From NCBI GenBank assembly GCA_014871385.1, contig CM026424.1, positions 18,385,357 through 18,449,356 of the forward strand: 64,000 nucleotides of DNA, in the 5' to 3' direction. The translations under genes were made by a program, and so were the position numbers. Below, one piece after another: positions 1-64,000 of this stretch (positions are counted from its first letter, which is position 1; every line of letters begins with the position of its first letter). Source of the stretch: Ceratodon purpureus (taxonomy: Eukaryota; Streptophyta; Bryopsida; Pseudoditrichales; Ditrichaceae). The notes below the pieces were generated by a model. The model did not search any database, was not told the DNA's origin, and was given only the letters and a program-made list of their open reading frames with translations.

Positions 1-110
1 GGACAAAGAATAGTTGCTTTCTTTAGACATCCAACCATAAGATCTTGTACTTTACCTTCTTTAGAAATACTAATTAAATTACATGTGACATTGTAACTCT
101 CTAAAATTGC
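1..110 (+). repeat. Truncated copy of the AACCCCTAAA repeat family
   Basis: The first ~105 bases align closely with 45847-45950, inside one of the complete repeats further right. Both carry the family landmark (CAACCATAAGATCTTGTAC followed by TTTACCTTCTTT). The window edge cuts off the left part, so it is not possible to say whether the element is complete. No coding potential is seen. Confidence 0.6.
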
Positions 111-120
111 ATTGCATTAT

Positions 121-385
121 AGCTTTTAGTCTTAAATATGTCATGTGCAGTCTTACATCTTCTAGGTAGTAATTTCTACTTGATTACGAGGACATTGGTT
201 GAGCTTGGTGAACAGATTAGATAGTCAACAATGTTTAAAAGATACTTGAAATTCTCAGATCATTGTGTCGGCGAGGCAGCGAAATTGAAATTGGTGTGCA
301 ATCAAATTTCTCCACTGCCCTGTCTGTCTCACGCATCGGGGTCTCGGTTGCTTGGTATTGGACGTGCTTTAGCATTTGCTCAGGA
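121..385 (+). repeat. Segment duplicated (diverged) at about 16160-16405
   Basis: This stretch aligns in direct orientation with 16160-16405. Shared blocks include AGTTTCTACTTG-AATACG versus AATTTCTACTTGATTACG, AACAGTCAACA, GGAAATTCTCAGA and GGTGTGCAATCAA. The similarity fades close to position 385, where the palindrome arm begins. Minus-strand translations of both copies contain a KHVQY-like stretch, so the segment may derive from an exon, but no product is recognised. Confidence 0.6.
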
Positions 386-947
386 TTCCAAAATTTACTA
401 CCTGAATCATCGGTATAAATTGGTAGTTCGCGACGATCGTAGAAACTGTTCTTGGATTTAGCTGATGTCAACAGAACTATAAACTTTTTGATATGACTCG
501 ACTCATAAATGGTTTTTGTCATTCATTTCAAAAACTCAGAAAACTTTGAGGGCAGAAATCAAGCGGTGATGGAAAGAAAGTTCTACTTAAGAGCAACAAA
601 GAGTACTTAACCAATCCTATTACTGCATGCTCACTCGATTTCGTTTATAAAATTACATGTATAAATGCACAACCTAAGCTTCTAAGGGCGGCCGATACTT
701 CTCTCATTATATTGTATGCAACGAACAAAGGACATTCTCAAAACCTATTAGGTACTAGGTGCCAGGTACAAATTTATGTTCATCCACAGCTTATTTGGCA
801 GCTCAAAGGTCCTCCACCAGACTTACACATTTTGAAAAGTTAGGCTACGACTCTACGTTATGTGAGTCGTGACCCTGGTCGCCAAATCATCCACCATGGA
901 TACTGAAGTTATTATCCATGGATTAATTCATTGGAATTGGGTTGTCT

Positions 948-1202
948 CTACCCGCAAATTGCAAAAGAATATTTTGCCATTTCATTTCCTGTAAATCTAT
1001 GAAAAAGGACACATCTATGGCTCTTGACACGCTTCTCTCTTGCCATTTGTTTTAGATGTTTTGCAATGGTATGAGTCGGGTTCAGTTTCTGCATCACCAT
1101 GAGATTGCTATCCAGGCCAGCTCGAATCTTTTCTATATTCGATGCAGTCTCGAGGTCTCTCTGCAGTTGTGAGTTTGAGGATCCGGCCAATAGCTCCAAC
1201 AT
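948..1202 (-). other. Exon-like ORF, unrecognised product (left-arm copy)
   Basis: This is an 84-residue reading frame on the minus strand, identical to the plus-strand ORF at 7870-8124. The frame is open further upstream, back to a possible splice acceptor before GACAACATCGG, giving a hydrophilic exon of ~110 codons rich in Glu, Lys and Arg. The run ETASNIEKIRAGLDSNLMVM looks helical. I do not recognise the family. It could be a gene fragment captured in the duplicated segment. No complete gene structure is visible. Confidence 0.3.
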
Positions 1203-1775
1203 CTCTTCTCCTCGCCTATTTGGGTCCTCCTTTGGAAGAATGAGGTGCTGTGATGTTGTTGCTTCCTCATTCCTCCCACCGATGTTGTCCTTGGAAAATA
1301 AAATCTGAACAAGACAACATACTAACTAGGGACTGATGACTACCTCATACAGCAAGGTCCAGCAAAATATCCGTTATCTATCAAAATCCAATTACAATCT
1401 GGAGGCCATTTATGGAATTTTATAAATGAAGTGCATGATCAGCAGTAGGGTACATATTTGTATAATAAAATTGAGACAAATATAGTAAATGAGCATTCTC
1501 TTCGTGCATGAGCCTACTGTTTATTACAACAGACGGCATTTTTCAACACTTTCTTGGTTAAAAAGCATACTCTGTAACACCAAGTTCAGTCAGAAAAAAA
1601 TATGGTAATGGAGTTTTAAAGGAAACTGATTTGTGAAAGGTACTGAAAAAATATCACTCACAAGCAAGCGAAGAGGAAAAAGAGAAGCGGAACGCCACAG
1701 TACATGTTCCTGATACCCGGCATATGAACGGGTCCGATACCACAGTCATCTCCGTCCGGGTGCTGAAGGGTCCCG

Positions 1776-1849
1776 GTTCTCGTGGTGTAGTTGGTCATCA
1801 CGTCAGTCTAACACACTGAAGGTCTCCGGTTCGAACCCGGACGAGAACA
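1776..1849 (+). tRNA. tRNA-Val (AAC), left-arm copy
   Basis: The 74-nt sequence folds as a canonical cloverleaf. The acceptor stem GTTCTCG pairs with CGAGAAC and the discriminator is A. The anticodon stem TCAGT/ACTGA has loop CTAACAC, anticodon AAC. The T arm is TCCGG-TTCGAAC-CCGGA, carrying the B-box. There is no encoded CCA, as expected for a nuclear gene. An identical inverted copy lies at 7223-7296. tRNA-Phe follows 74 bp downstream on the same strand. Confidence 0.95.
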
Positions 1850-1893
1850 GTGCCGACTTTTCCGTTGTAACTTGGTGGGCCCCGGTTAGGGAA

Positions 1894-1922
1894 CGACACG
1901 TGTCGTAGGGCGACACGTGTCA
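1894..1922. promoter_or_regulatory. Paired CACGTG palindromes between the two tRNA genes
   Basis: CGACACGTGTCG (1894-1905) and CGACACGTGTCA (1911-1922) sit in the 74-bp gap just upstream of tRNA-Phe. Each contains the G-box core CACGTG and is self-complementary, and together they could also pair with each other. The mirrored pair lies at 7150-7178. A regulatory role is not shown by sequence alone. Confidence 0.35.
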
Positions 1923-1923
1923 T

Positions 1924-1928
1924 GCGGG

Positions 1929-1971
<43 letters not shown>

Positions 1972-1996
1972 GCGTGTTCGATCCACGCTCACCGCA
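1924..1996 (+). tRNA. tRNA-Phe (GAA), left-arm copy
   Basis: This 73-nt cloverleaf has acceptor GCGGGGA paired with a 3' TCACCGC-type strand (one mismatch) and discriminator A. The D arm contains TAGCTCAGTTGGGAGAGC (A-box). The anticodon stem-loop CAGACTGAAGATCTG carries GAA, and the T arm contains GTTCGATCC. It is the usual plant nuclear tRNA-Phe type, with no encoded CCA. Immediately upstream are two 12-bp palindromes, CGACACGTGTCG and CGACACGTGTCA. An identical inverted copy lies at 7076-7148. Confidence 0.96.
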
Positions 1997-2668
1997 TTCA
2001 ATTTTCTTTCTAATTTTGAACAACTATATTTTTCCTTTTTAGGCCATTTCTAGATGATTCCAACGCATTAAAACATTTGTTATTTGGACATCGTATGTAT
2101 GAACTATGAATTTTCAAAATATTTCATGAAAACACACCATCTCCTTGGCAAAACCAAAACTAGCTTCCACCCTTTATCTATTGAAGTCATTTGTAAACTC
2201 ACCATGTCTTTTTAGCATTGGAGTCTACAATGTTTGCATTGCAACACATCCTTCTATCCAGTCAATCAAACACTATGGCACTAAAGAGTGTTCTTCCACA
2301 TCTATCTATCAAGATCAAACTACCGGATAACAATAATGCCACACAAATCACAATATGGACAACTCACATTCGTCGATAAAATGCTACAAATGCCCATGCA
2401 CAACACATGCAAAGGATGCTCGTTTCAGCATTAACAAGGTCCGTCGACTGCCCACTTCCGCTTGTAGCAACTTGTGATAAGGTGGACTCAAAGGATCACA
2501 TCTAGCTTCAATTGAATAGGGTGCCTTCATCTTTACATTTGAAAATATTAGGGTGTCTCTAGGAGGGGGTAGAAAACAACAGGAGGAGGTAGTAATGCCT
2601 TACTATAAGAAACCACAAACAATGTTGGACTTGTGAGGGATGTTTAATCTTGATGTTTGTATATATTC

Positions 2669-3500
2669 AACCCCTAAACGGCCAAGGGTGTTTTTCATCA
2701 AAACTGCCTCAAAACAGCCCCTCTTCAAAGCAAGGTGGATTTTGCAAACTTGGGGTCTTAATTAGTACATCTAACCGTAAGATCTTGTAGCTAACTTCTA
2801 TGTCTACATGTCCACCAAATTTTACACACTCATTCCTCACCAATTGCAAGATCATAATGTTCAAAGTTGAAAAACAAGTTTTTTTTCCTGCCAAAAAGGG
2901 ATCAGCAGAGTTTTGAAGGCCCAAAAAACCATTTTTTTCCATTATGGATTTTGGGGGTTTTGATGCACGTCAAAGAAGACTGAGTTACCTAATTGTGTTA
3001 AAAACATTATATTCAAAAATATTGTAGAAGGTTGCCAAAACAATCATTTTCCGCTAGGGGGTATACTGAAATTCACAAACAAAGGCCGTTTTTTGACAAT
3101 AAAAATGGCATATGAAAAAGAATTGGATTAAAAATCCGAACGGTGAGAATATGCTCTACTACCTTATCAATACATAGAAATTTTTATTTTTTAAAAATAT
3201 CAAAATCTCAATTTTTGGTTGAATTTCAAAGTTTCGTCTTTAGGCAGATTTGGGCAGTTTTGGGCAGAAATTGCTGCATTCACAGGGGCTGAGAGCCTGC
3301 CCGCGGAAGGGCGTTTTATGCTCAGAGGAGCATAACTTTTTCTCAATTCATCCAAAAAAAATAAAAAAAATATCCCCATAGACCTCTTGAAAAAACCTTT
3401 TAACGCACAAAATTTCAAAAAATTCAAGTAAATTTGAATTTTTAGGAACCTGCCCAAATTTCAAAAAAGCCCATTCCAAGACAATGGCCGTTTAGGGGTT
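2669..3500 (+). repeat. AACCCCTAAA-family inverted-terminus element, left-arm copy (832 bp)
   Basis: It starts AACCCCTAAACGGCC and ends with the exact reverse complement GGCCGTTTAGGGGTT, so it has 15-bp perfect terminal inverted repeats. About 104 bp from the left end is the family landmark CTAACCGTAAGATCTTGTAG. The interior is AT-rich without a plausible transposase frame. I see no clear target-site duplication (flanks TATATATTC and AACCATGC). It is probably a non-autonomous element. Confidence 0.75.
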
Positions 3501-4083
3501 AACCATGCTTGTGAATAGTGTTATCCAATTTTATTTTGTCTTGAAGTTGTCTATTGGTTTGCCATGGCAGCAAAGTTGTTGTTTAGTGTCTCTAATTTCA
3601 ACTTGAACAACAAAATTACTTGATACTTTGTTGAGCAAAATCATTAGATTTTTAATTGTTTATAAACAAGATTTGAGAGAAGTTGATGATTCATTATAAC
3701 CTCTAAAGGATGAAGCAACCACTTTTGGGTTACACCAGAAATAAAAAAAAAAACCGAGTAAAATGCCCTAGAAGGGTTGGATTTGAGTATTTTTTTGTTC
3801 CTAACCTCTTTAGAATTAAGTTATGGCTTTATGGATACGCTGAAATTTTAGTGAAAAAGTGAAACCCTGATTTTAGAAAAATGAAACAACATGGGATGAT
3901 GAGGTGTTTCTACACTAAAGTTAGTGTTTCTACAGTGATAGTGTTTCAACTGTACTTTGAGCACATTGTGCACTTAAATGAAGATCTGTGCTTGTGGATT
4001 TTTTTTCGCTTTTTTTTTGGAATGCTTGTATGACCTCTACTTTATGACTTCACCATTTTGGATTTATCATACACCCTTTTGAA

Positions 4084-4988
4084 TTTGCCCAAAAGTGCGA
4101 TATTGAAAAAAATGTAATTTTGTGCAAAAATTATGTCACACCCATTTTCTCCAAATTGGTGACTCAAAATAATCTTAGTAAAAATGTACATGTTCCTAAC
4201 ATATTGGAGAAAATCATTAATCTTCCAAACATTCTCATGTTATTATCTCCCAATCAATTGCTTCCCCAAACCAAAATTTGGTACAAATTTGGTAGACCAC
4301 TACTTTCAAAGATCTTACGGTTAAATTACTTATGGTGATTCTCAAATTTGTCTCACTTTGGAAAATGCAAGAATGGCACTATAGGTACTGAAAAAGTGTG
4401 GAAATACCCCTCCGTCCTTTAGGGCTTAACTATTCCATTGGTTGTTCACAATTATTATTTTAACCCCTAAAGTTCCTTGACTATGTTTCACCAAAAAACG
4501 CTTCAATACTGCCATTTCCAAAGCATAAATGACTAAAAAAACATTTTTTCTCTAATTCTAACCGTAAGATCTTCAACAATATTAATGTAGTAGACAGCTC
4601 AAAAAAATCAATATAATTGACCGTAGATATTAGAAGATTATAGCAGTTGAAATTTGAAAACAAACTTTTTTTAAAAGATTTTTGACTAGGTTAACACAGT
4701 CTAACTTTTTTCCTTTAAGGTTTTATGCATTAAAGATTGTGGAGGTTTTGATGCATGTCAAAGAAGACTAAGTTACCTAATTGTATTAAAAATATTACTC
4801 TCAAAAGTCAAGTGTAGCATGTTGAAAACAATATTTTTATTAAGTTCAATACACAAGAATGCTAAATCTTATTTCTTTTCTAGAAATTTCATTATGTTCT
4901 AAAGTCCCAATCCAACGGTCAATGTAAAGATTGACGTTGGTATTTTAAGTGAAAAAAAGAAAAAACCTAAAATAATATTTTTTCTAAC
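4084..4988. repeat. Palindrome spacer made of two head-to-head partial AACCCCTAAA elements
   Basis: The spacer does not mirror. Its left half, up to 4427, is a partial family member in minus orientation (ends CCGTCCTTTAGGGCTT, landmark AAGATCTTACGGTTA at 4304-4320). Its right half, from 4462, is another in plus orientation (starts AACCCCTAAAGTTCCTT, landmark CTAACCGTAAGATCTTC near 4557, and a stretch near 4741 matching 2948-2990). Both lack their 3' ends, which would fall at the arm boundaries. No gene is seen. Confidence 0.55.
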
Positions 4989-5571
4989 TTTAAAAGAGTG
5001 TATGATAAATCCAAAATGGTGAAGTCATAAAGTAGAGGTCATACAAGCATTCCAAAAAAAAAGCGAAAAAAAATCCACAAGCACAGATCTTCATTTAAGT
5101 GCACAATGTGCTCAAAGTACAGTTGAAACACTATCACTGTAGAAACACTAACTTTAGTGTAGAAACACCTCATCGTCCCATGTTGTTTCATTTTTCTAAA
5201 ATCAGGGTTTCACTTTTTCACTAAAATTTCAGCGTATCCATAAAGCCATAACTTAATTCTAAAGAGGTTAGGAACAAAAAAATACTCAAATCCAACCCTT
5301 CTAGGGCATTTTACTCGGTTTTTTTTTTTATTTCTGGTGTAACCCAAAAGTGGTTGCTTCATCCTTTAGAGGTTATAATGAATCATCAACTTCTCTCAAA
5401 TCTTGTTTATAAACAATTAAAAATCTAATGATTTTGCTCAACAAAGTATCAAGTAATTTTGTTGTTCAAGTTGAAATTAGAGACACTAAACAACAACTTT
5501 GCTGCCATGGCAAACCAATAGACAACTTCAAGACAAAATAAAATTGGATAACACTATTCACAAGCATGGTT

Positions 5572-6403
5572 AACCCCTAAACGGCCATTGTCTTGGAATG
5601 GGCTTTTTTGAAATTTGGGCAGGTTCCTAAAAATTCAAATTTACTTGAATTTTTTGAAATTTTGTGCGTTAAAAGGTTTTTTCAAGAGGTCTATGGGGAT
5701 ATTTTTTTTATTTTTTTTGGATGAATTGAGAAAAAGTTATGCTCCTCTGAGCATAAAACGCCCTTCCGCGGGCAGGCTCTCAGCCCCTGTGAATGCAGCA
5801 ATTTCTGCCCAAAACTGCCCAAATCTGCCTAAAGACGAAACTTTGAAATTCAACCAAAAATTGAGATTTTGATATTTTTAAAAAATAAAAATTTCTATGT
5901 ATTGATAAGGTAGTAGAGCATATTCTCACCGTTCGGATTTTTAATCCAATTCTTTTTCATATGCCATTTTTATTGTCAAAAAACGGCCTTTGTTTGTGAA
6001 TTTCAGTATACCCCCTAGCGGAAAATGATTGTTTTGGCAACCTTCTACAATATTTTTGAATATAATGTTTTTAACACAATTAGGTAACTCAGTCTTCTTT
6101 GACGTGCATCAAAACCCCCAAAATCCATAATGGAAAAAAATGGTTTTTTGGGCCTTCAAAACTCTGCTGATCCCTTTTTGGCAGGAAAAAAAACTTGTTT
6201 TTCAACTTTGAACATTATGATCTTGCAATTGGTGAGGAATGAGTGTGTAAAATTTGGTGGACATGTAGACATAGAAGTTAGCTACAAGATCTTACGGTTA
6301 GATGTACTAATTAAGACCCCAAGTTTGCAAAATCCACCTTGCTTTGAAGAGGGGCTGTTTTGAGGCAGTTTTGATGAAAAACACCCTTGGCCGTTTAGGG
6401 GTT
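5572..6403 (-). repeat. AACCCCTAAA-family inverted-terminus element, right-arm copy (832 bp)
   Basis: Mirror image of 2669-3500, with the same 15-bp terminal inverted repeats. No independent coding potential is seen. Confidence 0.75.
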
Positions 6404-7075
6404 GAATATATACAAACATCAAGATTAAACATCCCTCACAAGTCCAACATTGTTTGTGGTTTCTTATAGTAAGGCATTACTACCTCCTCCTGTTGTTTTC
6501 TACCCCCTCCTAGAGACACCCTAATATTTTCAAATGTAAAGATGAAGGCACCCTATTCAATTGAAGCTAGATGTGATCCTTTGAGTCCACCTTATCACAA
6601 GTTGCTACAAGCGGAAGTGGGCAGTCGACGGACCTTGTTAATGCTGAAACGAGCATCCTTTGCATGTGTTGTGCATGGGCATTTGTAGCATTTTATCGAC
6701 GAATGTGAGTTGTCCATATTGTGATTTGTGTGGCATTATTGTTATCCGGTAGTTTGATCTTGATAGATAGATGTGGAAGAACACTCTTTAGTGCCATAGT
6801 GTTTGATTGACTGGATAGAAGGATGTGTTGCAATGCAAACATTGTAGACTCCAATGCTAAAAAGACATGGTGAGTTTACAAATGACTTCAATAGATAAAG
6901 GGTGGAAGCTAGTTTTGGTTTTGCCAAGGAGATGGTGTGTTTTCATGAAATATTTTGAAAATTCATAGTTCATACATACGATGTCCAAATAACAAATGTT
7001 TTAATGCGTTGGAATCATCTAGAAATGGCCTAAAAAGGAAAAATATAGTTGTTCAAAATTAGAAAGAAAATTGAA

Positions 7076-7100
7076 TGCGGTGAGCGTGGATCGAACACGC

Positions 7101-7143
<43 letters not shown>

Positions 7144-7148
7144 CCCGC
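7076..7148 (-). tRNA. tRNA-Phe (GAA), right-arm copy
   Basis: Exact reverse complement of 1924-1996. Cloverleaf, GAA anticodon and T arm are all preserved. Confidence 0.96.
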
Positions 7149-7222
7149 ATGACACGTGTCGCCCTACGACACGTGTCGTTCCCTAACCGGGGCCCACCAA
7201 GTTACAACGGAAAAGTCGGCAC

Positions 7223-7296
7223 TGTTCTCGTCCGGGTTCGAACCGGAGACCTTCAGTGTGTTAGACTGACGTGATGACCAACTACACCACGAGAAC
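7223..7296 (-). tRNA. tRNA-Val (AAC), right-arm copy
   Basis: Exact reverse complement of 1776-1849. The 7-bp acceptor stem, CTAACAC anticodon loop and T arm are intact. Confidence 0.95.
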
Positions 7297-7869
7297 CGGG
7301 ACCCTTCAGCACCCGGACGGAGATGACTGTGGTATCGGACCCGTTCATATGCCGGGTATCAGGAACATGTACTGTGGCGTTCCGCTTCTCTTTTTCCTCT
7401 TCGCTTGCTTGTGAGTGATATTTTTTCAGTACCTTTCACAAATCAGTTTCCTTTAAAACTCCATTACCATATTTTTTTCTGACTGAACTTGGTGTTACAG
7501 AGTATGCTTTTTAACCAAGAAAGTGTTGAAAAATGCCGTCTGTTGTAATAAACAGTAGGCTCATGCACGAAGAGAATGCTCATTTACTATATTTGTCTCA
7601 ATTTTATTATACAAATATGTACCCTACTGCTGATCATGCACTTCATTTATAAAATTCCATAAATGGCCTCCAGATTGTAATTGGATTTTGATAGATAACG
7701 GATATTTTGCTGGACCTTGCTGTATGAGGTAGTCATCAGTCCCTAGTTAGTATGTTGTCTTGTTCAGATTTTATTTTCCAAGGACAACATCGGTGGGAGG
7801 AATGAGGAAGCAACAACATCACAGCACCTCATTCTTCCAAAGGAGGACCCAAATAGGCGAGGAGAAGAG

Positions 7870-8124
7870 ATGTTGGAGCTATTGGCCGGATCCTCAAACT
7901 CACAACTGCAGAGAGACCTCGAGACTGCATCGAATATAGAAAAGATTCGAGCTGGCCTGGATAGCAATCTCATGGTGATGCAGAAACTGAACCCGACTCA
8001 TACCATTGCAAAACATCTAAAACAAATGGCAAGAGAGAAGCGTGTCAAGAGCCATAGATGTGTCCTTTTTCATAGATTTACAGGAAATGAAATGGCAAAA
8101 TATTCTTTTGCAATTTGCGGGTAG
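7870..8124 (+). other. Exon-like ORF, unrecognised product (right-arm copy)
   Basis: Identical translation to 948-1202 on the opposite strand. Upstream, TTTATTTTCCAAG at ~7780 could be an acceptor, with the frame open from there (DNIGGRNEEATT...). No family is recognised. Confidence 0.3.
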
Positions 8125-8892
8125 AGACAACCCAATTCCAATGAATTAATCCATGGATAATAACTTCAGTATCCATGGTGGATGATTTGGCGACCAGGGT
8201 CACGACTCACATAACGTAGAGTCGTAGCCTAACTTTTCAAAATGTGTAAGTCTGGTGGAGGACCTTTGAGCTGCCAAATAAGCTGTGGATGAACATAAAT
8301 TTGTACCTGGCACCTAGTACCTAATAGGTTTTGAGAATGTCCTTTGTTCGTTGCATACAATATAATGAGAGAAGTATCGGCCGCCCTTAGAAGCTTAGGT
8401 TGTGCATTTATACATGTAATTTTATAAACGAAATCGAGTGAGCATGCAGTAATAGGATTGGTTAAGTACTCTTTGTTGCTCTTAAGTAGAACTTTCTTTC
8501 CATCACCGCTTGATTTCTGCCCTCAAAGTTTTCTGAGTTTTTGAAATGAATGACAAAAACCATTTATGAGTCGAGTCATATCAAAAAGTTTATAGTTCTG
8601 TTGACATCAGCTAAATCCAAGAACAGTTTCTACGATCGTCGCGAACTACCAATTTATACCGATGATTCAGGTAGTAAATTTTGGAACAAGGTACCAGGAA
8701 CATGTACAGTGGCATTCCGCTTCTCTCTTTCCTCCTCGCTTCACCAGGGGTGGCGCAGCAACGATCCCTCTTCGCTCAGCAGATACTGCCCTATCATACA
8801 AGGTCCATGGCCTGATCTCTATCTTCAAGGCTGCACCCATTTCCATCGTCACAACTTGCGCTTGGAGAGTGATCCACCCTAAATGTACGTAC

Positions 8893-10002
8893 CTTATTCC
8901 ATTGATCCAAGTAAAAGGTTTTAACTCCAACGATTCAGTCGAAGCAAATGAAAAATTTGCGAAAGAGTAAAAAGGATCTTGAATGTATCCTCCCAAGTGT
9001 TGACCATCACTGAGGAACTCGGGCGACAAGCTCCTAGAAAGGGCCACCATTAATTTACAGTCTATGCCGTCTTGCTCAGCGGCCTGTGTACTACCTGAAT
9101 ATTGTAAGCATGAAATACACTTCGAAGTGCCATGCATTGAATCAAGCCATTAGGGTAATAGAACTTGTCATTTCAGTATTTGCTTCGTTGTACAGTCATA
9201 ACTACATTACCTTAGAGGGATGCTCCACCATTGCTTCACGATGATCCATAACAGCGTCATGCAGCAAAGGTTCCTTCACACAAATGGGCTCTAACTTCGG
9301 CTGGAGAATTATGCGGTATCTGCCAGTGGTGTTTGATCTCAAAGTCTCAAGGATAAATACGAGATATATACAGAGAGGGAGAGAGGGAGTGGCAGTGCAG
9401 TAGGAACATTTTATCGGATTTGTTGGAGATAATCAGGTTGTTGCCTATGCCGGACCGGGTTTTAGTGGCGAATCTATATTCGACATCTCTCATACTACCT
9501 ATCCATCACAACAGCAGTGGGGTTTCAAACATTGCCTTTTTCTCTGATTATTGGACTAATTCTCATCTTAAAGTTCCCATTTTAATAAATAGATAAGCCA
9601 ACTTGTAGCAAACATGGGATGTCAACATCGTTGATCTATACGATTTGTCATTTAAAGAAGTTCGTTTCTTTGAATCATGAATAGTTTCACATACAACAAA
9701 CAAGCAATGTTTGAACCCAACTATTAGCAAATCCACGTGTAAACTGTACTAAGTTACATATATTCAGACCAGGATAACAACAAGTGGCACAACTAAGAAA
9801 TTAGCTTCAAGAATTGACTGGATACCTGATCTTGTTGAGCAACCTGTCCCCGTTGCTGAAGCTTCTCCAACGCAAGGATCAAAGCAATCTCTTTCTCTCA
9901 TAACATTGTATGTAGCCTCCGATTTTCCTCCTCAAGCTTCAGTTTCTCAGCTTCTGAACTTGGTCGAGTAGAGATTTGTCCATTAACAGTGGTTGTAGTA
10001 AC
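8893..10002 (-). pseudogene. Decayed multi-exon coiled-coil gene, unrecognised
   Basis: Three exon-like blocks on the minus strand have good splice borders. Exon A is 10002-9826 (59 codons, acceptor ...CATAG, donor GTATCC), exon B is 9319-9211 (donor GTAATG) and exon C is 9094-8893 (donor GTACGT). Exon A encodes a Glu/Lys/Leu-rich helix (SSEAEKLKLEEENRRL) and contains an in-frame TGA after ...LHTML, explicable by a single CGA to TGA change. I did not find a start exon or a 3' end; the palindrome edge lies at 8686. It may be a remnant of a transcription-factor-like or other coiled-coil protein, but the family is not recognised. Confidence 0.45.
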
Positions 10003-10156
10003 CTATGAACCAGCAACAAAAAAACATCTATGAAAGCATAATTTAATCTTAGGAAGGAATTTTTTTTTTTGAGGAATTCTGACCAGAGGTAAACTAGAAA
10101 TATCACGTCACAATGCCGCTAAAAACCCTTAATCCGTTCGACATTCAATATGCAAA

Positions 10157-10383
10157 TTCAAACTGCAGCTTCATCTGAATTGGTCCCGGAATTAGTAATT
10201 AAGCCACCGAAGAATGATGAGAAACTTGCAGAGAAGCGTGTGGTGCAAGAAACATACTTACACGAGGAAAAGATGGTTGTCAATGACTGGCTGAGGTGTG
10301 ACGACGAAAGTGTAGAGGAATTGCAAGAAATTTTATTCACATCCTTTCACATTAGCCTTGGTATACAACAAGGGCAAGCCTAG
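10157..10383 (+). pseudogene. Exon-like fragment shared by both duplicon copies
   Basis: The frame encodes a hydrophilic stretch beginning near TAASSELVPELVIKPPKNDE and running to a stop at 10383. The inverted copy at 22130-22262 has the same peptide but with a stop right after KNDE, so at least that copy is dead. The protein family is not recognised and no other exons of the gene are evident. Confidence 0.3.
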
Positions 10384-11001
10384 TGATTTATCGTAGTGGA
10401 GCGAGAACAACTGTCCTGAAATGTTGGCACATTTTGGATAATTTCAACAGAGCTGATATTGTGGTGCAACTCGGATGAATTGAAATTTGGTACTAGTATC
10501 AACAAATAGCGGGCGCAGGTAGATGCAAGATTGTCATGATTCTGGGCTTACCACTCAAATGCCTGGAAATTTGCACACATGCATTTTTCTGCAAAACAAA
10601 CTCGTAAATCACGCATTCAATTGTTGAATCTTTCCCGACAGCCAGACCTTTCTACATTTAACAAACTCAAGAGAAGTATCTGAAGTGTCCATACAAATGT
10701 GTGCTCTGAAATATGTGAAGCTTCCGTTTTGTCTTAATGATGCAAGCACAAGAGCCCATTTTATCGTAATCGAAACAGTCTGAATCACTGCATGGATCAT
10801 CTTCAGGACATTGATAGAATCTGATTAGTCAACGATGGTGACGATCAGATTCCACGAAGAACCTAAGAATCTTTGACCATCGGGCAAATCCGCGCCCAGC
10901 CAGGCATATTTATCTTCGACATGCATTATCGACATGTGTGAACGATCAGGTCGTGGCACAATTTCATTTAGTGCCTCGGTGGGAATGGTTGTATCTCAGC
11001 C

Positions 11002-11009
11002 TATATATG
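11002..11009 (+). promoter_or_regulatory. TATA box of the MTPSL cassette
   Basis: CTATATATGA lies ~90 bp upstream of a conserved leader that ends CTGCAG|GTACTC. The same TATA and leader occur in inverted orientation before the SPH gene (20993-21002). TGACGTC (bZIP/CRE-like core) lies downstream at ~11028 in both copies. Confidence 0.5.
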
Positions 11010-11074
11010 ATGTTCAGTCCTACCACCCTGACGTCTTCACTTCCACTTCGGCCACCGTGAGTACGTCTTCTCAG

Positions 11075-11768
11075 CCCAAGCACTGTTGTCTGTGATTGCT
11101 CGTCAGCTGCCTGCAGGTACTCATTCCATGGACACTAATTCTCTGCTCTTGTCAACTTGTTGCTCCAGTTCTTATTAAGTTTCGCTCACATCTATAGGTT
11201 GTAACCGACTGTTGCCGTTTCTCAGTACTTGCCCATTGCACCATCGTTGTATACTTGCTTCAGTTAAAACCACGTGATTTCGTTCAATACTCACTAATCT
11301 GTCTGAAATCTGTGTGTATAATCTGCAAGGAATAAATAGTACACTGTTGAGTTAGCACCCAGGATAAGTACTCAGCTAGAGCAGAAATTAATGATCCCGG
11401 TTTCTCCACGTTTGATATGTATGCTACATTCTGGAAATTGGCATAGAATGATAGACGTAGTCGCCTTGCACAGCCCGGATTCTGTACTGGAAGTTGTGCA
11501 GATCCGAAGTAACTAAATCAACATAATAACATCGTGATTGTATATCTTCCCAGCCCAAGCACGGTTGTCTGTGATTGCTCTTCAGCCTGCAGGTACTCAT
11601 GAATTCTATGGACACTAATTCTCTGCTTTTGTTGGCTTGTTGCTCCAGTTCTGATTACGTTTTGCTCATTTTTTAGGTTGTAAGGTTTTCTGTTGCCGTT
11701 TCTCATTGTATATTATTGCACCATCATTATCTGATTCAGCTTTGACACGTCCTCTGTGAACGTCACAG
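11075..11768 (+). repeat. Tandemly duplicated leader upstream of MTPSL
   Basis: 11077-11250 (CAGCCCAAGCACTGTTGTCTGTGATTG..., CTGCAG|GTACTC donor, TTGCTCCAGTTCT) recurs at 11551-11730 with about 88% identity by eye. The MTPSL gene therefore has two potential 5'UTR donors (introns starting 11117 or 11593) and one plausible acceptor, GTCACAG|ATCATGG, at 11768. The second copy has no equivalent in the SPH duplicon. Confidence 0.6.
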
Positions 11769-11771
11769 ATC

Positions 11772-12965
11772 ATGGATCCAATCACAGCAGAGGGACATTC
11801 CCTCTTGCATCCTGAGATGCATCTGCCAGAGAGCGAACTACCACCTTTACTCCCTTCAATGGCCATTGAGGGCCTGCCCACAATGCAACAGTCCATGTAT
11901 TTGCCAGAAGCAGAGAAACTTTTGATGACATATGCGGAGCGCTGGCAGATTGTTTCCTTGGAGTCCTTCTTTCTTCTAGGCCTTTCATTGACTGGGTTCA
12001 TTCACTCAGGAGTGATCTCGGTGGACCGTCTTGTGGCAATGGCCATCTTGTATGGCATTCTGTTTGTGGTGGATGATCTCTTCATTGACAGCCCAAATGA
12101 TATTCTTCTTGGTCAATATGGCATTGCTCCTAGTATTCGTAACAGTCCTGACCAGATAAAAGAATATCTTGACAAGGTTTTGAATGAGATTTTTGGTCAG
12201 AAATCCAAACCTCTGCCAAGTTCAGCCAATCCAGTTGAGATGATCTTTTGGGAGGTAGGACATGACATCCTACGTTTGTCCAATCCAGAATGGTTCGACA
12301 CTTTTGTGGATGGTATCAACGAATGGTTCCAAGCAAGCATTTCTAGCCATGCTGATATTGTGTCGGGCCACAACTTATGCGTGCAAGACTTGAAGTCTTA
12401 CAGTAGTATGCGTGCTGGAAATTTTGGTGGAACATTTATCCAACTGCTGCAGGAGTTTGCGAGCAACTGTTACCTGAGTGAAGAACTGCGCTCACTTCCT
12501 TTCATGCTGGAGGCAAAGAATGCTGCAACAATGCATATGGCTTTCGTCAATGACATCTATTCCTACCACAAGGAGAGCATGCAAGAAGAAAATCCACGCA
12601 ACTTGATCACGGTCTTGATGGCATCCGAAGCGAAAACGTTTGTCCAAGCCGTACATGCGGCTATTGGTTTGGCCAACTTACATGCTCGTACTATCTTGAA
12701 TTTGGAGATGAAGACCTCAAACTCTGCTGTACAACGTCACTTGCAAGGCCTCAAAGAACTCATTGCTGGCCAACTTTACTACAGCACTGTGCAGGAACGC
12801 TACCGACATCCAGACTCATTTTTTCCAGAGCTCAGAGTTGTCATTGCTTCTCCACCAATTGCGAGCCACTCAACCAACGGCGAGAGCCCTGGCCAAGCCC
12901 ATAATACACCGGCAGGAGTGCCGCTCCCCATCGGCCAAACTGTCAGTCTGATACCCGGGCCCTAA
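11772..12965 (+). CDS. Microbial-type terpene synthase-like protein (MTPSL)
   Basis: A single uninterrupted 397-residue frame encodes a class I terpene synthase alpha-domain protein. Residues ~98-106 read FVVDDLFID, an Asp-rich metal-binding motif (DDxxxD form). Residues 260-268 read NDIYSYHKE, a perfect NDxxSxxxE (NSE) motif. R214 lies about 46 residues before the NSE motif, as expected for the diphosphate sensor, and RY at 343-344 fits the C-terminal RY pair. Length and lack of a plastid-type beta domain fit the MTPSL class of non-seed plants rather than typical plant terpene synthases. The expected activity is ionisation and cyclisation of a prenyl diphosphate (probably farnesyl or geranyl) in the cytosol; the product cannot be predicted. 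The ~30 N-terminal and ~45 C-terminal residues are Pro/Ser-rich and poorly conserved-looking. The start is the first ATG after a likely 5'UTR intron acceptor at 11768. Confidence 0.9.
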   Translation: MDPITAEGHSLLHPEMHLPESELPPLLPSMAIEGLPTMQQSMYLPEAEKLLMTYAERWQIVSLESFFLLGLSLTGFIHSGVISVDRLVAMAILYGILFVVDDLFIDSPNDILLGQYGIAPSIRNSPDQIKEYLDKVLNEIFGQKSKPLPSSANPVEMIFWEVGHDILRLSNPEWFDTFVDGINEWFQASISSHADIVSGHNLCVQDLKSYSSMRAGNFGGTFIQLLQEFASNCYLSEELRSLPFMLEAKNAATMHMAFVNDIYSYHKESMQEENPRNLITVLMASEAKTFVQAVHAAIGLANLHARTILNLEMKTSNSAVQRHLQGLKELIAGQLYYSTVQERYRHPDSFFPELRVVIASPPIASHSTNGESPGQAHNTPAGVPLPIGQTVSLIPGP

Positions 12966-13740
12966 ACTTGGTTTCTAGTGATGTGTCGCATGCAACTCCG
13001 CTCCTGATCCTGGTTATCAAAGAATGGTCCGAAACTCTCCCACCGTGCTGTCTTCTGCACTTGGGATTATATATGGAGAGGCCGCTCAACAACAGTACGT
13101 GAATAATAGTGTTGAATTGCCCAATGTGATAGGTTACCAGGTAGTTCATGTGTGTAAGAGTTACAGTTATGCTTGGTTAAGCCAATAAAACCTGCTACGA
13201 TGACGTTTCTTTAACTGGATCGAATTGCCTCATGCTTGCGACGTTCAAGTCATAAACAAATGCTGCAGATTCTGGATGCAAATCTGTAATTGAATGACTG
13301 GAGCCATGGATGCATATGTCAAATCTGGGTGTGAATGATCATGTCACGTCGGTGTTATGCTATATGGAAGGCTTCCTCTTTTGCAATTAACCCCTCACAG
13401 CAAACCAAATTATAGGTTCATGACATGCCTGAAGTCCTTTGGCTCTGAATAGTCTCCTTGACCATCCTCATCGAAAAGCTGATTTGGTGTTACATAAACT
13501 AATATGTGCGAGACCTCATCAGTACAGACATAATCGTGCATAAGTCGCATTTACAATCTGGTCAGTTAATCTCGTAGGTCATGGTATCTTCCCACCATCG
13601 CGAACATTGAAAAATTTAGTGCTAGCATTTATTTCTTGGTGTAGACAATCAACCGTTTCAACTCCATCATAGAGCACTGGATTCCTTTTCAGGATTACCT
13701 GGAAGCAAGTCTGTCGATGAAATTATATCATATGGAATTT

Positions 13741-14059
13741 ATTTCTGGAATAGTAAAGATGTAAAATGTATCTTTTACGATATGTAGGTTTCTTCTGTTA
13801 CCAAATTATACAAATCCAATTTGGTTTTTTTCCATAAGTTTTTTTTTTTTTTTAGTAAATGTAGTTCTACAATTGCTACATTGCTAACTGTAAAAACGAC
13901 ATAACATTTAACAATAGTTCTACAATTGCAAAAATTCTTGACCTTACGGTACTTCTCCAACATAGTGTAAAGCAGCCCCATGTAGGAGTTCCTTTACTTT
14001 CTAGTAGTCACTGTACAGTACTGTACATGCTGTGTTTGGGAGGAATTCTGAGATAAAAT
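13741..14059. other. AT-rich gap, no gene seen
   Basis: This stretch contains a T-rich run at ~13838-13853 and a direct repeat of AGTTCTACAATTGC (about 13863 and 13916). No gene or RNA is recognised. The 3'UTR of the minus-strand BTB-type gene probably lies here. Confidence 0.4.
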
Positions 14060-15448
14060 TTAGTACGGGAATTCGCACAGAAGATCACCACCCGGAATCA
14101 CAAGCTTGATCCGATCAGACCCTGCCGCAACTTCGGAGACCAGGCGCTTGATCCAAGACTTGTGAGCCTCTGTAAAAGACCGTCCACACACAGGATCCAA
14201 CAGAGCGCTCATCCAAAACTTCTCCTGCTCCAGTTGAGGCAACGTCATGAGAAACCTGGTCACGAATTCTCCAACGCGTTCTTCATCACGGTCTAAGAAT
14301 CGAAGAATCCAACACCAGTCATTGACCAGAGAAATTCGTTGCGGAGTATCTAGAAACATGCGGCCTTCCAGCACATCCTGAAAGATTGGGCCGATCACAA
14401 CTTGAGCCCATTTTTTCAGCATGTCGTCTGGGTATCTGCCGTCTGGGATTGGGATATACTTGACATTGTCCTTCATCTCACATGACAACGGTGTAGCCTT
14501 GACAAGAGCCTCTAGAATTCCTTGCGCTGCTGTGGCTCTCCTTGATACCTTGAAAAGCCAGCACAAGTTATGCATGTCCCGTTGAACGCTCTCACTTCCG
14601 GTGCCGTCGTCATCGTCGTGAAGCGAATTCGTGATCGATCCCAGGAGTCGTTCAGTTTCTTCCTTGATAAGAGTCAGGGCGAACTGCAGGACGTCGTCGT
14701 TGCATGTCCCAGACATGACTGTATGGAGAGCTCCAGCAAATTTGATGCTGCTGTCAGGACAAGAGCATAAGGCTTCTCTCCATGACTTTGGACCTGGGGT
14801 TGAATCATTGGGAATGGCATGCCGCAAGTAGCCACTCAGCATTTCCTGTGAACATTGTGAAAGCTTGTTCTTCTGATCTTCTTCGGTCAAGGGCTGCTCA
14901 TTTAGTAAGCGCGCTCTCAAATCGCTCGCTGTGACGAAAGGCAGATGCCCCGCCTCATAGAACTCATGGATTTGCTTCTCCTCGCTGATAGACCAGACCG
15001 ATGCAGCTAGGTACTTCACTCCTAAGCTTAGAAGATCTTGGAATAGGATTTGGGACGCCACCTTGAGAAGCTCAATGCAGAAGGCAATGCTCGGAATTGG
15101 CTTGAACAGATAGTGCATTCGGGAGAAGCAGTCTTTGTAATACACCATATCCGTTTGAGCTTCAAGGTAAAAATCCATTTCCAGGGGCGTCCGCTTTCGT
15201 TGAGTCCATCGCTCACTTAGACCAGTTTCAAAGAATTGGCTGCACCGGCGCAGTCTGCCCGACTCCACCTTGATCTTCCCCAAGCACAACCTGTATTTCA
15301 TTTCAGCCTTTTCAGCCTTTCTGCTGCTTCGTTTCCTCTTGCAGGTGGTGCTTCCAGCTTGGTCGAAGGACGAGCAGCTTGCCACAATTTTCTCCACCAA
15401 GTGTATCGTAACGTCGCCATATAAGGTATTCCTGATCTTATCATTCAT
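14060..15448 (-). CDS. BTB/POZ-domain protein, plant-specific family
   Basis: One 462-residue frame. The N-terminal ~110 residues (GDVTIHLVEK..., then SQFFETGLSERW) fit the diverged BTB fold of a plant family related to Arabidopsis At1g63850/At3g05675-type proteins. This assignment rests on motif resemblance only. A Lys/Arg-rich insert at ~37-50 (CKRKRSSRKAEKAEMK) sits within the BTB region and could be a nuclear signal. The middle part shows the family pattern of a short helix block after the BTB (LLKVASQILFQDLLSLGVKYLAAS, then WSISEEKQI). The C-terminal half (WLFKVSRRATAAQGILEALVK, later DWCWILRFLDRDEE) resembles the family's conserved C-terminal region. BTB proteins of this type are thought to be CUL3 adaptors or transcriptional regulators, but no function can be stated for this one. 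The ATG at 15448 gives a complete domain. An additional 5' exon is not excluded. Confidence 0.7.
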   Translation of the reverse strand: MNDKIRNTLYGDVTIHLVEKIVASCSSFDQAGSTTCKRKRSSRKAEKAEMKYRLCLGKIKVESGRLRRCSQFFETGLSERWTQRKRTPLEMDFYLEAQTDMVYYKDCFSRMHYLFKPIPSIAFCIELLKVASQILFQDLLSLGVKYLAASVWSISEEKQIHEFYEAGHLPFVTASDLRARLLNEQPLTEEDQKNKLSQCSQEMLSGYLRHAIPNDSTPGPKSWREALCSCPDSSIKFAGALHTVMSGTCNDDVLQFALTLIKEETERLLGSITNSLHDDDDGTGSESVQRDMHNLCWLFKVSRRATAAQGILEALVKATPLSCEMKDNVKYIPIPDGRYPDDMLKKWAQVVIGPIFQDVLEGRMFLDTPQRISLVNDWCWILRFLDRDEERVGEFVTRFLMTLPQLEQEKFWMSALLDPVCGRSFTEAHKSWIKRLVSEVAAGSDRIKLVIPGGDLLCEFPY

Positions 15449-16159
15449 ATTTCCTTAGACTGCGCTTGTCGTTCCAAGAGCTCAACAAAAGTTCACTTAC
15501 TGAACACAGGGACATGATGGTTATGAGGATTCGCCCAATGGGCTTTAGAGGTGAAGAATCAACAATTAGGGGACGTCCTTGACATTCAAAGACCATGTTG
15601 GGTGAGAGCTGCGGTGCAATTAACGATACATAGACGTTTAAGAGCGCAACATCAGCCATTATAAATGCTTTGATGCAACGAAAGAGCAACCAAGGCAGAA
15701 TTGGTTGATTTCGGGACCTGCTGATACGACCTTGATCAAAGTGCGCTTGAGGCTCCTGCACACTAGCGGCTTCGCATCGGCTGTGCGCAACACAAGGTCT
15801 CGGTTGTCGCGAGAGTGTTGTTGCCGCCAAGACTAGGGTTTAGGGAAGCTTGAATTCATTTTGCGAGCTCTTCTACCGAGCTTCCTCAGTCTGGAGGATG
15901 AGGGATCTCTACGCTTGAATCCCTTGCGCCACTCAAAATCCTACAAATTCTATTCAAGAGAGAAGGCCTTGTTTCGATGGAGTGCGGCTATATACGGCAG
16001 CGGCATCCGCGTAACATGTACGAGAGGGCTCTACTCTTTTGGTTGATTATTGATAAAGTAATCGATCTAGGGACAATCCAGTTACTTGGAAGTTCACTAA
16101 CGAAACGTGGGCTTCTCTTTGGTTGATCCTGTGTGAATTTGCATCTTCGTGTTTAGTCC

Positions 16160-16405
16160 CTTATGCAGTTTTCGCCTTCTAGTTTCTACTTGAATACGCG
16201 TCATTAATCGAGCTCATCAGTGAATCAATTAAACAGTCAACATTCAAAAGTACTGGAAATTCTCAGACAGTATGCCGTAGCAACGGAATTGTAAATGGTG
16301 TGCAATCAAGCTTCTCTATTGGCCTCGCTCTCGCATTCAGTTGGACGATACTGGACATGCTTCTTTGACGGGAAAGGAAATTTCCAAAGTCTGCAGAGTG
16401 TCATC
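16160..16405 (+). repeat. Diverged copy of the segment left of the palindrome
   Basis: Aligns in direct orientation with 121-385 (see that entry). Identity is roughly 75-80% by eye with small indels. Confidence 0.6.
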
Positions 16406-17264
16406 GGTGTGTTAGTTTCAGCGAGAATTTCAAAGCATTGTTGCACGTGCGCTAACAAATGTTCTACTGGACAACGTGACCAGGCAGCTTTTAATATTAA
16501 TTGTTTTTCTGATGTTGAATTCATGCATCTGGTGTGCAGGAAATAAACCCGTATTTAGTGCCGGTGGAGCTCCTCCAGAAAGGTTTGCTGTTATCTACTC
16601 GATCAGGTGATTATTGCACTTGTTACCGACTCGTAAAAGACACCCACTTGTGTTTAAGTATATGTATGGAAATTAATGTTTTGTTTAAGCATAATATGGG
16701 AAGTTTGGTTCAAATTCTGGCAATCTCGATGCTACAGTTGTGAACTGGTTGTTTCACATCCAATTTGTTTACAAAGTAACTTCGACCAACTCCTAGGGGA
16801 AACGAGCTAATTTGCGTGACACTTTCACTTGAGATTTCAAATAATGAAACTGAGAGCAGTTGTGAAATAAGCTTCAGCTACGAGTTTTGAAGTGTTCCAT
16901 CTCAGACGATTAATCTGCTCTAAAAGCATTTCATAGGTCAATTTGAAAGTGTATCATCTGTGTCGCTTATATCAAAGGTTTTAAGCCTATTGTTCGGTGT
17001 TCGGAAAGTATTTCTCTTCAGCGAAACTTACCGGAAGTTCGTCGATCTACAGTCTTTGCAGTTGAACTGTAGCAGCAGAAACACTGTACCCAGCGAATGA
17101 TATTGGAAATTAGCTTCCAAAGTTGTTCTAATTGGGACACTTGAGCGCATACGTGTGGGACATTGATATTTTTTGTATGATTTTTGGATTGAAAATATTG
17201 CTTCATCAGTCCTAATGAGCTGTAAACTTTTCCCAAAGCCATTCACGCTACTACAAATGTCCTT

Positions 17265-17435
17265 CAAGGACTTGAAAGACGGCTCTCAAACCCCTTTCAT
17301 ATCGGAAACCGACTGGGTACAGTTAAGATTTGAGTTGTGTACCAAAAAATAAAATTATTGCTACGTTGCACTGTTGCGAACTTGCGCAGCAGCTGAGCAG
17401 AGCAGAGTGTGTGGATGGTGGAAACAAAATACAAT
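17265..17435 (+). repeat. Segment repeated at about 21450-21590
   Basis: Both copies run CTTTCATATC.GAAA.C versus CTTTGATATCTGAAAGCC, then TACAGTTAA.ATTTGAGT, and end with GCAGAGTGTGTGGATGGTGGAAAC or a close variant. In the right duplicon this segment interrupts homology with the left copy, so it may be an inserted repeat. Confidence 0.5.
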
Positions 17436-17560
17436 ATATTATTTGGTGTTTTTTAATATCTATGACAGATTTATATATAACAATAGAAGTTTGAAATAAA
17501 TTATATATTATTACGTCTTCTAAAATCTTTCAGAGATTTTTATATACAATTTAAGTTTGA

Positions 17561-17563
<3 letters not shown>

Positions 17564-17623
<60 letters not shown>
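17564..17623. repeat. TA dinucleotide microsatellite (about 30 units)
   Basis: An uninterrupted AT/TA run in an already AT-rich context. Probably length-variable. Confidence 0.95.
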
Positions 17624-17625
<2 letters not shown>

Positions 17626-17819
17626 CTTCTGAGATTTTAAGTCCTCTAAAATATGCTATTTGCATCTATTTTATATAATTATTTTATTGCTAATACAAAA
17701 AGTATATCATTTACTTCAAATAGCTTCAAAAGCATATCATGGAGTATTTATGTTTTCTTGACTACCTTCCATCTTTGTTGATACAATAGTAATTAGCAAT
17801 CATGGCATTTTACCGTAAT

Positions 17820-18599
17820 TTAGATTGTATCAAACTTGGATACATGGGGTTGCACATAATCATACCAAAAATCTGGAAATCCCAAACTATTTAGCTCTTT
17901 GATGCCCTTATCGTGGACCTCACTCAAAACAAATGACAAGGTATTTATGAAATCTGCTATACACATTTGGTATTCATCATTGGCATCTTTGTTTTCTTCT
18001 AGATTGATAATCCTTGAATTGCATGTGTTGGTCATGGCCTCTTCAATGGTGCCAAATTCCATATAATCCCACCATGGCATTGGAAATCCCAAGCTAATAT
18101 TGATTCCTTCTCCATCCTCGTCTTGTACCTTGTATAGAATAAGGGGCAATACATCCATCAAATCCGAAATGCCCAAATGATCAACACTTGTAGTAGTAGT
18201 ACCATTAGTGGGAGAGAGGTCTTCCTCAAAAGAAAGGATTGCTTGTTGTTCATGCACTAGTAGAAATATGGTCCTTAATGACTCGTCCATAATGACTTAA
18301 GTAGTCCAAAATGTCTCAATTTGAATCATTTTGGACCATAGTAAGTCATTATGGACGAGTCATTAAGGACCATATTTCTACTAGTGATGAAGATTTTGAA
18401 AGTGACAATTGTCTTCATTTGTGGCATGGAATTTTTCCAAGTCATTGGAAAGTCCATGTGACAATGAATTTGGATTGTCTAAGTTTTTCTCCACATTGAG
18501 CAACTCAAGTAGAATGTTTGTGATGGCCTTGTCATTCAAGGTATGTGTATCCATGGCAACTTGTTGATTGAAGGTGATATGCTCCATGAGTCCCTTCAA
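17820..18599 (-). pseudogene. Unrecognised internally repetitive gene, interrupted by a CACTA miniature element
   Basis: The minus-strand frame runs from ~18599 to 18390, is broken by the insertion at 18255-18386, and resumes to a stop at 17820. Ignoring the insertion and one copy of its target duplication, the two halves join in the same frame (...FQNLH then EQQAIL...), so the host gene was intact before insertion. The protein has three related modules of ~35-40 residues. The last two read DLMDVLPLILYKV...SLGFPMPWWDYM and DFINTLSFVLSEV...SLGFPDFWYDYV; the first is AITNILLELLNVEK.... It is acidic and rich in Asn/Asp. I do not recognise the family. The upstream limit is uncertain: an in-frame TAG lies just beyond 18599, and the first ATG is near 18587. 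Confidence 0.5.
18255..18386. mobile_element. CACTA-type foldback miniature element (132 bp)
   Basis: Begins CACTAGTAGAAATATGG and ends with the reverse complement CCATATTTCTACTAGTG. The outer 45 bp on each side are perfectly complementary, and most of the interior (GTCCAAAATG...CATTTTGGAC) also pairs. It is flanked by the direct 3-bp repeat ATG (18252-18254 and 18387-18389), matching the 3-bp target duplication and CACTA ends of En/Spm-like transposons. It carries no transposase, so it is a non-autonomous derivative. Confidence 0.9.
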
Positions 18600-19319
18600 A
18601 TTGGATTTCCTCCACTATGTATAAATGTGAAAAAGCTGTACACTAGTACAATAATAATATGATGATCAAGACTATGAAATGATCAATGCAAGAAGTAGAG
18701 AATGACTCATCCTATGGTCCAAGGTGACCTTATATTGATACTTGGTACCTTGGAAAAAATGCAAAAGTAGGAATGAAGTTGCTTGTAGGCCAAGTTTGCT
18801 TAGTCACCTTTTAGAAAAAGTAAAATGAAAATGATTATATTTATAGACTTGCAAAATGTAAAAGCAGAAGATCTAGGAAATTGTGTATTATTATGCAACT
18901 ATGATGTACATGATACAACTTTGCTTATATGTACATGAAGGATAGATTTAATTCATTATTTGCTTCATATTGTAAACTCCATGATTTATTGATGAACGAT
19001 TTTTGTTACAATGTTGGATGAAGTCATAATGATAGGGATAAAATTCACTGGTTTGAATTTTTAACTTTTAATCTATTTATATCAAATCAATATGTGTAAG
19101 AAAAATCTAAGACATTGATATGCTTCAGGAGTACTTCTGTTAACTCTAGTAGTATGATATCCAGCTTGATGGATTGCAATCTGATTGTATCCGCTTGAGT
19201 GAGGTGGGAAGATGCTATCTTTAAATGAAAATGGTCTAGTATGTTGCCGTCACACACTCCTTCGGAATAGTTCATTTCTGATGTGAAACCAGTGAGTGCC
19301 CGGCCATGGTCACGGAACA
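18600..19319. other. AT-rich gap, no gene supported
   Basis: Contains only short frames, the longest on the minus strand at ~19087-19320 without a convincing ATG or homology. May include promoter or 5' exons of the interrupted repetitive gene. Confidence 0.35.
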
Positions 19320-20063
19320 AATTTTATCGACAGGCTTGCTTCCGGGTTTTCCTGGAAGGAATCTGCTCTATGTTTGAGTTGAAACGATTGGTTGTCTACA
19401 CCAAGGATTAAATGCTGCTAAAATTTTCCATGTTTTCTTGTTCGCAATGGTGGGAAGATACCATGACCTACGAGATTAACTGACCAGATTGTGACCGCGT
19501 CAATCTTGCGGCTTATGCACGATATGAGGTCTTGCACATTTTAGTTTATGTATCACCATATCAGCATATCGATGGGGATGGTCAAGGAGACTAAATTCAG
19601 AGCCAACTTTAGGGACTTCAGACATGATATCGTTAACCTATAATTTGGTTTGCTGTGAGGGGTTCATTGCAAAAGAGTAAGCCTTCCATATAGCATTATA
19701 ACACCGACGTGACATGATCATTCACAACCAGATTTGGCATATGCATCCATGGCTCCAGTCATTCAATTACAGATTTCCATCCAGAATCTGCAGCATTTGT
19801 TTATCACTTGAACGTCGCAAGCATTAAGCAATTCGACCCAGTTATAGAAACGTCATCGCAGCGGGTTTTATTGGCTTAACCAAGCATAACTGTAACTCGT
19901 ACACACATGAACTACCTGGTAACCACATTGGACAATTCAACACTATTATTCACGATGAGGCCTTCACAACTAATTCAGAGCTCTAATTTATTTGCGCACA
20001 ACCTTGATTAGCTGTTTAAGTAGAAGTCTAGTCCTCTGGTACATTCAGGAGCCTCGGAATTAA

Positions 20064-20477
20064 TCATCCCCAGGTCTTGATGAACTTGGAGTTGCACCAG
20101 AACCCTTCGTTCAGCACCTGCCAGAAGCAGTGGTCTATTCCAAGGCATTCGCAAGGACGATGTGCAAAGCTGAAGCCCTTGAACACATCAATGGTGGTGG
20201 TAGGTTTGCCCGCCGCCGCAAAAGTACACGTGAAGACTTCGCCGCCGAGGATACTTGGAGTTAACGTGTGCACAAATCTGTTGAACGGCGGCATGGACTG
20301 CCGACCGAGGTCCTTGCCATTCAAGGTGCAATGCAGGTTCAGTATCTGTCCAACTTTAACCAATTCGTTCTCGACCGTAATAGTCAGCGTCGCCCCCTTC
20401 ACCAGATCAATTGGTGATACAATGATTTGCAGGAGCAAGCACGCCATGATGATTCGGAAACTGGTAGAGGATGCCAT
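20064..20477 (-). CDS. Secreted S-protein homologue (SPH / plant self-incompatibility S1 family)
   Basis: The 137-residue protein starts MASSTSFRII with a hydrophobic signal peptide (about residues 8-28, cleavage near VKG-A). The mature part shows the S1-family pattern: TLTITVENEL, then QILNLHCTLNGKDLG (the conserved HC.s.ddDLG block), then GEVFTCTF, and a Cys-rich end, CECLGIDHCFWQVLNEGFWC (the family's C..W.V...G.y block). Length is typical (~120-140). SPH proteins are small secreted beta-sheet ligands. The founding member is the poppy stigma S-determinant, and most others have unknown function. A frame starting upstream at 20510 has no ATG; the ATG at 20477 begins the signal peptide. A 5'UTR intron is likely, with donor CTGCAG|GTACTC (exon end 20896) and acceptor GTACACAG|GAG (exon start 20490). 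The upstream cassette is shared with MTPSL. Confidence 0.8.
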   Translation of the reverse strand: MASSTSFRIIMACLLLQIIVSPIDLVKGATLTITVENELVKVGQILNLHCTLNGKDLGRQSMPPFNRFVHTLTPSILGGEVFTCTFAAAGKPTTTIDVFKGFSFAHRPCECLGIDHCFWQVLNEGFWCNSKFIKTWG

Positions 20478-20992
20478 GCTGGAAATTCTCCTGTGTACAT
20501 ATAAAACCACATGAATCTTGTGTTGATTTAATTGGTTCGGATTTCAATTACAATGTCCAGTACAGAGTGCGGGCTATGCAAACCGACTACGTGGGTGCCA
20601 ATGTCCACAATGCTGCATACAAGTTAAACGTGAACAGACCTGGATTGCTAATCGTAGCTCTAGCAGAATACTTTGTTCCTTGCAAATTATACACACAGAT
20701 TTCAGACAGATAATTGAGTTATGAACGAAATCTCGTGGTTTTAACTGAAGTAAGTACACAACGATGGTGCAATGGGCAAGTGAGAAACGGCAATGTTCAG
20801 TCGGTTACAACCTAAAGATGTGAGCGAAACTTAATAAGAACTAGAGCAACAAGCTGTCGACAAGAGCAGAGAATTAGTGTCCATGGAATGAGTACCTGCA
20901 GGCAGCTGACGAGAAATCACAGACAACAGTGCTTGGGCTGAGAAGACGTCACGGTGGCCGAAGTGGAAGTGAAGACGTCAGGGTGGTAGTCA

Positions 20993-21002
20993 ATATATAT
21001 AG
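20993..21002 (-). promoter_or_regulatory. TATA box of the SPH cassette
   Basis: On the minus strand GCCTATATATATTGAC precedes the conserved leader with two TGACGTC cores. It corresponds to 11002-11009 in the MTPSL copy. Confidence 0.5.
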
Positions 21003-21021
21003 GCTGAGACACAACCAAGCC

Positions 21022-21152
21022 TACCGAGGCACAATCTGCCCACCGAGGCACAATCTGCCCACCGAGGCACAATCTGCCCACCGAGGCACAATCTGCCCAC
21101 CGAGGCACAGTCTACCCACCGAGGCACAATCTGCCCACCGAGGCACAGATTG
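21022..21152. repeat. 19-bp minisatellite, seven units, just upstream of the SPH TATA
   Basis: The unit CACCGAGGCACAATCTGCC is repeated about seven times with few substitutions (unit 5 has CAGTCTACC). The left duplicon copy has only one recognisable related unit (GTGCCTCGGTGGG near 10972). The array therefore expanded after the duplication, about 20-150 bp from the TATA box. Confidence 0.9.
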
Positions 21153-22129
21153 AAACTGTGCCCCATGACAGATGAACGTACTCGACCCTCGAGATTATCG
21201 ATAGTCATTCACATGTCACAGTGCCTCGCTTGGCACGGATTTGCCCAAGCAGTCGATGGAACTTGGGCATGAAAAGGAATATGCTTGAATGAACATTCAG
21301 GAACTGATCCTTTATCTGGATGCTATCGTGGGCGGCCCGATTGATTGTGACGGATGTGTATGGTCAAAGATTTTTATGTTCTCAGTGGAAATCCGATCGC
21401 CACCGTCGTTGACTGAGATTATATCCATATCCTGAATTCAGGTATTCATCATAAAGACGGCTTTGAAACCACTTTGATATCTGAAAGCCACCTTACAGTT
21501 AACATTTGAGTCGAAAACTAATTTAAGAAAAAAACATAGATACGGTGCACAGCAGAGCAGAGTGTGTCGATGGTGGAAACCAAATCACTGCATATAGATG
21601 GGAGTTCATGAGCTGGTCAAACCGTTTAAAAGATAATCCATGCAGTGATTCAGACTGTTTTGATTACGATAAAATGGGCTCGTGTGCTTGCATCATTAAG
21701 ACAAAACTGAAGCTTCACATATTTCAGAGGACAAATTTGTATGGACACTTCAGATACAGTTTCTCTTGAGTTTGTTAAATGTAGAAAGGTCTGGCTGTCG
21801 AGAAAGATTCAATAATTGAATGCGTGATTTACGAGTTTGTTTTGCAGAAAAATGCATGTGTGCAAATTTCCAGGCATTTGAGTGGTAAGCCAGAATTATG
21901 ACAATCTTGCATCTACCTGCGCCGACTTTTTGTTGATACTAGTACCAATTCATCTGAGTTACACCACATCAGCTCTGTTGAAATTATTCAAAATGTGCCA
22001 ACATTTCAGGACAGTTGTTCTCGCTCCGTGCTACGATAAATCACTAGGCTTGCCCTTGTTGTATACCAAGGCTAATGTGAAAGGATGTGAATGAAATTCT
22101 TTGTAATTCCTATGCACTTCATCTTCGCA

Positions 22130-22423
22130 CCTCAACCGGTCATTGACAACCATCTTCTCCTCGTGTAAGTATGTTTCTTGCTCCACACGCTTCTCTGCAA
22201 GTTACTCATCATTCTTCGGTTGCTTCATTACTAATTCCGGGACCAATTCAGATGAAGCTGCAGTTTCTGTCACAGGGCGTCTAGGTAGGTACAGGTTCTC
22301 CTTGTGTGAGACAGGGAAACAGCTTGGTTTCACTTCACAAATCCCTTGGTGAGTTCCTTCAAGGAGGGAAAGCAAACTCAGGAATGAAAATCTTCGCTTA
22401 ACTTTTAGCATCAATTCGTGCAA
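22130..22423 (-). pseudogene. Exon-like fragment, dead copy, in the right duplicon
   Basis: Counterpart of 10157-10383. The frame reaches TAASSELVPELVMKQPKNDE and then a stop. Upstream it diverges from the left copy and continues as an open frame (GTHQGICEVKPSCF...) to ~22423. The product is not recognised. Confidence 0.3.
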
Positions 22424-22645
22424 CAGTTAATAATGCCATGGTTTTGCTTTGTAGATCGGTTGAATGCTGCTTGGTTGTTGCTTGCTCAAGGATTGATGTA
22501 TTTTTTCCCCTTCTTGTGTAAAACAGCATATGCTAAAATGAGGATTCAGGTTACTTGCGGCCAATGTACGAAAGTTGACATACCGGCATTGTAATCTGCT
22601 GTGTGTAGTACACTGGGAGAACTTTAGACGGCGTGTTGAGAGAAT

Positions 22646-23093
22646 ATGATCATATATTTCTGCCTCATGATCTTGATGATGATGCAGTTCTTTGCATCAG
22701 GAGATCTGGTGGAGGAGGTGATGTAAAACACTTGGCAGAGGCTGAGAATAATTATTGAAAACAATGTCAGGATGCCAATTGGGCAGGTGCTAGACTTTAA
22801 TTGCCACCTGCATAACCAGAACCCTGACAAACGACTATGGCCAGCTCTCTGTGATGCCTACAGAAGTGCATACACATAAGAAACATACACGAGTTTCAAA
22901 GGAACCGACGTCGTCAAGTGCACCTTCTCCACGGCAGGCAAACCTGACATTCCAGATGAATTTTGTGGTTAGAGTTTACCTTCGGAAAATTTCCTGGTTG
23001 CAACTGCATTGGTCTTACACCGTGAGAGCAGGTGGTGAATGAAGCGTGCTGGTGCAACTTTTGCTTCATACAAAAGTGGGATTGATTATGAGC
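22646..23093 (+). pseudogene. SPH-family pseudogene
   Basis: An ATG at 22646 opens a hydrophobic signal-like segment (MIIYFCLMILMMMQFFASG) that stops after EEVM. Downstream in the same frame are all S1-family blocks: RLRIIIENNVRMPIGQVLDF then NCHL, KGTDVVKCTFSTAGKP, and, after a frame change, CNCIGLTP...EQVVNEACWC and FIQKWD. These line up with the SPH gene at 20064-20477 and with 24162-24530. At least three in-frame stops and one frameshift are visible, so it is non-functional. It lies between the two intact SPH genes. Confidence 0.75.
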
Positions 23094-23099
23094 AGAGAG

Positions 23100-24161
23100 A
23101 AAGTTTAGGAAATGTGTCCAATTCTGTAGCTTTTGACCTGAGCTTGCAGAGGGTGGTAAAGTAGGTGTGCCTAGCATCGGCACGGCAGACATTAATTTAT
23201 TTCTGTTGGAATTGATTTAGGTGACGAAATTACCTAATTGATTGATATATAAGGACTTCCTGAGCTGAATCATTATTAGTTGAAGGATGATGGATACCGT
23301 TGTTCCTTGAAAAGGTCTCGAAGTGATGTCCCCGCATGTTAAAACTCAGATTGCAATCCAGCCAGTCCACTCCATATTATCCTTTTCGACCAGGATTTTA
23401 ATCCAGAAGCGTTAAGGTCCAGAATGTGCTGAATGTGGCCATTGCTAAGCACATGATCACCCAATCACATGTACGCCCATCATGACACACATGAGAAAAC
23501 CATCGACCCTAACATCCGTATCGCTTATTTCCTGGGTAAGATTACTTTCCCTGTCCTTGTTGCTTCCAGACATGACTTAGCTGATATCTGGCCCTGAAAT
23601 CTTCCAAGTAGTTCGTGATGCCTTTACTTCTGGCCCAATATAAAGAGACGTACTGTTTGTCTCAAGCGTTGCAGCATGCAAGTGCAAGGGTTATGGCCAG
23701 ACAACCCTCACTGATCATGGTACAAATGAAGCACTGGTCCAATTTCGAGTTTTCTACTTCAGACAGATTCCACTCAGGCTCAGTTCGCTTCCTCTCTTGC
23801 TATATCAGTCCCCAATCTTGATTCTTCACCACTGTTGTGGTGAGCTCTGCAGAATGCCTAAATCTTCTCAATGATGCTCTCTTCATTGCTTGTATCCGGA
23901 TAGAGGTTATCTTTGTAGGGCGATCACTAAGTAGTTAACTGCATCAATTGGGCGCAAGTGATTCTTTTGTAATTTCAACAAGTTTAGCTCTCCCTATACA
24001 TCATATCAATTGTATTACATTGATTCATGTCCCAAGTAAGGATGTGATTAGGTCATTGTCAACACTTAATCGTCAGTTTACTAGGTAAAAGAGCGCAATT
24101 TAATTGATGATTGAGTTGATCAGGTGCAGATCTAAGTGCAGGTCATAGGACGACCGTGACA
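23100..24161. other. Intergenic region before the second SPH gene, no other gene seen
   Basis: Mixed-composition DNA with short frames only. The part near 24120-24161 is probably promoter or 5'UTR (possible acceptors at GGTGCAG). Confidence 0.4.
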
Positions 24162-24530
24162 ATGGGGTTGTGTTCCAAGGTTGGTCTTATCTTCTGCTTT
24201 ACTGCGACGGTGCTAACGACATTATGCCCTGTGGAGGGAGTGCATGTGAGCATCGGAAGTATGATGACCCCCATCATGACCGTGCATTGCGTAAAAGGGA
24301 ACCAAGATGAGGGAGTGAGAGTGGTGCGCTCCATGCACGAGTACTCGTTTGATGTTTCAGGGGATTTCAGAGGACCTTATGTTTGCAATTTTGAAGCAGC
24401 AGGAAAGCGCACCACAATGCTGGACGTTTGCAACTCACGCTGCAACTGCGATACTTACAGTGGGTGTGCATGGGTAGTCAGGAATGACGGCTTCTACTGT
24501 AATCATGACTTAATTCAAAAGTGGGCTTGA
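24162..24530 (+). CDS. Secreted S-protein homologue (SPH / S1 family), second member
   Basis: The 122-residue protein begins MGLCSKVGLIFCFTATVLTT, a clear signal peptide. The mature region keeps the family order: MTVHCVKGNQDEGVR, GPYVCNFEAAGKRTTMLDV, a Cys cluster (CNSRCNCDTYSGC) and WVVRNDGFYCN, ending IQKWA. AAGK.TT.DV followed by the Cys-rich tail is shared with the protein at 20064-20477, so the two are paralogues. Compared with that gene it has additional cysteines in the C-terminal cluster. The open frame extends 6 bp further up but without an ATG; ATG at 24162 is the natural start. Its promoter region is not part of the MTPSL/SPH duplicon. Confidence 0.8.
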   Translation: MGLCSKVGLIFCFTATVLTTLCPVEGVHVSIGSMMTPIMTVHCVKGNQDEGVRVVRSMHEYSFDVSGDFRGPYVCNFEAAGKRTTMLDVCNSRCNCDTYSGCAWVVRNDGFYCNHDLIQKWA

Positions 24531-25540
24531 GTTCCAGAAACGTGATTCAGACACAGTTTGCAAGAGTTGATGTCAAGATAAACTTAGTGCATCATCTCAT
24601 TTCGAGTAAGGCTGTACTTCAGATTTAAAAGAATTAAGCCAAAACTCTTTCAAACTCAGCAGGATCAAGAACACTGACTCATTTCCACATGCCTATAAAA
24701 TCTCCAGGGATCGTTATCCTTTCAGAAATGTTGTTCCCATTAATTTGAAAATTATACAGGTTGATTATAGAGAGATAATATCAGAGGATGTCATCTTGTT
24801 GTCACAAAAAGCATGCTCGAGAGCAAGTCGTAATTTCTTGCAAAGTGCACCTGATCCTGAAATGTCGACCAAATTTAGCAAACTATTCTGTAATCAGTAA
24901 GTTCTGACATTCACAATATGTGTTTCGAAGCTGTGTTTACTGTAAATGATCATGAATGAGCCGCCTTGCAAGCTGATCTCCATGCTCGTTTTCCTGGAGC
25001 TGATTGTGTACCACATTATACATACCTTGAAACCGAGACTCAATTTCTCCAGATGTGCAAATTAGAACAGTCACGCAAATTACAGAGTTGTCAGCAAATT
25101 ACAATCCATCTGTTGAATTCCCAAGTCACTCGTCATTCTCGTGTACCCCTACGTCGCCAAGGAGAAGCGAATCGGTCCCACCCCAGGTTGACTCCAGGAA
25201 ACCACCCTCAGCATAAGCAATCAGATCGCGTCACAAACAATGCTTCAAATCCTCAGCGTTACGAATCTACCTACAACGCAACAGCTCCATCTCCGAGATA
25301 TTGAATAATCCGTCCTAGATTCTAGAAGCTACGAAATTCCCAAAAGTTTTCCCAACATCGCTTCAAACTTCGCCCTCGTTCGTCTCCCACAGACACGGCA
25401 CCACTCTCACACAACTCACTGGTCGAGGATAATGGGGCGAGATCATACAGTGAGATCAAAAGGATAATGGTGGCTGGCATCGCAAGGAAGAACTAGGGCA
25501 GATCAAGTAATCAGCGAGGAGCTAAACTTGATCGACAAAC
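24531..25540. other. Intergenic / 5' leader of the STPGR gene
   Basis: No gene seen up to ~25300. The part 25300-25540 becomes CT-rich and looks like the leader of the gene starting 25541. Confidence 0.4.
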
Positions 25541-26743
25541 ATGGACGAGACGTTCAACGACAATCCAGGCCCGGGCGCATACTGCTTGAAGGACAGATAC
25601 ACGAAGAACGCAGCGCCGATCTACTCCATCGGCCAGAAGTTCCGAAGCGGCCCCAACGCCGACCAGCCAGGCCCGGGCGCGTACGATCCGAAGCTCGGGG
25701 ACCGCGGCCCATCGTACACGCTACCGGCGCGATTCGGGCCGCGCTCGCGCGACCAGTACCCGGGACCAGGTGCATACTCCTCCGAAGTCGCCTACACGAA
25801 GCAATGCCCGCCGTCCTACTCCATCGCCAGCAAGTTCATCCCCAGCGACGGCGACAAGAACCCCGGCCCCGGCAGCTACGAGGTCCGCAGCCGCCTGGGC
25901 GGCCCTGCGTACTCCCTCGCGGCGCGCATGCGCGGCGGGACCAAGCCCACCACGCCCGGCCCGGGCGCGTACGACGCCACGCCTCGCTCCGGCGCGCCGT
26001 CGTACTCCATCGCTGTGCGTCCTAGAACCGCCCCAGGGGACTCTCTCCCAGGCCCCGGTGCTTACAACCCGCTCCTCCACTCCTGCGTCCCAGCCTACTC
26101 GCTCGCGAAGCGCTGCGGCACAGCTCGCTCGGATGTGAATCCCGGACCTGGGTCATACAACCCCGAGCGCGGTGACCGCGGGCCGGCTTACTCCTTGTCG
26201 CGGCGATTCGCGGACGGCAAGGGCGACATGAATCCTGGGCCGGGCGAGTATGATCCCAGTAAGAAGTCAAGCGGGCCTGCTTACTCTCTCGCGGCGAAGA
26301 TGGGGAGCCGGTCGAAGGACAATGTTCCTGGGCCTGGAAGCTACGACCACCGGTTCAACTCCGGCGCTCCGTCGTACAGCATTGCGAGTAAGTTTGCGAG
26401 TGGCGCCGGGGACAAGAATCCTGGTCCGGGGAGTTACGAGCCCAGGATTCGGAGTGGCGCGCCCAGTTATACCTTGGCCTCCAGGGTGAACAAGCGCGCC
26501 GCAGATATGAACCCCGGGCCTGGGACGTACGACGCGAATTTGCATAATTGTCATCCGAGTTATAGTATTGCGAAGAGGTTTGGGGAGGGGCGGGGGGATA
26601 ATAACCCTGGACCTGGAAGTTATGATGTGAGGTCGAGGACCAGCGGGCCGGCGTATAGCATCCAAGGGCGGCATCCTAGGAACCGCCCCGATCAGCACAA
26701 GTCGAGAGGCGATTACTCGTTTCGCGATTGCGGGCCGTGCTGA
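25541..26743 (+). CDS. Sperm-tail PG-rich repeat (STPGR / ODF3-like SHIPPO) protein
   Basis: The 400-residue protein is built almost entirely of 12 repeats spaced ~30-33 residues. Each carries PGPG[ASTE]Y and, ~15 residues later, a [GA]P.Y[ST][LI] motif. This is the SHIPPO/STPGR signature of ODF3-like axoneme proteins, which in animals and algae bind along or inside flagellar microtubules. In a plant this implies motile sperm. Single exon, start at MDETFNDNPGPG; the ATG follows a CT-rich leader. The 5' half is strongly GC-rich (codon third positions mostly G/C) and the 3' half less so. The related gene at 28153-28767 has the same N-terminus (DNPGPGAYC.KD), so the pair is a tandem duplication with a different number of repeats. 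The end RGDYSFRDCGPC is not repeat-like. Confidence 0.9.
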   Translation: MDETFNDNPGPGAYCLKDRYTKNAAPIYSIGQKFRSGPNADQPGPGAYDPKLGDRGPSYTLPARFGPRSRDQYPGPGAYSSEVAYTKQCPPSYSIASKFIPSDGDKNPGPGSYEVRSRLGGPAYSLAARMRGGTKPTTPGPGAYDATPRSGAPSYSIAVRPRTAPGDSLPGPGAYNPLLHSCVPAYSLAKRCGTARSDVNPGPGSYNPERGDRGPAYSLSRRFADGKGDMNPGPGEYDPSKKSSGPAYSLAAKMGSRSKDNVPGPGSYDHRFNSGAPSYSIASKFASGAGDKNPGPGSYEPRIRSGAPSYTLASRVNKRAADMNPGPGTYDANLHNCHPSYSIAKRFGEGRGDNNPGPGSYDVRSRTSGPAYSIQGRHPRNRPDQHKSRGDYSFRDCGPC

Positions 26744-28152
26744 GCGATGGGATGATCGGCAGCGCCAGTTTTGTTTGTTCGTGGTTTAGGGTGGATAATC
26801 CGGTCTGACGTAGTTGTTTGAAGGATGTCAGTGGATAGTTGACGGGGTTGTGCTTGGCGTGTTGCGCGGTTTGGGGGCCATGGTGTGCGAAGATGGTGCA
26901 CCAAGAGTTTGTTGCAATAGGGGATTTTGTTCGGAAGCGGAGGGACCTGAAACTTTCTCTGGAAGCTTGAACTATGCAGGATGGATTTTTTGTTCATGAA
27001 TAGCTTACAGTGTAAGCAATGGAGCCTGTTCCTATCTGTTGTTCAAATCAGGTTGCGGAAGTAAAGTGCTGGATTGGTCTTGGTTCACTCCGAATGAACG
27101 CGCATATTTTGTGGATTCATGTGAATTCTGAAACATGTTTCAAACGGTCCGGGATATCAAGTTCAACTCTAGCAGTTTTCAATTTAAGCACTTGCATACG
27201 TACTCAGCAAAGTCCGCCCTGTCAGGTAAGTGAGGACCTGTCAGGTAAGTTTTGAAGCCTCGCCGGCCGGCTGGCCTCAGGAAATCCTCAGAGGACAAAA
27301 TTCACTCTTCTAACTCTCAATCCAGGAGAAAGTCTGAAATGTGAGCTTTGAAATCCGCTATGCTTCCAACTATTGCCCTGAAGTGAGACTTGTTCTAGAA
27401 TTACAGCATGTCAATTTTCCAACAGCCAGCTAGGGATCATTGTGAACGCTGCGGCAAAAAAACCTTTCAGTTCGCCCGTAGGAGTGTACAGGTTTCGAGA
27501 AAACTTCACATTGATGTAAAGAGATCAATTGGACTTATATGATTAACTACAAGCTCTTACCATGAAAAGTCATCTGCAACATCTACAAGAAATGCAAATC
27601 AAGCACCGTGCTCCACCCACAGAACTTCCTCCGACTCCACCTACACCTTCTTAACCCAGCATGCTGCATACATCAAAGACAAGCTTGCATACATGCATTA
27701 AACTGAATGGGAGAGTAGTAAAATTGTGCTCTAAAGTAAGCTTAGTATTTCAGCACACCCCTCCTTCAGACACACATCAAATTTGAAGAGTGCAAGCACA
27801 CATGTTCTTTGTAATGAGTGAGCAAGTATTCAAGAGCAAGATGAACTTTTGAGGTAAAACACTAAGGTTGAGCAAAGAGATGTCACCACATGCCTAAGAT
27901 TGTGAGACATGCAGGTAAAACGATGGTTTACCCTTGATCCCCGGAGCTTCTCATCGAGGTTTCAAGGTTTGTTGGAGTGCTCTCTGAAGCATAATTCTTC
28001 AAGGTGAACAGACATATCGAAAGGACGTGTCGCATCACTTCATCGACTGGTCCATCCCCTCTTCACAGGTAGCAACGTCGATCATCGATACATGGGGTGA
28101 ACACCAAATCCTGCAGGTTTTCTACCTTGAAGCTCAAACTAGCTCTTGCAGC
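26744..28152. other. Spacer between the two STPGR genes, no gene seen
   Basis: Short frames only. The direct repeat TGTCAGGTAAGT (27220 and 27239) resembles splice donors. The end of this region holds the leader of the next gene. Confidence 0.4.
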
Positions 28153-28767
28153 ATGGGGGATGAATACAACGACAACCCCGGACCAGGTGCGTATTGCGTC
28201 AAGGACAAAATAACACATGAGCAAGCACCCAGCTACTCTCTAGCCGTGAAGCTCAGGAGCGGCGGAGACGACGACAAGCCCGGCCCCGGCACTTACTCGC
28301 CACGCGATCCCGACAAAGGCCCCGCCTACTCACTCCCCGGCAGATTCAAGGGCAAGTTCGACGACGAAAATCCAGGCCCTGGCAATTACTCCCCTAAGAC
28401 GCGCTACACCAAGTCGTGCCCGCCCGCCTACAGCATTGCCTCCAAGCTGGACAACGGAGGCTCCAGCAGCAAAAATCCGGGACCAGGCGCTTACGACCCG
28501 AAGCTTGGCCCCGGCGGGCCGAGCTTCAGCTTGCGTACCAGGGCCGGGAGCGAGGGCACAGAAGAAAATCCCGGACCTGGCTCGTATGATCCGGTTGTAC
28601 ACAATTGCATTCCTGCTTACAGTCTGGGGAAGCGACTAGACGGGAACAAGGGGGATGATGGCCCTGGCCCAGGAGCATACAACATGCAGCAGAAACGAAC
28701 CAGCCCGGCGTACACCATGGGTAGCAGGCTGGATCACAAGCGCCCACCGGGACGCAACACCAGATAG
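28153..28767 (+). CDS. Sperm-tail PG-rich repeat (STPGR) protein, shorter paralogue
   Basis: A 204-residue, single-exon protein with six PGPG.Y repeats and the paired P.YS[LI] motifs. It starts MGDEYNDNPGPGAYCVKD, closely like the upstream paralogue. The open frame extends 42 codons upstream (from 28027) but that part is not repeat-like and lacks an ATG, so the start at 28153 is preferred. The C-terminus is basic (SRLDHKRPPGRNTR). It is expected in the sperm flagellum or basal apparatus. It shares orientation with its neighbour, with ~1.4 kb between them. Confidence 0.88.
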   Translation: MGDEYNDNPGPGAYCVKDKITHEQAPSYSLAVKLRSGGDDDKPGPGTYSPRDPDKGPAYSLPGRFKGKFDDENPGPGNYSPKTRYTKSCPPAYSIASKLDNGGSSSKNPGPGAYDPKLGPGGPSFSLRTRAGSEGTEENPGPGSYDPVVHNCIPAYSLGKRLDGNKGDDGPGPGAYNMQQKRTSPAYTMGSRLDHKRPPGRNTR

Positions 28768-30302
28768 CTCTGATCAACTCCTCCTTCACAGCAAATTCCA
28801 ATATCTTGCACCTCGGTCGACAGTCAATTAACCACTTGCAGGCCATTTTTCTGTTGCAAGACTCATTTGATCGACATCTGCAACACGCGTACCGAGAAAA
28901 ACTGCATCAAGCTAAACAGCAGATGGTCGATCCCAAATCAAACTGATCGATCAGGTAACTTGCTTAATTTCTTCTCCTATTGAAAGTTCTTTCTTCACAC
29001 CGATCTCAATTTTTGCATGGTTTTCAAACAAAGCAGCGGATTAGAAAGTGTCGGGTCATTGTACAAAGGCCTGATCGACGTTGAGAATATTACATGGTCG
29101 ACGTCGAACTTAGCCTCGTACAATTTAATGTATCGTATGTTTTTGTGATCAGCTTGAGCATATTCACGATCAATCTCTGACGAAGGCTGCCGACTGATCA
29201 AATGTCATGCAGGAATATGGACAAGAAATCAAATGTCATGCAGGAATATGGACAAGAAACTGTCAATTCATCGACCGTCCCGAGTGAATGATCCTGATGC
29301 ATAATTCTACTCGGCCCTCATCACTTAATTTTAAACCCATCAGTGAATCGTGATGAATCTCCAAGTTTATTTCTATTTCGTTTGTTGCAAATTATGAGTT
29401 TAATTGTTCAAAATTTCTATCTGGAATCTAAACCTGAAAGGTGTGACTCATTTATTACTGCTAATTTGTGAAAATAAAAATCAATTTTTAGTTCATTTAA
29501 AACTAAAAAAAATAAAAATAAATAAAAATAAAATAAAATAAAAATCTGAAATTAAACTGAAATTATTTATAAATTTACATGGTTTATTTTTTAAGTAGAT
29601 GAATGATCTAAAATACTTTGCGTTGAAATATGTGTTCCAATGAACGTTGAAATATTGTATATGCTTGGGTCCAATTATAAGTATAAGTGAAGTAAAAGCA
29701 GGATGAAGATCATTAGTGCAAATTTAATTTTAAAAATAGGTTAAATTTATAGACAAGTGCTCTAATATATTTGTTGACATAATGTTCTTTTACAAGACCT
29801 TCCACTCATACAAAATGGCTTCAGGGTAAACATGCCATTAACCGTCCAACATGAGAGATTTTTATACAGAAAGAGAAGAGTGTTTATTTGGTGTCACATG
29901 AGGTGACTCCCTTCACCGTCGAGGACCGTCGGCCATTCCAACTGTGCCGTCAAAAGAACTCGTTCCAAGTTCATCCACCCACACGGTCATCGCATTCGTG
30001 AATGCTCATCCTTACCCTGTCCCCGTAAGTTCCTATCACCGTCACCATCGTCTTCATCCATCATCATCCACCCTTATTACCGTCTTCATCGTCGTTTTCA
30101 TCCAAGCTCAATCACTCGCGATTCGCGAGCTTCATTTTTTTCGCAGCGATGGAGTTGGAGACGTGAATTTGCGTTCGATCGAAACCCTAAGCGCTTCTGC
30201 GCGCGGCGGTCGTGGACTTTCACAGACCGTTTTTCGTCACGCGGGTGGAGGCTCTGAGTCGCAAGATCCGCCAGGGAAATTCCGGCGTGCTATGGTGGCG
30301 TG
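28768..30302. other. Intergenic, AT-rich; leader of the CCDC93-like gene at the right
   Basis: 29220-29265 contains a tandem duplication of ATCAAATGTCATGCAGGAAT. 29505-29545 is an A-rich AAATAAAAT run. 29900-30302 is CT-rich leader DNA with CATC/TCAC repeats. No gene is seen. Confidence 0.4.
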
Positions 30303-33300
30303 ATGACGGAGGTGGAGCAGGACAAGGAGAGAGCCGCGCTCCTGCGGGAGATCGCGGAGCTCCTGCTGTCCGGGGGCTACTTCAGGGCGCAGATATCGAC
30401 GCTCTCTCCGTTCGACATGCTCACGGGCGGGTTGGCGTGGGCGATCGCGGCCAGCAATGTGGATGTGGATTTCGATGTTCTCTACGACGACGATGCCACG
30501 CTCGGCTATAAGATGTGAGTTTCGGAGTCTCGTGCTTTCTTTGTGTCTTGTGGTGTAGGTTATAGTGTTGGTGTCAGGGGAGGAATACAATTAACTGGCT
30601 CTAGATCGTCTTCGCCATTGTGAAATTACTCGTGTGGTGAATTTATTGGAAGCAGTAAGGTGAGAGAATTGTGTCGCATGTGTTTAGATGTGGAATGGTT
30701 TTTTTATTCATTAGATGTGTAATTTCAACAGAGCGGATTGGACTGATTTGTGCGATTGGATTCGTTGTCGTGCCACGAATTTTGATGTTCTTGACGATGA
30801 CGATGCCACGCTTGGCTGTGAGATGAAAATTTAGGAGTATCGTACTTCTGCGCATTAGATGTTATAGGAGTATGGTCAGGAATTGGCTGCGGATAATTAC
30901 TATTACTAGATCGTCTTCGCCATTGTAAAGTCATTCGTATGGTGATGAATTTATAGGAAGTCGTATCAGGGGAGTGTATTGTGTTCAGCAGCAAGCGTTT
31001 AGATGTGTAATGAGTTTTTGGATTCCTTGGATTTGTAACGTTATTGGATTGGATCAGATTAGATTTTGTGCAATTGGATTCTTCGTTGTGCTACGAAATG
31101 TTTACGATGTTATGCAAGTATATGGCATCGTGATTAGATTGTAAAATTGTCAAGCAGTGCTATGCGAAGTCTCGATCAGAGTAGTATTGTTACAATTCGA
31201 GGCTGTGTGCATCAAGGCGCGAAATAGTGTTGTAAGGGGCTTAGATTTTTGTGTACATCTTGTGGACAGGTCTACTCTCTAAATCTTAAATCATTTGCTA
31301 GCAAGTGGAATTTCTTCTTTCTAGTTCCCGTGATCGATGATGACATCATGAAGTTCTTGTCTGCGAGTATCTTCATGCAGTTTAGATTTACAGCGTTGTC
31401 GCAAGAATGTAATCAATGCAATCATAGCTTTTGGAGAATTGTCTGAGTAACAGAGCTCTTCTGGTGACGTGCAGTAAGGTTGGGGAAGCCATTGAGGAGG
31501 CATTGCAACGCATGATGTGCCCTTACCCACTTCAAGCACACCAAATTCAGGGTCTTGATTATCCTGCTGTTCTGCTAGTTGTTCAATGGCTGGTGAAACG
31601 GGTTTTACAAAATAGAGAAGAGTCCGGCGATCAGGTAAATCAATATAATGTCTCGGGGGTTGAGGTGTTTTATTTACATGCTTCTCAGTCCGTATGATTT
31701 TTTTTATTACCTCTGAGAGTCTCATTGGATGCCAAGAATTGAGCGTATCGTCCTGAATACTGTAAGCGAATGTTATTGTAATTTAATAAATGTTGATACT
31801 CCCCTTGCTTCTTATTAGTATTTGTTGTTGATTCTTGGATGATTGTGTGGAAATATGTTGATGGCACACTTGCTGATCTTCGTGATGTCGTTTTGCAGCT
31901 TAGAAAATATTCTCTCTGGAAGTTTCAGCAACACTATCAGCTCCCTGGAGAAGCGGCTGAAGAGCATGCTCACCTGGTAGGTTTTCAAAACTATTCTACG
32001 TTTTCCTTCAGCATCTATGCATAGTGATGGTACTTTCAAGCTGGTTTTTTAATGTCCACTTTACAAAATTGTCCATTGTCACCATTTTGCAGTGCAGAGG
32101 ACACTACAACCGCCTGATAGTAGTATTATATTCACAGCCTTCGTTTAGCGTTCCCCTGATTCTCGGACCTAGGCTTACCGCTGACTCTTGAAACAAGTCG
32201 ACTTGATGTGCGCCAGGACTAGTAACATTTGTTTGAAATTATTTGCTGCACTCTCGACTCTATTTGTAAGTAGAAAATGAGGAGAATTTGGTTGTCACCT
32301 GCAGGATAGGCTAAAAGTCTCACGGCAGTCTTCAATAGCAGATTCTGCTCATCAGCAATTTCTGCAGGCCAAGTAAGCTTCATCATCTGATCTTAGTTTG
32401 GACTTGCTAATTCATACATTACATTTCTAATAACCCATGCGGCATGAATGTAGCAGAGGTGACCTTCTCTCCTCGACCCGGCGGAGTGGAGGGTCGGGGG
32501 CAGGAGGACCCGACATCCAGCAGGGGCAGCTCTCACCGGGCAGCCCTAACCTTCATATTTTTTTTATTTTTTTTTATTTTTTTTTTTAAACTTTTTTTTT
32601 TGGGAGACAAATTGTCTCAGAAATTTATATGAATAATATAAGGTTTTTCAAACCCATCGAGCGGAGCGAGAAGGGTTTGAATAAGGGCGACGGGTCCGGA
32701 AGGACCCGTTGCCCGTTAAGTAATTTTAGGGTTCACTCAAAACAACGATCACGGGGTAGCTAGGGTTGATCTCATTGAATTTTGGTTTTTATTGCCTCTA
32801 TTTTTTTCCCAAATATTTTTTTTTAAATAAAAAAATAAAAAAATTCAAATCCTATGGGGCTGCCCGCCCAGTGAGCGCCGGGTCCCCTGCCCCCACCCTT
32901 CAATTCCCCGGGGGCCGTAGCCGGAGGTCACCTCTGCTACATGTGTCCCTAAACATGCTTTCAGTTTTCAGTATTTAATGTCATATACTTATTTACAACT
33001 AGTGTTTCTTACGAGGTGCATATTTGACATCTTCATATGTGTAGTGAATCTAGGTGGGGACCATCTGTTGTCTAGTATAATAGTATTGTACCTTTTCAAT
33101 TCATGCCTTTGATAACGATGTCTTGAAGATGTTGGAGTTTGCTGCAACATTCTAACCCCACCCAGTCCATAAAAGCTAGTGTGTGTTGTTTGTTCTCTGT
33201 CAATGATTTTTGTAACAGTTTAATGCACTGCGTGAATGAGAGCTACTTCTAACATTTTTTCATGTTGTGTAGTGATCGTCTTCTAGAACTTCAGTTGAAT

Positions 33301-36300
33301 GATGTCAACGCTCTGCATCCGGAATTAAAAGCTATTGATGTTAGTTCCTCTTTTGAGCAACAGGCAAGCTCCAATCTATATACCTGTACTAGACTGTCGA
33401 TTGATGTGTAATTTAGCTAGCCATGATCTTTAACTTCTAAGCGCCTGAACTAAAAGTTGATTCATCATTTGAAATCTTCATGGCTATAAGAAGTAACTTT
33501 TTATGAAAAGCTTAATTCTTTCTATTGGTATGGAACACTGCCCCTTCCTAGAAGCTTCCAGCGTTTTATTTTAAAGTCTGATGAGATATGGAAATGTAGA
33601 GTATGGTCCAAATAGGCACTTCAAGTTTAATGAACCCAAATATCAGGCAGCAATTACCCGATACCGTTTGTAACGTGATTACTTCTGCTGCTGTTTAGTT
33701 AATTGTTTCTTTCTGGTATAGACTGCAGCTCTTGAGAAACAGGTGGAGTTCCAAAAAGCTAGAATGGAACAGCTGCAAGTAATGAAGGATTCTGCAGTGA
33801 ATGCGGTTGAAGAAATTGACGTTTCACTAAGAAAACAGGTGCTTTTCATGCAGTTTTATCTACTGTTTACTTTAATACCACCTAGTTATCAAAATAAGAT
33901 TCAGAAGGTAGTTTTACAGGTTATACATAACTGAATCTGCTGCTTGTGTAACCTCGTCTGGCTGTTAACGAGGGAGAAATTTAATCAATAGCACAGTGTT
34001 TGATGAAGAGATCTCCTTGCTTGTGTGCATTGTGTGCACGTGGGCCCCTTTTAGGAAGGCAGGAGGAGCATTGGGCAGAATTGGTCGCAGAGAGAGGAGA
34101 ACTACAACATGCCGTTGATGATGCTGGTGCAGGTCCAGCGGTTAAGAACATAATTACTTTGTTACAGCAAAAAAAGGTATGCCTATGGCCGGTGTACCAT
34201 TTCTTCCAACTTTCCTTGTAATCTTGTCGTAGAATTTATCTTCACCATCCAAGATCGTAGCTGGTATTATCGTTTTATTAATTTGCACTATATAAGTTTT
34301 GCTAAAGATTGCGCTCGTCTAGTTTCGTCTTAATATCTTACACATGAACTTTACGTATGTGGTCAGAACCTTGAAAGCATGGAAACTGAATTTCGAGCAA
34401 GCTGCAAAAAGAAGAGAACAGAACTGGTTGCTCGTATTAAGCAGCTGCAAGACCCAGCACTAAATATTGCAGAACAATCAGAGCAGCAAGCAGATGTTGA
34501 GGCTATGTACGAGGCTGATTTGCATAAACTCAGATCTGCTCGAAAAGTAAGATTAACTTGGCTTCTGATGGCTTTACTTCTGCGTTGGTCGTGTTGAATT
34601 TCTTCCATTAGATTGGTTTATAATATTTTATAAATTTGTATCATTCGTATAGGTGTCCTGTTCACTTTTCCAATGTTAGCGAAGATTAATGCTGCGTTCT
34701 ACGGTCACTGTTTATTTGTATTACACTCCTACCGTACTTCACAGCCTTGTCACATCTGTGGCCAAATGCAATTGAATTTCAAACAAACCGTCTCAGACGA
34801 TACTCTGTGTTTTAAGGCTTTAATTTCATCTTTTAAGCATATTATTTGTTGTTCAGGAGCTTGCCCAAAAATGTCGCGAAGTTGCTCGTCTCCAAAGACA
34901 GTTGGATGATGTGCCTACACAATCTGAGCTTATCCAGTAAGTCGCAAGTGATATTCTTTTTCTTGTGATTGAGTGAGTGCATGATAGAAATTGCACCTTT
35001 GACCTGTAAATCAATCTTTGCATTTTAATTGTCAGCTAGTTGTATCAATATTGACTGTACTGTATCTTGTCTTTCTTAAATAAACTATTTGCCTAACCAG
35101 CTTTGTTCGAAGTTTTCTAGAGATTTCATTAGTTCTGGTTAAAACTCAGTCAGCGACCAAGCAGAGTCTTAGAGTATAGGGTATCAACATTCGAGATATA
35201 AAAACAGTCATTAGCTGAACGTTTTATGTATTGGAGGATTCAGATACGAACGTCGGTTTGTGGAGCTGTATCTGCACATACAGGTATAGTGATTAGATAT
35301 ATTCCTTCTCTCCTTTCTTCCGCCAATAACGAATTGTTTTCATAGGATCTAATCATTTGCCGCTCTATTTTATGTTCTCTCTAAGAGTTGGAAGTTTGTT
35401 CACTGGCCTGAGGTGTTTTTTGCTTATCTTCTTCTTGTTCTACTTTTGAGTGTCACAGCGGAAACTAAGAGAAACAAGAAAGTATTATGCAACTTATAAT
35501 GCACTTGCTGAAGCCCACGAACTCACTATGAAAGAGACGTCTTTACTGAACTCGATCCATTCCCAGGTCTGTTCTTTAGCAACTGTTTCATTCAGAATGG
35601 AAACGGGTGCTTTGGTGCTTTCTTGTACTTCTTGATTTTCTGTATTGTCCATTAAAAAGGAACTAGACACTTGGTTAAGACATTACATGTGGTTGTGGTT
35701 CTGTATCGTTTGTTCGTATTATTAAAGTATTTGTCAATTTGCAGTTTGAGGTTGCAATGACGACTTCGGGTGGTCGTGCGAAATTTGTGGAGTCGATGGA
35801 AGGAATTGTGAAGGGGGTGAAGCAGGTGCAATTGACTTCTTTTTGAGAATATTAGTGCAAATTTGTATATGGCATATGATGTCTTGTCTCTTTTGCTGCA
35901 CCTTGATTTAGAGTTTCAATTGCTCATCCTAATGGCACAAAACCTGTTAGTAAGTCTCTCTAGTCCTGAGGCTTAGAATATGTGATTCCTCATGGATTTT
36001 CTCAGAATTTGAATTGGAACTTTCATGCTATATTGCTCAGTAATTATTTGATTGGTATTACAACGTGTCTGAAATACTAATATTCCCTTTATGCGATGCA
36101 GAAATTATTGAAGATGGAAAAACGGTTAGAGGCAGAGAAAGATACATACAGTGCATTAAAAGAGAAACATATGGCATGCGTCACTGCCCAGCGAAATTAC
36201 TTCTCTCTTGTTAAGCAATTCCAGGTAATCTATTTTTGCTAGATTCTTAATATCAAGATTCTAGCAATGTTATCGTTTTCGAACATCTTACGTCTACTTT

Positions 36301-36707
36301 TCCTTCCTTCCAGACCTTAACCTAGTCTCTTTCAAGTATGACAGATTAAGCAGTCTTATTACTGAATAGTACAAGAATTGATCCACTTCAGCAACTTTGT
36401 CCAGTCGTTCTCTTCTATCTCAGACTACTTGGACAGAAACATGTGAGACCAGTTTTTTAGTATTTAATAAGAAGAACGTAGAAAGGAACATGGTAAATTT
36501 TATCATAGGCTTTGCTCTTTTAACAGATGATTGTCCAATCACATGACTCATTTAAGTTGCTTCACATTGCAGGAAGAATGTGCCAAAAATGAGAGGCTGC
36601 GAGCAACTTTGGAGCCATATGCAGACGTTGATATTAGCGACATCTCTACACCATCCCTTGTGTCTCCTCTTGAACACGACTCTAATTCATTTGTGCCCCC
36701 TCTTTGA
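30303..36707 (+). CDS. CCDC93: CCDC93-like protein (CCC/Commander complex subunit)
   Basis: Fourteen exons join in frame to 528 residues: 30303-30514, 31475-31634, 31899-31976, 32305-32372, 33273-33363, 33722-33838, 34063-34176, 34367-34546, 34857-34936, 35244-35283, 35459-35566, 35745-35825, 36102-36224, 36573-36707. The N-terminal ~120 residues (LLLSGGYFRAQISTLSPFD, MMCPYPLQAHQIQGLDYPA, VVQWLVKR) match the calponin-homology-like domain of CCDC93. The rest is coiled coil containing DDVPTQSELIQYERRFVELY and LLNSIHSQF, which are diagnostic. Human CCDC93 is ~631 residues. In animals it pairs with CCDC22 and COMMD proteins to recycle endosomal cargo with retriever. All borders are GT-AG except intron 5 (GC donor at 33364). 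For exon 7 the acceptor AAGGCAG keeps the frame; the one 8 bp upstream does not. Confidence 0.93.
32448..32942. mobile_element. Foldback miniature element in intron 4 of the CCDC93-like gene (495 bp)
   Basis: It has 17-bp perfect terminal inverted repeats (ATGTAGCAGAGGTGACC and its complement). Imperfect inverted similarity extends ~100 bp inward (GGGGGCAGG, GACCCG, GGGCAGCCC versus their complements). The middle has T-rich and A-rich tracts and a GACGGGTCCGGAAGGACCCGTTGCCCGT hairpin region. No transposase. I could not define a target duplication. It is much more GC-rich at its ends than the intron. Confidence 0.75.
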
Positions 36708-39700
36708 TTCTAGCGGATTCTCTTGTAACTCTATCTGTTATCATGTAAATGTGCTCCACCATTTTACACAGAAATTCACGTCCTTCAATAGAAAATGCTT
36801 CTAATATCGTGTCAGCATTTCTCAATTTTCAGGGATATATTCTTGCTTGATTGAAAGTCAAAGAGTGTTCAACGCTTTGTAATTTTCATGTGTGTTCAGA
36901 CATGGATGGACTCTGGAATCCGTTTATCTCCTTCCGCTTGGATTTCAGGATATACACCCGTCTCCCTAGAAGGGTCGTAGTTGGAGGTGCACATCTCGAT
37001 TTGGTTTTGAACACCAGAATGCATATGCTTTTACTAATCACATATTTCTGATTAGTATCCATCTATGGAATCAGACATATGTAACTTGAGGAAGAGAGAT
37101 TTGCAGCACCAGGTGGATACAAGATTCAGGCTGATGTATTCTCCTTTGCTTGTAATGCACAAGTATCATTTATTGTTGCAGAGGATAGACATACAAACCT
37201 TGAATACTTAGCCTCCAGACCTGCAACTTGTGACACACATTTGACTTCAACAGAAGGTAACTTGGTGAAGGGTGACTCAGTTTTGTCAACAATGTACTGC
37301 ATTATCTCTGCATTATCCTCTTCTAATCTAAGTTTAAATTTTGTAGCTCAGCTTTTGGTGATGTGTGACAGAATTAGTACATGGATTAGTGGCATGCAGG
37401 AACCACTTAGTACATGTTAGAAGGAACACAAGGAAAGATATTATATGGTTCTTTTGGATATCCAGGGATACTTGTTCATGAAAGCCCAGTGTACATCAAA
37501 ATGTGGCCTAGAATTGTGGGATTCGCATATAATTCTTTACAAGCTTTGTCTGTGTGCTGCAGAGATTGTCTTGGATGTGCACTTGCATATTATACATGTC
37601 AACACAAGTACATACCAATCACCTTTAAGCAGTGACTGAGGGATTGCGCCCTGCAGGTGACTGATCAAGATGCCTACAATGTCTGGGTTTATACTCTTGC
37701 TGCTCTTTACTTGTGTGTTCTACATCTTCTCCCCCACTGAGCAATGCAACTTCTAGTAATCAGGAAAAACTGCTTAGGGTTAATCTATGCCAAATTTGAT
37801 TTTGATAAACCAGCCTCAGTAGTTATCAGGTTACCCAAATGAATGGAATTAATCTCTAATGTGATGAAACTTGAGTACAATTATCTTCCAGGGGCTGTAC
37901 CAAACCGCATCATTGCATGCAATGGCAAATCTTGACTTTCAAGAGCCTGCTTGGGGCAGTTGCACCCATCCTTGTTTAGCCAGATTTTAGCGCAATGCCA
38001 AAGCACTTGGCTCATGGATGAAGGGCCAAGATGACAAATGGTGAAGGCCAAGGTGCACCTTGACAAGGACAAGACGACTGAAACCTCTGAGAGGCCTACA
38101 GTGATTCACATATGAATTTGTATGACTTTTCTATGCTGCAGGGGCAGTCCAATATGTAGCTTTTGTGACCACCTTGATGTAGTTGAGATCACAACATATG
38201 CTGAACTGTTTAGGCAAACACAAATGGTAGCAGGTTGGTTTTGGTCTTTCTTTGAAGGCCTGTGGTGGTGGGATTGGGTTTTCGGTCCTTAGTACTGTAT
38301 TCACACTTTCATCAGAAAACAATTGGTTGCAGAGAAAGATTTGATTTGGCAGCTTGATAGTAGCATTCACCCTTTGCCAACGGTTGACTGAGCATTGTCT
38401 GGAAATCAACTGAGTATTTATTCGTACCAGTCGAAACGTTAGTGATGCTGGACTTTTCTCTCATTGGCTGTAGGAGACCAATCAGCCCTTTTTTTCTTCC
38501 CAGAATGGACAGATTAGATTTGTGAAAGGATTTCCAGGATATTGGCGGATCATGTATGTTTCTGCAGCAAGAAAGAATGATAGATTGGCACACGAATTGT
38601 GCATGTTCCTGGCACCCGTCAGAAATAATTTTATCAGTACTGCGACCTGTCACTATGAGCTCCTTCAATTTTTGCTACCCCTTTATCATTTTTTGAAACT
38701 TTTTTTTTTTTTTTTTCATTGATTTTTCATGGGTGATATGATGTTCATGAACTTTCAGTGTAGCTCGTGGGGCCTCACCTGCTTGCCTTCTCTTTCAGCA
38801 CAACTTACAAGCCTCCCATGACATAAAGTTACATCATGATTGGTTGGCTATGGAGTCATGAAAGAACTTCAATAGATTTAGGCACAAAGGAATCCCAGTC
38901 CAGTTAAGGCAAAATCTGGACATATGTATATCCAACAACTGAGTTATATCCGTAAAGGTATGGAATTACTAAGTGAGTTCTATGAGTCTACGGTAATAGT
39001 GAGTTTATAAATACACTGCCAATTTCACTACCCTAGATCAAGCTCATGGGAGATGTCACAACACCTTGATTCTTATGAAATTGTTGGATTCGAATTGCAC
39101 TAAGCAACACTAGTTTTTGGAAATAAAATTAAAACATCTTCAAATCAATCCTCTTCTCATCTTACCCCCAAGTTTCATACATTCAAAGTTTGTAGATTGT
39201 GAAATAAATATGCCAGAGTCCATTTTCTTAGAAATCCATTACATGTTATTACCTACTTCACTGCTTCATGGCTAGAAAACACCTAGCTCATTTGATCCAA
39301 GGAAATGCATGTGGATTTTTCATATAGACATCTGCAAACAACTCCTAAAGATTACAGTGTAGTTTAGCTAGGTAGAGTTTGACTAGAACAATATTGAACC
39401 AATGAGTCGCATGAGATTAAAAACCCCTACATTTGTTAAAAGATTAACCCATTCCCCTAAACACATCATCCAGCAATCACCGACCACCATATTGCTGATA
39501 CCATATTCCATTCCACAACCAGTGCCAAAGCAACTAGGCTGAGAGCTGCGGAGCCGGACAGAAGACACAAGTGCATTTTCAGGAGACAACCGCAGGTTCC
39601 CTGACGGAAATAGTCTGCTCCACCTTGTGTGAAATGTTTGGTTGGGTCTCACACGGAAAGCAGCCCCAATTCTTCTGTTCACATGAATGATGGTGTTGTT

Positions 39701-41030
39701 TGTTTGTTCATGCGGCAGGGTCAAATGCGTTCACCTAAAATAACAATAAACTCTTTGTTCTACCTTCTGAAGATCAGTCCTGACTCCTCAAGTCCTGTGC
39801 AGTGTGTGGCATGGAGAGCCATGCAGATGATGGAAGACCAAGTTTTCACATTGGAATTCAGACAGATTAAATGAACAAGCTGCAAGTTCAATACACAAGC
39901 AACAGAATAGTAAGATAGGACATCCCAAGTTATAGGCATATTTAATGTGCTTAGTTCAAATGAATAATGCCTCGGTGGTACAGCCCTCCTTTCTTCACAG
40001 TTTCCAAGAGTTTGATCTCAGTCACTCTCTGAAGAAAGTAACAAAACTGGTCGTCAACCATATTCCATGCAACTCCTTGTAACAAGGTAGTGTCAATGCT
40101 GCAGCCTGCTTCAAGCGTAACCTCAATTGAAGGCGTAACTTATTGCTCAGCTTTGAAGGCTGGAACAAAATTGTTGGCTCTTCTGAGTGTGTATCTTCCT
40201 GTTGTACCATTTTCACATTAGAAGTTATTGAGAGTGGCATTGATGTTGCACAGCTCTAGTATTGTTTGTGGTAATTGATGGAAATGACACATGATAAAAA
40301 TTTATTTATTTATTCTGGTGACATGAAGCAGTTTATCATGCTTTCCACCAAAAGAAAATTTGAAATAGATCCTTCCGGTGTACAATGAGCTAATGTTTTG
40401 TTCAAGTGTGTAAATGCGGACTCTTGGATGGAGGTTGGAACTTACTGAACAAGTCAGTCCATTTTTGCTGTGGAGCCGTGGAGGAGACAATAGTACATGA
40501 GTTACGTAGTGGCCGGCACTGGAGCAGTGAACATTGTGAATGGGGTTCACCTTGGAAAAGGCAACAGATTTCCTTTGATAACTGTAACCAGATTTTGTCA
40601 TTAATGCTCTCATAAAGAGATTTCATCCGGGCCTTCAAGGAGGTGGTGCAGCAGCGACCTGGTCAGCCTTCATGCCTTCAAGAAGACGGGTACCACAATC
40701 TGAAGACAAAAACTGCGTTGTGACTGTGTGAGTATGTAAGTGACATGCCAATAGCAGTTGCATTTTTATCTCCTTTGAAGCAAACTACTGTACAGTCATG
40801 GGCATATGCCAGTCAACAGGTGAGTCCAACTTAAGTTAGATTTCTTTGACTGTAATATGATGATTTAAGAAATAGAACTAAGGGGAATATTCATGAACCT
40901 TGCTGATCAAGAACTTATACCATGGAGCTTTAAAATATGTAATTGCTTCCATCAACTCATTCCACGAGGACTTGCAAATTTACATTACTAGAAGAACAAA
41001 AGAATCAACAAAAACAACAAAAACAAAAAC

Positions 41031-41066
<36 letters not shown>

Positions 41067-41100
41067 AAAAGAGTTGAGGTCCTCAAAAGAACTAGAAAAA
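36708..41100. other. Gene-poor region after the CCDC93-like gene
   Basis: Short frames on both strands are all interrupted. Minus-strand frames at 38131-38409 and 40302-40613 look like decayed coding DNA but I cannot name them. A T-run lies at ~38700-38717. An A-run of about 31 follows an A-rich stretch at ~41034-41063, which could be a retroposition tail. No functional gene is supported. Confidence 0.4.
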
Positions 41101-43142
41101 AGTTAGAAAATCTTCCATATTTTGTGGCAAGAGAGAGAAAAATGGTTCTCTCATTGCAAAACAAGGAGACTATACACGTAAAATGCTATTTCATATTTTA
41201 AAACAATTATTTTGACGAGGGCCAACTTCTAATATGCCATCTTTAAGCAATCATTTAACCCCTACAGCTCTTCATGTCCACATTGTGGTTGGAGCGCTTT
41301 TAGGCAGGCTATTTTAAGCTCCTATATTTTGCAATTTTCTAATATTTTACCACACATAGTCTTCATTGGTAGCTTTCTAATGGCACAATTTTCAAAGCAT
41401 TTGAAATCACAACACAAAAGTCATGGAGTTTAGAAGAATTTTCCCTAAATTTGGGTAGCCAGTAATTAATCACAATTTCTCATTTTCTGACCACGCTGCC
41501 CATCATTCACAAGAGCAAAAAGTGACAAGACTAAATTTCAAAAGGTGGACACTTGCTATATAATTGGTCCAATATTTTTTTATACATACACTTTATTCAT
41601 AATTTTCATCCAATGGACAATTTACATCCTACTAACCTTCTCCATCTATAGGGGCTATTTTCATCCATGTCAAATTTTCATCCGGTTGACGGTTATCATC
41701 TATAGGTTCATTTCCATCCACTGCATGTTTTTCATCTTTATGAATTTTTCATCCAACCATCCGTTTGCATCTGGAGTTGACATATATCATCCTATTTTTT
41801 GACGTGGCAACGGGTCCATCTAGAGGGCCTACTATTATAGAGATGCCCCTTCAAAATTACACAAAATTATATTGTTTGATCTTCAATAATTAGCAAAAAT
41901 TTGAGTTTTAGTCCGATTTCTTTGAAAGTTGTTTGAAGTACTTTTCTTCATTGACACGAACATATCCACCATTTGGATTTTCTATTGAACATGTTTAGAT
42001 CACCCTTTTGGTTGTTTTAATTTGGAAAATGTAAAGCATTTTAGACATATAATATTATATCCATGATTTGACATCATTTTGATTTCTGCCAATTTCATAT
42101 CACTCTAAATTTTATTATTTTGATGTCATTTTAACATTATATTATCATAAGGTTTTGATGTCATATTTTCATAATTTAGACATATATTATCTTGATGTCA
42201 ATATGACAACAAACAAATAAGTTATACTTTCATGTTATGCTGATGTCGAACTGAGTATCTTTAGCCTCCTAATGAACCCCTTTCATGGCATAATCTATAT
42301 TCAACATAATTTATTTAACATTCCACATCCCAAGTTCGGTTGTGAAGTGCTCCAAGTTTCCAACTACAATACCAGGGAATGTTATGTATGTATGGTAAGG
42401 TATCTGTCAAGCCGGTGGTAAATGATTTAGACAAAAACTGCCTCACATCTGACGGTAGCTGCAGAGTGTATCATGACCATCTTTAGGCATGCTGGGTCTG
42501 TTGTCTGTGCGGTGAGGAAAACCACCCTTGCTTGGTTTCCTTTTAGAGCATTGTCTTTGCACTCGGCTCAGTCTGAGCCCAAAATTGCAACAGAGTTCGA
42601 TATACGAGGGCATTGTTATTCCCTCTACCGAGTCCTCTGGTCCTGCAAAGACCACCTCCCTACCAGTGATGGGTTCGTAAAAGGTACTGCCAAGACCATT
42701 GAGGCAACAGCTAACTTACCCAGCAGATGATATCTTGACAGCAGATATCCACAGTCTCAAGGACGGTGGTGCAGACTTGAATGAAACTTCTGCAACTTGA
42801 TTTCACTTTCATTCTTTCGGTCAGATCCCGGCAGGGATATCATTTACTGGTAGCCTCCTCTATGATCACATTGTTTAAGTTCTACTCACTGCGGTAAAAT
42901 TAGGTTAAGTACGGAAGCAGCAAATAACTTAAGTGGCTCCAGTGCCATAGATTCACCCTTGTCCCAACAATGACTCCGGTCAGCTAATTAGTCTGCCATT
43001 GCTTCATGCCCATTAAATAGCCGCGGTGCAGCAGTAACCAGTCATTCTCAAATAGCCCACCCCAATGCTATTTTCTCATTTGTGTCTTTGTCGTCCTTGA
43101 GTGCGCCTTACTACAGGTTACCCGTGTAACTTAGGGCCGCTT
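41101..43142. other. AT-rich intergenic DNA, no gene
   Basis: 41540-41800 has a loose repetition of TTTTCATCC/TTTCATCCA at roughly 20-bp spacing. 42120-42190 repeats TTTTGATGTCAT. A fragment near 42443-42730 has an open frame on both strands but no recognisable domain. Confidence 0.4.
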
Positions 43143-43144
43143 TA

Positions 43145-43549
43145 AGGTAGAGGGTTGTATTCCCGAGCGGGTTGCAATCCCGACCCCTACTGATTGGGGA
43201 AGGGGTGTCAGGAACCAACTAGCCTTACTTGAGAAAGTGTCCAAGAGGGTTCTAATTACGTCTATACTTGGGAAAACTGAAAGTTTATGATTGGTTCTTA
43301 TTGGTGCCAAAGTGTTCTATTTTCAGAATCCAACCGCTCATGAATGTAGGACTCTAGTGAATGGTCAATGATCACTCTATGCCTTCAGACTCAAAAATTC
43401 ATAGAAAATTGTAGAAATGCTCAAAAATTTAATTTTTTGGGGGGATGCCTTTGCAATAGCTTTGCGGAGCATCCAAAAATATTAAAAAAATCTTTCACAA
43501 GTCTAAGTATGGAAACCTCAAAATCAGTCGGGAATACAACCCTCTACCT
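43145..43549. mobile_element. Miniature inverted-repeat element with TA flanks (405 bp)
   Basis: The left end AGGTAGAGGGTTGTATTCCC and the right end GGGAATACAACCCTCTACCT are perfect complements. With the flanking bases the match is 24 bp (43143-43166 and 43528-43551). TA directly flanks both ends, as in Tc1/mariner-like insertions, although TA is part of the palindromic match and so is weak evidence. The interior has no transposase frame. Confidence 0.65.
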
Positions 43550-43830
43550 TATATTTAGAGGCCATCTTCAAGAAGCCATGACTCATGAGTATGGAGATTT
43601 TGAAGGTTGTGATCGGATGCAATTTAGAAGGCATTGGAAATTGGTTTTACAATACAATTGAATTGGTCCAAGGGATGTTTCTTTTTCTTTGAAAATACTT
43701 AACCAATTATATTACGGTGAACACATGATACAAGTGCCAAAGGTCATGATGGGCTTTGGACTAAAGAGGAGGTACGAGTAGGGAACTAAGTAAAAAGGAA
43801 ACCAAAGAATTACCAAAGATGAACACTAAA

Positions 43831-43882
43831 GAGTGACCAATTACACCAAAAATCTAAATTTTTTTGGTGTAATTGGTCACTC
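43831..43882. repeat. Perfect hairpin with 22-bp arms
   Basis: GAGTGACCAATTACACCAAA... (43831-43852) and its exact complement (43861-43882) are separated by 8 bases. It could be a tiny foldback element or a structured transcript. No neighbouring gene explains it. Confidence 0.8.
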
Positions 43883-44459
43883 CTTGTATTCATATGTAGT
43901 AGTACACCTTTCCACTAAAGATTAAACCAAAAAAAAAATCAAGGGACCGGGTTAGGACCCATGAGACAGAAAGATCCCGTTTGGAGCCCAGAAATGGTGC
44001 AAAAACATCCAACGTTTGTCGAACTTTGCCAAGATGGAGGATCGATTGACGGATTTGCGCTTGAGAGCACGGAGAACCTTAAATCAAGCCTCCCAACGTC
44101 CATGAGAGCGTCTCAAATGCCTTCTTGAAGCTTGGAGCTAGACCAATCTTCACTAACCTTGGCTGCTTGGCGTTGCGCGAGACCCACGCTTGCCACAACA
44201 TCGCACCCCGAAGAACATCCTAGATGTATCGAAGCTAAGAAAATGGTTTAGGCCAAGGAATGTCAAAAATACACAACCTTCAGTGCAACCACTAGAAGGG
44301 TCTAGCGTTGGCCCGGCGAAGCCGAGAAAGATGGACTACACGTAGGTCCACAGAACAAAACCCAGTTGCAATAGAAGAAACGGTGGAAGATCGGTTCGTT
44401 GTTGGCGATGGAAGAGACATGGCAACTAGTGGGGATGTTCGTAGAAGTGTTGCGTCTTT

Positions 44460-45393
44460 AACCCCTAAATTTCCTTGTGTTTTTGAGAGCTTGAATCCTC
44501 AAAACTGCGATTTTTTACCACTATGCCCTCCCGAGGATATGAAACAAACTTTTTAACCTTTTTTGGAACTTCAACCGTAAGATCTTGTACCTAACCCTAC
44601 TTAGAAGAACTGATCCAAATTTCAACCGTTGGATGTTTTTCATTAGGGAGATCGTAGTGTTCAAAGTTTCAGCAAATATTTTTTTCGGCCTTGGCCGAGA
44701 GGCATAGTGCAAATGGGCCAAAGGGAGACTTGATGATTATTATTTCAAACATTTTGGTCACATTTTTTCCCATGTAGCTTACTAAGTTAGGTATGCTCAT
44801 GCAAAATTTTAGGCCAAAAAAACGCTTTTTAGACCTTCATAAAAATTATTTTCTATAAGAAGGTATAAAATTGATGAAATAGTAAAACATGCATTACAAA
44901 AAAAATTTGTAAGCTAAAGAAAAAGTGAACGGTGAGTAGGTACCTTTATAAATTTGTGATTTTTAGAAAAAAATATTTTTAAAAAATTCAAAAATCTCGA
45001 ATTTTGACAAATTTCTAAAGAAAAAATTCAAAAATTACTAAAAACTTTGAAGCTTGTCTTTGTAAGTTTTGGAGGCTGCCCTTGTAAAATTGGTAAACTT
45101 TTTGACTTGGGTCACTATGGAACTTGATTAGTAATTTGGTTATGAAAATATTTCAAAATTTTTTTAATTTAAAAGACCTAATTTTAGACTGCCCGTTTTG
45201 GACTTGAAACCTAAAATTTCTAGATGAAGGTTCTAAAATTGGAATTTGGCTTCAGAATTTTTACTATATTCACCTTACAGTAAAGGGAGATCCCAGTAAA
45301 AATCTTGAAAAAAAATATTAATTTTAACCTCCCCATTTAGGCTGCCCGAAAATAGCCAAAACCCATTTTGGGTTTTAAGGATAGTTAGGGGTT
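44460..45393 (+). repeat. AACCCCTAAA-family element (934 bp)
   Basis: Begins AACCCCTAAATTTCCTT and ends with the near complement AAGGATAGTTAGGGGTT. The landmark TCAACCGTAAGATCTTGTAC lies ~113 bp in. The interior shares GTAGCTTACTAAGTTAGGTA, ATGCAAAATTTTAG and, near the 3' end, GGCTGCCCGAAAA with its relatives. Non-coding. Confidence 0.75.
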
Positions 45394-45762
45394 AAACTCC
45401 AAGGGATGTTGAAGGAAAAAATGATGTAACAAACACTTTTTTCTACATGGCACAAAAGGTGTATAAAAAAGAAGCTGTCTATAAAATATTTCTAGATAGT
45501 AGAAATTGAATCTTTTAGTTTGCTAAATATGATCATGGGATGCTTTCCATCTAAATTCATCAAGAGAATTTTAATATAAGGTTTTTTTTTTTATATGATA
45601 GACATTTTAAATACAAATTGTATAATATATTAAAATACTGCACTTCTCTAAAATACACCTCAAGATGAATATTTTTTTAACATATTTAGGATCATCATGG
45701 TCTCATTACACTAATAAGATTAATTTCAACTCATGTCGTGAAATTTTGATTATGAAGTGGTT

Positions 45763-46683
45763 AACCTCTAAAAATCTAGCCGATTTTGGAGGTTCCAAAA
45801 CCCAAAAAAGCCATATTTGACCACCTTGTGGAAATGACGATTTGGACCAAAATAGTTACTTTTTTTAGACATTCAACCATAAGATCTTGTACTTTACCTT
45901 CTTTGGAAGTACTAATAAAATTTTCAGTCGTTGGATGTTTACCATCTTAGAGATTATAACATTCAAAGTTGCAGCAAAACGTTTTTTAGGCGTTGCTCGA
46001 ATGACATAGTCAAAATGGTGCAATGGGAGAGTTGAAGGTTTTTACCATAAACATTTTGCTGATATTTTTTTCCATGTAGGTAACCAAGTTGGGTACCTCC
46101 ATGCAAAATTTTGGAGACTCATTCCTTTTTAGGACCTTCATAAAAATTGTTTTCTAGAAGCAAGTCTAAAAACGTTGATATAGTAAAACATGTATGACGT
46201 TACAGATACTTAGTTTTAGAAAAATCTAAACGGTGGTTAGGTGCCTTTATAAATTTTTGATTTCTGAGCGAAATTATTTTTGAAAATTTTCAAAATCTCA
46301 AATTTTGACAAATTTAGAAAGAAATAATTCAAAAATTTGAAGCATGTCTTTGTAATTTTGGAGGCTGCCCTTGTAAAATTTGGTATATTTTTTGACTTGG
46401 GTCTGTAAGGAATTTGAGTGGTGATGTGGTTATGAACATATTTCAAGAAAAAAAATCTTAAAAAAACCTAAATTTAAGCTGCCCGTTTTGGACTTGAAAC
46501 CTAAAAATTTCTAGATGAAGGTCTTAGAATTGGAATTTGGCTTTGAAAATTTTACCACATACACTTTGCAGTATAGGGAGCATCCAGTAAAAATCTTCGG
46601 AAAAAATATTAATTTTAACCCCTTCATCTTAGCTGCCCAAAATCGCAAAAAGTTGTTTTGGCTTTCCTAGATTTTTAGGGGTT
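45763..46683 (+). repeat. AACCCCTAAA-family element (921 bp)
   Basis: Begins AACCTCTAAAAATCTAG and ends CTAGATTTTTAGGGGTT (one mismatch in 17). Landmark CAACCATAAGATCTTGTAC at ~121 bp. Aligns along its length with 44460-45393 and with the fragment at 1-110. Non-coding. Confidence 0.75.
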
Positions 46684-49600
46684 AATAATGAATAGGTTGA
46701 TAATTCTATTATAATGAATAAATGATTTGATCTTCTTCATGTCTCTTCTCACTTTGCAAGTTTGCACTACTTTCAAAAGGCCATGACCTCCAAAAGATGA
46801 GTTTGAAGACATTTTCCGGTCTTTGAAGATGGCCTTCAAGTACAAAGAGGCCAAATGGCAAAAAGCAACTTGTGGCTTTTGAAAATAATCTTCTTCCATT
46901 TGCACTTAAAGATGCATGATATTGAAAAAAATGTGTAAAACTTTGATTTGATTTAAAATTTAAAATTTTACCTTATTTGAAAGCTATGGAACAATCTTGA
47001 ATTTGAAAGTTGTTCAATTGTCCTTATAGCTAATTGGAAAAGGTACATAATAAATCTCTCAGTAACAAATACAAATCATGGATGTACCTGAATTTTTTCA
47101 GTTTGGAAATAGTGGTGTACAGGTGATTAGAACATTCATTAGTATTAAGTCCAAGAGTATCTGGAAACATCCAGATTTCCCATGATTCTGAGTAACTATT
47201 ATGATACTGACTACCTGTATTTTAATCACTGTAATTTGTTAAATATGTTTTTGTTATGTTAACCCACTTTGTACTTTGACATGATATGTATCAAACTGAA
47301 TCTCCATTTAGGTTAATGTATATTACTTAGAAAAAGGCACATACAAGAGTTAAAGACCGAGAGCATCTTCCTTATTCCAAAGTTAATCACCAATAGAGAC
47401 ATCTCACAACTAAGCTTACACCCAAAATGAACACCAAAAATCCCCATTGTGTTCATGTATTCCAAAAGATGTGATTTGATTGGTTGTTTTGAGAATTTCA
47501 GTGTTCTTGAAGGCTAAGGGTCCTTGAAATAGACTTTCATGTTTTAAGAAAATTCCACACCCAATCATTTTTTTCCTTCTTCCACTCCAAATCAAGAAAT
47601 TCCTTCAGGTTTTTTTTGTCTTATTGTATCCCATATCGTTTACGCTCCCTTGCAGCCGGGACTTCAACCGCGAAGTTTAATCCCATATCGTTTGGACAAG
47701 CAACCCACTGACGTCACTGTGGGGTACCCTTTGTCGGGTCATATGCCGGATATCTTGCTGAAGTTCACACAGGATATGAACATGTCTAAACAGGATATCA
47801 ACAACTAAAAGGCAGATACGTGAAGATGGCGGTCCTAAATCTGTGGCGGTCTTACATCTCAAAATGTTCGACATAACGGTCATCAGCAGCACGTTCAAGT
47901 GTCGGGTACTTGTCCGGGTATAGTTAGTGCGGCCAGTAGAAAGAATGCGGATATCTCGATCCCAGATTTCACACGTCCCGATTTTTACTAACGGTGACGA
48001 GGATGAAGCACCGGGACAGAGAACCCTCATCCGATGCCCTCGCGTCCTTTACTCGGACCAGTAAACTGCGAAGACAGTGCGTCGGACATCCAAGCTGACA
48101 CCGTCTCGACGGAAACCCTGTCAAGTGCCTTGGACCCACAACCTTTCTCAGAAACTCTGAATAGAAATTTTCCACCATCCGATTCCTCGAGAACGTCCAT
48201 TCAGCCCTCGACTGAGGAACCGGCCCAGTTCGAGGCGGAACTGGAGGCCAGCTGCGAGGGCAGTGACCCCCCTTCCACTAGTGAAATGATGTTGTTCATT
48301 GCTTGCTACTAGTGGAAGAGTGTATTTTGAGCATGCAAAAGCACATTTGATTAAATTCCATGACTAAGAAATTTTTGTTTTAAAAATGAATAACTTTCAA
48401 AATGTTTGGTACAATGCATCAAGGTTGAGATAATGGATGATTGAAGACTTGAGGTCTTCAACAAACATTGTCCCTTACAATTGTTTTTGAAATGATCACC
48501 TTGCTCATCTTCAATTCAAAGGGTGCACCTGTTGTTCATAGAATTGTAATTCTTTATTGATGTTTGTTTTGTGAGGATGATGTTATTGGAAGTGGTAACT
48601 TCAATAGCAATTAAAATGCTAGATGTTGGGAGACATGGTGTTAGCACTAATTTACACCAAAAAGTTAGGCTCTAATTCAAATTTATAAGCGATACCTCAT
48701 TTTTGGATAAAAGCATTGAAAATGGGGTATCATCCTTGAGACAATTTGATTATTAGTAAGTTGTGGCCGAAAGTTTTGATGTAAAGTCAAAAAAAACAGT
48801 CACAGCCTATGTTAAAGCAATGATAATCATAAGAACACCATAGTCCAAAAGTAAGTTTTATAAAAATTCACATTTCAAAAGTCTTACTTCATAGATGTAT
48901 TTTCTAAAATGAATTTATTTTTAGATTCTAAGAATTTTGGGAACCAACGTTTCTAGTTGGACTACAGGAATAGCAAGCTCTATAAGGTCACTATTCTAAT
49001 GGGTTGGAGCTTGAGGAAAATATGATTGACTTATGCCATGTAGAATTCCAACTAAAATTTTCATCCATGAAAAAAAAAAAAAAAAGGATTTCAACCCAAC
49101 CTTTATTTGGTCTAAATCCTGTAGCTAAGTATCAAAGCTATCAGCTAATGAAAACCCTCCATTTCTTTGACTTCCAATGCAATGTTTTTATTAACCAAGT
49201 GTAAATTGGCTTTTAGATGGAGTAGGAAAAAATCAAAGTTGGAAAATTGTGGCACGGGTTGTTATTTTGTTGGTGGCTAAAGAAGATCTTATATTGTTTG
49301 ATTGCATGCATTGTTGAAAGGCAAGAGGGTATCACGGTGAATCACTGAGAAGATATGAAGCTAACCCCCATTTAAAATTTGGTTGTAGGGAAGGAATAAT
49401 AGTATGAAGACTTGGCCTTATAAGGAGCTACATTCTTATGGTAATTGGTATGGCATCATGTTGTGACCATGGATTTTTAATGTTAAAATCTCTTAAAAAA
49501 TATCTTTCTTCCTATGAAGTTGTGATAAGGAAGTTTTGAAATTAGGTTTTTACAAGTTTTTTAAGTGCCTTCAAGCACAGATAGTGTTGAACTTATATTA

Positions 49601-52490
49601 GTTGTCTTATTTAATTTGTTTTTAAGATCCCTTTAGTGCTTGAGACTCATCAGTAGCTCAATTGACAACAAATGTATATGTGGTCAAAAATCTTTATTAC
49701 ATAGTTGTGATATGAGAATCTACTAGGTAAGAAGATTTGAATTGCTAAAAAAACTTTGCCTTCAACAATAGATGGTGGCACTAATACAAGGGTTAGAAAG
49801 CAAATTAGAAAGCAACACTTAACCATGGGAAGGTGTCTTTCTTTAAAATGTAGCTTAACAATCAAAGAACCTCTCTTTGTCCATAGTAATACTTTGATTG
49901 AGTTTGATGAGGCATATGTGCACAAGTTTTTTAGCATATAAGGGGGTTGATTATTTGATTTGTTATTAGAAGTTATGCCTTGGATTTTTAATTTGAAATG
50001 GTATGTATTTAGCATCCAAGTAAGTTCTTTACTCAATGCTTCACTATTGAGAATTTCTATAAATGTCCTTTTACAATGAAAGAAAGTTTCATTTGTGTCA
50101 AAATGAAAATGGAAGAAACTATTTGACTACATAAACATTGACTCCTTTCTTCAAGTTTATTTGCAAGCATGGCCTTTCCAAATCTTTATTTTGATTGAAA
50201 ATCCTAAAACTGTATTTCAAATAAGAAACAAACATCAAAAAATGAACAAGCCTTAAAAGGGGCTGAAATCCCATTAGAAAGTCAAAGTTCCTTGAGCGAC
50301 TCAAAAGGTATTCTATAAAAAGCACACTCAACTTGGCTCATGCTAGGCCTCATTTATTGTTGGAACAATGGAGATGCTCTTAGTTACTCTTCATTATATT
50401 ATAGCTTATAATGAAAGAACTTTCTGTCAAATATATTTGTTTGTACATCAAAGTTTGAAACTAGTTTATACTGACAATTAATTTGCTATGAAACTAAGGT
50501 AGATTGAAGCATCCTATTTCTCCAAAATTACTCAAGCTCTTATAAAGTAAAATGTGTTGTCACTCAAAGAGAAAATCTACAATGAAAGTGTTGTAAATTA
50601 AATGGTTTACACTATTTTCAAACTTTGGTATAATTCTCTACAATACTATACTTTAGGAGCACCTTCATCAATCTTTGGTCAAATAATTAGTTAACTTCAA
50701 ATTTTGGTGTCCGGCAATGAAAAAAGTTTTTTTTTTTTTGAAATTCAACTTCTCAAGAAATTAACAACTTTAAGTATGACTTTCATTCAACAACTGATGG
50801 AAATTTCATTGAATGTTTCTTATTTTAGTTGACTTCATGTGATCACTCTTATCATTTCAATTAATTTTATCTTTAGTTCATGTGTTCAATTTCAAGATAT
50901 ATCATCATTCATCTAATTTTATTTTATGATTTTCGGGCATATAGTTAACAAGAATATTTTTTTAATTCAATATTTTTATTTGGACTTATTTTTGATGAAG
51001 CTGCCCCCAAGGTACGGTATACTTCTCATTAAAAAAAATGAAGTAGTTGTGCATCCCTGCCCTACAATCACCATTATGCTTTAAGTTGCAATCTTGCCTA
51101 GTTGAGGTCAACTACAACCTAATTCAACACTGAACAGTTCCATCAGTCAAGGGATGATGCATCAGTGTTGCCTGGTGCCCATCATGTCAACCTGCTTAGG
51201 GACACACAATCCACCTGAATCTCGACCACATGATTTAATCGAGCAATGTATTAATAATCAGCTCCACAGCATCATCTCCCTGGACATGTACTCGTACTAG
51301 TACGCCCTAACTTACCTGTAACTTACACCATTTTGAGCAATGCTTAAGAGGCTGGCTGCTAAAATCCTCATCAGTATTGTGACCCAAAAATTCAGAAATA
51401 AAAGTTGTCGATGAATTTCATGGAAAAGTAGCTGCAAAATTTTAAGAAACTAAAAGAATGACCAATGGAAACATAATAGATTTTTTGTAGATTTATCTCG
51501 ACGAGTGATACAAAATGCTTATATTGAAACATGTTTTTCAATTGAGAGAGTAAAACATTGAGGTATGAGGTATATGCTCTAATTATTAACATGGATTATG
51601 AATGAGGAAAGAAGAAGGTGACATCACATATCTGGTGAATAAGTGTATGAGTTTAGAAATAAGTATAAATAATGTAATTTTTTTTTGAGATAATGGATTT
51701 AAAAATAAAAAATAAACAAACAACACATTAGAGTATTCCTATTCCATCATGTGAGCGGAATTTGCCATTATGGAATTTGCCCACCTTGAAATTTGGAACA
51801 ATGTTTGAGACTGATACAAATAAATTGAATTCACATTTCTAATAAAATTATCTAGTGCATTTCAATTACCGTATAGCCTAACTTTATATTATTAAGATAC
51901 TAATTTTACTTTGAGCAATTATTATATTTGATAAACCCCTGTGAATTGTATTCATGGAATATCAATAATCATTTTATATGTTTAAAGTTAGAAAATTCAC
52001 AGCGAGGGTTCTCGCAATATTGTACATATCTTGGCGTCTCCTAATGACAGCCAGCCATTCCTTACACCTAATACCGTAGTAGTACTTGAAACTACTGCCC
52101 AGTGCCCACAACAGCAATCCATGTGAGACAATAGCAATAACATCTCTCTCAAAGTTGATACGGTATGCTTGTAAACATTGTATGCATTCATTTGAGTTGT
52201 TCCTCAATTATACACTGTAGTACTCCGGAATCTGTTTCGTACACACACCAGTGAAAAAAAAACCTTAGAGTATATCACATCAAGTTGTGACATACTACAG
52301 CAGCCAGACTGCAATAACAGTACCCTACTAACCTTCAAAAAAACCAAATTCCATAAAAGGCACCCTCACAAATCTTGGTCTTCTCAGAACTCACACCATC
52401 ACCTCAACACCAATGGCGCTTCATCAATGCAACAGATATGCTGACGTTGAGACAATGTTGTTGCCATCCTTTGTAATGTCGCATAAAGTT
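46684..52490. other. Long AT-rich gene-poor stretch
   Basis: No gene is supported. 47650-48330 is distinctly richer in G+C and holds overlapping open frames (minus 47677-48030, plus 48034-48312) without recognisable domains. It is followed by a small hairpin at 48272-48318 (CTTCCACTAGT...ACTAGTGGAAG). The rest (48.4-52.4 kb) is AT-rich with interrupted frames that may be old retroelement debris, but I see no LTRs or domain motifs. Confidence 0.4.
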
Positions 52491-52704
52491 AACCCCTAAA
52501 GGTTCAAGCCGTTTTTGGACCTCCAAAACCAAAAACTGTGATTTTTGACAACCTTGTAGAAGCTGAAGTATGATTCTTAATTTTTTAATTTTTTGATACA
52601 TCCAACCGTAAGATCTTAAACATAACTACTTGCACTAGTACCATGTCAAATTTCAATGGTTGGATCTTTACCATTTGTGAGATTATAACGTTCAAAGTTT
52701 ACTC

Positions 52705-52739
<35 letters not shown>

Positions 52740-53435
52740 GCGAAAGGCATACTCTAAATGGTGCTAAGGGAGACTTGATTATTGTTACCTCAAAATTTTT
52801 GCTCATATTTTTCTTCACGTAGGTAACTAAGTTGAGCACCTCCATGCAAAATTTTAGAGTCTCATTACACTTTTTTGGCCTTCATGCAAATTATTTTCCA
52901 CAAGAAGGTACAAAAACCACAATATGGTAAAACTTAAATGACGTGAAATGCTTTTGGTTTTTTTAAAAAGTGAACGGTTAAAAGTTACGTCTATGAGTTT
53001 TTGAATTATTGGAGAAAACAAATTTGAAAAATTCCAAAATCTCAAATTTTGACAAATTTTGAAAGGAAAAATTGTAAAATTACCAAAAACTGTGAAGGTT
53101 GTTTCTGTGATTTTTGAAGGCTTCCCTTGTAAAATTGGTAAGCTTTTTGACTTAGGCCACTTTGGATTTTGAATAGTGAATTGGTTATGAACACATTTCC
53201 AAAAAATAAATTCTAAAAAACCTACTTTTAAACTGCCCATTTGGACTTGGAACCTAAAATTTCTAAATGAATGTTCTAAAAGTGAAATTTGGCTTCGAAA
53301 ATTTTACCACATACACTTTGCCATATAAGGAGCACCCAGTAAAATTCTTAGGCAAAAATATTACTATTAACCCCTTCATCTAGGCTGCCCAAAACAGCCA
53401 AGAGCCATTTTGGATTTCCAGAACCTTTAGGGGTT
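52491..53435 (+). repeat. AACCCCTAAA-family element (945 bp)
   Basis: Begins AACCCCTAAAGGTTC and ends with its exact 15-bp complement GAACCTTTAGGGGTT. Landmark CCAACCGTAAGATCTTA at ~112 bp. Contains an expanded T-run of ~32 (52706-52737). The 3' part has CTGCCCAAAACAGCCAA as in relatives. No target duplication is evident. Confidence 0.78.
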
Positions 53436-53844
53436 AAGATAACACTCAAATCTTGCATGAGTTAACTGGCTCTAGCACTGGTCCACCTCTGATTTCCAAG
53501 TTTTAGAGGTCATCTAAGATTATTCAATAATTTATGAATGAAACTTAAGTGATACTTGGATGATACCAATATGATACTTGGGTAAGATTTAGGTTTTGAA
53601 CCGGAAAGAATCCTAAACCTTCAAAATCAAATCGGTAATTTGACACTTTCATTCGACTAACTTACAACTAACTTCCGGATCTCCCTAATCATTGCCTCCC
53701 ACCCAAATCTTAATCCGATGAGGGTTGTATTCTTCCCCTTGCAATGAATTTCCTTTCATTTGTGTTGAAAGAAAAAGAATAAAAGAAAAAATAAATTTCA
53801 CATAAGCACCCAAACTTTTGTACATGAGAGCCCCATCTCCAGAT

Positions 53845-54130
53845 TAGGTATCAGACTCCTCCAAATCAGTTTAGCCAGGCTCCTCCAAATCAGTGTAGCC
53901 AAGCTCCTCCAAATCAGTCTAGCCAGGCTCCTCCAAATCAATCAACCAAGCTCCTCCAAATCAATCAGCCAAGCTCCTCCAAATCAATCATCCAAGCTCC
54001 ACCAAATTAGTTTAGCCAAGCTCCTCCAAATCAAGCAGCCAGGGTCCTCCAAATCAAGCAGCCAGGGTCCTCCAAATTAATTTAGCCAGGGTCCTCCAGA
54101 TCAATGAGCCAGGCTCATCGAGATTAGTTA
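53845..54130. repeat. Degenerate minisatellite, units of ~18-24 bp
   Basis: About a dozen units of the form AGCCAAGCTCCTCCAAATCA(GT) with variable linkers. They end ~1.2 kb upstream of the PDR transporter start. A separate ACAG/GACA microsatellite lies at 54310-54333. Confidence 0.85.
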
Positions 54131-55368
54131 GAAACATGACAGTAACTGGGAATGAGAATGATCAACTGTGGAGCTGCAGAATACAAAAAGACTGTATCCG
54201 GCACAGGAGCCAAGTTACCGCAGCTACCCAGCTGCCCAAGGCGAAGTTTTTGCTGTGGGATGCCCGGGTGGTGGAATGGCAGAACCTCCCTGACGGACAG
54301 ACCCACAGAGAGACAGACAGACAGACAGACAGGCTCCTCCATGGGCCGTGTCGCTGGCCATCGCCATCGCTGGATGATGCCTGAAGCACAGAAACGCCAG
54401 CGTCGCCTGGCGCTAGCTGCAGCACCAGAGCTCGGAGAAAAAAGGAGGAACACGGCAGGTCACAGGTGGGTGCCGGTGCCTCCCCCCATCCCACAGATAT
54501 GTAATCCCAGGTGGGCCTTGTCTTCACTCTGTTGTCGCCGCGCCCCTCCCCTCCCCAGCTGCTAGCTTTCTAGCTCATGACTCTCATGATCGAGCACACC
54601 ACCACTTCCACCTCCATCACCTCACTGGCCCACACTCCATCGAGTCGTAGTAGTACTAGCTACTGGGAGTGATAACCTGCAGTGCCCATGTCTTCAGTGC
54701 AGATCATCAGCAGAGTTTCCATGATTTCCATGCTTCTAGTGGCGAGTCTGAGGAGAACCGTAGAGGTGCCTCCGAGCTGGGAACACCATCATTCCAAAGC
54801 GTTGCAATGCCTGCTCTTGCTGCAGGGTATCTGATCGATCGTGACGTGCGGCGCAGCTCAGATTCGTTGTACGTGCTAATTGGTAGGAGGATCATGGAGC
54901 TGAGTTTATGCAGCTCTGGTGGTCGCAGTTGCGTGTTATGATGGCGTTGAGTTCGTTAATGGGGACAGTTCGTTGAAGGTTTGGAATGCAGCAGGCAGGC
55001 AGGCAGTTTGGTGGATTCGAACAGCTGGGAGTTTGGATGTCGGAGGTGTTGTGAGTGTTTGTTGCTGTTTTGATTGTGGAGTCAGGAGTGACGTCGAAGT
55101 GATCTGTTCGAGGTTGAGGAGTAGTTGGTGCAGTGGATATGTGAGTGCTTTTGAGAGTAGGGTGGAGTTGTTGATATCAATTGATTCGTGAGGGGAAAGG
55201 GCTTGATTTTCGGCGGCTGTTGAGCTGTGGCTATGGCCATTGTTATGAACTTCAGCTGCATTTCGTAGCTTGTGCAATGTGGAATGTGAGATGAAGTCGG
55301 AATGATCGAGAGCTGGGGTGTTGTCCCAATGCTGTGATTAGCGAGCTCCAGGAGTTCTAGGATCGGCC
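54131..55368. promoter_or_regulatory. Upstream region of the PDR transporter
   Basis: G+C rises here. Several frames are open by composition but none has a recognisable domain. A GCAG tandem (CAGGCAGGCAGGCAG) lies at ~54990. The leader of the transporter gene presumably starts within the last few hundred bases. No clear TATA box is seen. Confidence 0.35.
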
Positions 55369-58300
55369 ATGGCGATGGCGTCGACAGCGTCCACGGAGGG
55401 CATCGACATATGGGGCAGTCGCAAGTCGTATGGGCGGGGCAGCAGGTCGCGCTCCCGGTCGTTCAGTGTGGGCTCCGACATGTTCTTCTCTCGCAATGCC
55501 ACCCCCTCGCGCCACCACGAGATGGAGGACGATGAGGAAGCCCTCAAGTGGGCGGCGCTGGAGAAGCTGCCCACTTTGGACCGCCTCCGTACCACCATCC
55601 TACAAAAAAGCCTTGGCAGCCGAGTCGTGCATGAAGAGGTCGATGTGACCAAAATGGGGTATGAGCAACGGCGCCAGATTATCGACAACTTGTTGCGCGT
55701 TGCCGAAGAAGATAACGAAAGGTTCCTAATCAAGCTTCGCAATCGAATTGACAGGTATCAGATTAGCCCAGCCATTGATGTATCTATGTGCCTCACTTAG
55801 TGGCCAGCTGCTAGTAAGTTGGTTCATGGTGCAACTTTGAATTTAATATGTCATAGTCCTGATTATATTGGAAACCAGCTTCTGGCTATGGGAAGGACTA
55901 AGAGAGAGTTTTATGTAGTGTAAGTCGGTATAATTGTTTTTGTGTAGGGTGGGAATTCAGCTTCCGACGATTGAGGTCAGATATGAGAATCTGACGGTCG
56001 ATGCGAAGTGCTTCGTGGGATCACGAGCATTGCCGACACTCAAGAATGTCACAATCAACATTGCTGAGGTTTGAGAACATTTCAAACATTTTGTTCTTCT
56101 GGATTGGTAGCCTAACTTGTACCTACCTCTTGTATGATCCAGCAGAGTGCCATAGCTGTTCCTAAATTGTGACGATAAGCAGTCGCTACTTGCAGAGGTG
56201 TTGTGGCAATTATGCCATTGGAGTGGATGATAGTTTGCAATCGCTTTGGCCGATTTAGAGCGATCTCCTTTGTATTCAGAAGCTGTTTTGTCTCCAATGC
56301 ATCTCTTCAATGAAACAAAACGATTGGAGTGCACCCTTAGCTGAATCTGGTTTTTGTGCTGATCATGAAGAGTATTCTGGACTCTGTGGGTTTATCGCCT
56401 GCCAAGAAGACGGAGTTGAATATCCTGCATGACGTCAGTGGGGTCATCAAGCCAGGGCGGTACGTGTTAGAAGAGCAACTTCACTTTCGAAATTTGCACT
56501 TCAACTTCACCTTTAAATCATCTTACAGCTGGATCCAAACTTCTAGTGTCATTTTCTTTGTCGAATTGCATGAGCTTTGTATTTGTCGATTACACCCACC
56601 GTCTGTAAAGCTTAGCAACTTTCAATCGAAGCTACTGTCTTCCAGTAGCAGAGCTGAAACACCATAGAAATGGATAGGTTCCGACACAGAACCTGGGACT
56701 TGTAATCACCAATTGTGACATGGCAGAATGACATTGTTACTGGGGCCACCAAGTTCAGGGAAGACCACACTGTTACTCACCCTTTCCGGCAAATTTGACA
56801 AAAGCTTGCAGGTGCGCGAAATGATCTAATCAGTTTCTTTGTTTCTTACCAAGATGGTACCCGCAAAACTTGTATTTTTTGTGTGCAAGTACAAGTAGGT
56901 TGCCTCACATTTTTATCAGATTTGCTAAAAAAAAAAAGGTGAGCTGAGATTCGACAACTGCATCGGATCTTAAAAATACTCAGTTGGCCGTCGAAATGAT
57001 TTTGTTTTTTCAGGGCCAGGTGAAAGGGAATGTAACGTACAATGGACATAGACTAGGCGAATTCGTCCCCCAGAAGACGTCGGTCTACATCAGCCAGCAG
57101 GATCTCCATGTAGCTGAAATGACTGTCCATGAAACACTCGATTTTTCTGCACGGTGCCAAGGCATTGGCACCCGCTACGGTAAGGACAGACTAGATCTAG
57201 GGTTAGAAATCCAACGTCGTCTGAACCAGAGAGTTTTCACATGCGTCAATATGCAAGAGAATAATCAACACCTGATTTCTGGATGCAGAGATGCTTGCCG
57301 AGCTTGCAAAACGAGAGAAACAAGCTGGGATATTCCCCGAAAAAGACGTGGACGTCTTCATGAAGGTCGGTGCTGATTGCCCTAAGTTGTGATCCACATG
57401 CTGATCTCCTCAAGTAATCCCTCTGCTCCAATTCTCAACGTATTCTTTCCATATAATGTCTGCAGGCAACCGCAGTTGAAGGCATGGAGAGCAGCCTCTC
57501 CACGGATTACATAATGAAGGTATGTTAGAACCTGCAATTTCGAAACATGTAATTGCAACTACATGTGATGCCATCTGCACATTCTAAATCTCCCCGTTTT
57601 GGTGATTGAATAGACTTTAGCCACCAAATAGTACGCGTCTTGATGATTACGTACCTTTGCACTTCAGATTTTGGGATTGGATGTGTGTTCGAACGTCCTT
57701 GTTGGTGACAGCATGCATCGGGGCATCTCTGGAGGCCAAAAGAAACGCGTCACCACTGGTATGTTTGTAGGAAATCAGTTTAATTTGCTTCACCCTAATT
57801 CCAATGTGATGTTGATCACTCATAAAGACTCGACCACCTTTTGCAGGTGAAATGATAGTTGGCCCAACGAAGGCTCTGTTCATGGACGAAATATCCACCG
57901 GACTAGACAGCTCTACCACGTACCAGATTGTCAAGTGCCTGTCTCAGTTTTGCCATGTTATGGATGCTACCATCATGATGTCCCTTCTTCAACCTGCTCC
58001 TGAAACTTTCGAGCTCTTCGATGACGTCGTCTTGCTCTCTGAGGGTCAAGTTGTCTACCATGGACCAAGGGAGCACGTCCTTGAGTTTTTTGAGGCTTGC
58101 GGTTTCGTTTGCCCTGAACGCAAAGGCGTGGCAGATTTTTTGCAAGAGGTGAGTATCCATCTGAACTAGTAATCTTTAAGCTCAATAATTTGTGGATTTC
58201 GTGTTCTGATTTGAGCTTTCGGAGAAGTTAACTCCTGGTGTGCTTGATGCAGGTAACCTCGCGCAAGGATCAAGAGCAGTACTGGAGCAACAGGATGCAA

Positions 58301-61300
58301 AACTACCGATATGTGTCAGTGAAGCAGTTCGCAGAGAGGTATAAAATGTTCCATGTTGGCGTCAACTTGACAGAGGATCTTGCAACACCGTATGAGAAGG
58401 AACGGTCTCACAAGGCGGCCCTCACTTTCGATCGTTACGGTGTTAGCAACATGGAGCTTTTCAAGGCCAATTTCTCTAAAGAATTTCTACTCATGAAACG
58501 ACAGTCCTTTTATCATATCTTCAAAGCTTGTCAGGTAAACTACAGCTCTCTCATACCACCACAATCTTACTGACATATCCCTTTTAAACATATATCATCA
58601 AGTATAATAATTTTTCGGATCGATTGCAGATTGGAGTCATAGCCCTAATTGCCATGACAACCATCTTCCGAACGTCGATGGGGCACTCAACACAAGCTGA
58701 AGGCGCAGCATACATGGGAGCTCTATTTTTTGGGATTGTGATTGTGATGTTTAATGGCTATGCCGAGCTTTCAATGACAATCTTCCGGCTGCCCGTGTTC
58801 TACAAGCAACGAGACCTGCTGTTCTACCCAGCTTGGGCATTTTCTTTGCCGAGTATGGTGTTGAGCATCCCTTCCTCGATTGTGGAGGCTGGCATCTACA
58901 CGCTCATCAGTTACTACGGCATGGGCTTTACTCCTGAAGTTAGCAGGTAAAGTATTTCCGCATAGTCTCTTGGATATTGTATTAACGGAATACGGGATAC
59001 CAGAACTGGCGTTGTGAGAATTATTTTCTCTGTAATAAGATAGCTTTTGTTTGGCACTGAAAATTAAGAAAATCTGGCACAAACAACAAGACTGGAGGAA
59101 AAAGTGAACAGAGGAAAACTTGTGAGTGATTGGAGTTTCTGATTAGTGTGTACCTGGAATTAACTGCAGGTTCTTCAGGTCGTTTCTGTTGCTGACTTTG
59201 GTGCACCTCATGTCAGGTGCGTTGTTTCGGTTGATTGCTGGCATCTCTCGAACAATGGTCATTGCCAATACGGGCGGAACTTGCGTGTTGGTAGTGTTTG
59301 TTTTGCTCGGGGGGTTTATTATACCGAAAGAGAAAATCAAACCATGGTGGATCTGGGGCTATTGGTCATCACCTATAACGTACGCCGAGACTGCCATCAC
59401 TGTGAACGAGTTTCTCGCACCTCGATGGGCCACAGTGAGTACTTCGCTTTGTTATAGTCCTCTGCTATAATTAATACAAAATCCTGTGGAAAACTAAAGA
59501 TTATATATCACTTACATCACTACCTCTCTCAACTTCTTGTTTAACGTGCTGAACAGGAAATACCAAACAGCACAATGACCCTCGGCCACAAAGTTATGCA
59601 TAATTTCGGGATCCATCAAAATGCTTACTTGTACTGGCTCGGAGTAGGAACGCTCGCTGGTTACATAATCCTTTTCAACACGCTGTACACCCTCGCGCTC
59701 ACGTATCTCAATCGTAAGTTACCAGCCCCATTCAGCTTCGTTGAATTATCACTTGTAGAGTTTTTCTTCAATGATCTTGTTCGGATAGAAGACGACGTTT
59801 CAGCATGACCAAATTCTCTCTTCCTACAGCCCTAGGAAAGCCACAAGCAGTCATTTCAGAAGAAGCTCTTGCTCAGAAGAATGCAAATCGAACAGGGGAG
59901 GAGATTGCGGTTTCAACGAGGCAAAAGTCGAGAAAGCTCCGTGAAAGGTCGATGGACTCCATCAACATCTTTGGTATGATATTTATATAATTTTCAACAT
60001 TGAATACTCCTACAGTCCTCTGTTTTGAAGCCCTTCATCTTATCACGTACCTCTGTGATGTAGGGAGTGATTCCCGAAACGGAGAACATGTTTTGAAGGT
60101 AACCTATGACAGTTATCAAGTTGCTGCTGAGCCCCCAACAATACGAGGGTCAGGGCAGAAACGGGGAATGATACTGCCATTCAAGCCTCTATCCATGTCA
60201 TTCAGCAATATAAAATATTTTGTGGATATGCCAGCGGAAATGAAAGCTCAAGGCGTGACGGCAGAGAGGTTACAGCTTCTTTGTGAGGTGACAGGAGCCT
60301 TTCGTCCTGGAGTCCTCACAGCCTTAGTTGGAGTAAGTGGTGCCGGGAAGACGACACTCATGGATGTGTTGGCAGGAAGGAAAACGGATGGCTATGTTGA
60401 GGGTGAAATTCGCATCTCTGGATTTCCAAAGGTGCAAGAAACTTTTGCTCGGATTTCTGGCTACTGTGAGCAGAATGACATTCACTCTCCTCAAGTGACA
60501 GTCTTGGAGTCACTTGTTTTCTCAGCGTGGCTCCGATTACCTCCTGAAACTGACCCCAAAACTCGAAAGGTAAGTCCCAAATATGAAGTTCAACTTGGAT
60601 TCAGAATATTGAATAGCTCTCACATCACTGAAACAAATTCCTTTCTTCTTTCTGAGTTGACTCAAAAGCATTGGTTTGAACAGCAATTTGTGGAGGAGGT
60701 AATGGAACTGGTGGAGTTGAAGCCATTGGAGCATGCACTAGTTGGTTTGCCTGGAGTGACTGGTCTTTCCACGGAGCAGAGGAAACGGCTAACAATTGCA
60801 GTGGAGCTCGTTGCCAACCCCTCCATCATCTTCATGGATGAGCCCACTAGTGGGCTTGACGCCCGTGCAGCTGCCATAGTGATGCGCACTGTCAGGAACA
60901 CGGTCGACACGGGACGCACTGTTGTGTGCACCATTCACCAGCCCAGCATTGATATCTTTGAATCCTTTGATGAGGTGAGTACTACTGTTCATCTTCATTT
61001 GAGTACTGTTTCTGGTTGAGAGTGGTTCCATGTTCAACGTCTTGATGATTGTGAGTTGCTGGCACTCCAGATGTTGCTGATGAAACGTGGAGGACAAGTG
61101 ATATACATGGGGCCATTGGGGCGGAATTCGGAGGCACTTATCAAATACTTCGACGTAAGCCAATCTCGGATTAACATCCTGATGAAGCTCCGCTGAATAT
61201 CATGTACTTATGATGATGCCAGAATCACATTAACATGCATAATCTTAGAATTTCCCTACCTGTTAATGTGTTGTAGGAGCTTCCTGGAGTACCCAAGATC

Positions 61301-62785
61301 AAAGAAGGCTTCAACCCAGCAACGTGGATGCTGGAAGCAACTAGTCCAGCAGTGGAATCACAGCTCCAAGTCGATTTCTCAGACGTCTACAAGCAATCCT
61401 CACTATTTAGGTTTGATTTCATCTCTTGAACGACCTGCTGCCACACCAATTGCGTAATTATTCTCTGTATTTAGGTACCGTTGTTCTGTCATAATACCTC
61501 ACTAACACAGTTTGTCGCAGGCAAAATAAGGAGCTAGTGAAAACTCTGAGTACACCTGCAAGAGGGGCTAAGGAACTTAGTTTTCCAACGAAATACTCAC
61601 AATCATTCTGGACACAAATCGTTGCCTGCCTGTGGAAGACGAAGTTAACTTACTGGCGTAGTCCCGATTACAATTGCGTCCGTTTCTTCTTCACCTTCAT
61701 GACGGCTTTCATCATCGGTTCAATGTTCTGGGGCGTCGGCAAGAATGTGTGAGTCCACTTACTAGCAGACTTCAAAATTTGGATTAACCATGGACATGTT
61801 GCAGTCACCTCAGATGTCGTAGAATCGGGTGAAATCGTCACTGAAAATCATTTAAATCAAACTTCCTGGATAATGTGCAGAACCGACGAGGTGAATTTGT
61901 TCAGTATTTTGGGAGGGATGTTTTCGGCCGTCCTTTTCCTTGGTATCAATAATGCCTCCAATGTTCAGCCAGTGGTCGCTGTGGAAAGAACGATCTTCTA
62001 CAGGGAGCGCGCAGCAGGGATGTACTCGGCCGTCCCCTATGCACTCGGCCAGGTGAGCACCACGTACACTTCACATCCTGATTGTACAAGTCTAGATACA
62101 ATTTCTGGAAAGACCTAATTCTGATCCCCGGGTGGTTGCTTGTGCAGACGTTGATCGAGATTCCCTATTGCTTGGTTCAAAGCATCCTCTTCTCCTTGCT
62201 CACGTATTCCATGATGAGTCTCGAATGGACTCCTAAGAAATTTGTCTACTACATCTTCATCATGTATTTCTCTTTGCTCTACTTCACATACTACGGCATG
62301 ATGGCGGTGGCGCTCACACCAAACCAACAGATCGCTGCGATTGTTTCATCGGGATTTTACTCGATTTTCAACCTCTTCTCTGGTTTTATGGTCTTCAAAC
62401 CTGTAAGTTGAACTCCACCATGATCTGTTTCATAAACTTCTTTTGCATTGAGCAGGTAGGTCCACTGTCTTTACCTTGGAAGTGAGAAATTTGATGGTCC
62501 TTTGACTTGCAGAATATCCCGGTATGGTGGGTCTGGTACTACTGGGCCTGCCCAGTTGCGTGGACGCTGTATGGGCTTATCACTACGCAGTTCGGGGATG
62601 TGACAAGCCTGATAAGCACTTCAGATGGGTCACCTCCCATCATGGTGAAGGATTACGTGAAGAAGACCTTCGGGATGACTTCGGACATGATCGGTGCTGC
62701 TGTCACCATGCCGGTGGTGTTCACTGTGGTCTTCGCTGCTGTTTTTGCGATTGGAATCAAGTATTTCAACTTCCAACAGCGATGA
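55369..62785 (+). CDS. Full-size ABCG (pleiotropic drug resistance, PDR) transporter
   Basis: Twenty-two exons join in frame to 1492 residues: 55369-55754, 55948-56068, 56371-56459, 56727-56811, 57014-57179, 57289-57365, 57466-57519, 57668-57758, 57847-58148, 58253-58534, 58630-58946, 59170-59434, 59557-59713, 59830-59973, 60064-60569, 60684-60974, 61071-61154, 61277-61410, 61521-61748, 61881-62052, 62148-62402, 62513-62785. The order is NBD1-TMD1-NBD2-TMD2. NBD1 has Walker [10 protein letters not shown] (~205), signature ISGGQ (~346) and Walker B LFMDE (~367). NBD2 has GVSGAGKTT (~935), LSTEQ (~1042) and IIFMDE (~1062). PDR hallmarks [28 protein letters not shown] and [17 protein letters not shown] are present. 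Usual length is ~1400-1500. Such plasma-membrane pumps export lipophilic metabolites, including terpenoids in some plants; the substrate here is unknown. The start ATG has a second ATG two codons later. Confidence 0.96.
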
Positions 62786-63629
62786 TCACGGGACAACCAA
62801 ATTTTTCTTAGTCTACTTTTGTACAATACTTCACATACGGGTGAACAATCCCACAAGTGGTATGAGAAAGGGTTCAATCTAGTCAGCACTGCGGGTATGT
62901 AGGTTACGAGAAAAGAACACACAACCAAATTTCGGAGAGATTGAATCAGGACGAACCCTTCAACATGGCCACTGCTCCGTTTCGGGCAATTTTTTTCTTT
63001 GTGAACGGGTACTTACCAAATCAAACTTATGACATCCAATACTTTTACAAAATCGTATGCCAAAATCTTTCCGGTTCAACCACTTGCAGCTAATCCCTAT
63101 GATAATATCAAGGTTCATACCCCAGCACCGCAGTGACCATCATTGCAATCCTCCATTTGCCACTGCGTCCTTCCGTTATGCGCTAAGAATTGCAACCTCT
63201 CTGCAAGATTGTAATTCTTAGACTCCTCATTCACCCCATCATTCATCAAATAATTTGATCACCCCCAAGCCACATTCAACCCATGTAAGAAATTGTCATA
63301 CGTATCTGAAACACAGACAACCTGATCGACAACCAGATTCAATACGGTCCCTGCTGCAGCCATCAAAGTGATAAGTGAACCTAGACAACGAACTCATGAC
63401 CTAATTTTTCCAATTGGTGAAAATAGTGTACCTGGTATAACCTTTAACGTCGCTTCACACGATCTTAGCCTTCGCCATTCTCCATTAGCACCGCTGATAT
63501 TAGCATCGATGAGGAAATCATAACCAAACCCTTGCTAAAGCCGATTACAATTCACCTCAATTCCAAGCAACACTTAACTCAGTCACAAACAACCTCCTCT
63601 CACTGTCCTTCATTATTAGGGTTACTGCC
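62786..63629. other. 3' flank of the PDR gene and intergenic DNA
   Basis: No gene seen. A short near-inverted pair GAATTGCAACCTCTCTGCAA / GATTGTAATTCTTAG occurs near 63187-63220. Confidence 0.4.
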
Positions 63630-64000
63630 ATGGCTGCCCGAAGCACTCGTCGTCCTCTCTTCACCATCACATCCTCCACATCCACTGACCCCATGTCCGG
63701 GATCCTGCAAAGAAACCGACACCGCCGCTCCCGCCGCTCCCTCAAAATCCAAATTCCTCCCCTTGCTCGGCTCACCCGAGCACCCCGGTATGCTCCCCTT
63801 CGCCAGGCTCTCGACGATAACAACACGAACTCGGTCCCCATCGTCCTCGAAACCTCTCCCTTCGGAATCAGCAACTGCGTGATTCTTTCCGGGGCTTGGA
63901 TCACCCGTGGCCGGAGGCGGGCTGCCCTTCCCCTGCACATCGAGCACTTCCACATCCCCGCCATCGCCACCATGCTCTACATCACCTTCACTGCTGCTAC
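63630..64000 (+). CDS. Possible gene start at the window edge (partial, strand uncertain)
   Basis: An ATG in good context (CTGCCATGGCTGCC) opens a plus-strand frame with no stop to the window end (~123 codons): Arg-rich N-terminus (MAARSTRRPLFT...RHRRSRRSLKIQI) that could be a transit peptide, then less biased sequence. The region is GC-rich, and two minus-strand frames (to 63600 and 63557) are also open. One of these is Gly/Asp/Ser-rich, like a disordered C-terminus. I cannot tell which strand is coding and do not recognise a family. Confidence 0.3.
   Translation, partial: MAARSTRRPLFTITSSTSTDPMSGILQRNRHRRSRRSLKIQIPPLARLTRAPRYAPLRQALDDNNTNSVPIVLETSPFGISNCVILSGAWITRGRRRAALPLHIEHFHIPAIATMLYITFTAA

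Follow-up and report, generated by a model that had tools for sequence, protein, structure and literature searches.

A terpene synthase gene and an S-protein homologue gene in the two copies of an inverted expression unit of the moss Ceratodon purpureus

How could two genes with unrelated coding sequences come to stand behind the same promoter? This question is raised by a locus within a 64,000-nucleotide stretch of Ceratodon purpureus DNA (hereafter the window), in which one expression unit is present as a mirrored pair of inverted copies (Table 1). The body of copy A (10160-13724, forward strand) is a terpene synthase gene of the MTPSL type, and that of copy B (22266-19320, reverse strand) is a gene for an S-protein homologue (SPH). 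An earlier note on this DNA had claimed that promoter and downstream flank are the same in both copies and that the bodies are unrelated. This description was borne out by inverted homology in BLAST comparisons, which extends over an upstream arm (10160-10803/22266-21630, 92.5%), the promoter and leader (10971-11553/21032-20491), and a downstream segment (13098-13724/19954-19320), and by the assignment of the bodies to PF19086 and PF05938. The copies differ by 4-6% in promoter, leader, and most of the downstream flank. Each copy also has a TATA motif and a conserved GT..AG intron candidate of 81-84 nt in the leader, as the same note had proposed for the TATA box and the intron donor.

Table 1. 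Coordinates of features in copies A and B, numbered from the first nucleotide of the window.
Feature	Position	Strand	Details
Upstream arm, copy A	10160..10803	+	pairs with 22266-21630; 32/632 sites differ, K2P 0.053
Promoter, copy A	10971..11064	+	TATATA at 11002
Leader L1	11065..11248	+	possible intron 11117-11197 (GT..AG)
x'	11334..11552	+	homologous to the sequence upstream of the SPH start, but old (22-27% diverged); the exchanged block begins here
Second leader L2	11545..11728	+	possible intron 11593-11676, GT..AG intact; older paralogue of L1/LB
MTPSL CDS	11772..12965	+	one open reading frame, 397 aa; DDLFID, NDIYSYHKE
Shared downstream flank, copy A	13098..13724	+	AATAAA 13184
Upstream arm, copy B	21630..22266	-	pairs with 10160-10803
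Promoter, copy B (SPH)	20947..21200	-	TATA motif CCTATATATATTGA; 19-bp tandem repeat array 21019-21147
Leader LB of SPH	20760..20946	-	possible intron 20895-20812; K2P to L1 0.023 (4/180 sites)
x	20478..20672	-	located between LB and the SPH start codon
SPH CDS	20064..20477	-	137 aa
Shared downstream flank, copy B	19320..19954	-	AATAAA 19872; SPH with an extra AATAAA at 19992

The MTPSL reading frame (ATG at 11772, stop at 12963-12965) matches terpene synthase family 2 (PF19086; E 4.1e-21, 76.1 bits, cut-off 23.7). Its alignment contains both metal-binding motifs, DDxxxD as DDLFID (for this motif form, see an excerpt of PMC13098426) and NSE as NDIYSYHKE (an excerpt of PMC11579073 gives the form NDVFSYHKE), and all 38 residues that are invariant among nine relatives are kept. 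Among its nine protein matches the best, M758_12G026700 of C. purpureus, is 90% identical, and a second named C. purpureus protein is 46% identical. Bacterial relatives were found in 9 of 107 candidate stretches at 22-30% identity (best locus 30%), and 0 of 30 candidate stretches in IMG/VR held an MTPSL. By these comparisons, in which the fungal side consists of PDB entries, plant MTPSLs are nearer relatives of the protein than bacterial enzymes are. The residues SSVN stand shortly before the MDP of M758_12G026700 and, by eye, also in another frame of the window just upstream of the ATG, which suggests that the 5' end of MTPSL is common to the window gene and this relative. In its Pfam family, its two motifs, and its single open reading frame, the gene resembles the MTPSL genes of nonseed plants. 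It is unlike them in having two tandem leader copies in front that are homologous to the leader of an SPH gene. A retrocopy origin argued from missing introns was dropped, as MTPSL genes typically contain at most one intron (PMC11579073, in excerpt).

The SPH protein matches PF05938 (Self-incomp_S1; E 1.2e-13, 52 bits, cut-off 24), and its cysteines C50, C84, C109, C111, C117, and C128 are invariant in 8/8 aligned sequences. Together with an N-terminus that looks hydrophobic in the alignment by eye, these traits agree with those of S-protein homologues, from which this gene differs by having leader, promoter, and flank in common with a terpene synthase. A search of the SPH profile against the PDB gave 0 matches up to E 1, and nothing on moss SPH genes was among the papers listed by the literature searches. 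The window contains three SPH genes or gene remnants. Only one of these three carries the leader, the two other copies being without that leader, promoter, and flank, whereas MTPSL has two leader copies; either gene type may have had the leader first.

The second of these leaders, L2, which adjoins the MTPSL start and lies inside the supposed MTPSL insert, was overlooked in the earlier note. It was recognized from a BLAST match of 11530-11728 to 11053-11248 (E 1.9e-41); an nhmmer match was also obtained, from a model that already includes L2. The K2P distance of L2 to L1 or LB is 0.16-0.18, against 0.023 between L1 and LB, and L2 is the outgroup of the three, with 22 differences found only in L2, 2 only in L1, and 2 only in LB. 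By a rough estimate from these sequences, L2 and x' would be about equally old once a slower leader is allowed for. The end of x' overlaps the start of L2 because their junction is ambiguous. Neither the leader nor x has any other match below E 1 within the window. A coding origin of x, suggested by an antisense ORF at 20468-20713, was rejected: the Pfam match is weak (E 0.086), the PDB gave no match, and differences are even across codon positions (13/50, 12/51, and 15/51). A structured RNA in the leader was likewise set aside, with no Rfam match there at gathering cut-offs; across the whole window, these cut-offs returned tRNAs only, one at each of two sites.

Two classes of divergence are present along the aligned copies. 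At 11333, the fraction of differing sites rises from 15/321 on the left to 49/181 on the right, and the likelihood gain of this change point was reached in 0/200 permutations. With four other alignment settings, divergence is 4.2% left of 11333 and 22-25% from there up to the SPH start. The right breakpoint suggested earlier stands at 13097/19954, but the left one near 11545 does not, as young homology stops at 11333/20673. The bases up to the SPH start, which had been described as conserved, are homologous, but their similarity is not young, with about 200 bp diverged by 22-27%. The exchanged block of copy A is accordingly 11334-13097, and comprises an old leader paralogue in addition to MTPSL.

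These features can be explained if the two expression units are paralogues of mosaic composition, formed by ectopic recombination between two genes with L-type leaders, and for this one locus we give that explanation about an even chance of being right. We infer the following order of events. SPH and MTPSL genes would already have had, through an older event, homologous 5' leaders of exon-intron-exon layout (L-type). A younger event would then have turned one unit into two inverted copies, and the centre of one copy would have been replaced by ectopic recombination with a gene of the other type, with the left crossover in the homologous leader near 11333/20673 and a right junction at 13097/19954 that lacks homology. 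As a result, an SPH-type TATA promoter and L1 would drive MTPSL. Because the block starts inside the leader, at 11334, and carries the older x' and L2, the sharing of leaders by both gene types should predate the inverted duplication. The three young segments (32/632, 15/321, and 29/492 differing sites) are alike in divergence (chi-square p 0.72, a result somewhat favoured by taking 15/321 and 29/492 left of fitted change points), which fits one duplication.

The cassette exchange put forward in the earlier note thus survives in part, as a replaced body behind an SPH-type promoter, and fails as a clean swap of reading frames at the SPH start. In its simple version, a recent duplicate received an intronless MTPSL frame at its SPH start codon. 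The shared promoter and downstream flank around unrelated bodies agree with such an event, but the left breakpoint at 11333, the older second leader within the insert, and the divergence profile contradict it, and we regard it as highly improbable.

Some observations count against recombination between leader relatives as we describe it. The downstream flank has a change point of its own, at 13607 (29/492 left, 26/114 right; 0/200 permutations), which one young duplication does not predict, although four other alignment settings give a divergence of only 12-13% beyond 13595. The outermost part of the upstream arm, 10160-10335, is somewhat more diverged than the rest (16/174 vs 16/458), a difference that is not significant (30/200 permutations). 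In copy B, no acceptor-like site was found where it would be needed to splice out x (see below). Gene conversion is a well-known process between nearby inverted repeats, and copies A and B could instead be old paralogues, about 20-30% diverged, whose flanks were lately homogenised by gene conversion, with an SPH-type promoter overwriting that of MTPSL or the reverse. The greater divergence of x and of the end of the downstream flank, each set off by a change point reached in 0/200 permutations, is what this account would lead one to expect. However, the tracts are equal in divergence, and homology starts abruptly at the outer upstream edge, 10160: the first sites show 0/40 differences, and nothing homologous was seen farther out (best score reached in 761/2000 shuffles), so we consider the conversion account improbable. 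A candidate old homology between the two 3' UTRs was discarded, its score being reached in 315/1000 shuffles.

A different history would need no unlinked donor for L2 and x' in copy A. If a two-gene ancestor had the order L1-x-SPH followed by (L)x'-L2-MTPSL-flank, then after inverted duplication the direct repeats L1/x and L/x' could have recombined and removed SPH from copy A, and L2-MTPSL could have been lost from copy B. The junction at 11333 lies where such tandem L-x units would recombine. The earlier note had named SPH or MTPSL remnants as evidence for an ancestor of this kind, and no clear ones were found: tblastn with 7 SPH and 9 MTPSL proteins gave no MTPSL match in B and no SPH match in A at E up to 1. 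DNA comparisons with SPH, which began at 11729 (11546-11728 being covered by tblastn only), gave one stretch at 11735-11760 that resembles the SPH coding sequence over 28 alignment columns and agrees with it in order and orientation, at a score reached in 1/1000 shuffles as the best of four comparisons. A continuation of the leader is an equally good reading of this stretch, which is also the only match between the centre of B and the MTPSL region at the DNA level (5/300 shuffles), and it lies before the MTPSL start. Two deletions would be required in all; L2 and x' keep the two-gene ancestor alive, and we rate it as unlikely but worth retaining.

A mobile element of Helitron or Pack type might also have transported the pieces and dispersed the flanks. 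An 18-bp inverted repeat (16/18) brackets copy B at 19274-19291/22325-22342 (2/2000 shuffles with 150-bp flanks, 13/2000 with 300-bp flanks), and transposon residues flank the genes of a Marchantia MTPSL cluster according to an excerpt of PMC12890914. Around copy A, however, the best inverted match of the 300-bp flanks was reached in 1553/2000 shuffles, no target-site duplication was seen by eye, and the lack of further matches to the leader and x in the window also speaks against an element, which makes this origin very unlikely.

Duplication and ectopic recombination are known to yield chimeric genes by exon shuffling and promoter capture, and recombination between leader relatives would make this locus a further example of that process, in which a promoter and 5' noncoding leader are joined to a different coding sequence. 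It would differ from capture by a promoterless gene, in that the leaders of donor and recipient were already homologous. The locus would then show legibly how a plant promoter can gain control of a biosynthetic gene that descends from microbes and has long been established in mosses: by recombination between genes with a common leader and not by a naked landing beside a promoter, with the steps in divergence giving the order of events. The microbial ancestry of MTPSLs had been thought to make promoter capture attractive. This link is weak, given the long presence of MTPSLs in mosses, which is indicated by the 46% identical C. purpureus relative and by the dating of the fungal-derived group, to which this gene may belong and whose transfer is placed far earlier, at the ancestor of bryophytes, in an excerpt of PMC12890914.

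What transcripts would such a mosaic produce? No TATA[AT]A motif occurs in 11301-11560, before L2, and a motif scan of 12966-13500 found only one AATAAA, the one inside the shared flank. From this, MTPSL probably relies on the TATA box and poly(A) signal common to both copies, and the predicted transcript would pass through x' and L2, the gene's own older leader. All seven ATGs in 11020-11771 fall between 11117 and 11676, so a splice from the L1 donor at 11117 to the L2 acceptor at 11676 would leave no ATG ahead of the MTPSL start. The junction at 11333 lies beyond this conserved donor and is followed by acceptor-like sites as far as 11676. In copy B, no acceptor-like site (at least 8/12 pyrimidines) follows 20745; removal of x by splicing is therefore unsupported, and 3/4 upstream ATGs would then stay in the SPH message. 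A bolder proposal, to which we assign a low probability, is that the 5'-UTR intron served as a joint for swapping MTPSL and SPH coding exons within one duplicated promoter-leader-terminator frame, and that the genes are co-expressed. Two unrelated, possibly defensive, genes would then share one frame, and MTPSL expression would need a splice from the captured leader to the older one. Between the arms of the pair lies a further open reading frame, whose relatives are only 31-39% identical among its nine matches.

The inverted pair of expression units, copy A (+, 10160-13724) and copy B (-, 22266-19320), emerges from a BLAST comparison of the window with itself as three main inverted matches. 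Between the second and third of these lie the gene bodies, a microbial-type terpene synthase gene (MTPSL) in A and an S-protein homologue gene (SPH) in B. These matches and the Pfam assignments confirm the inverted duplicon with different genes described in the earlier note. A 464-aa open reading frame at 14063-15454 (-), between the two arms, has no Pfam family above the cut-off, and its C. purpureus relatives (31-37%) are tagged as loci on chromosomes 6 and 9. The SPH copy is bracketed by an 18-bp inverted repeat (16/18; 19274-19291 / 22325-22342), with no target-site duplication visible.

Positions of the matched segments and of the two genes they enclose
Feature	Position	Strand	Basis
Inverted match 1	10160-10803 / 22266-21630	A + / B -	BLAST self-comparison
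Inverted match 2	10971-11553 / 21032-20491	A + / B -	BLAST self-comparison
Inverted match 3	13098-13724 / 19954-19320	A + / B -	BLAST self-comparison
MTPSL	ATG 11772, stop 12963-12965	+	one open reading frame, 397 aa; PF19086, E 4.1e-21
SPH	20477-20064	-	137 aa; PF05938, E 1.2e-13

Divergence between the copies is alike in three segments: the upstream arm stands at 5.1%, the leader at ~4-5%, and most of the downstream flank at 5-6% (p 0.72, with two of the three counts taken only up to a fitted change point, on its left). At 11333 it jumps, from 15/321 differing sites on the left to 49/181 on the right (equal strength in 0/200 permutations). To the right is x' (11334-11552), the counterpart in A of x (20478-20672), the stretch before the SPH start. 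Because x is still recovered as two short BLAST matches in the window (E 3e-6 and 6e-4) yet is 22-25% diverged under four other alignment settings, it is homologous but old. The exchanged block is 11334-13097 in A, holding x', a second leader copy (L2) and MTPSL, versus 20672-19955 in B, holding x and SPH. Cassette exchange between shared flanks, as first proposed, agrees with the unrelated bodies and similar flanks, but its left edge falls inside the leader region rather than at the SPH start. Insertion of a bare intronless MTPSL frame into an SPH unit is very improbable, since the block also holds x' and L2.

L2, immediately upstream of the MTPSL start, had gone unnoticed. It appears as a direct repeat within A (11053-11248 vs 11530-11728; 79.6%, E 1.9e-41; BLAST self-comparison). 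A GT..AG intron candidate is common to L2 (84 nt), the first leader of A, L1 (81 nt), and the leader of B, LB (84 nt). K2P distance is 0.023 between L1 and LB, and 0.160 and 0.181 between L2 and those two; L2 differs alone at 22 variable sites, L1 and LB at 2 each. These values indicate that L2 split off well before A and B separated. With x' and L2 accompanying MTPSL and x accompanying SPH, the sharing of a leader by both gene types is older than the inverted duplication.

We regard ectopic recombination as the most likely origin, at about even confidence. The young event would be a swap between two genes already related by leader, with a homologous crossover in the leader at its left end and a junction without homology at its right. 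A two-gene ancestor that lost one gene from each copy by deletion is unlikely. On remnants the picture is ambiguous: tblastn (E up to 1) found no SPH match in A and no MTPSL match in B, and one possible remnant, which resembles SPH over 28 alignment columns ahead of the MTPSL start (score reached by 1/1000 shuffles, best of four comparisons), also aligns with the continuing leader. The downstream flank has its own change point at 13607 (29/492 vs 26/114; 0/200 permutations as strong), a step that is weaker under other alignment settings (12-13% beyond 13595). It fits a single young duplication poorly and favors old paralogues whose flanks were converted, a reading we hold to be quite improbable.

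In A, the L1 donor (11117) and the L2 acceptor (11676) enclose every one of the seven ATGs found in 11020-11771. Splicing of a long intron between these sites is possible and would place the left crossover inside it. B does not support the same for SPH: its four upstream ATGs are all confined to the interval from the LB donor (20895) to the SPH start, but a scan found no acceptor-like site (>=8/12 pyrimidines) beyond 20745, so the short intron alone would leave three upstream ATGs. This makes it somewhat less likely than from A alone, and unlikely overall, that a 5'-UTR intron served as the joint for swapping coding exons, with both genes thus co-expressed. Motif scans place the only TATATA of 10901-11100 at 11002, upstream of L1, and find no TATA[AT]A upstream of L2 within 11301-11560. 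The sole AATAAA in 12966-13500 (13184) is within the shared flank; for SPH there are two, one its own (19992) and one in the shared flank (19872). Only the SPH promoter carries a 19-bp unit repeated 6.8 times (21019-21147), with about one unit in A.

Among three SPH copies in the window, only that of B is accompanied by the leader, x or flanks. The others lack the leader: a broken gene at 22640-23079 (+), disrupted by in-frame stops and a frame change, and an open reading frame at 24162-24527 (PF05938). With MTPSL having two leaders, the evidence does not single out the SPH unit as the original form.

M758_12G026700 of Ceratodon purpureus is 90% identical to the window MTPSL, and eight other matches reach 41-57%. 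Judged by its protein matches, the window probably derives from a moss near to, or the same as, C. purpureus. The protein has the metal-binding motifs DDLFID and NDIYSYHKE and retains 38/38 columns invariant among its nine relatives; when only the eight more distant ones are considered, 41 columns are invariant, and it and M758_12G026700 each keep 38. Their 35 differences fall 15 on the window side and 3 on the other (binomial p 0.0075), 17 being unpolarizable, so evolution of the window gene may be faster, with the active site preserved. PMC12890914 and the review PMC12448838 date the transfer of fungal-derived MTPSLs to the bryophyte ancestor. Among 107 candidate stretches from a scan of bacterial and archaeal genomes, 9 were relatives at 22-30% identity. 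The rearranged MTPSL is a gene long resident in mosses, and its membership in the fungal-derived group is putative.

Elsewhere, a 3.7-kb inverted repeat (386-4086 / 4986-8686), whose arms match at 99.9% with 4 mismatches and both include tRNA-Val (aac) and tRNA-Phe (gaa), represents either a palindrome of very recent origin or an artefact of assembly. Open reading frames at 25532-26740 and 27988-28764 (+) both contain sperm-tail PG-rich (SHIPPO) repeats, and a ~0.9-kb repeat occurs in three copies, 73-76% identical (44533-45395, 45836-46685, and 52488-53437).
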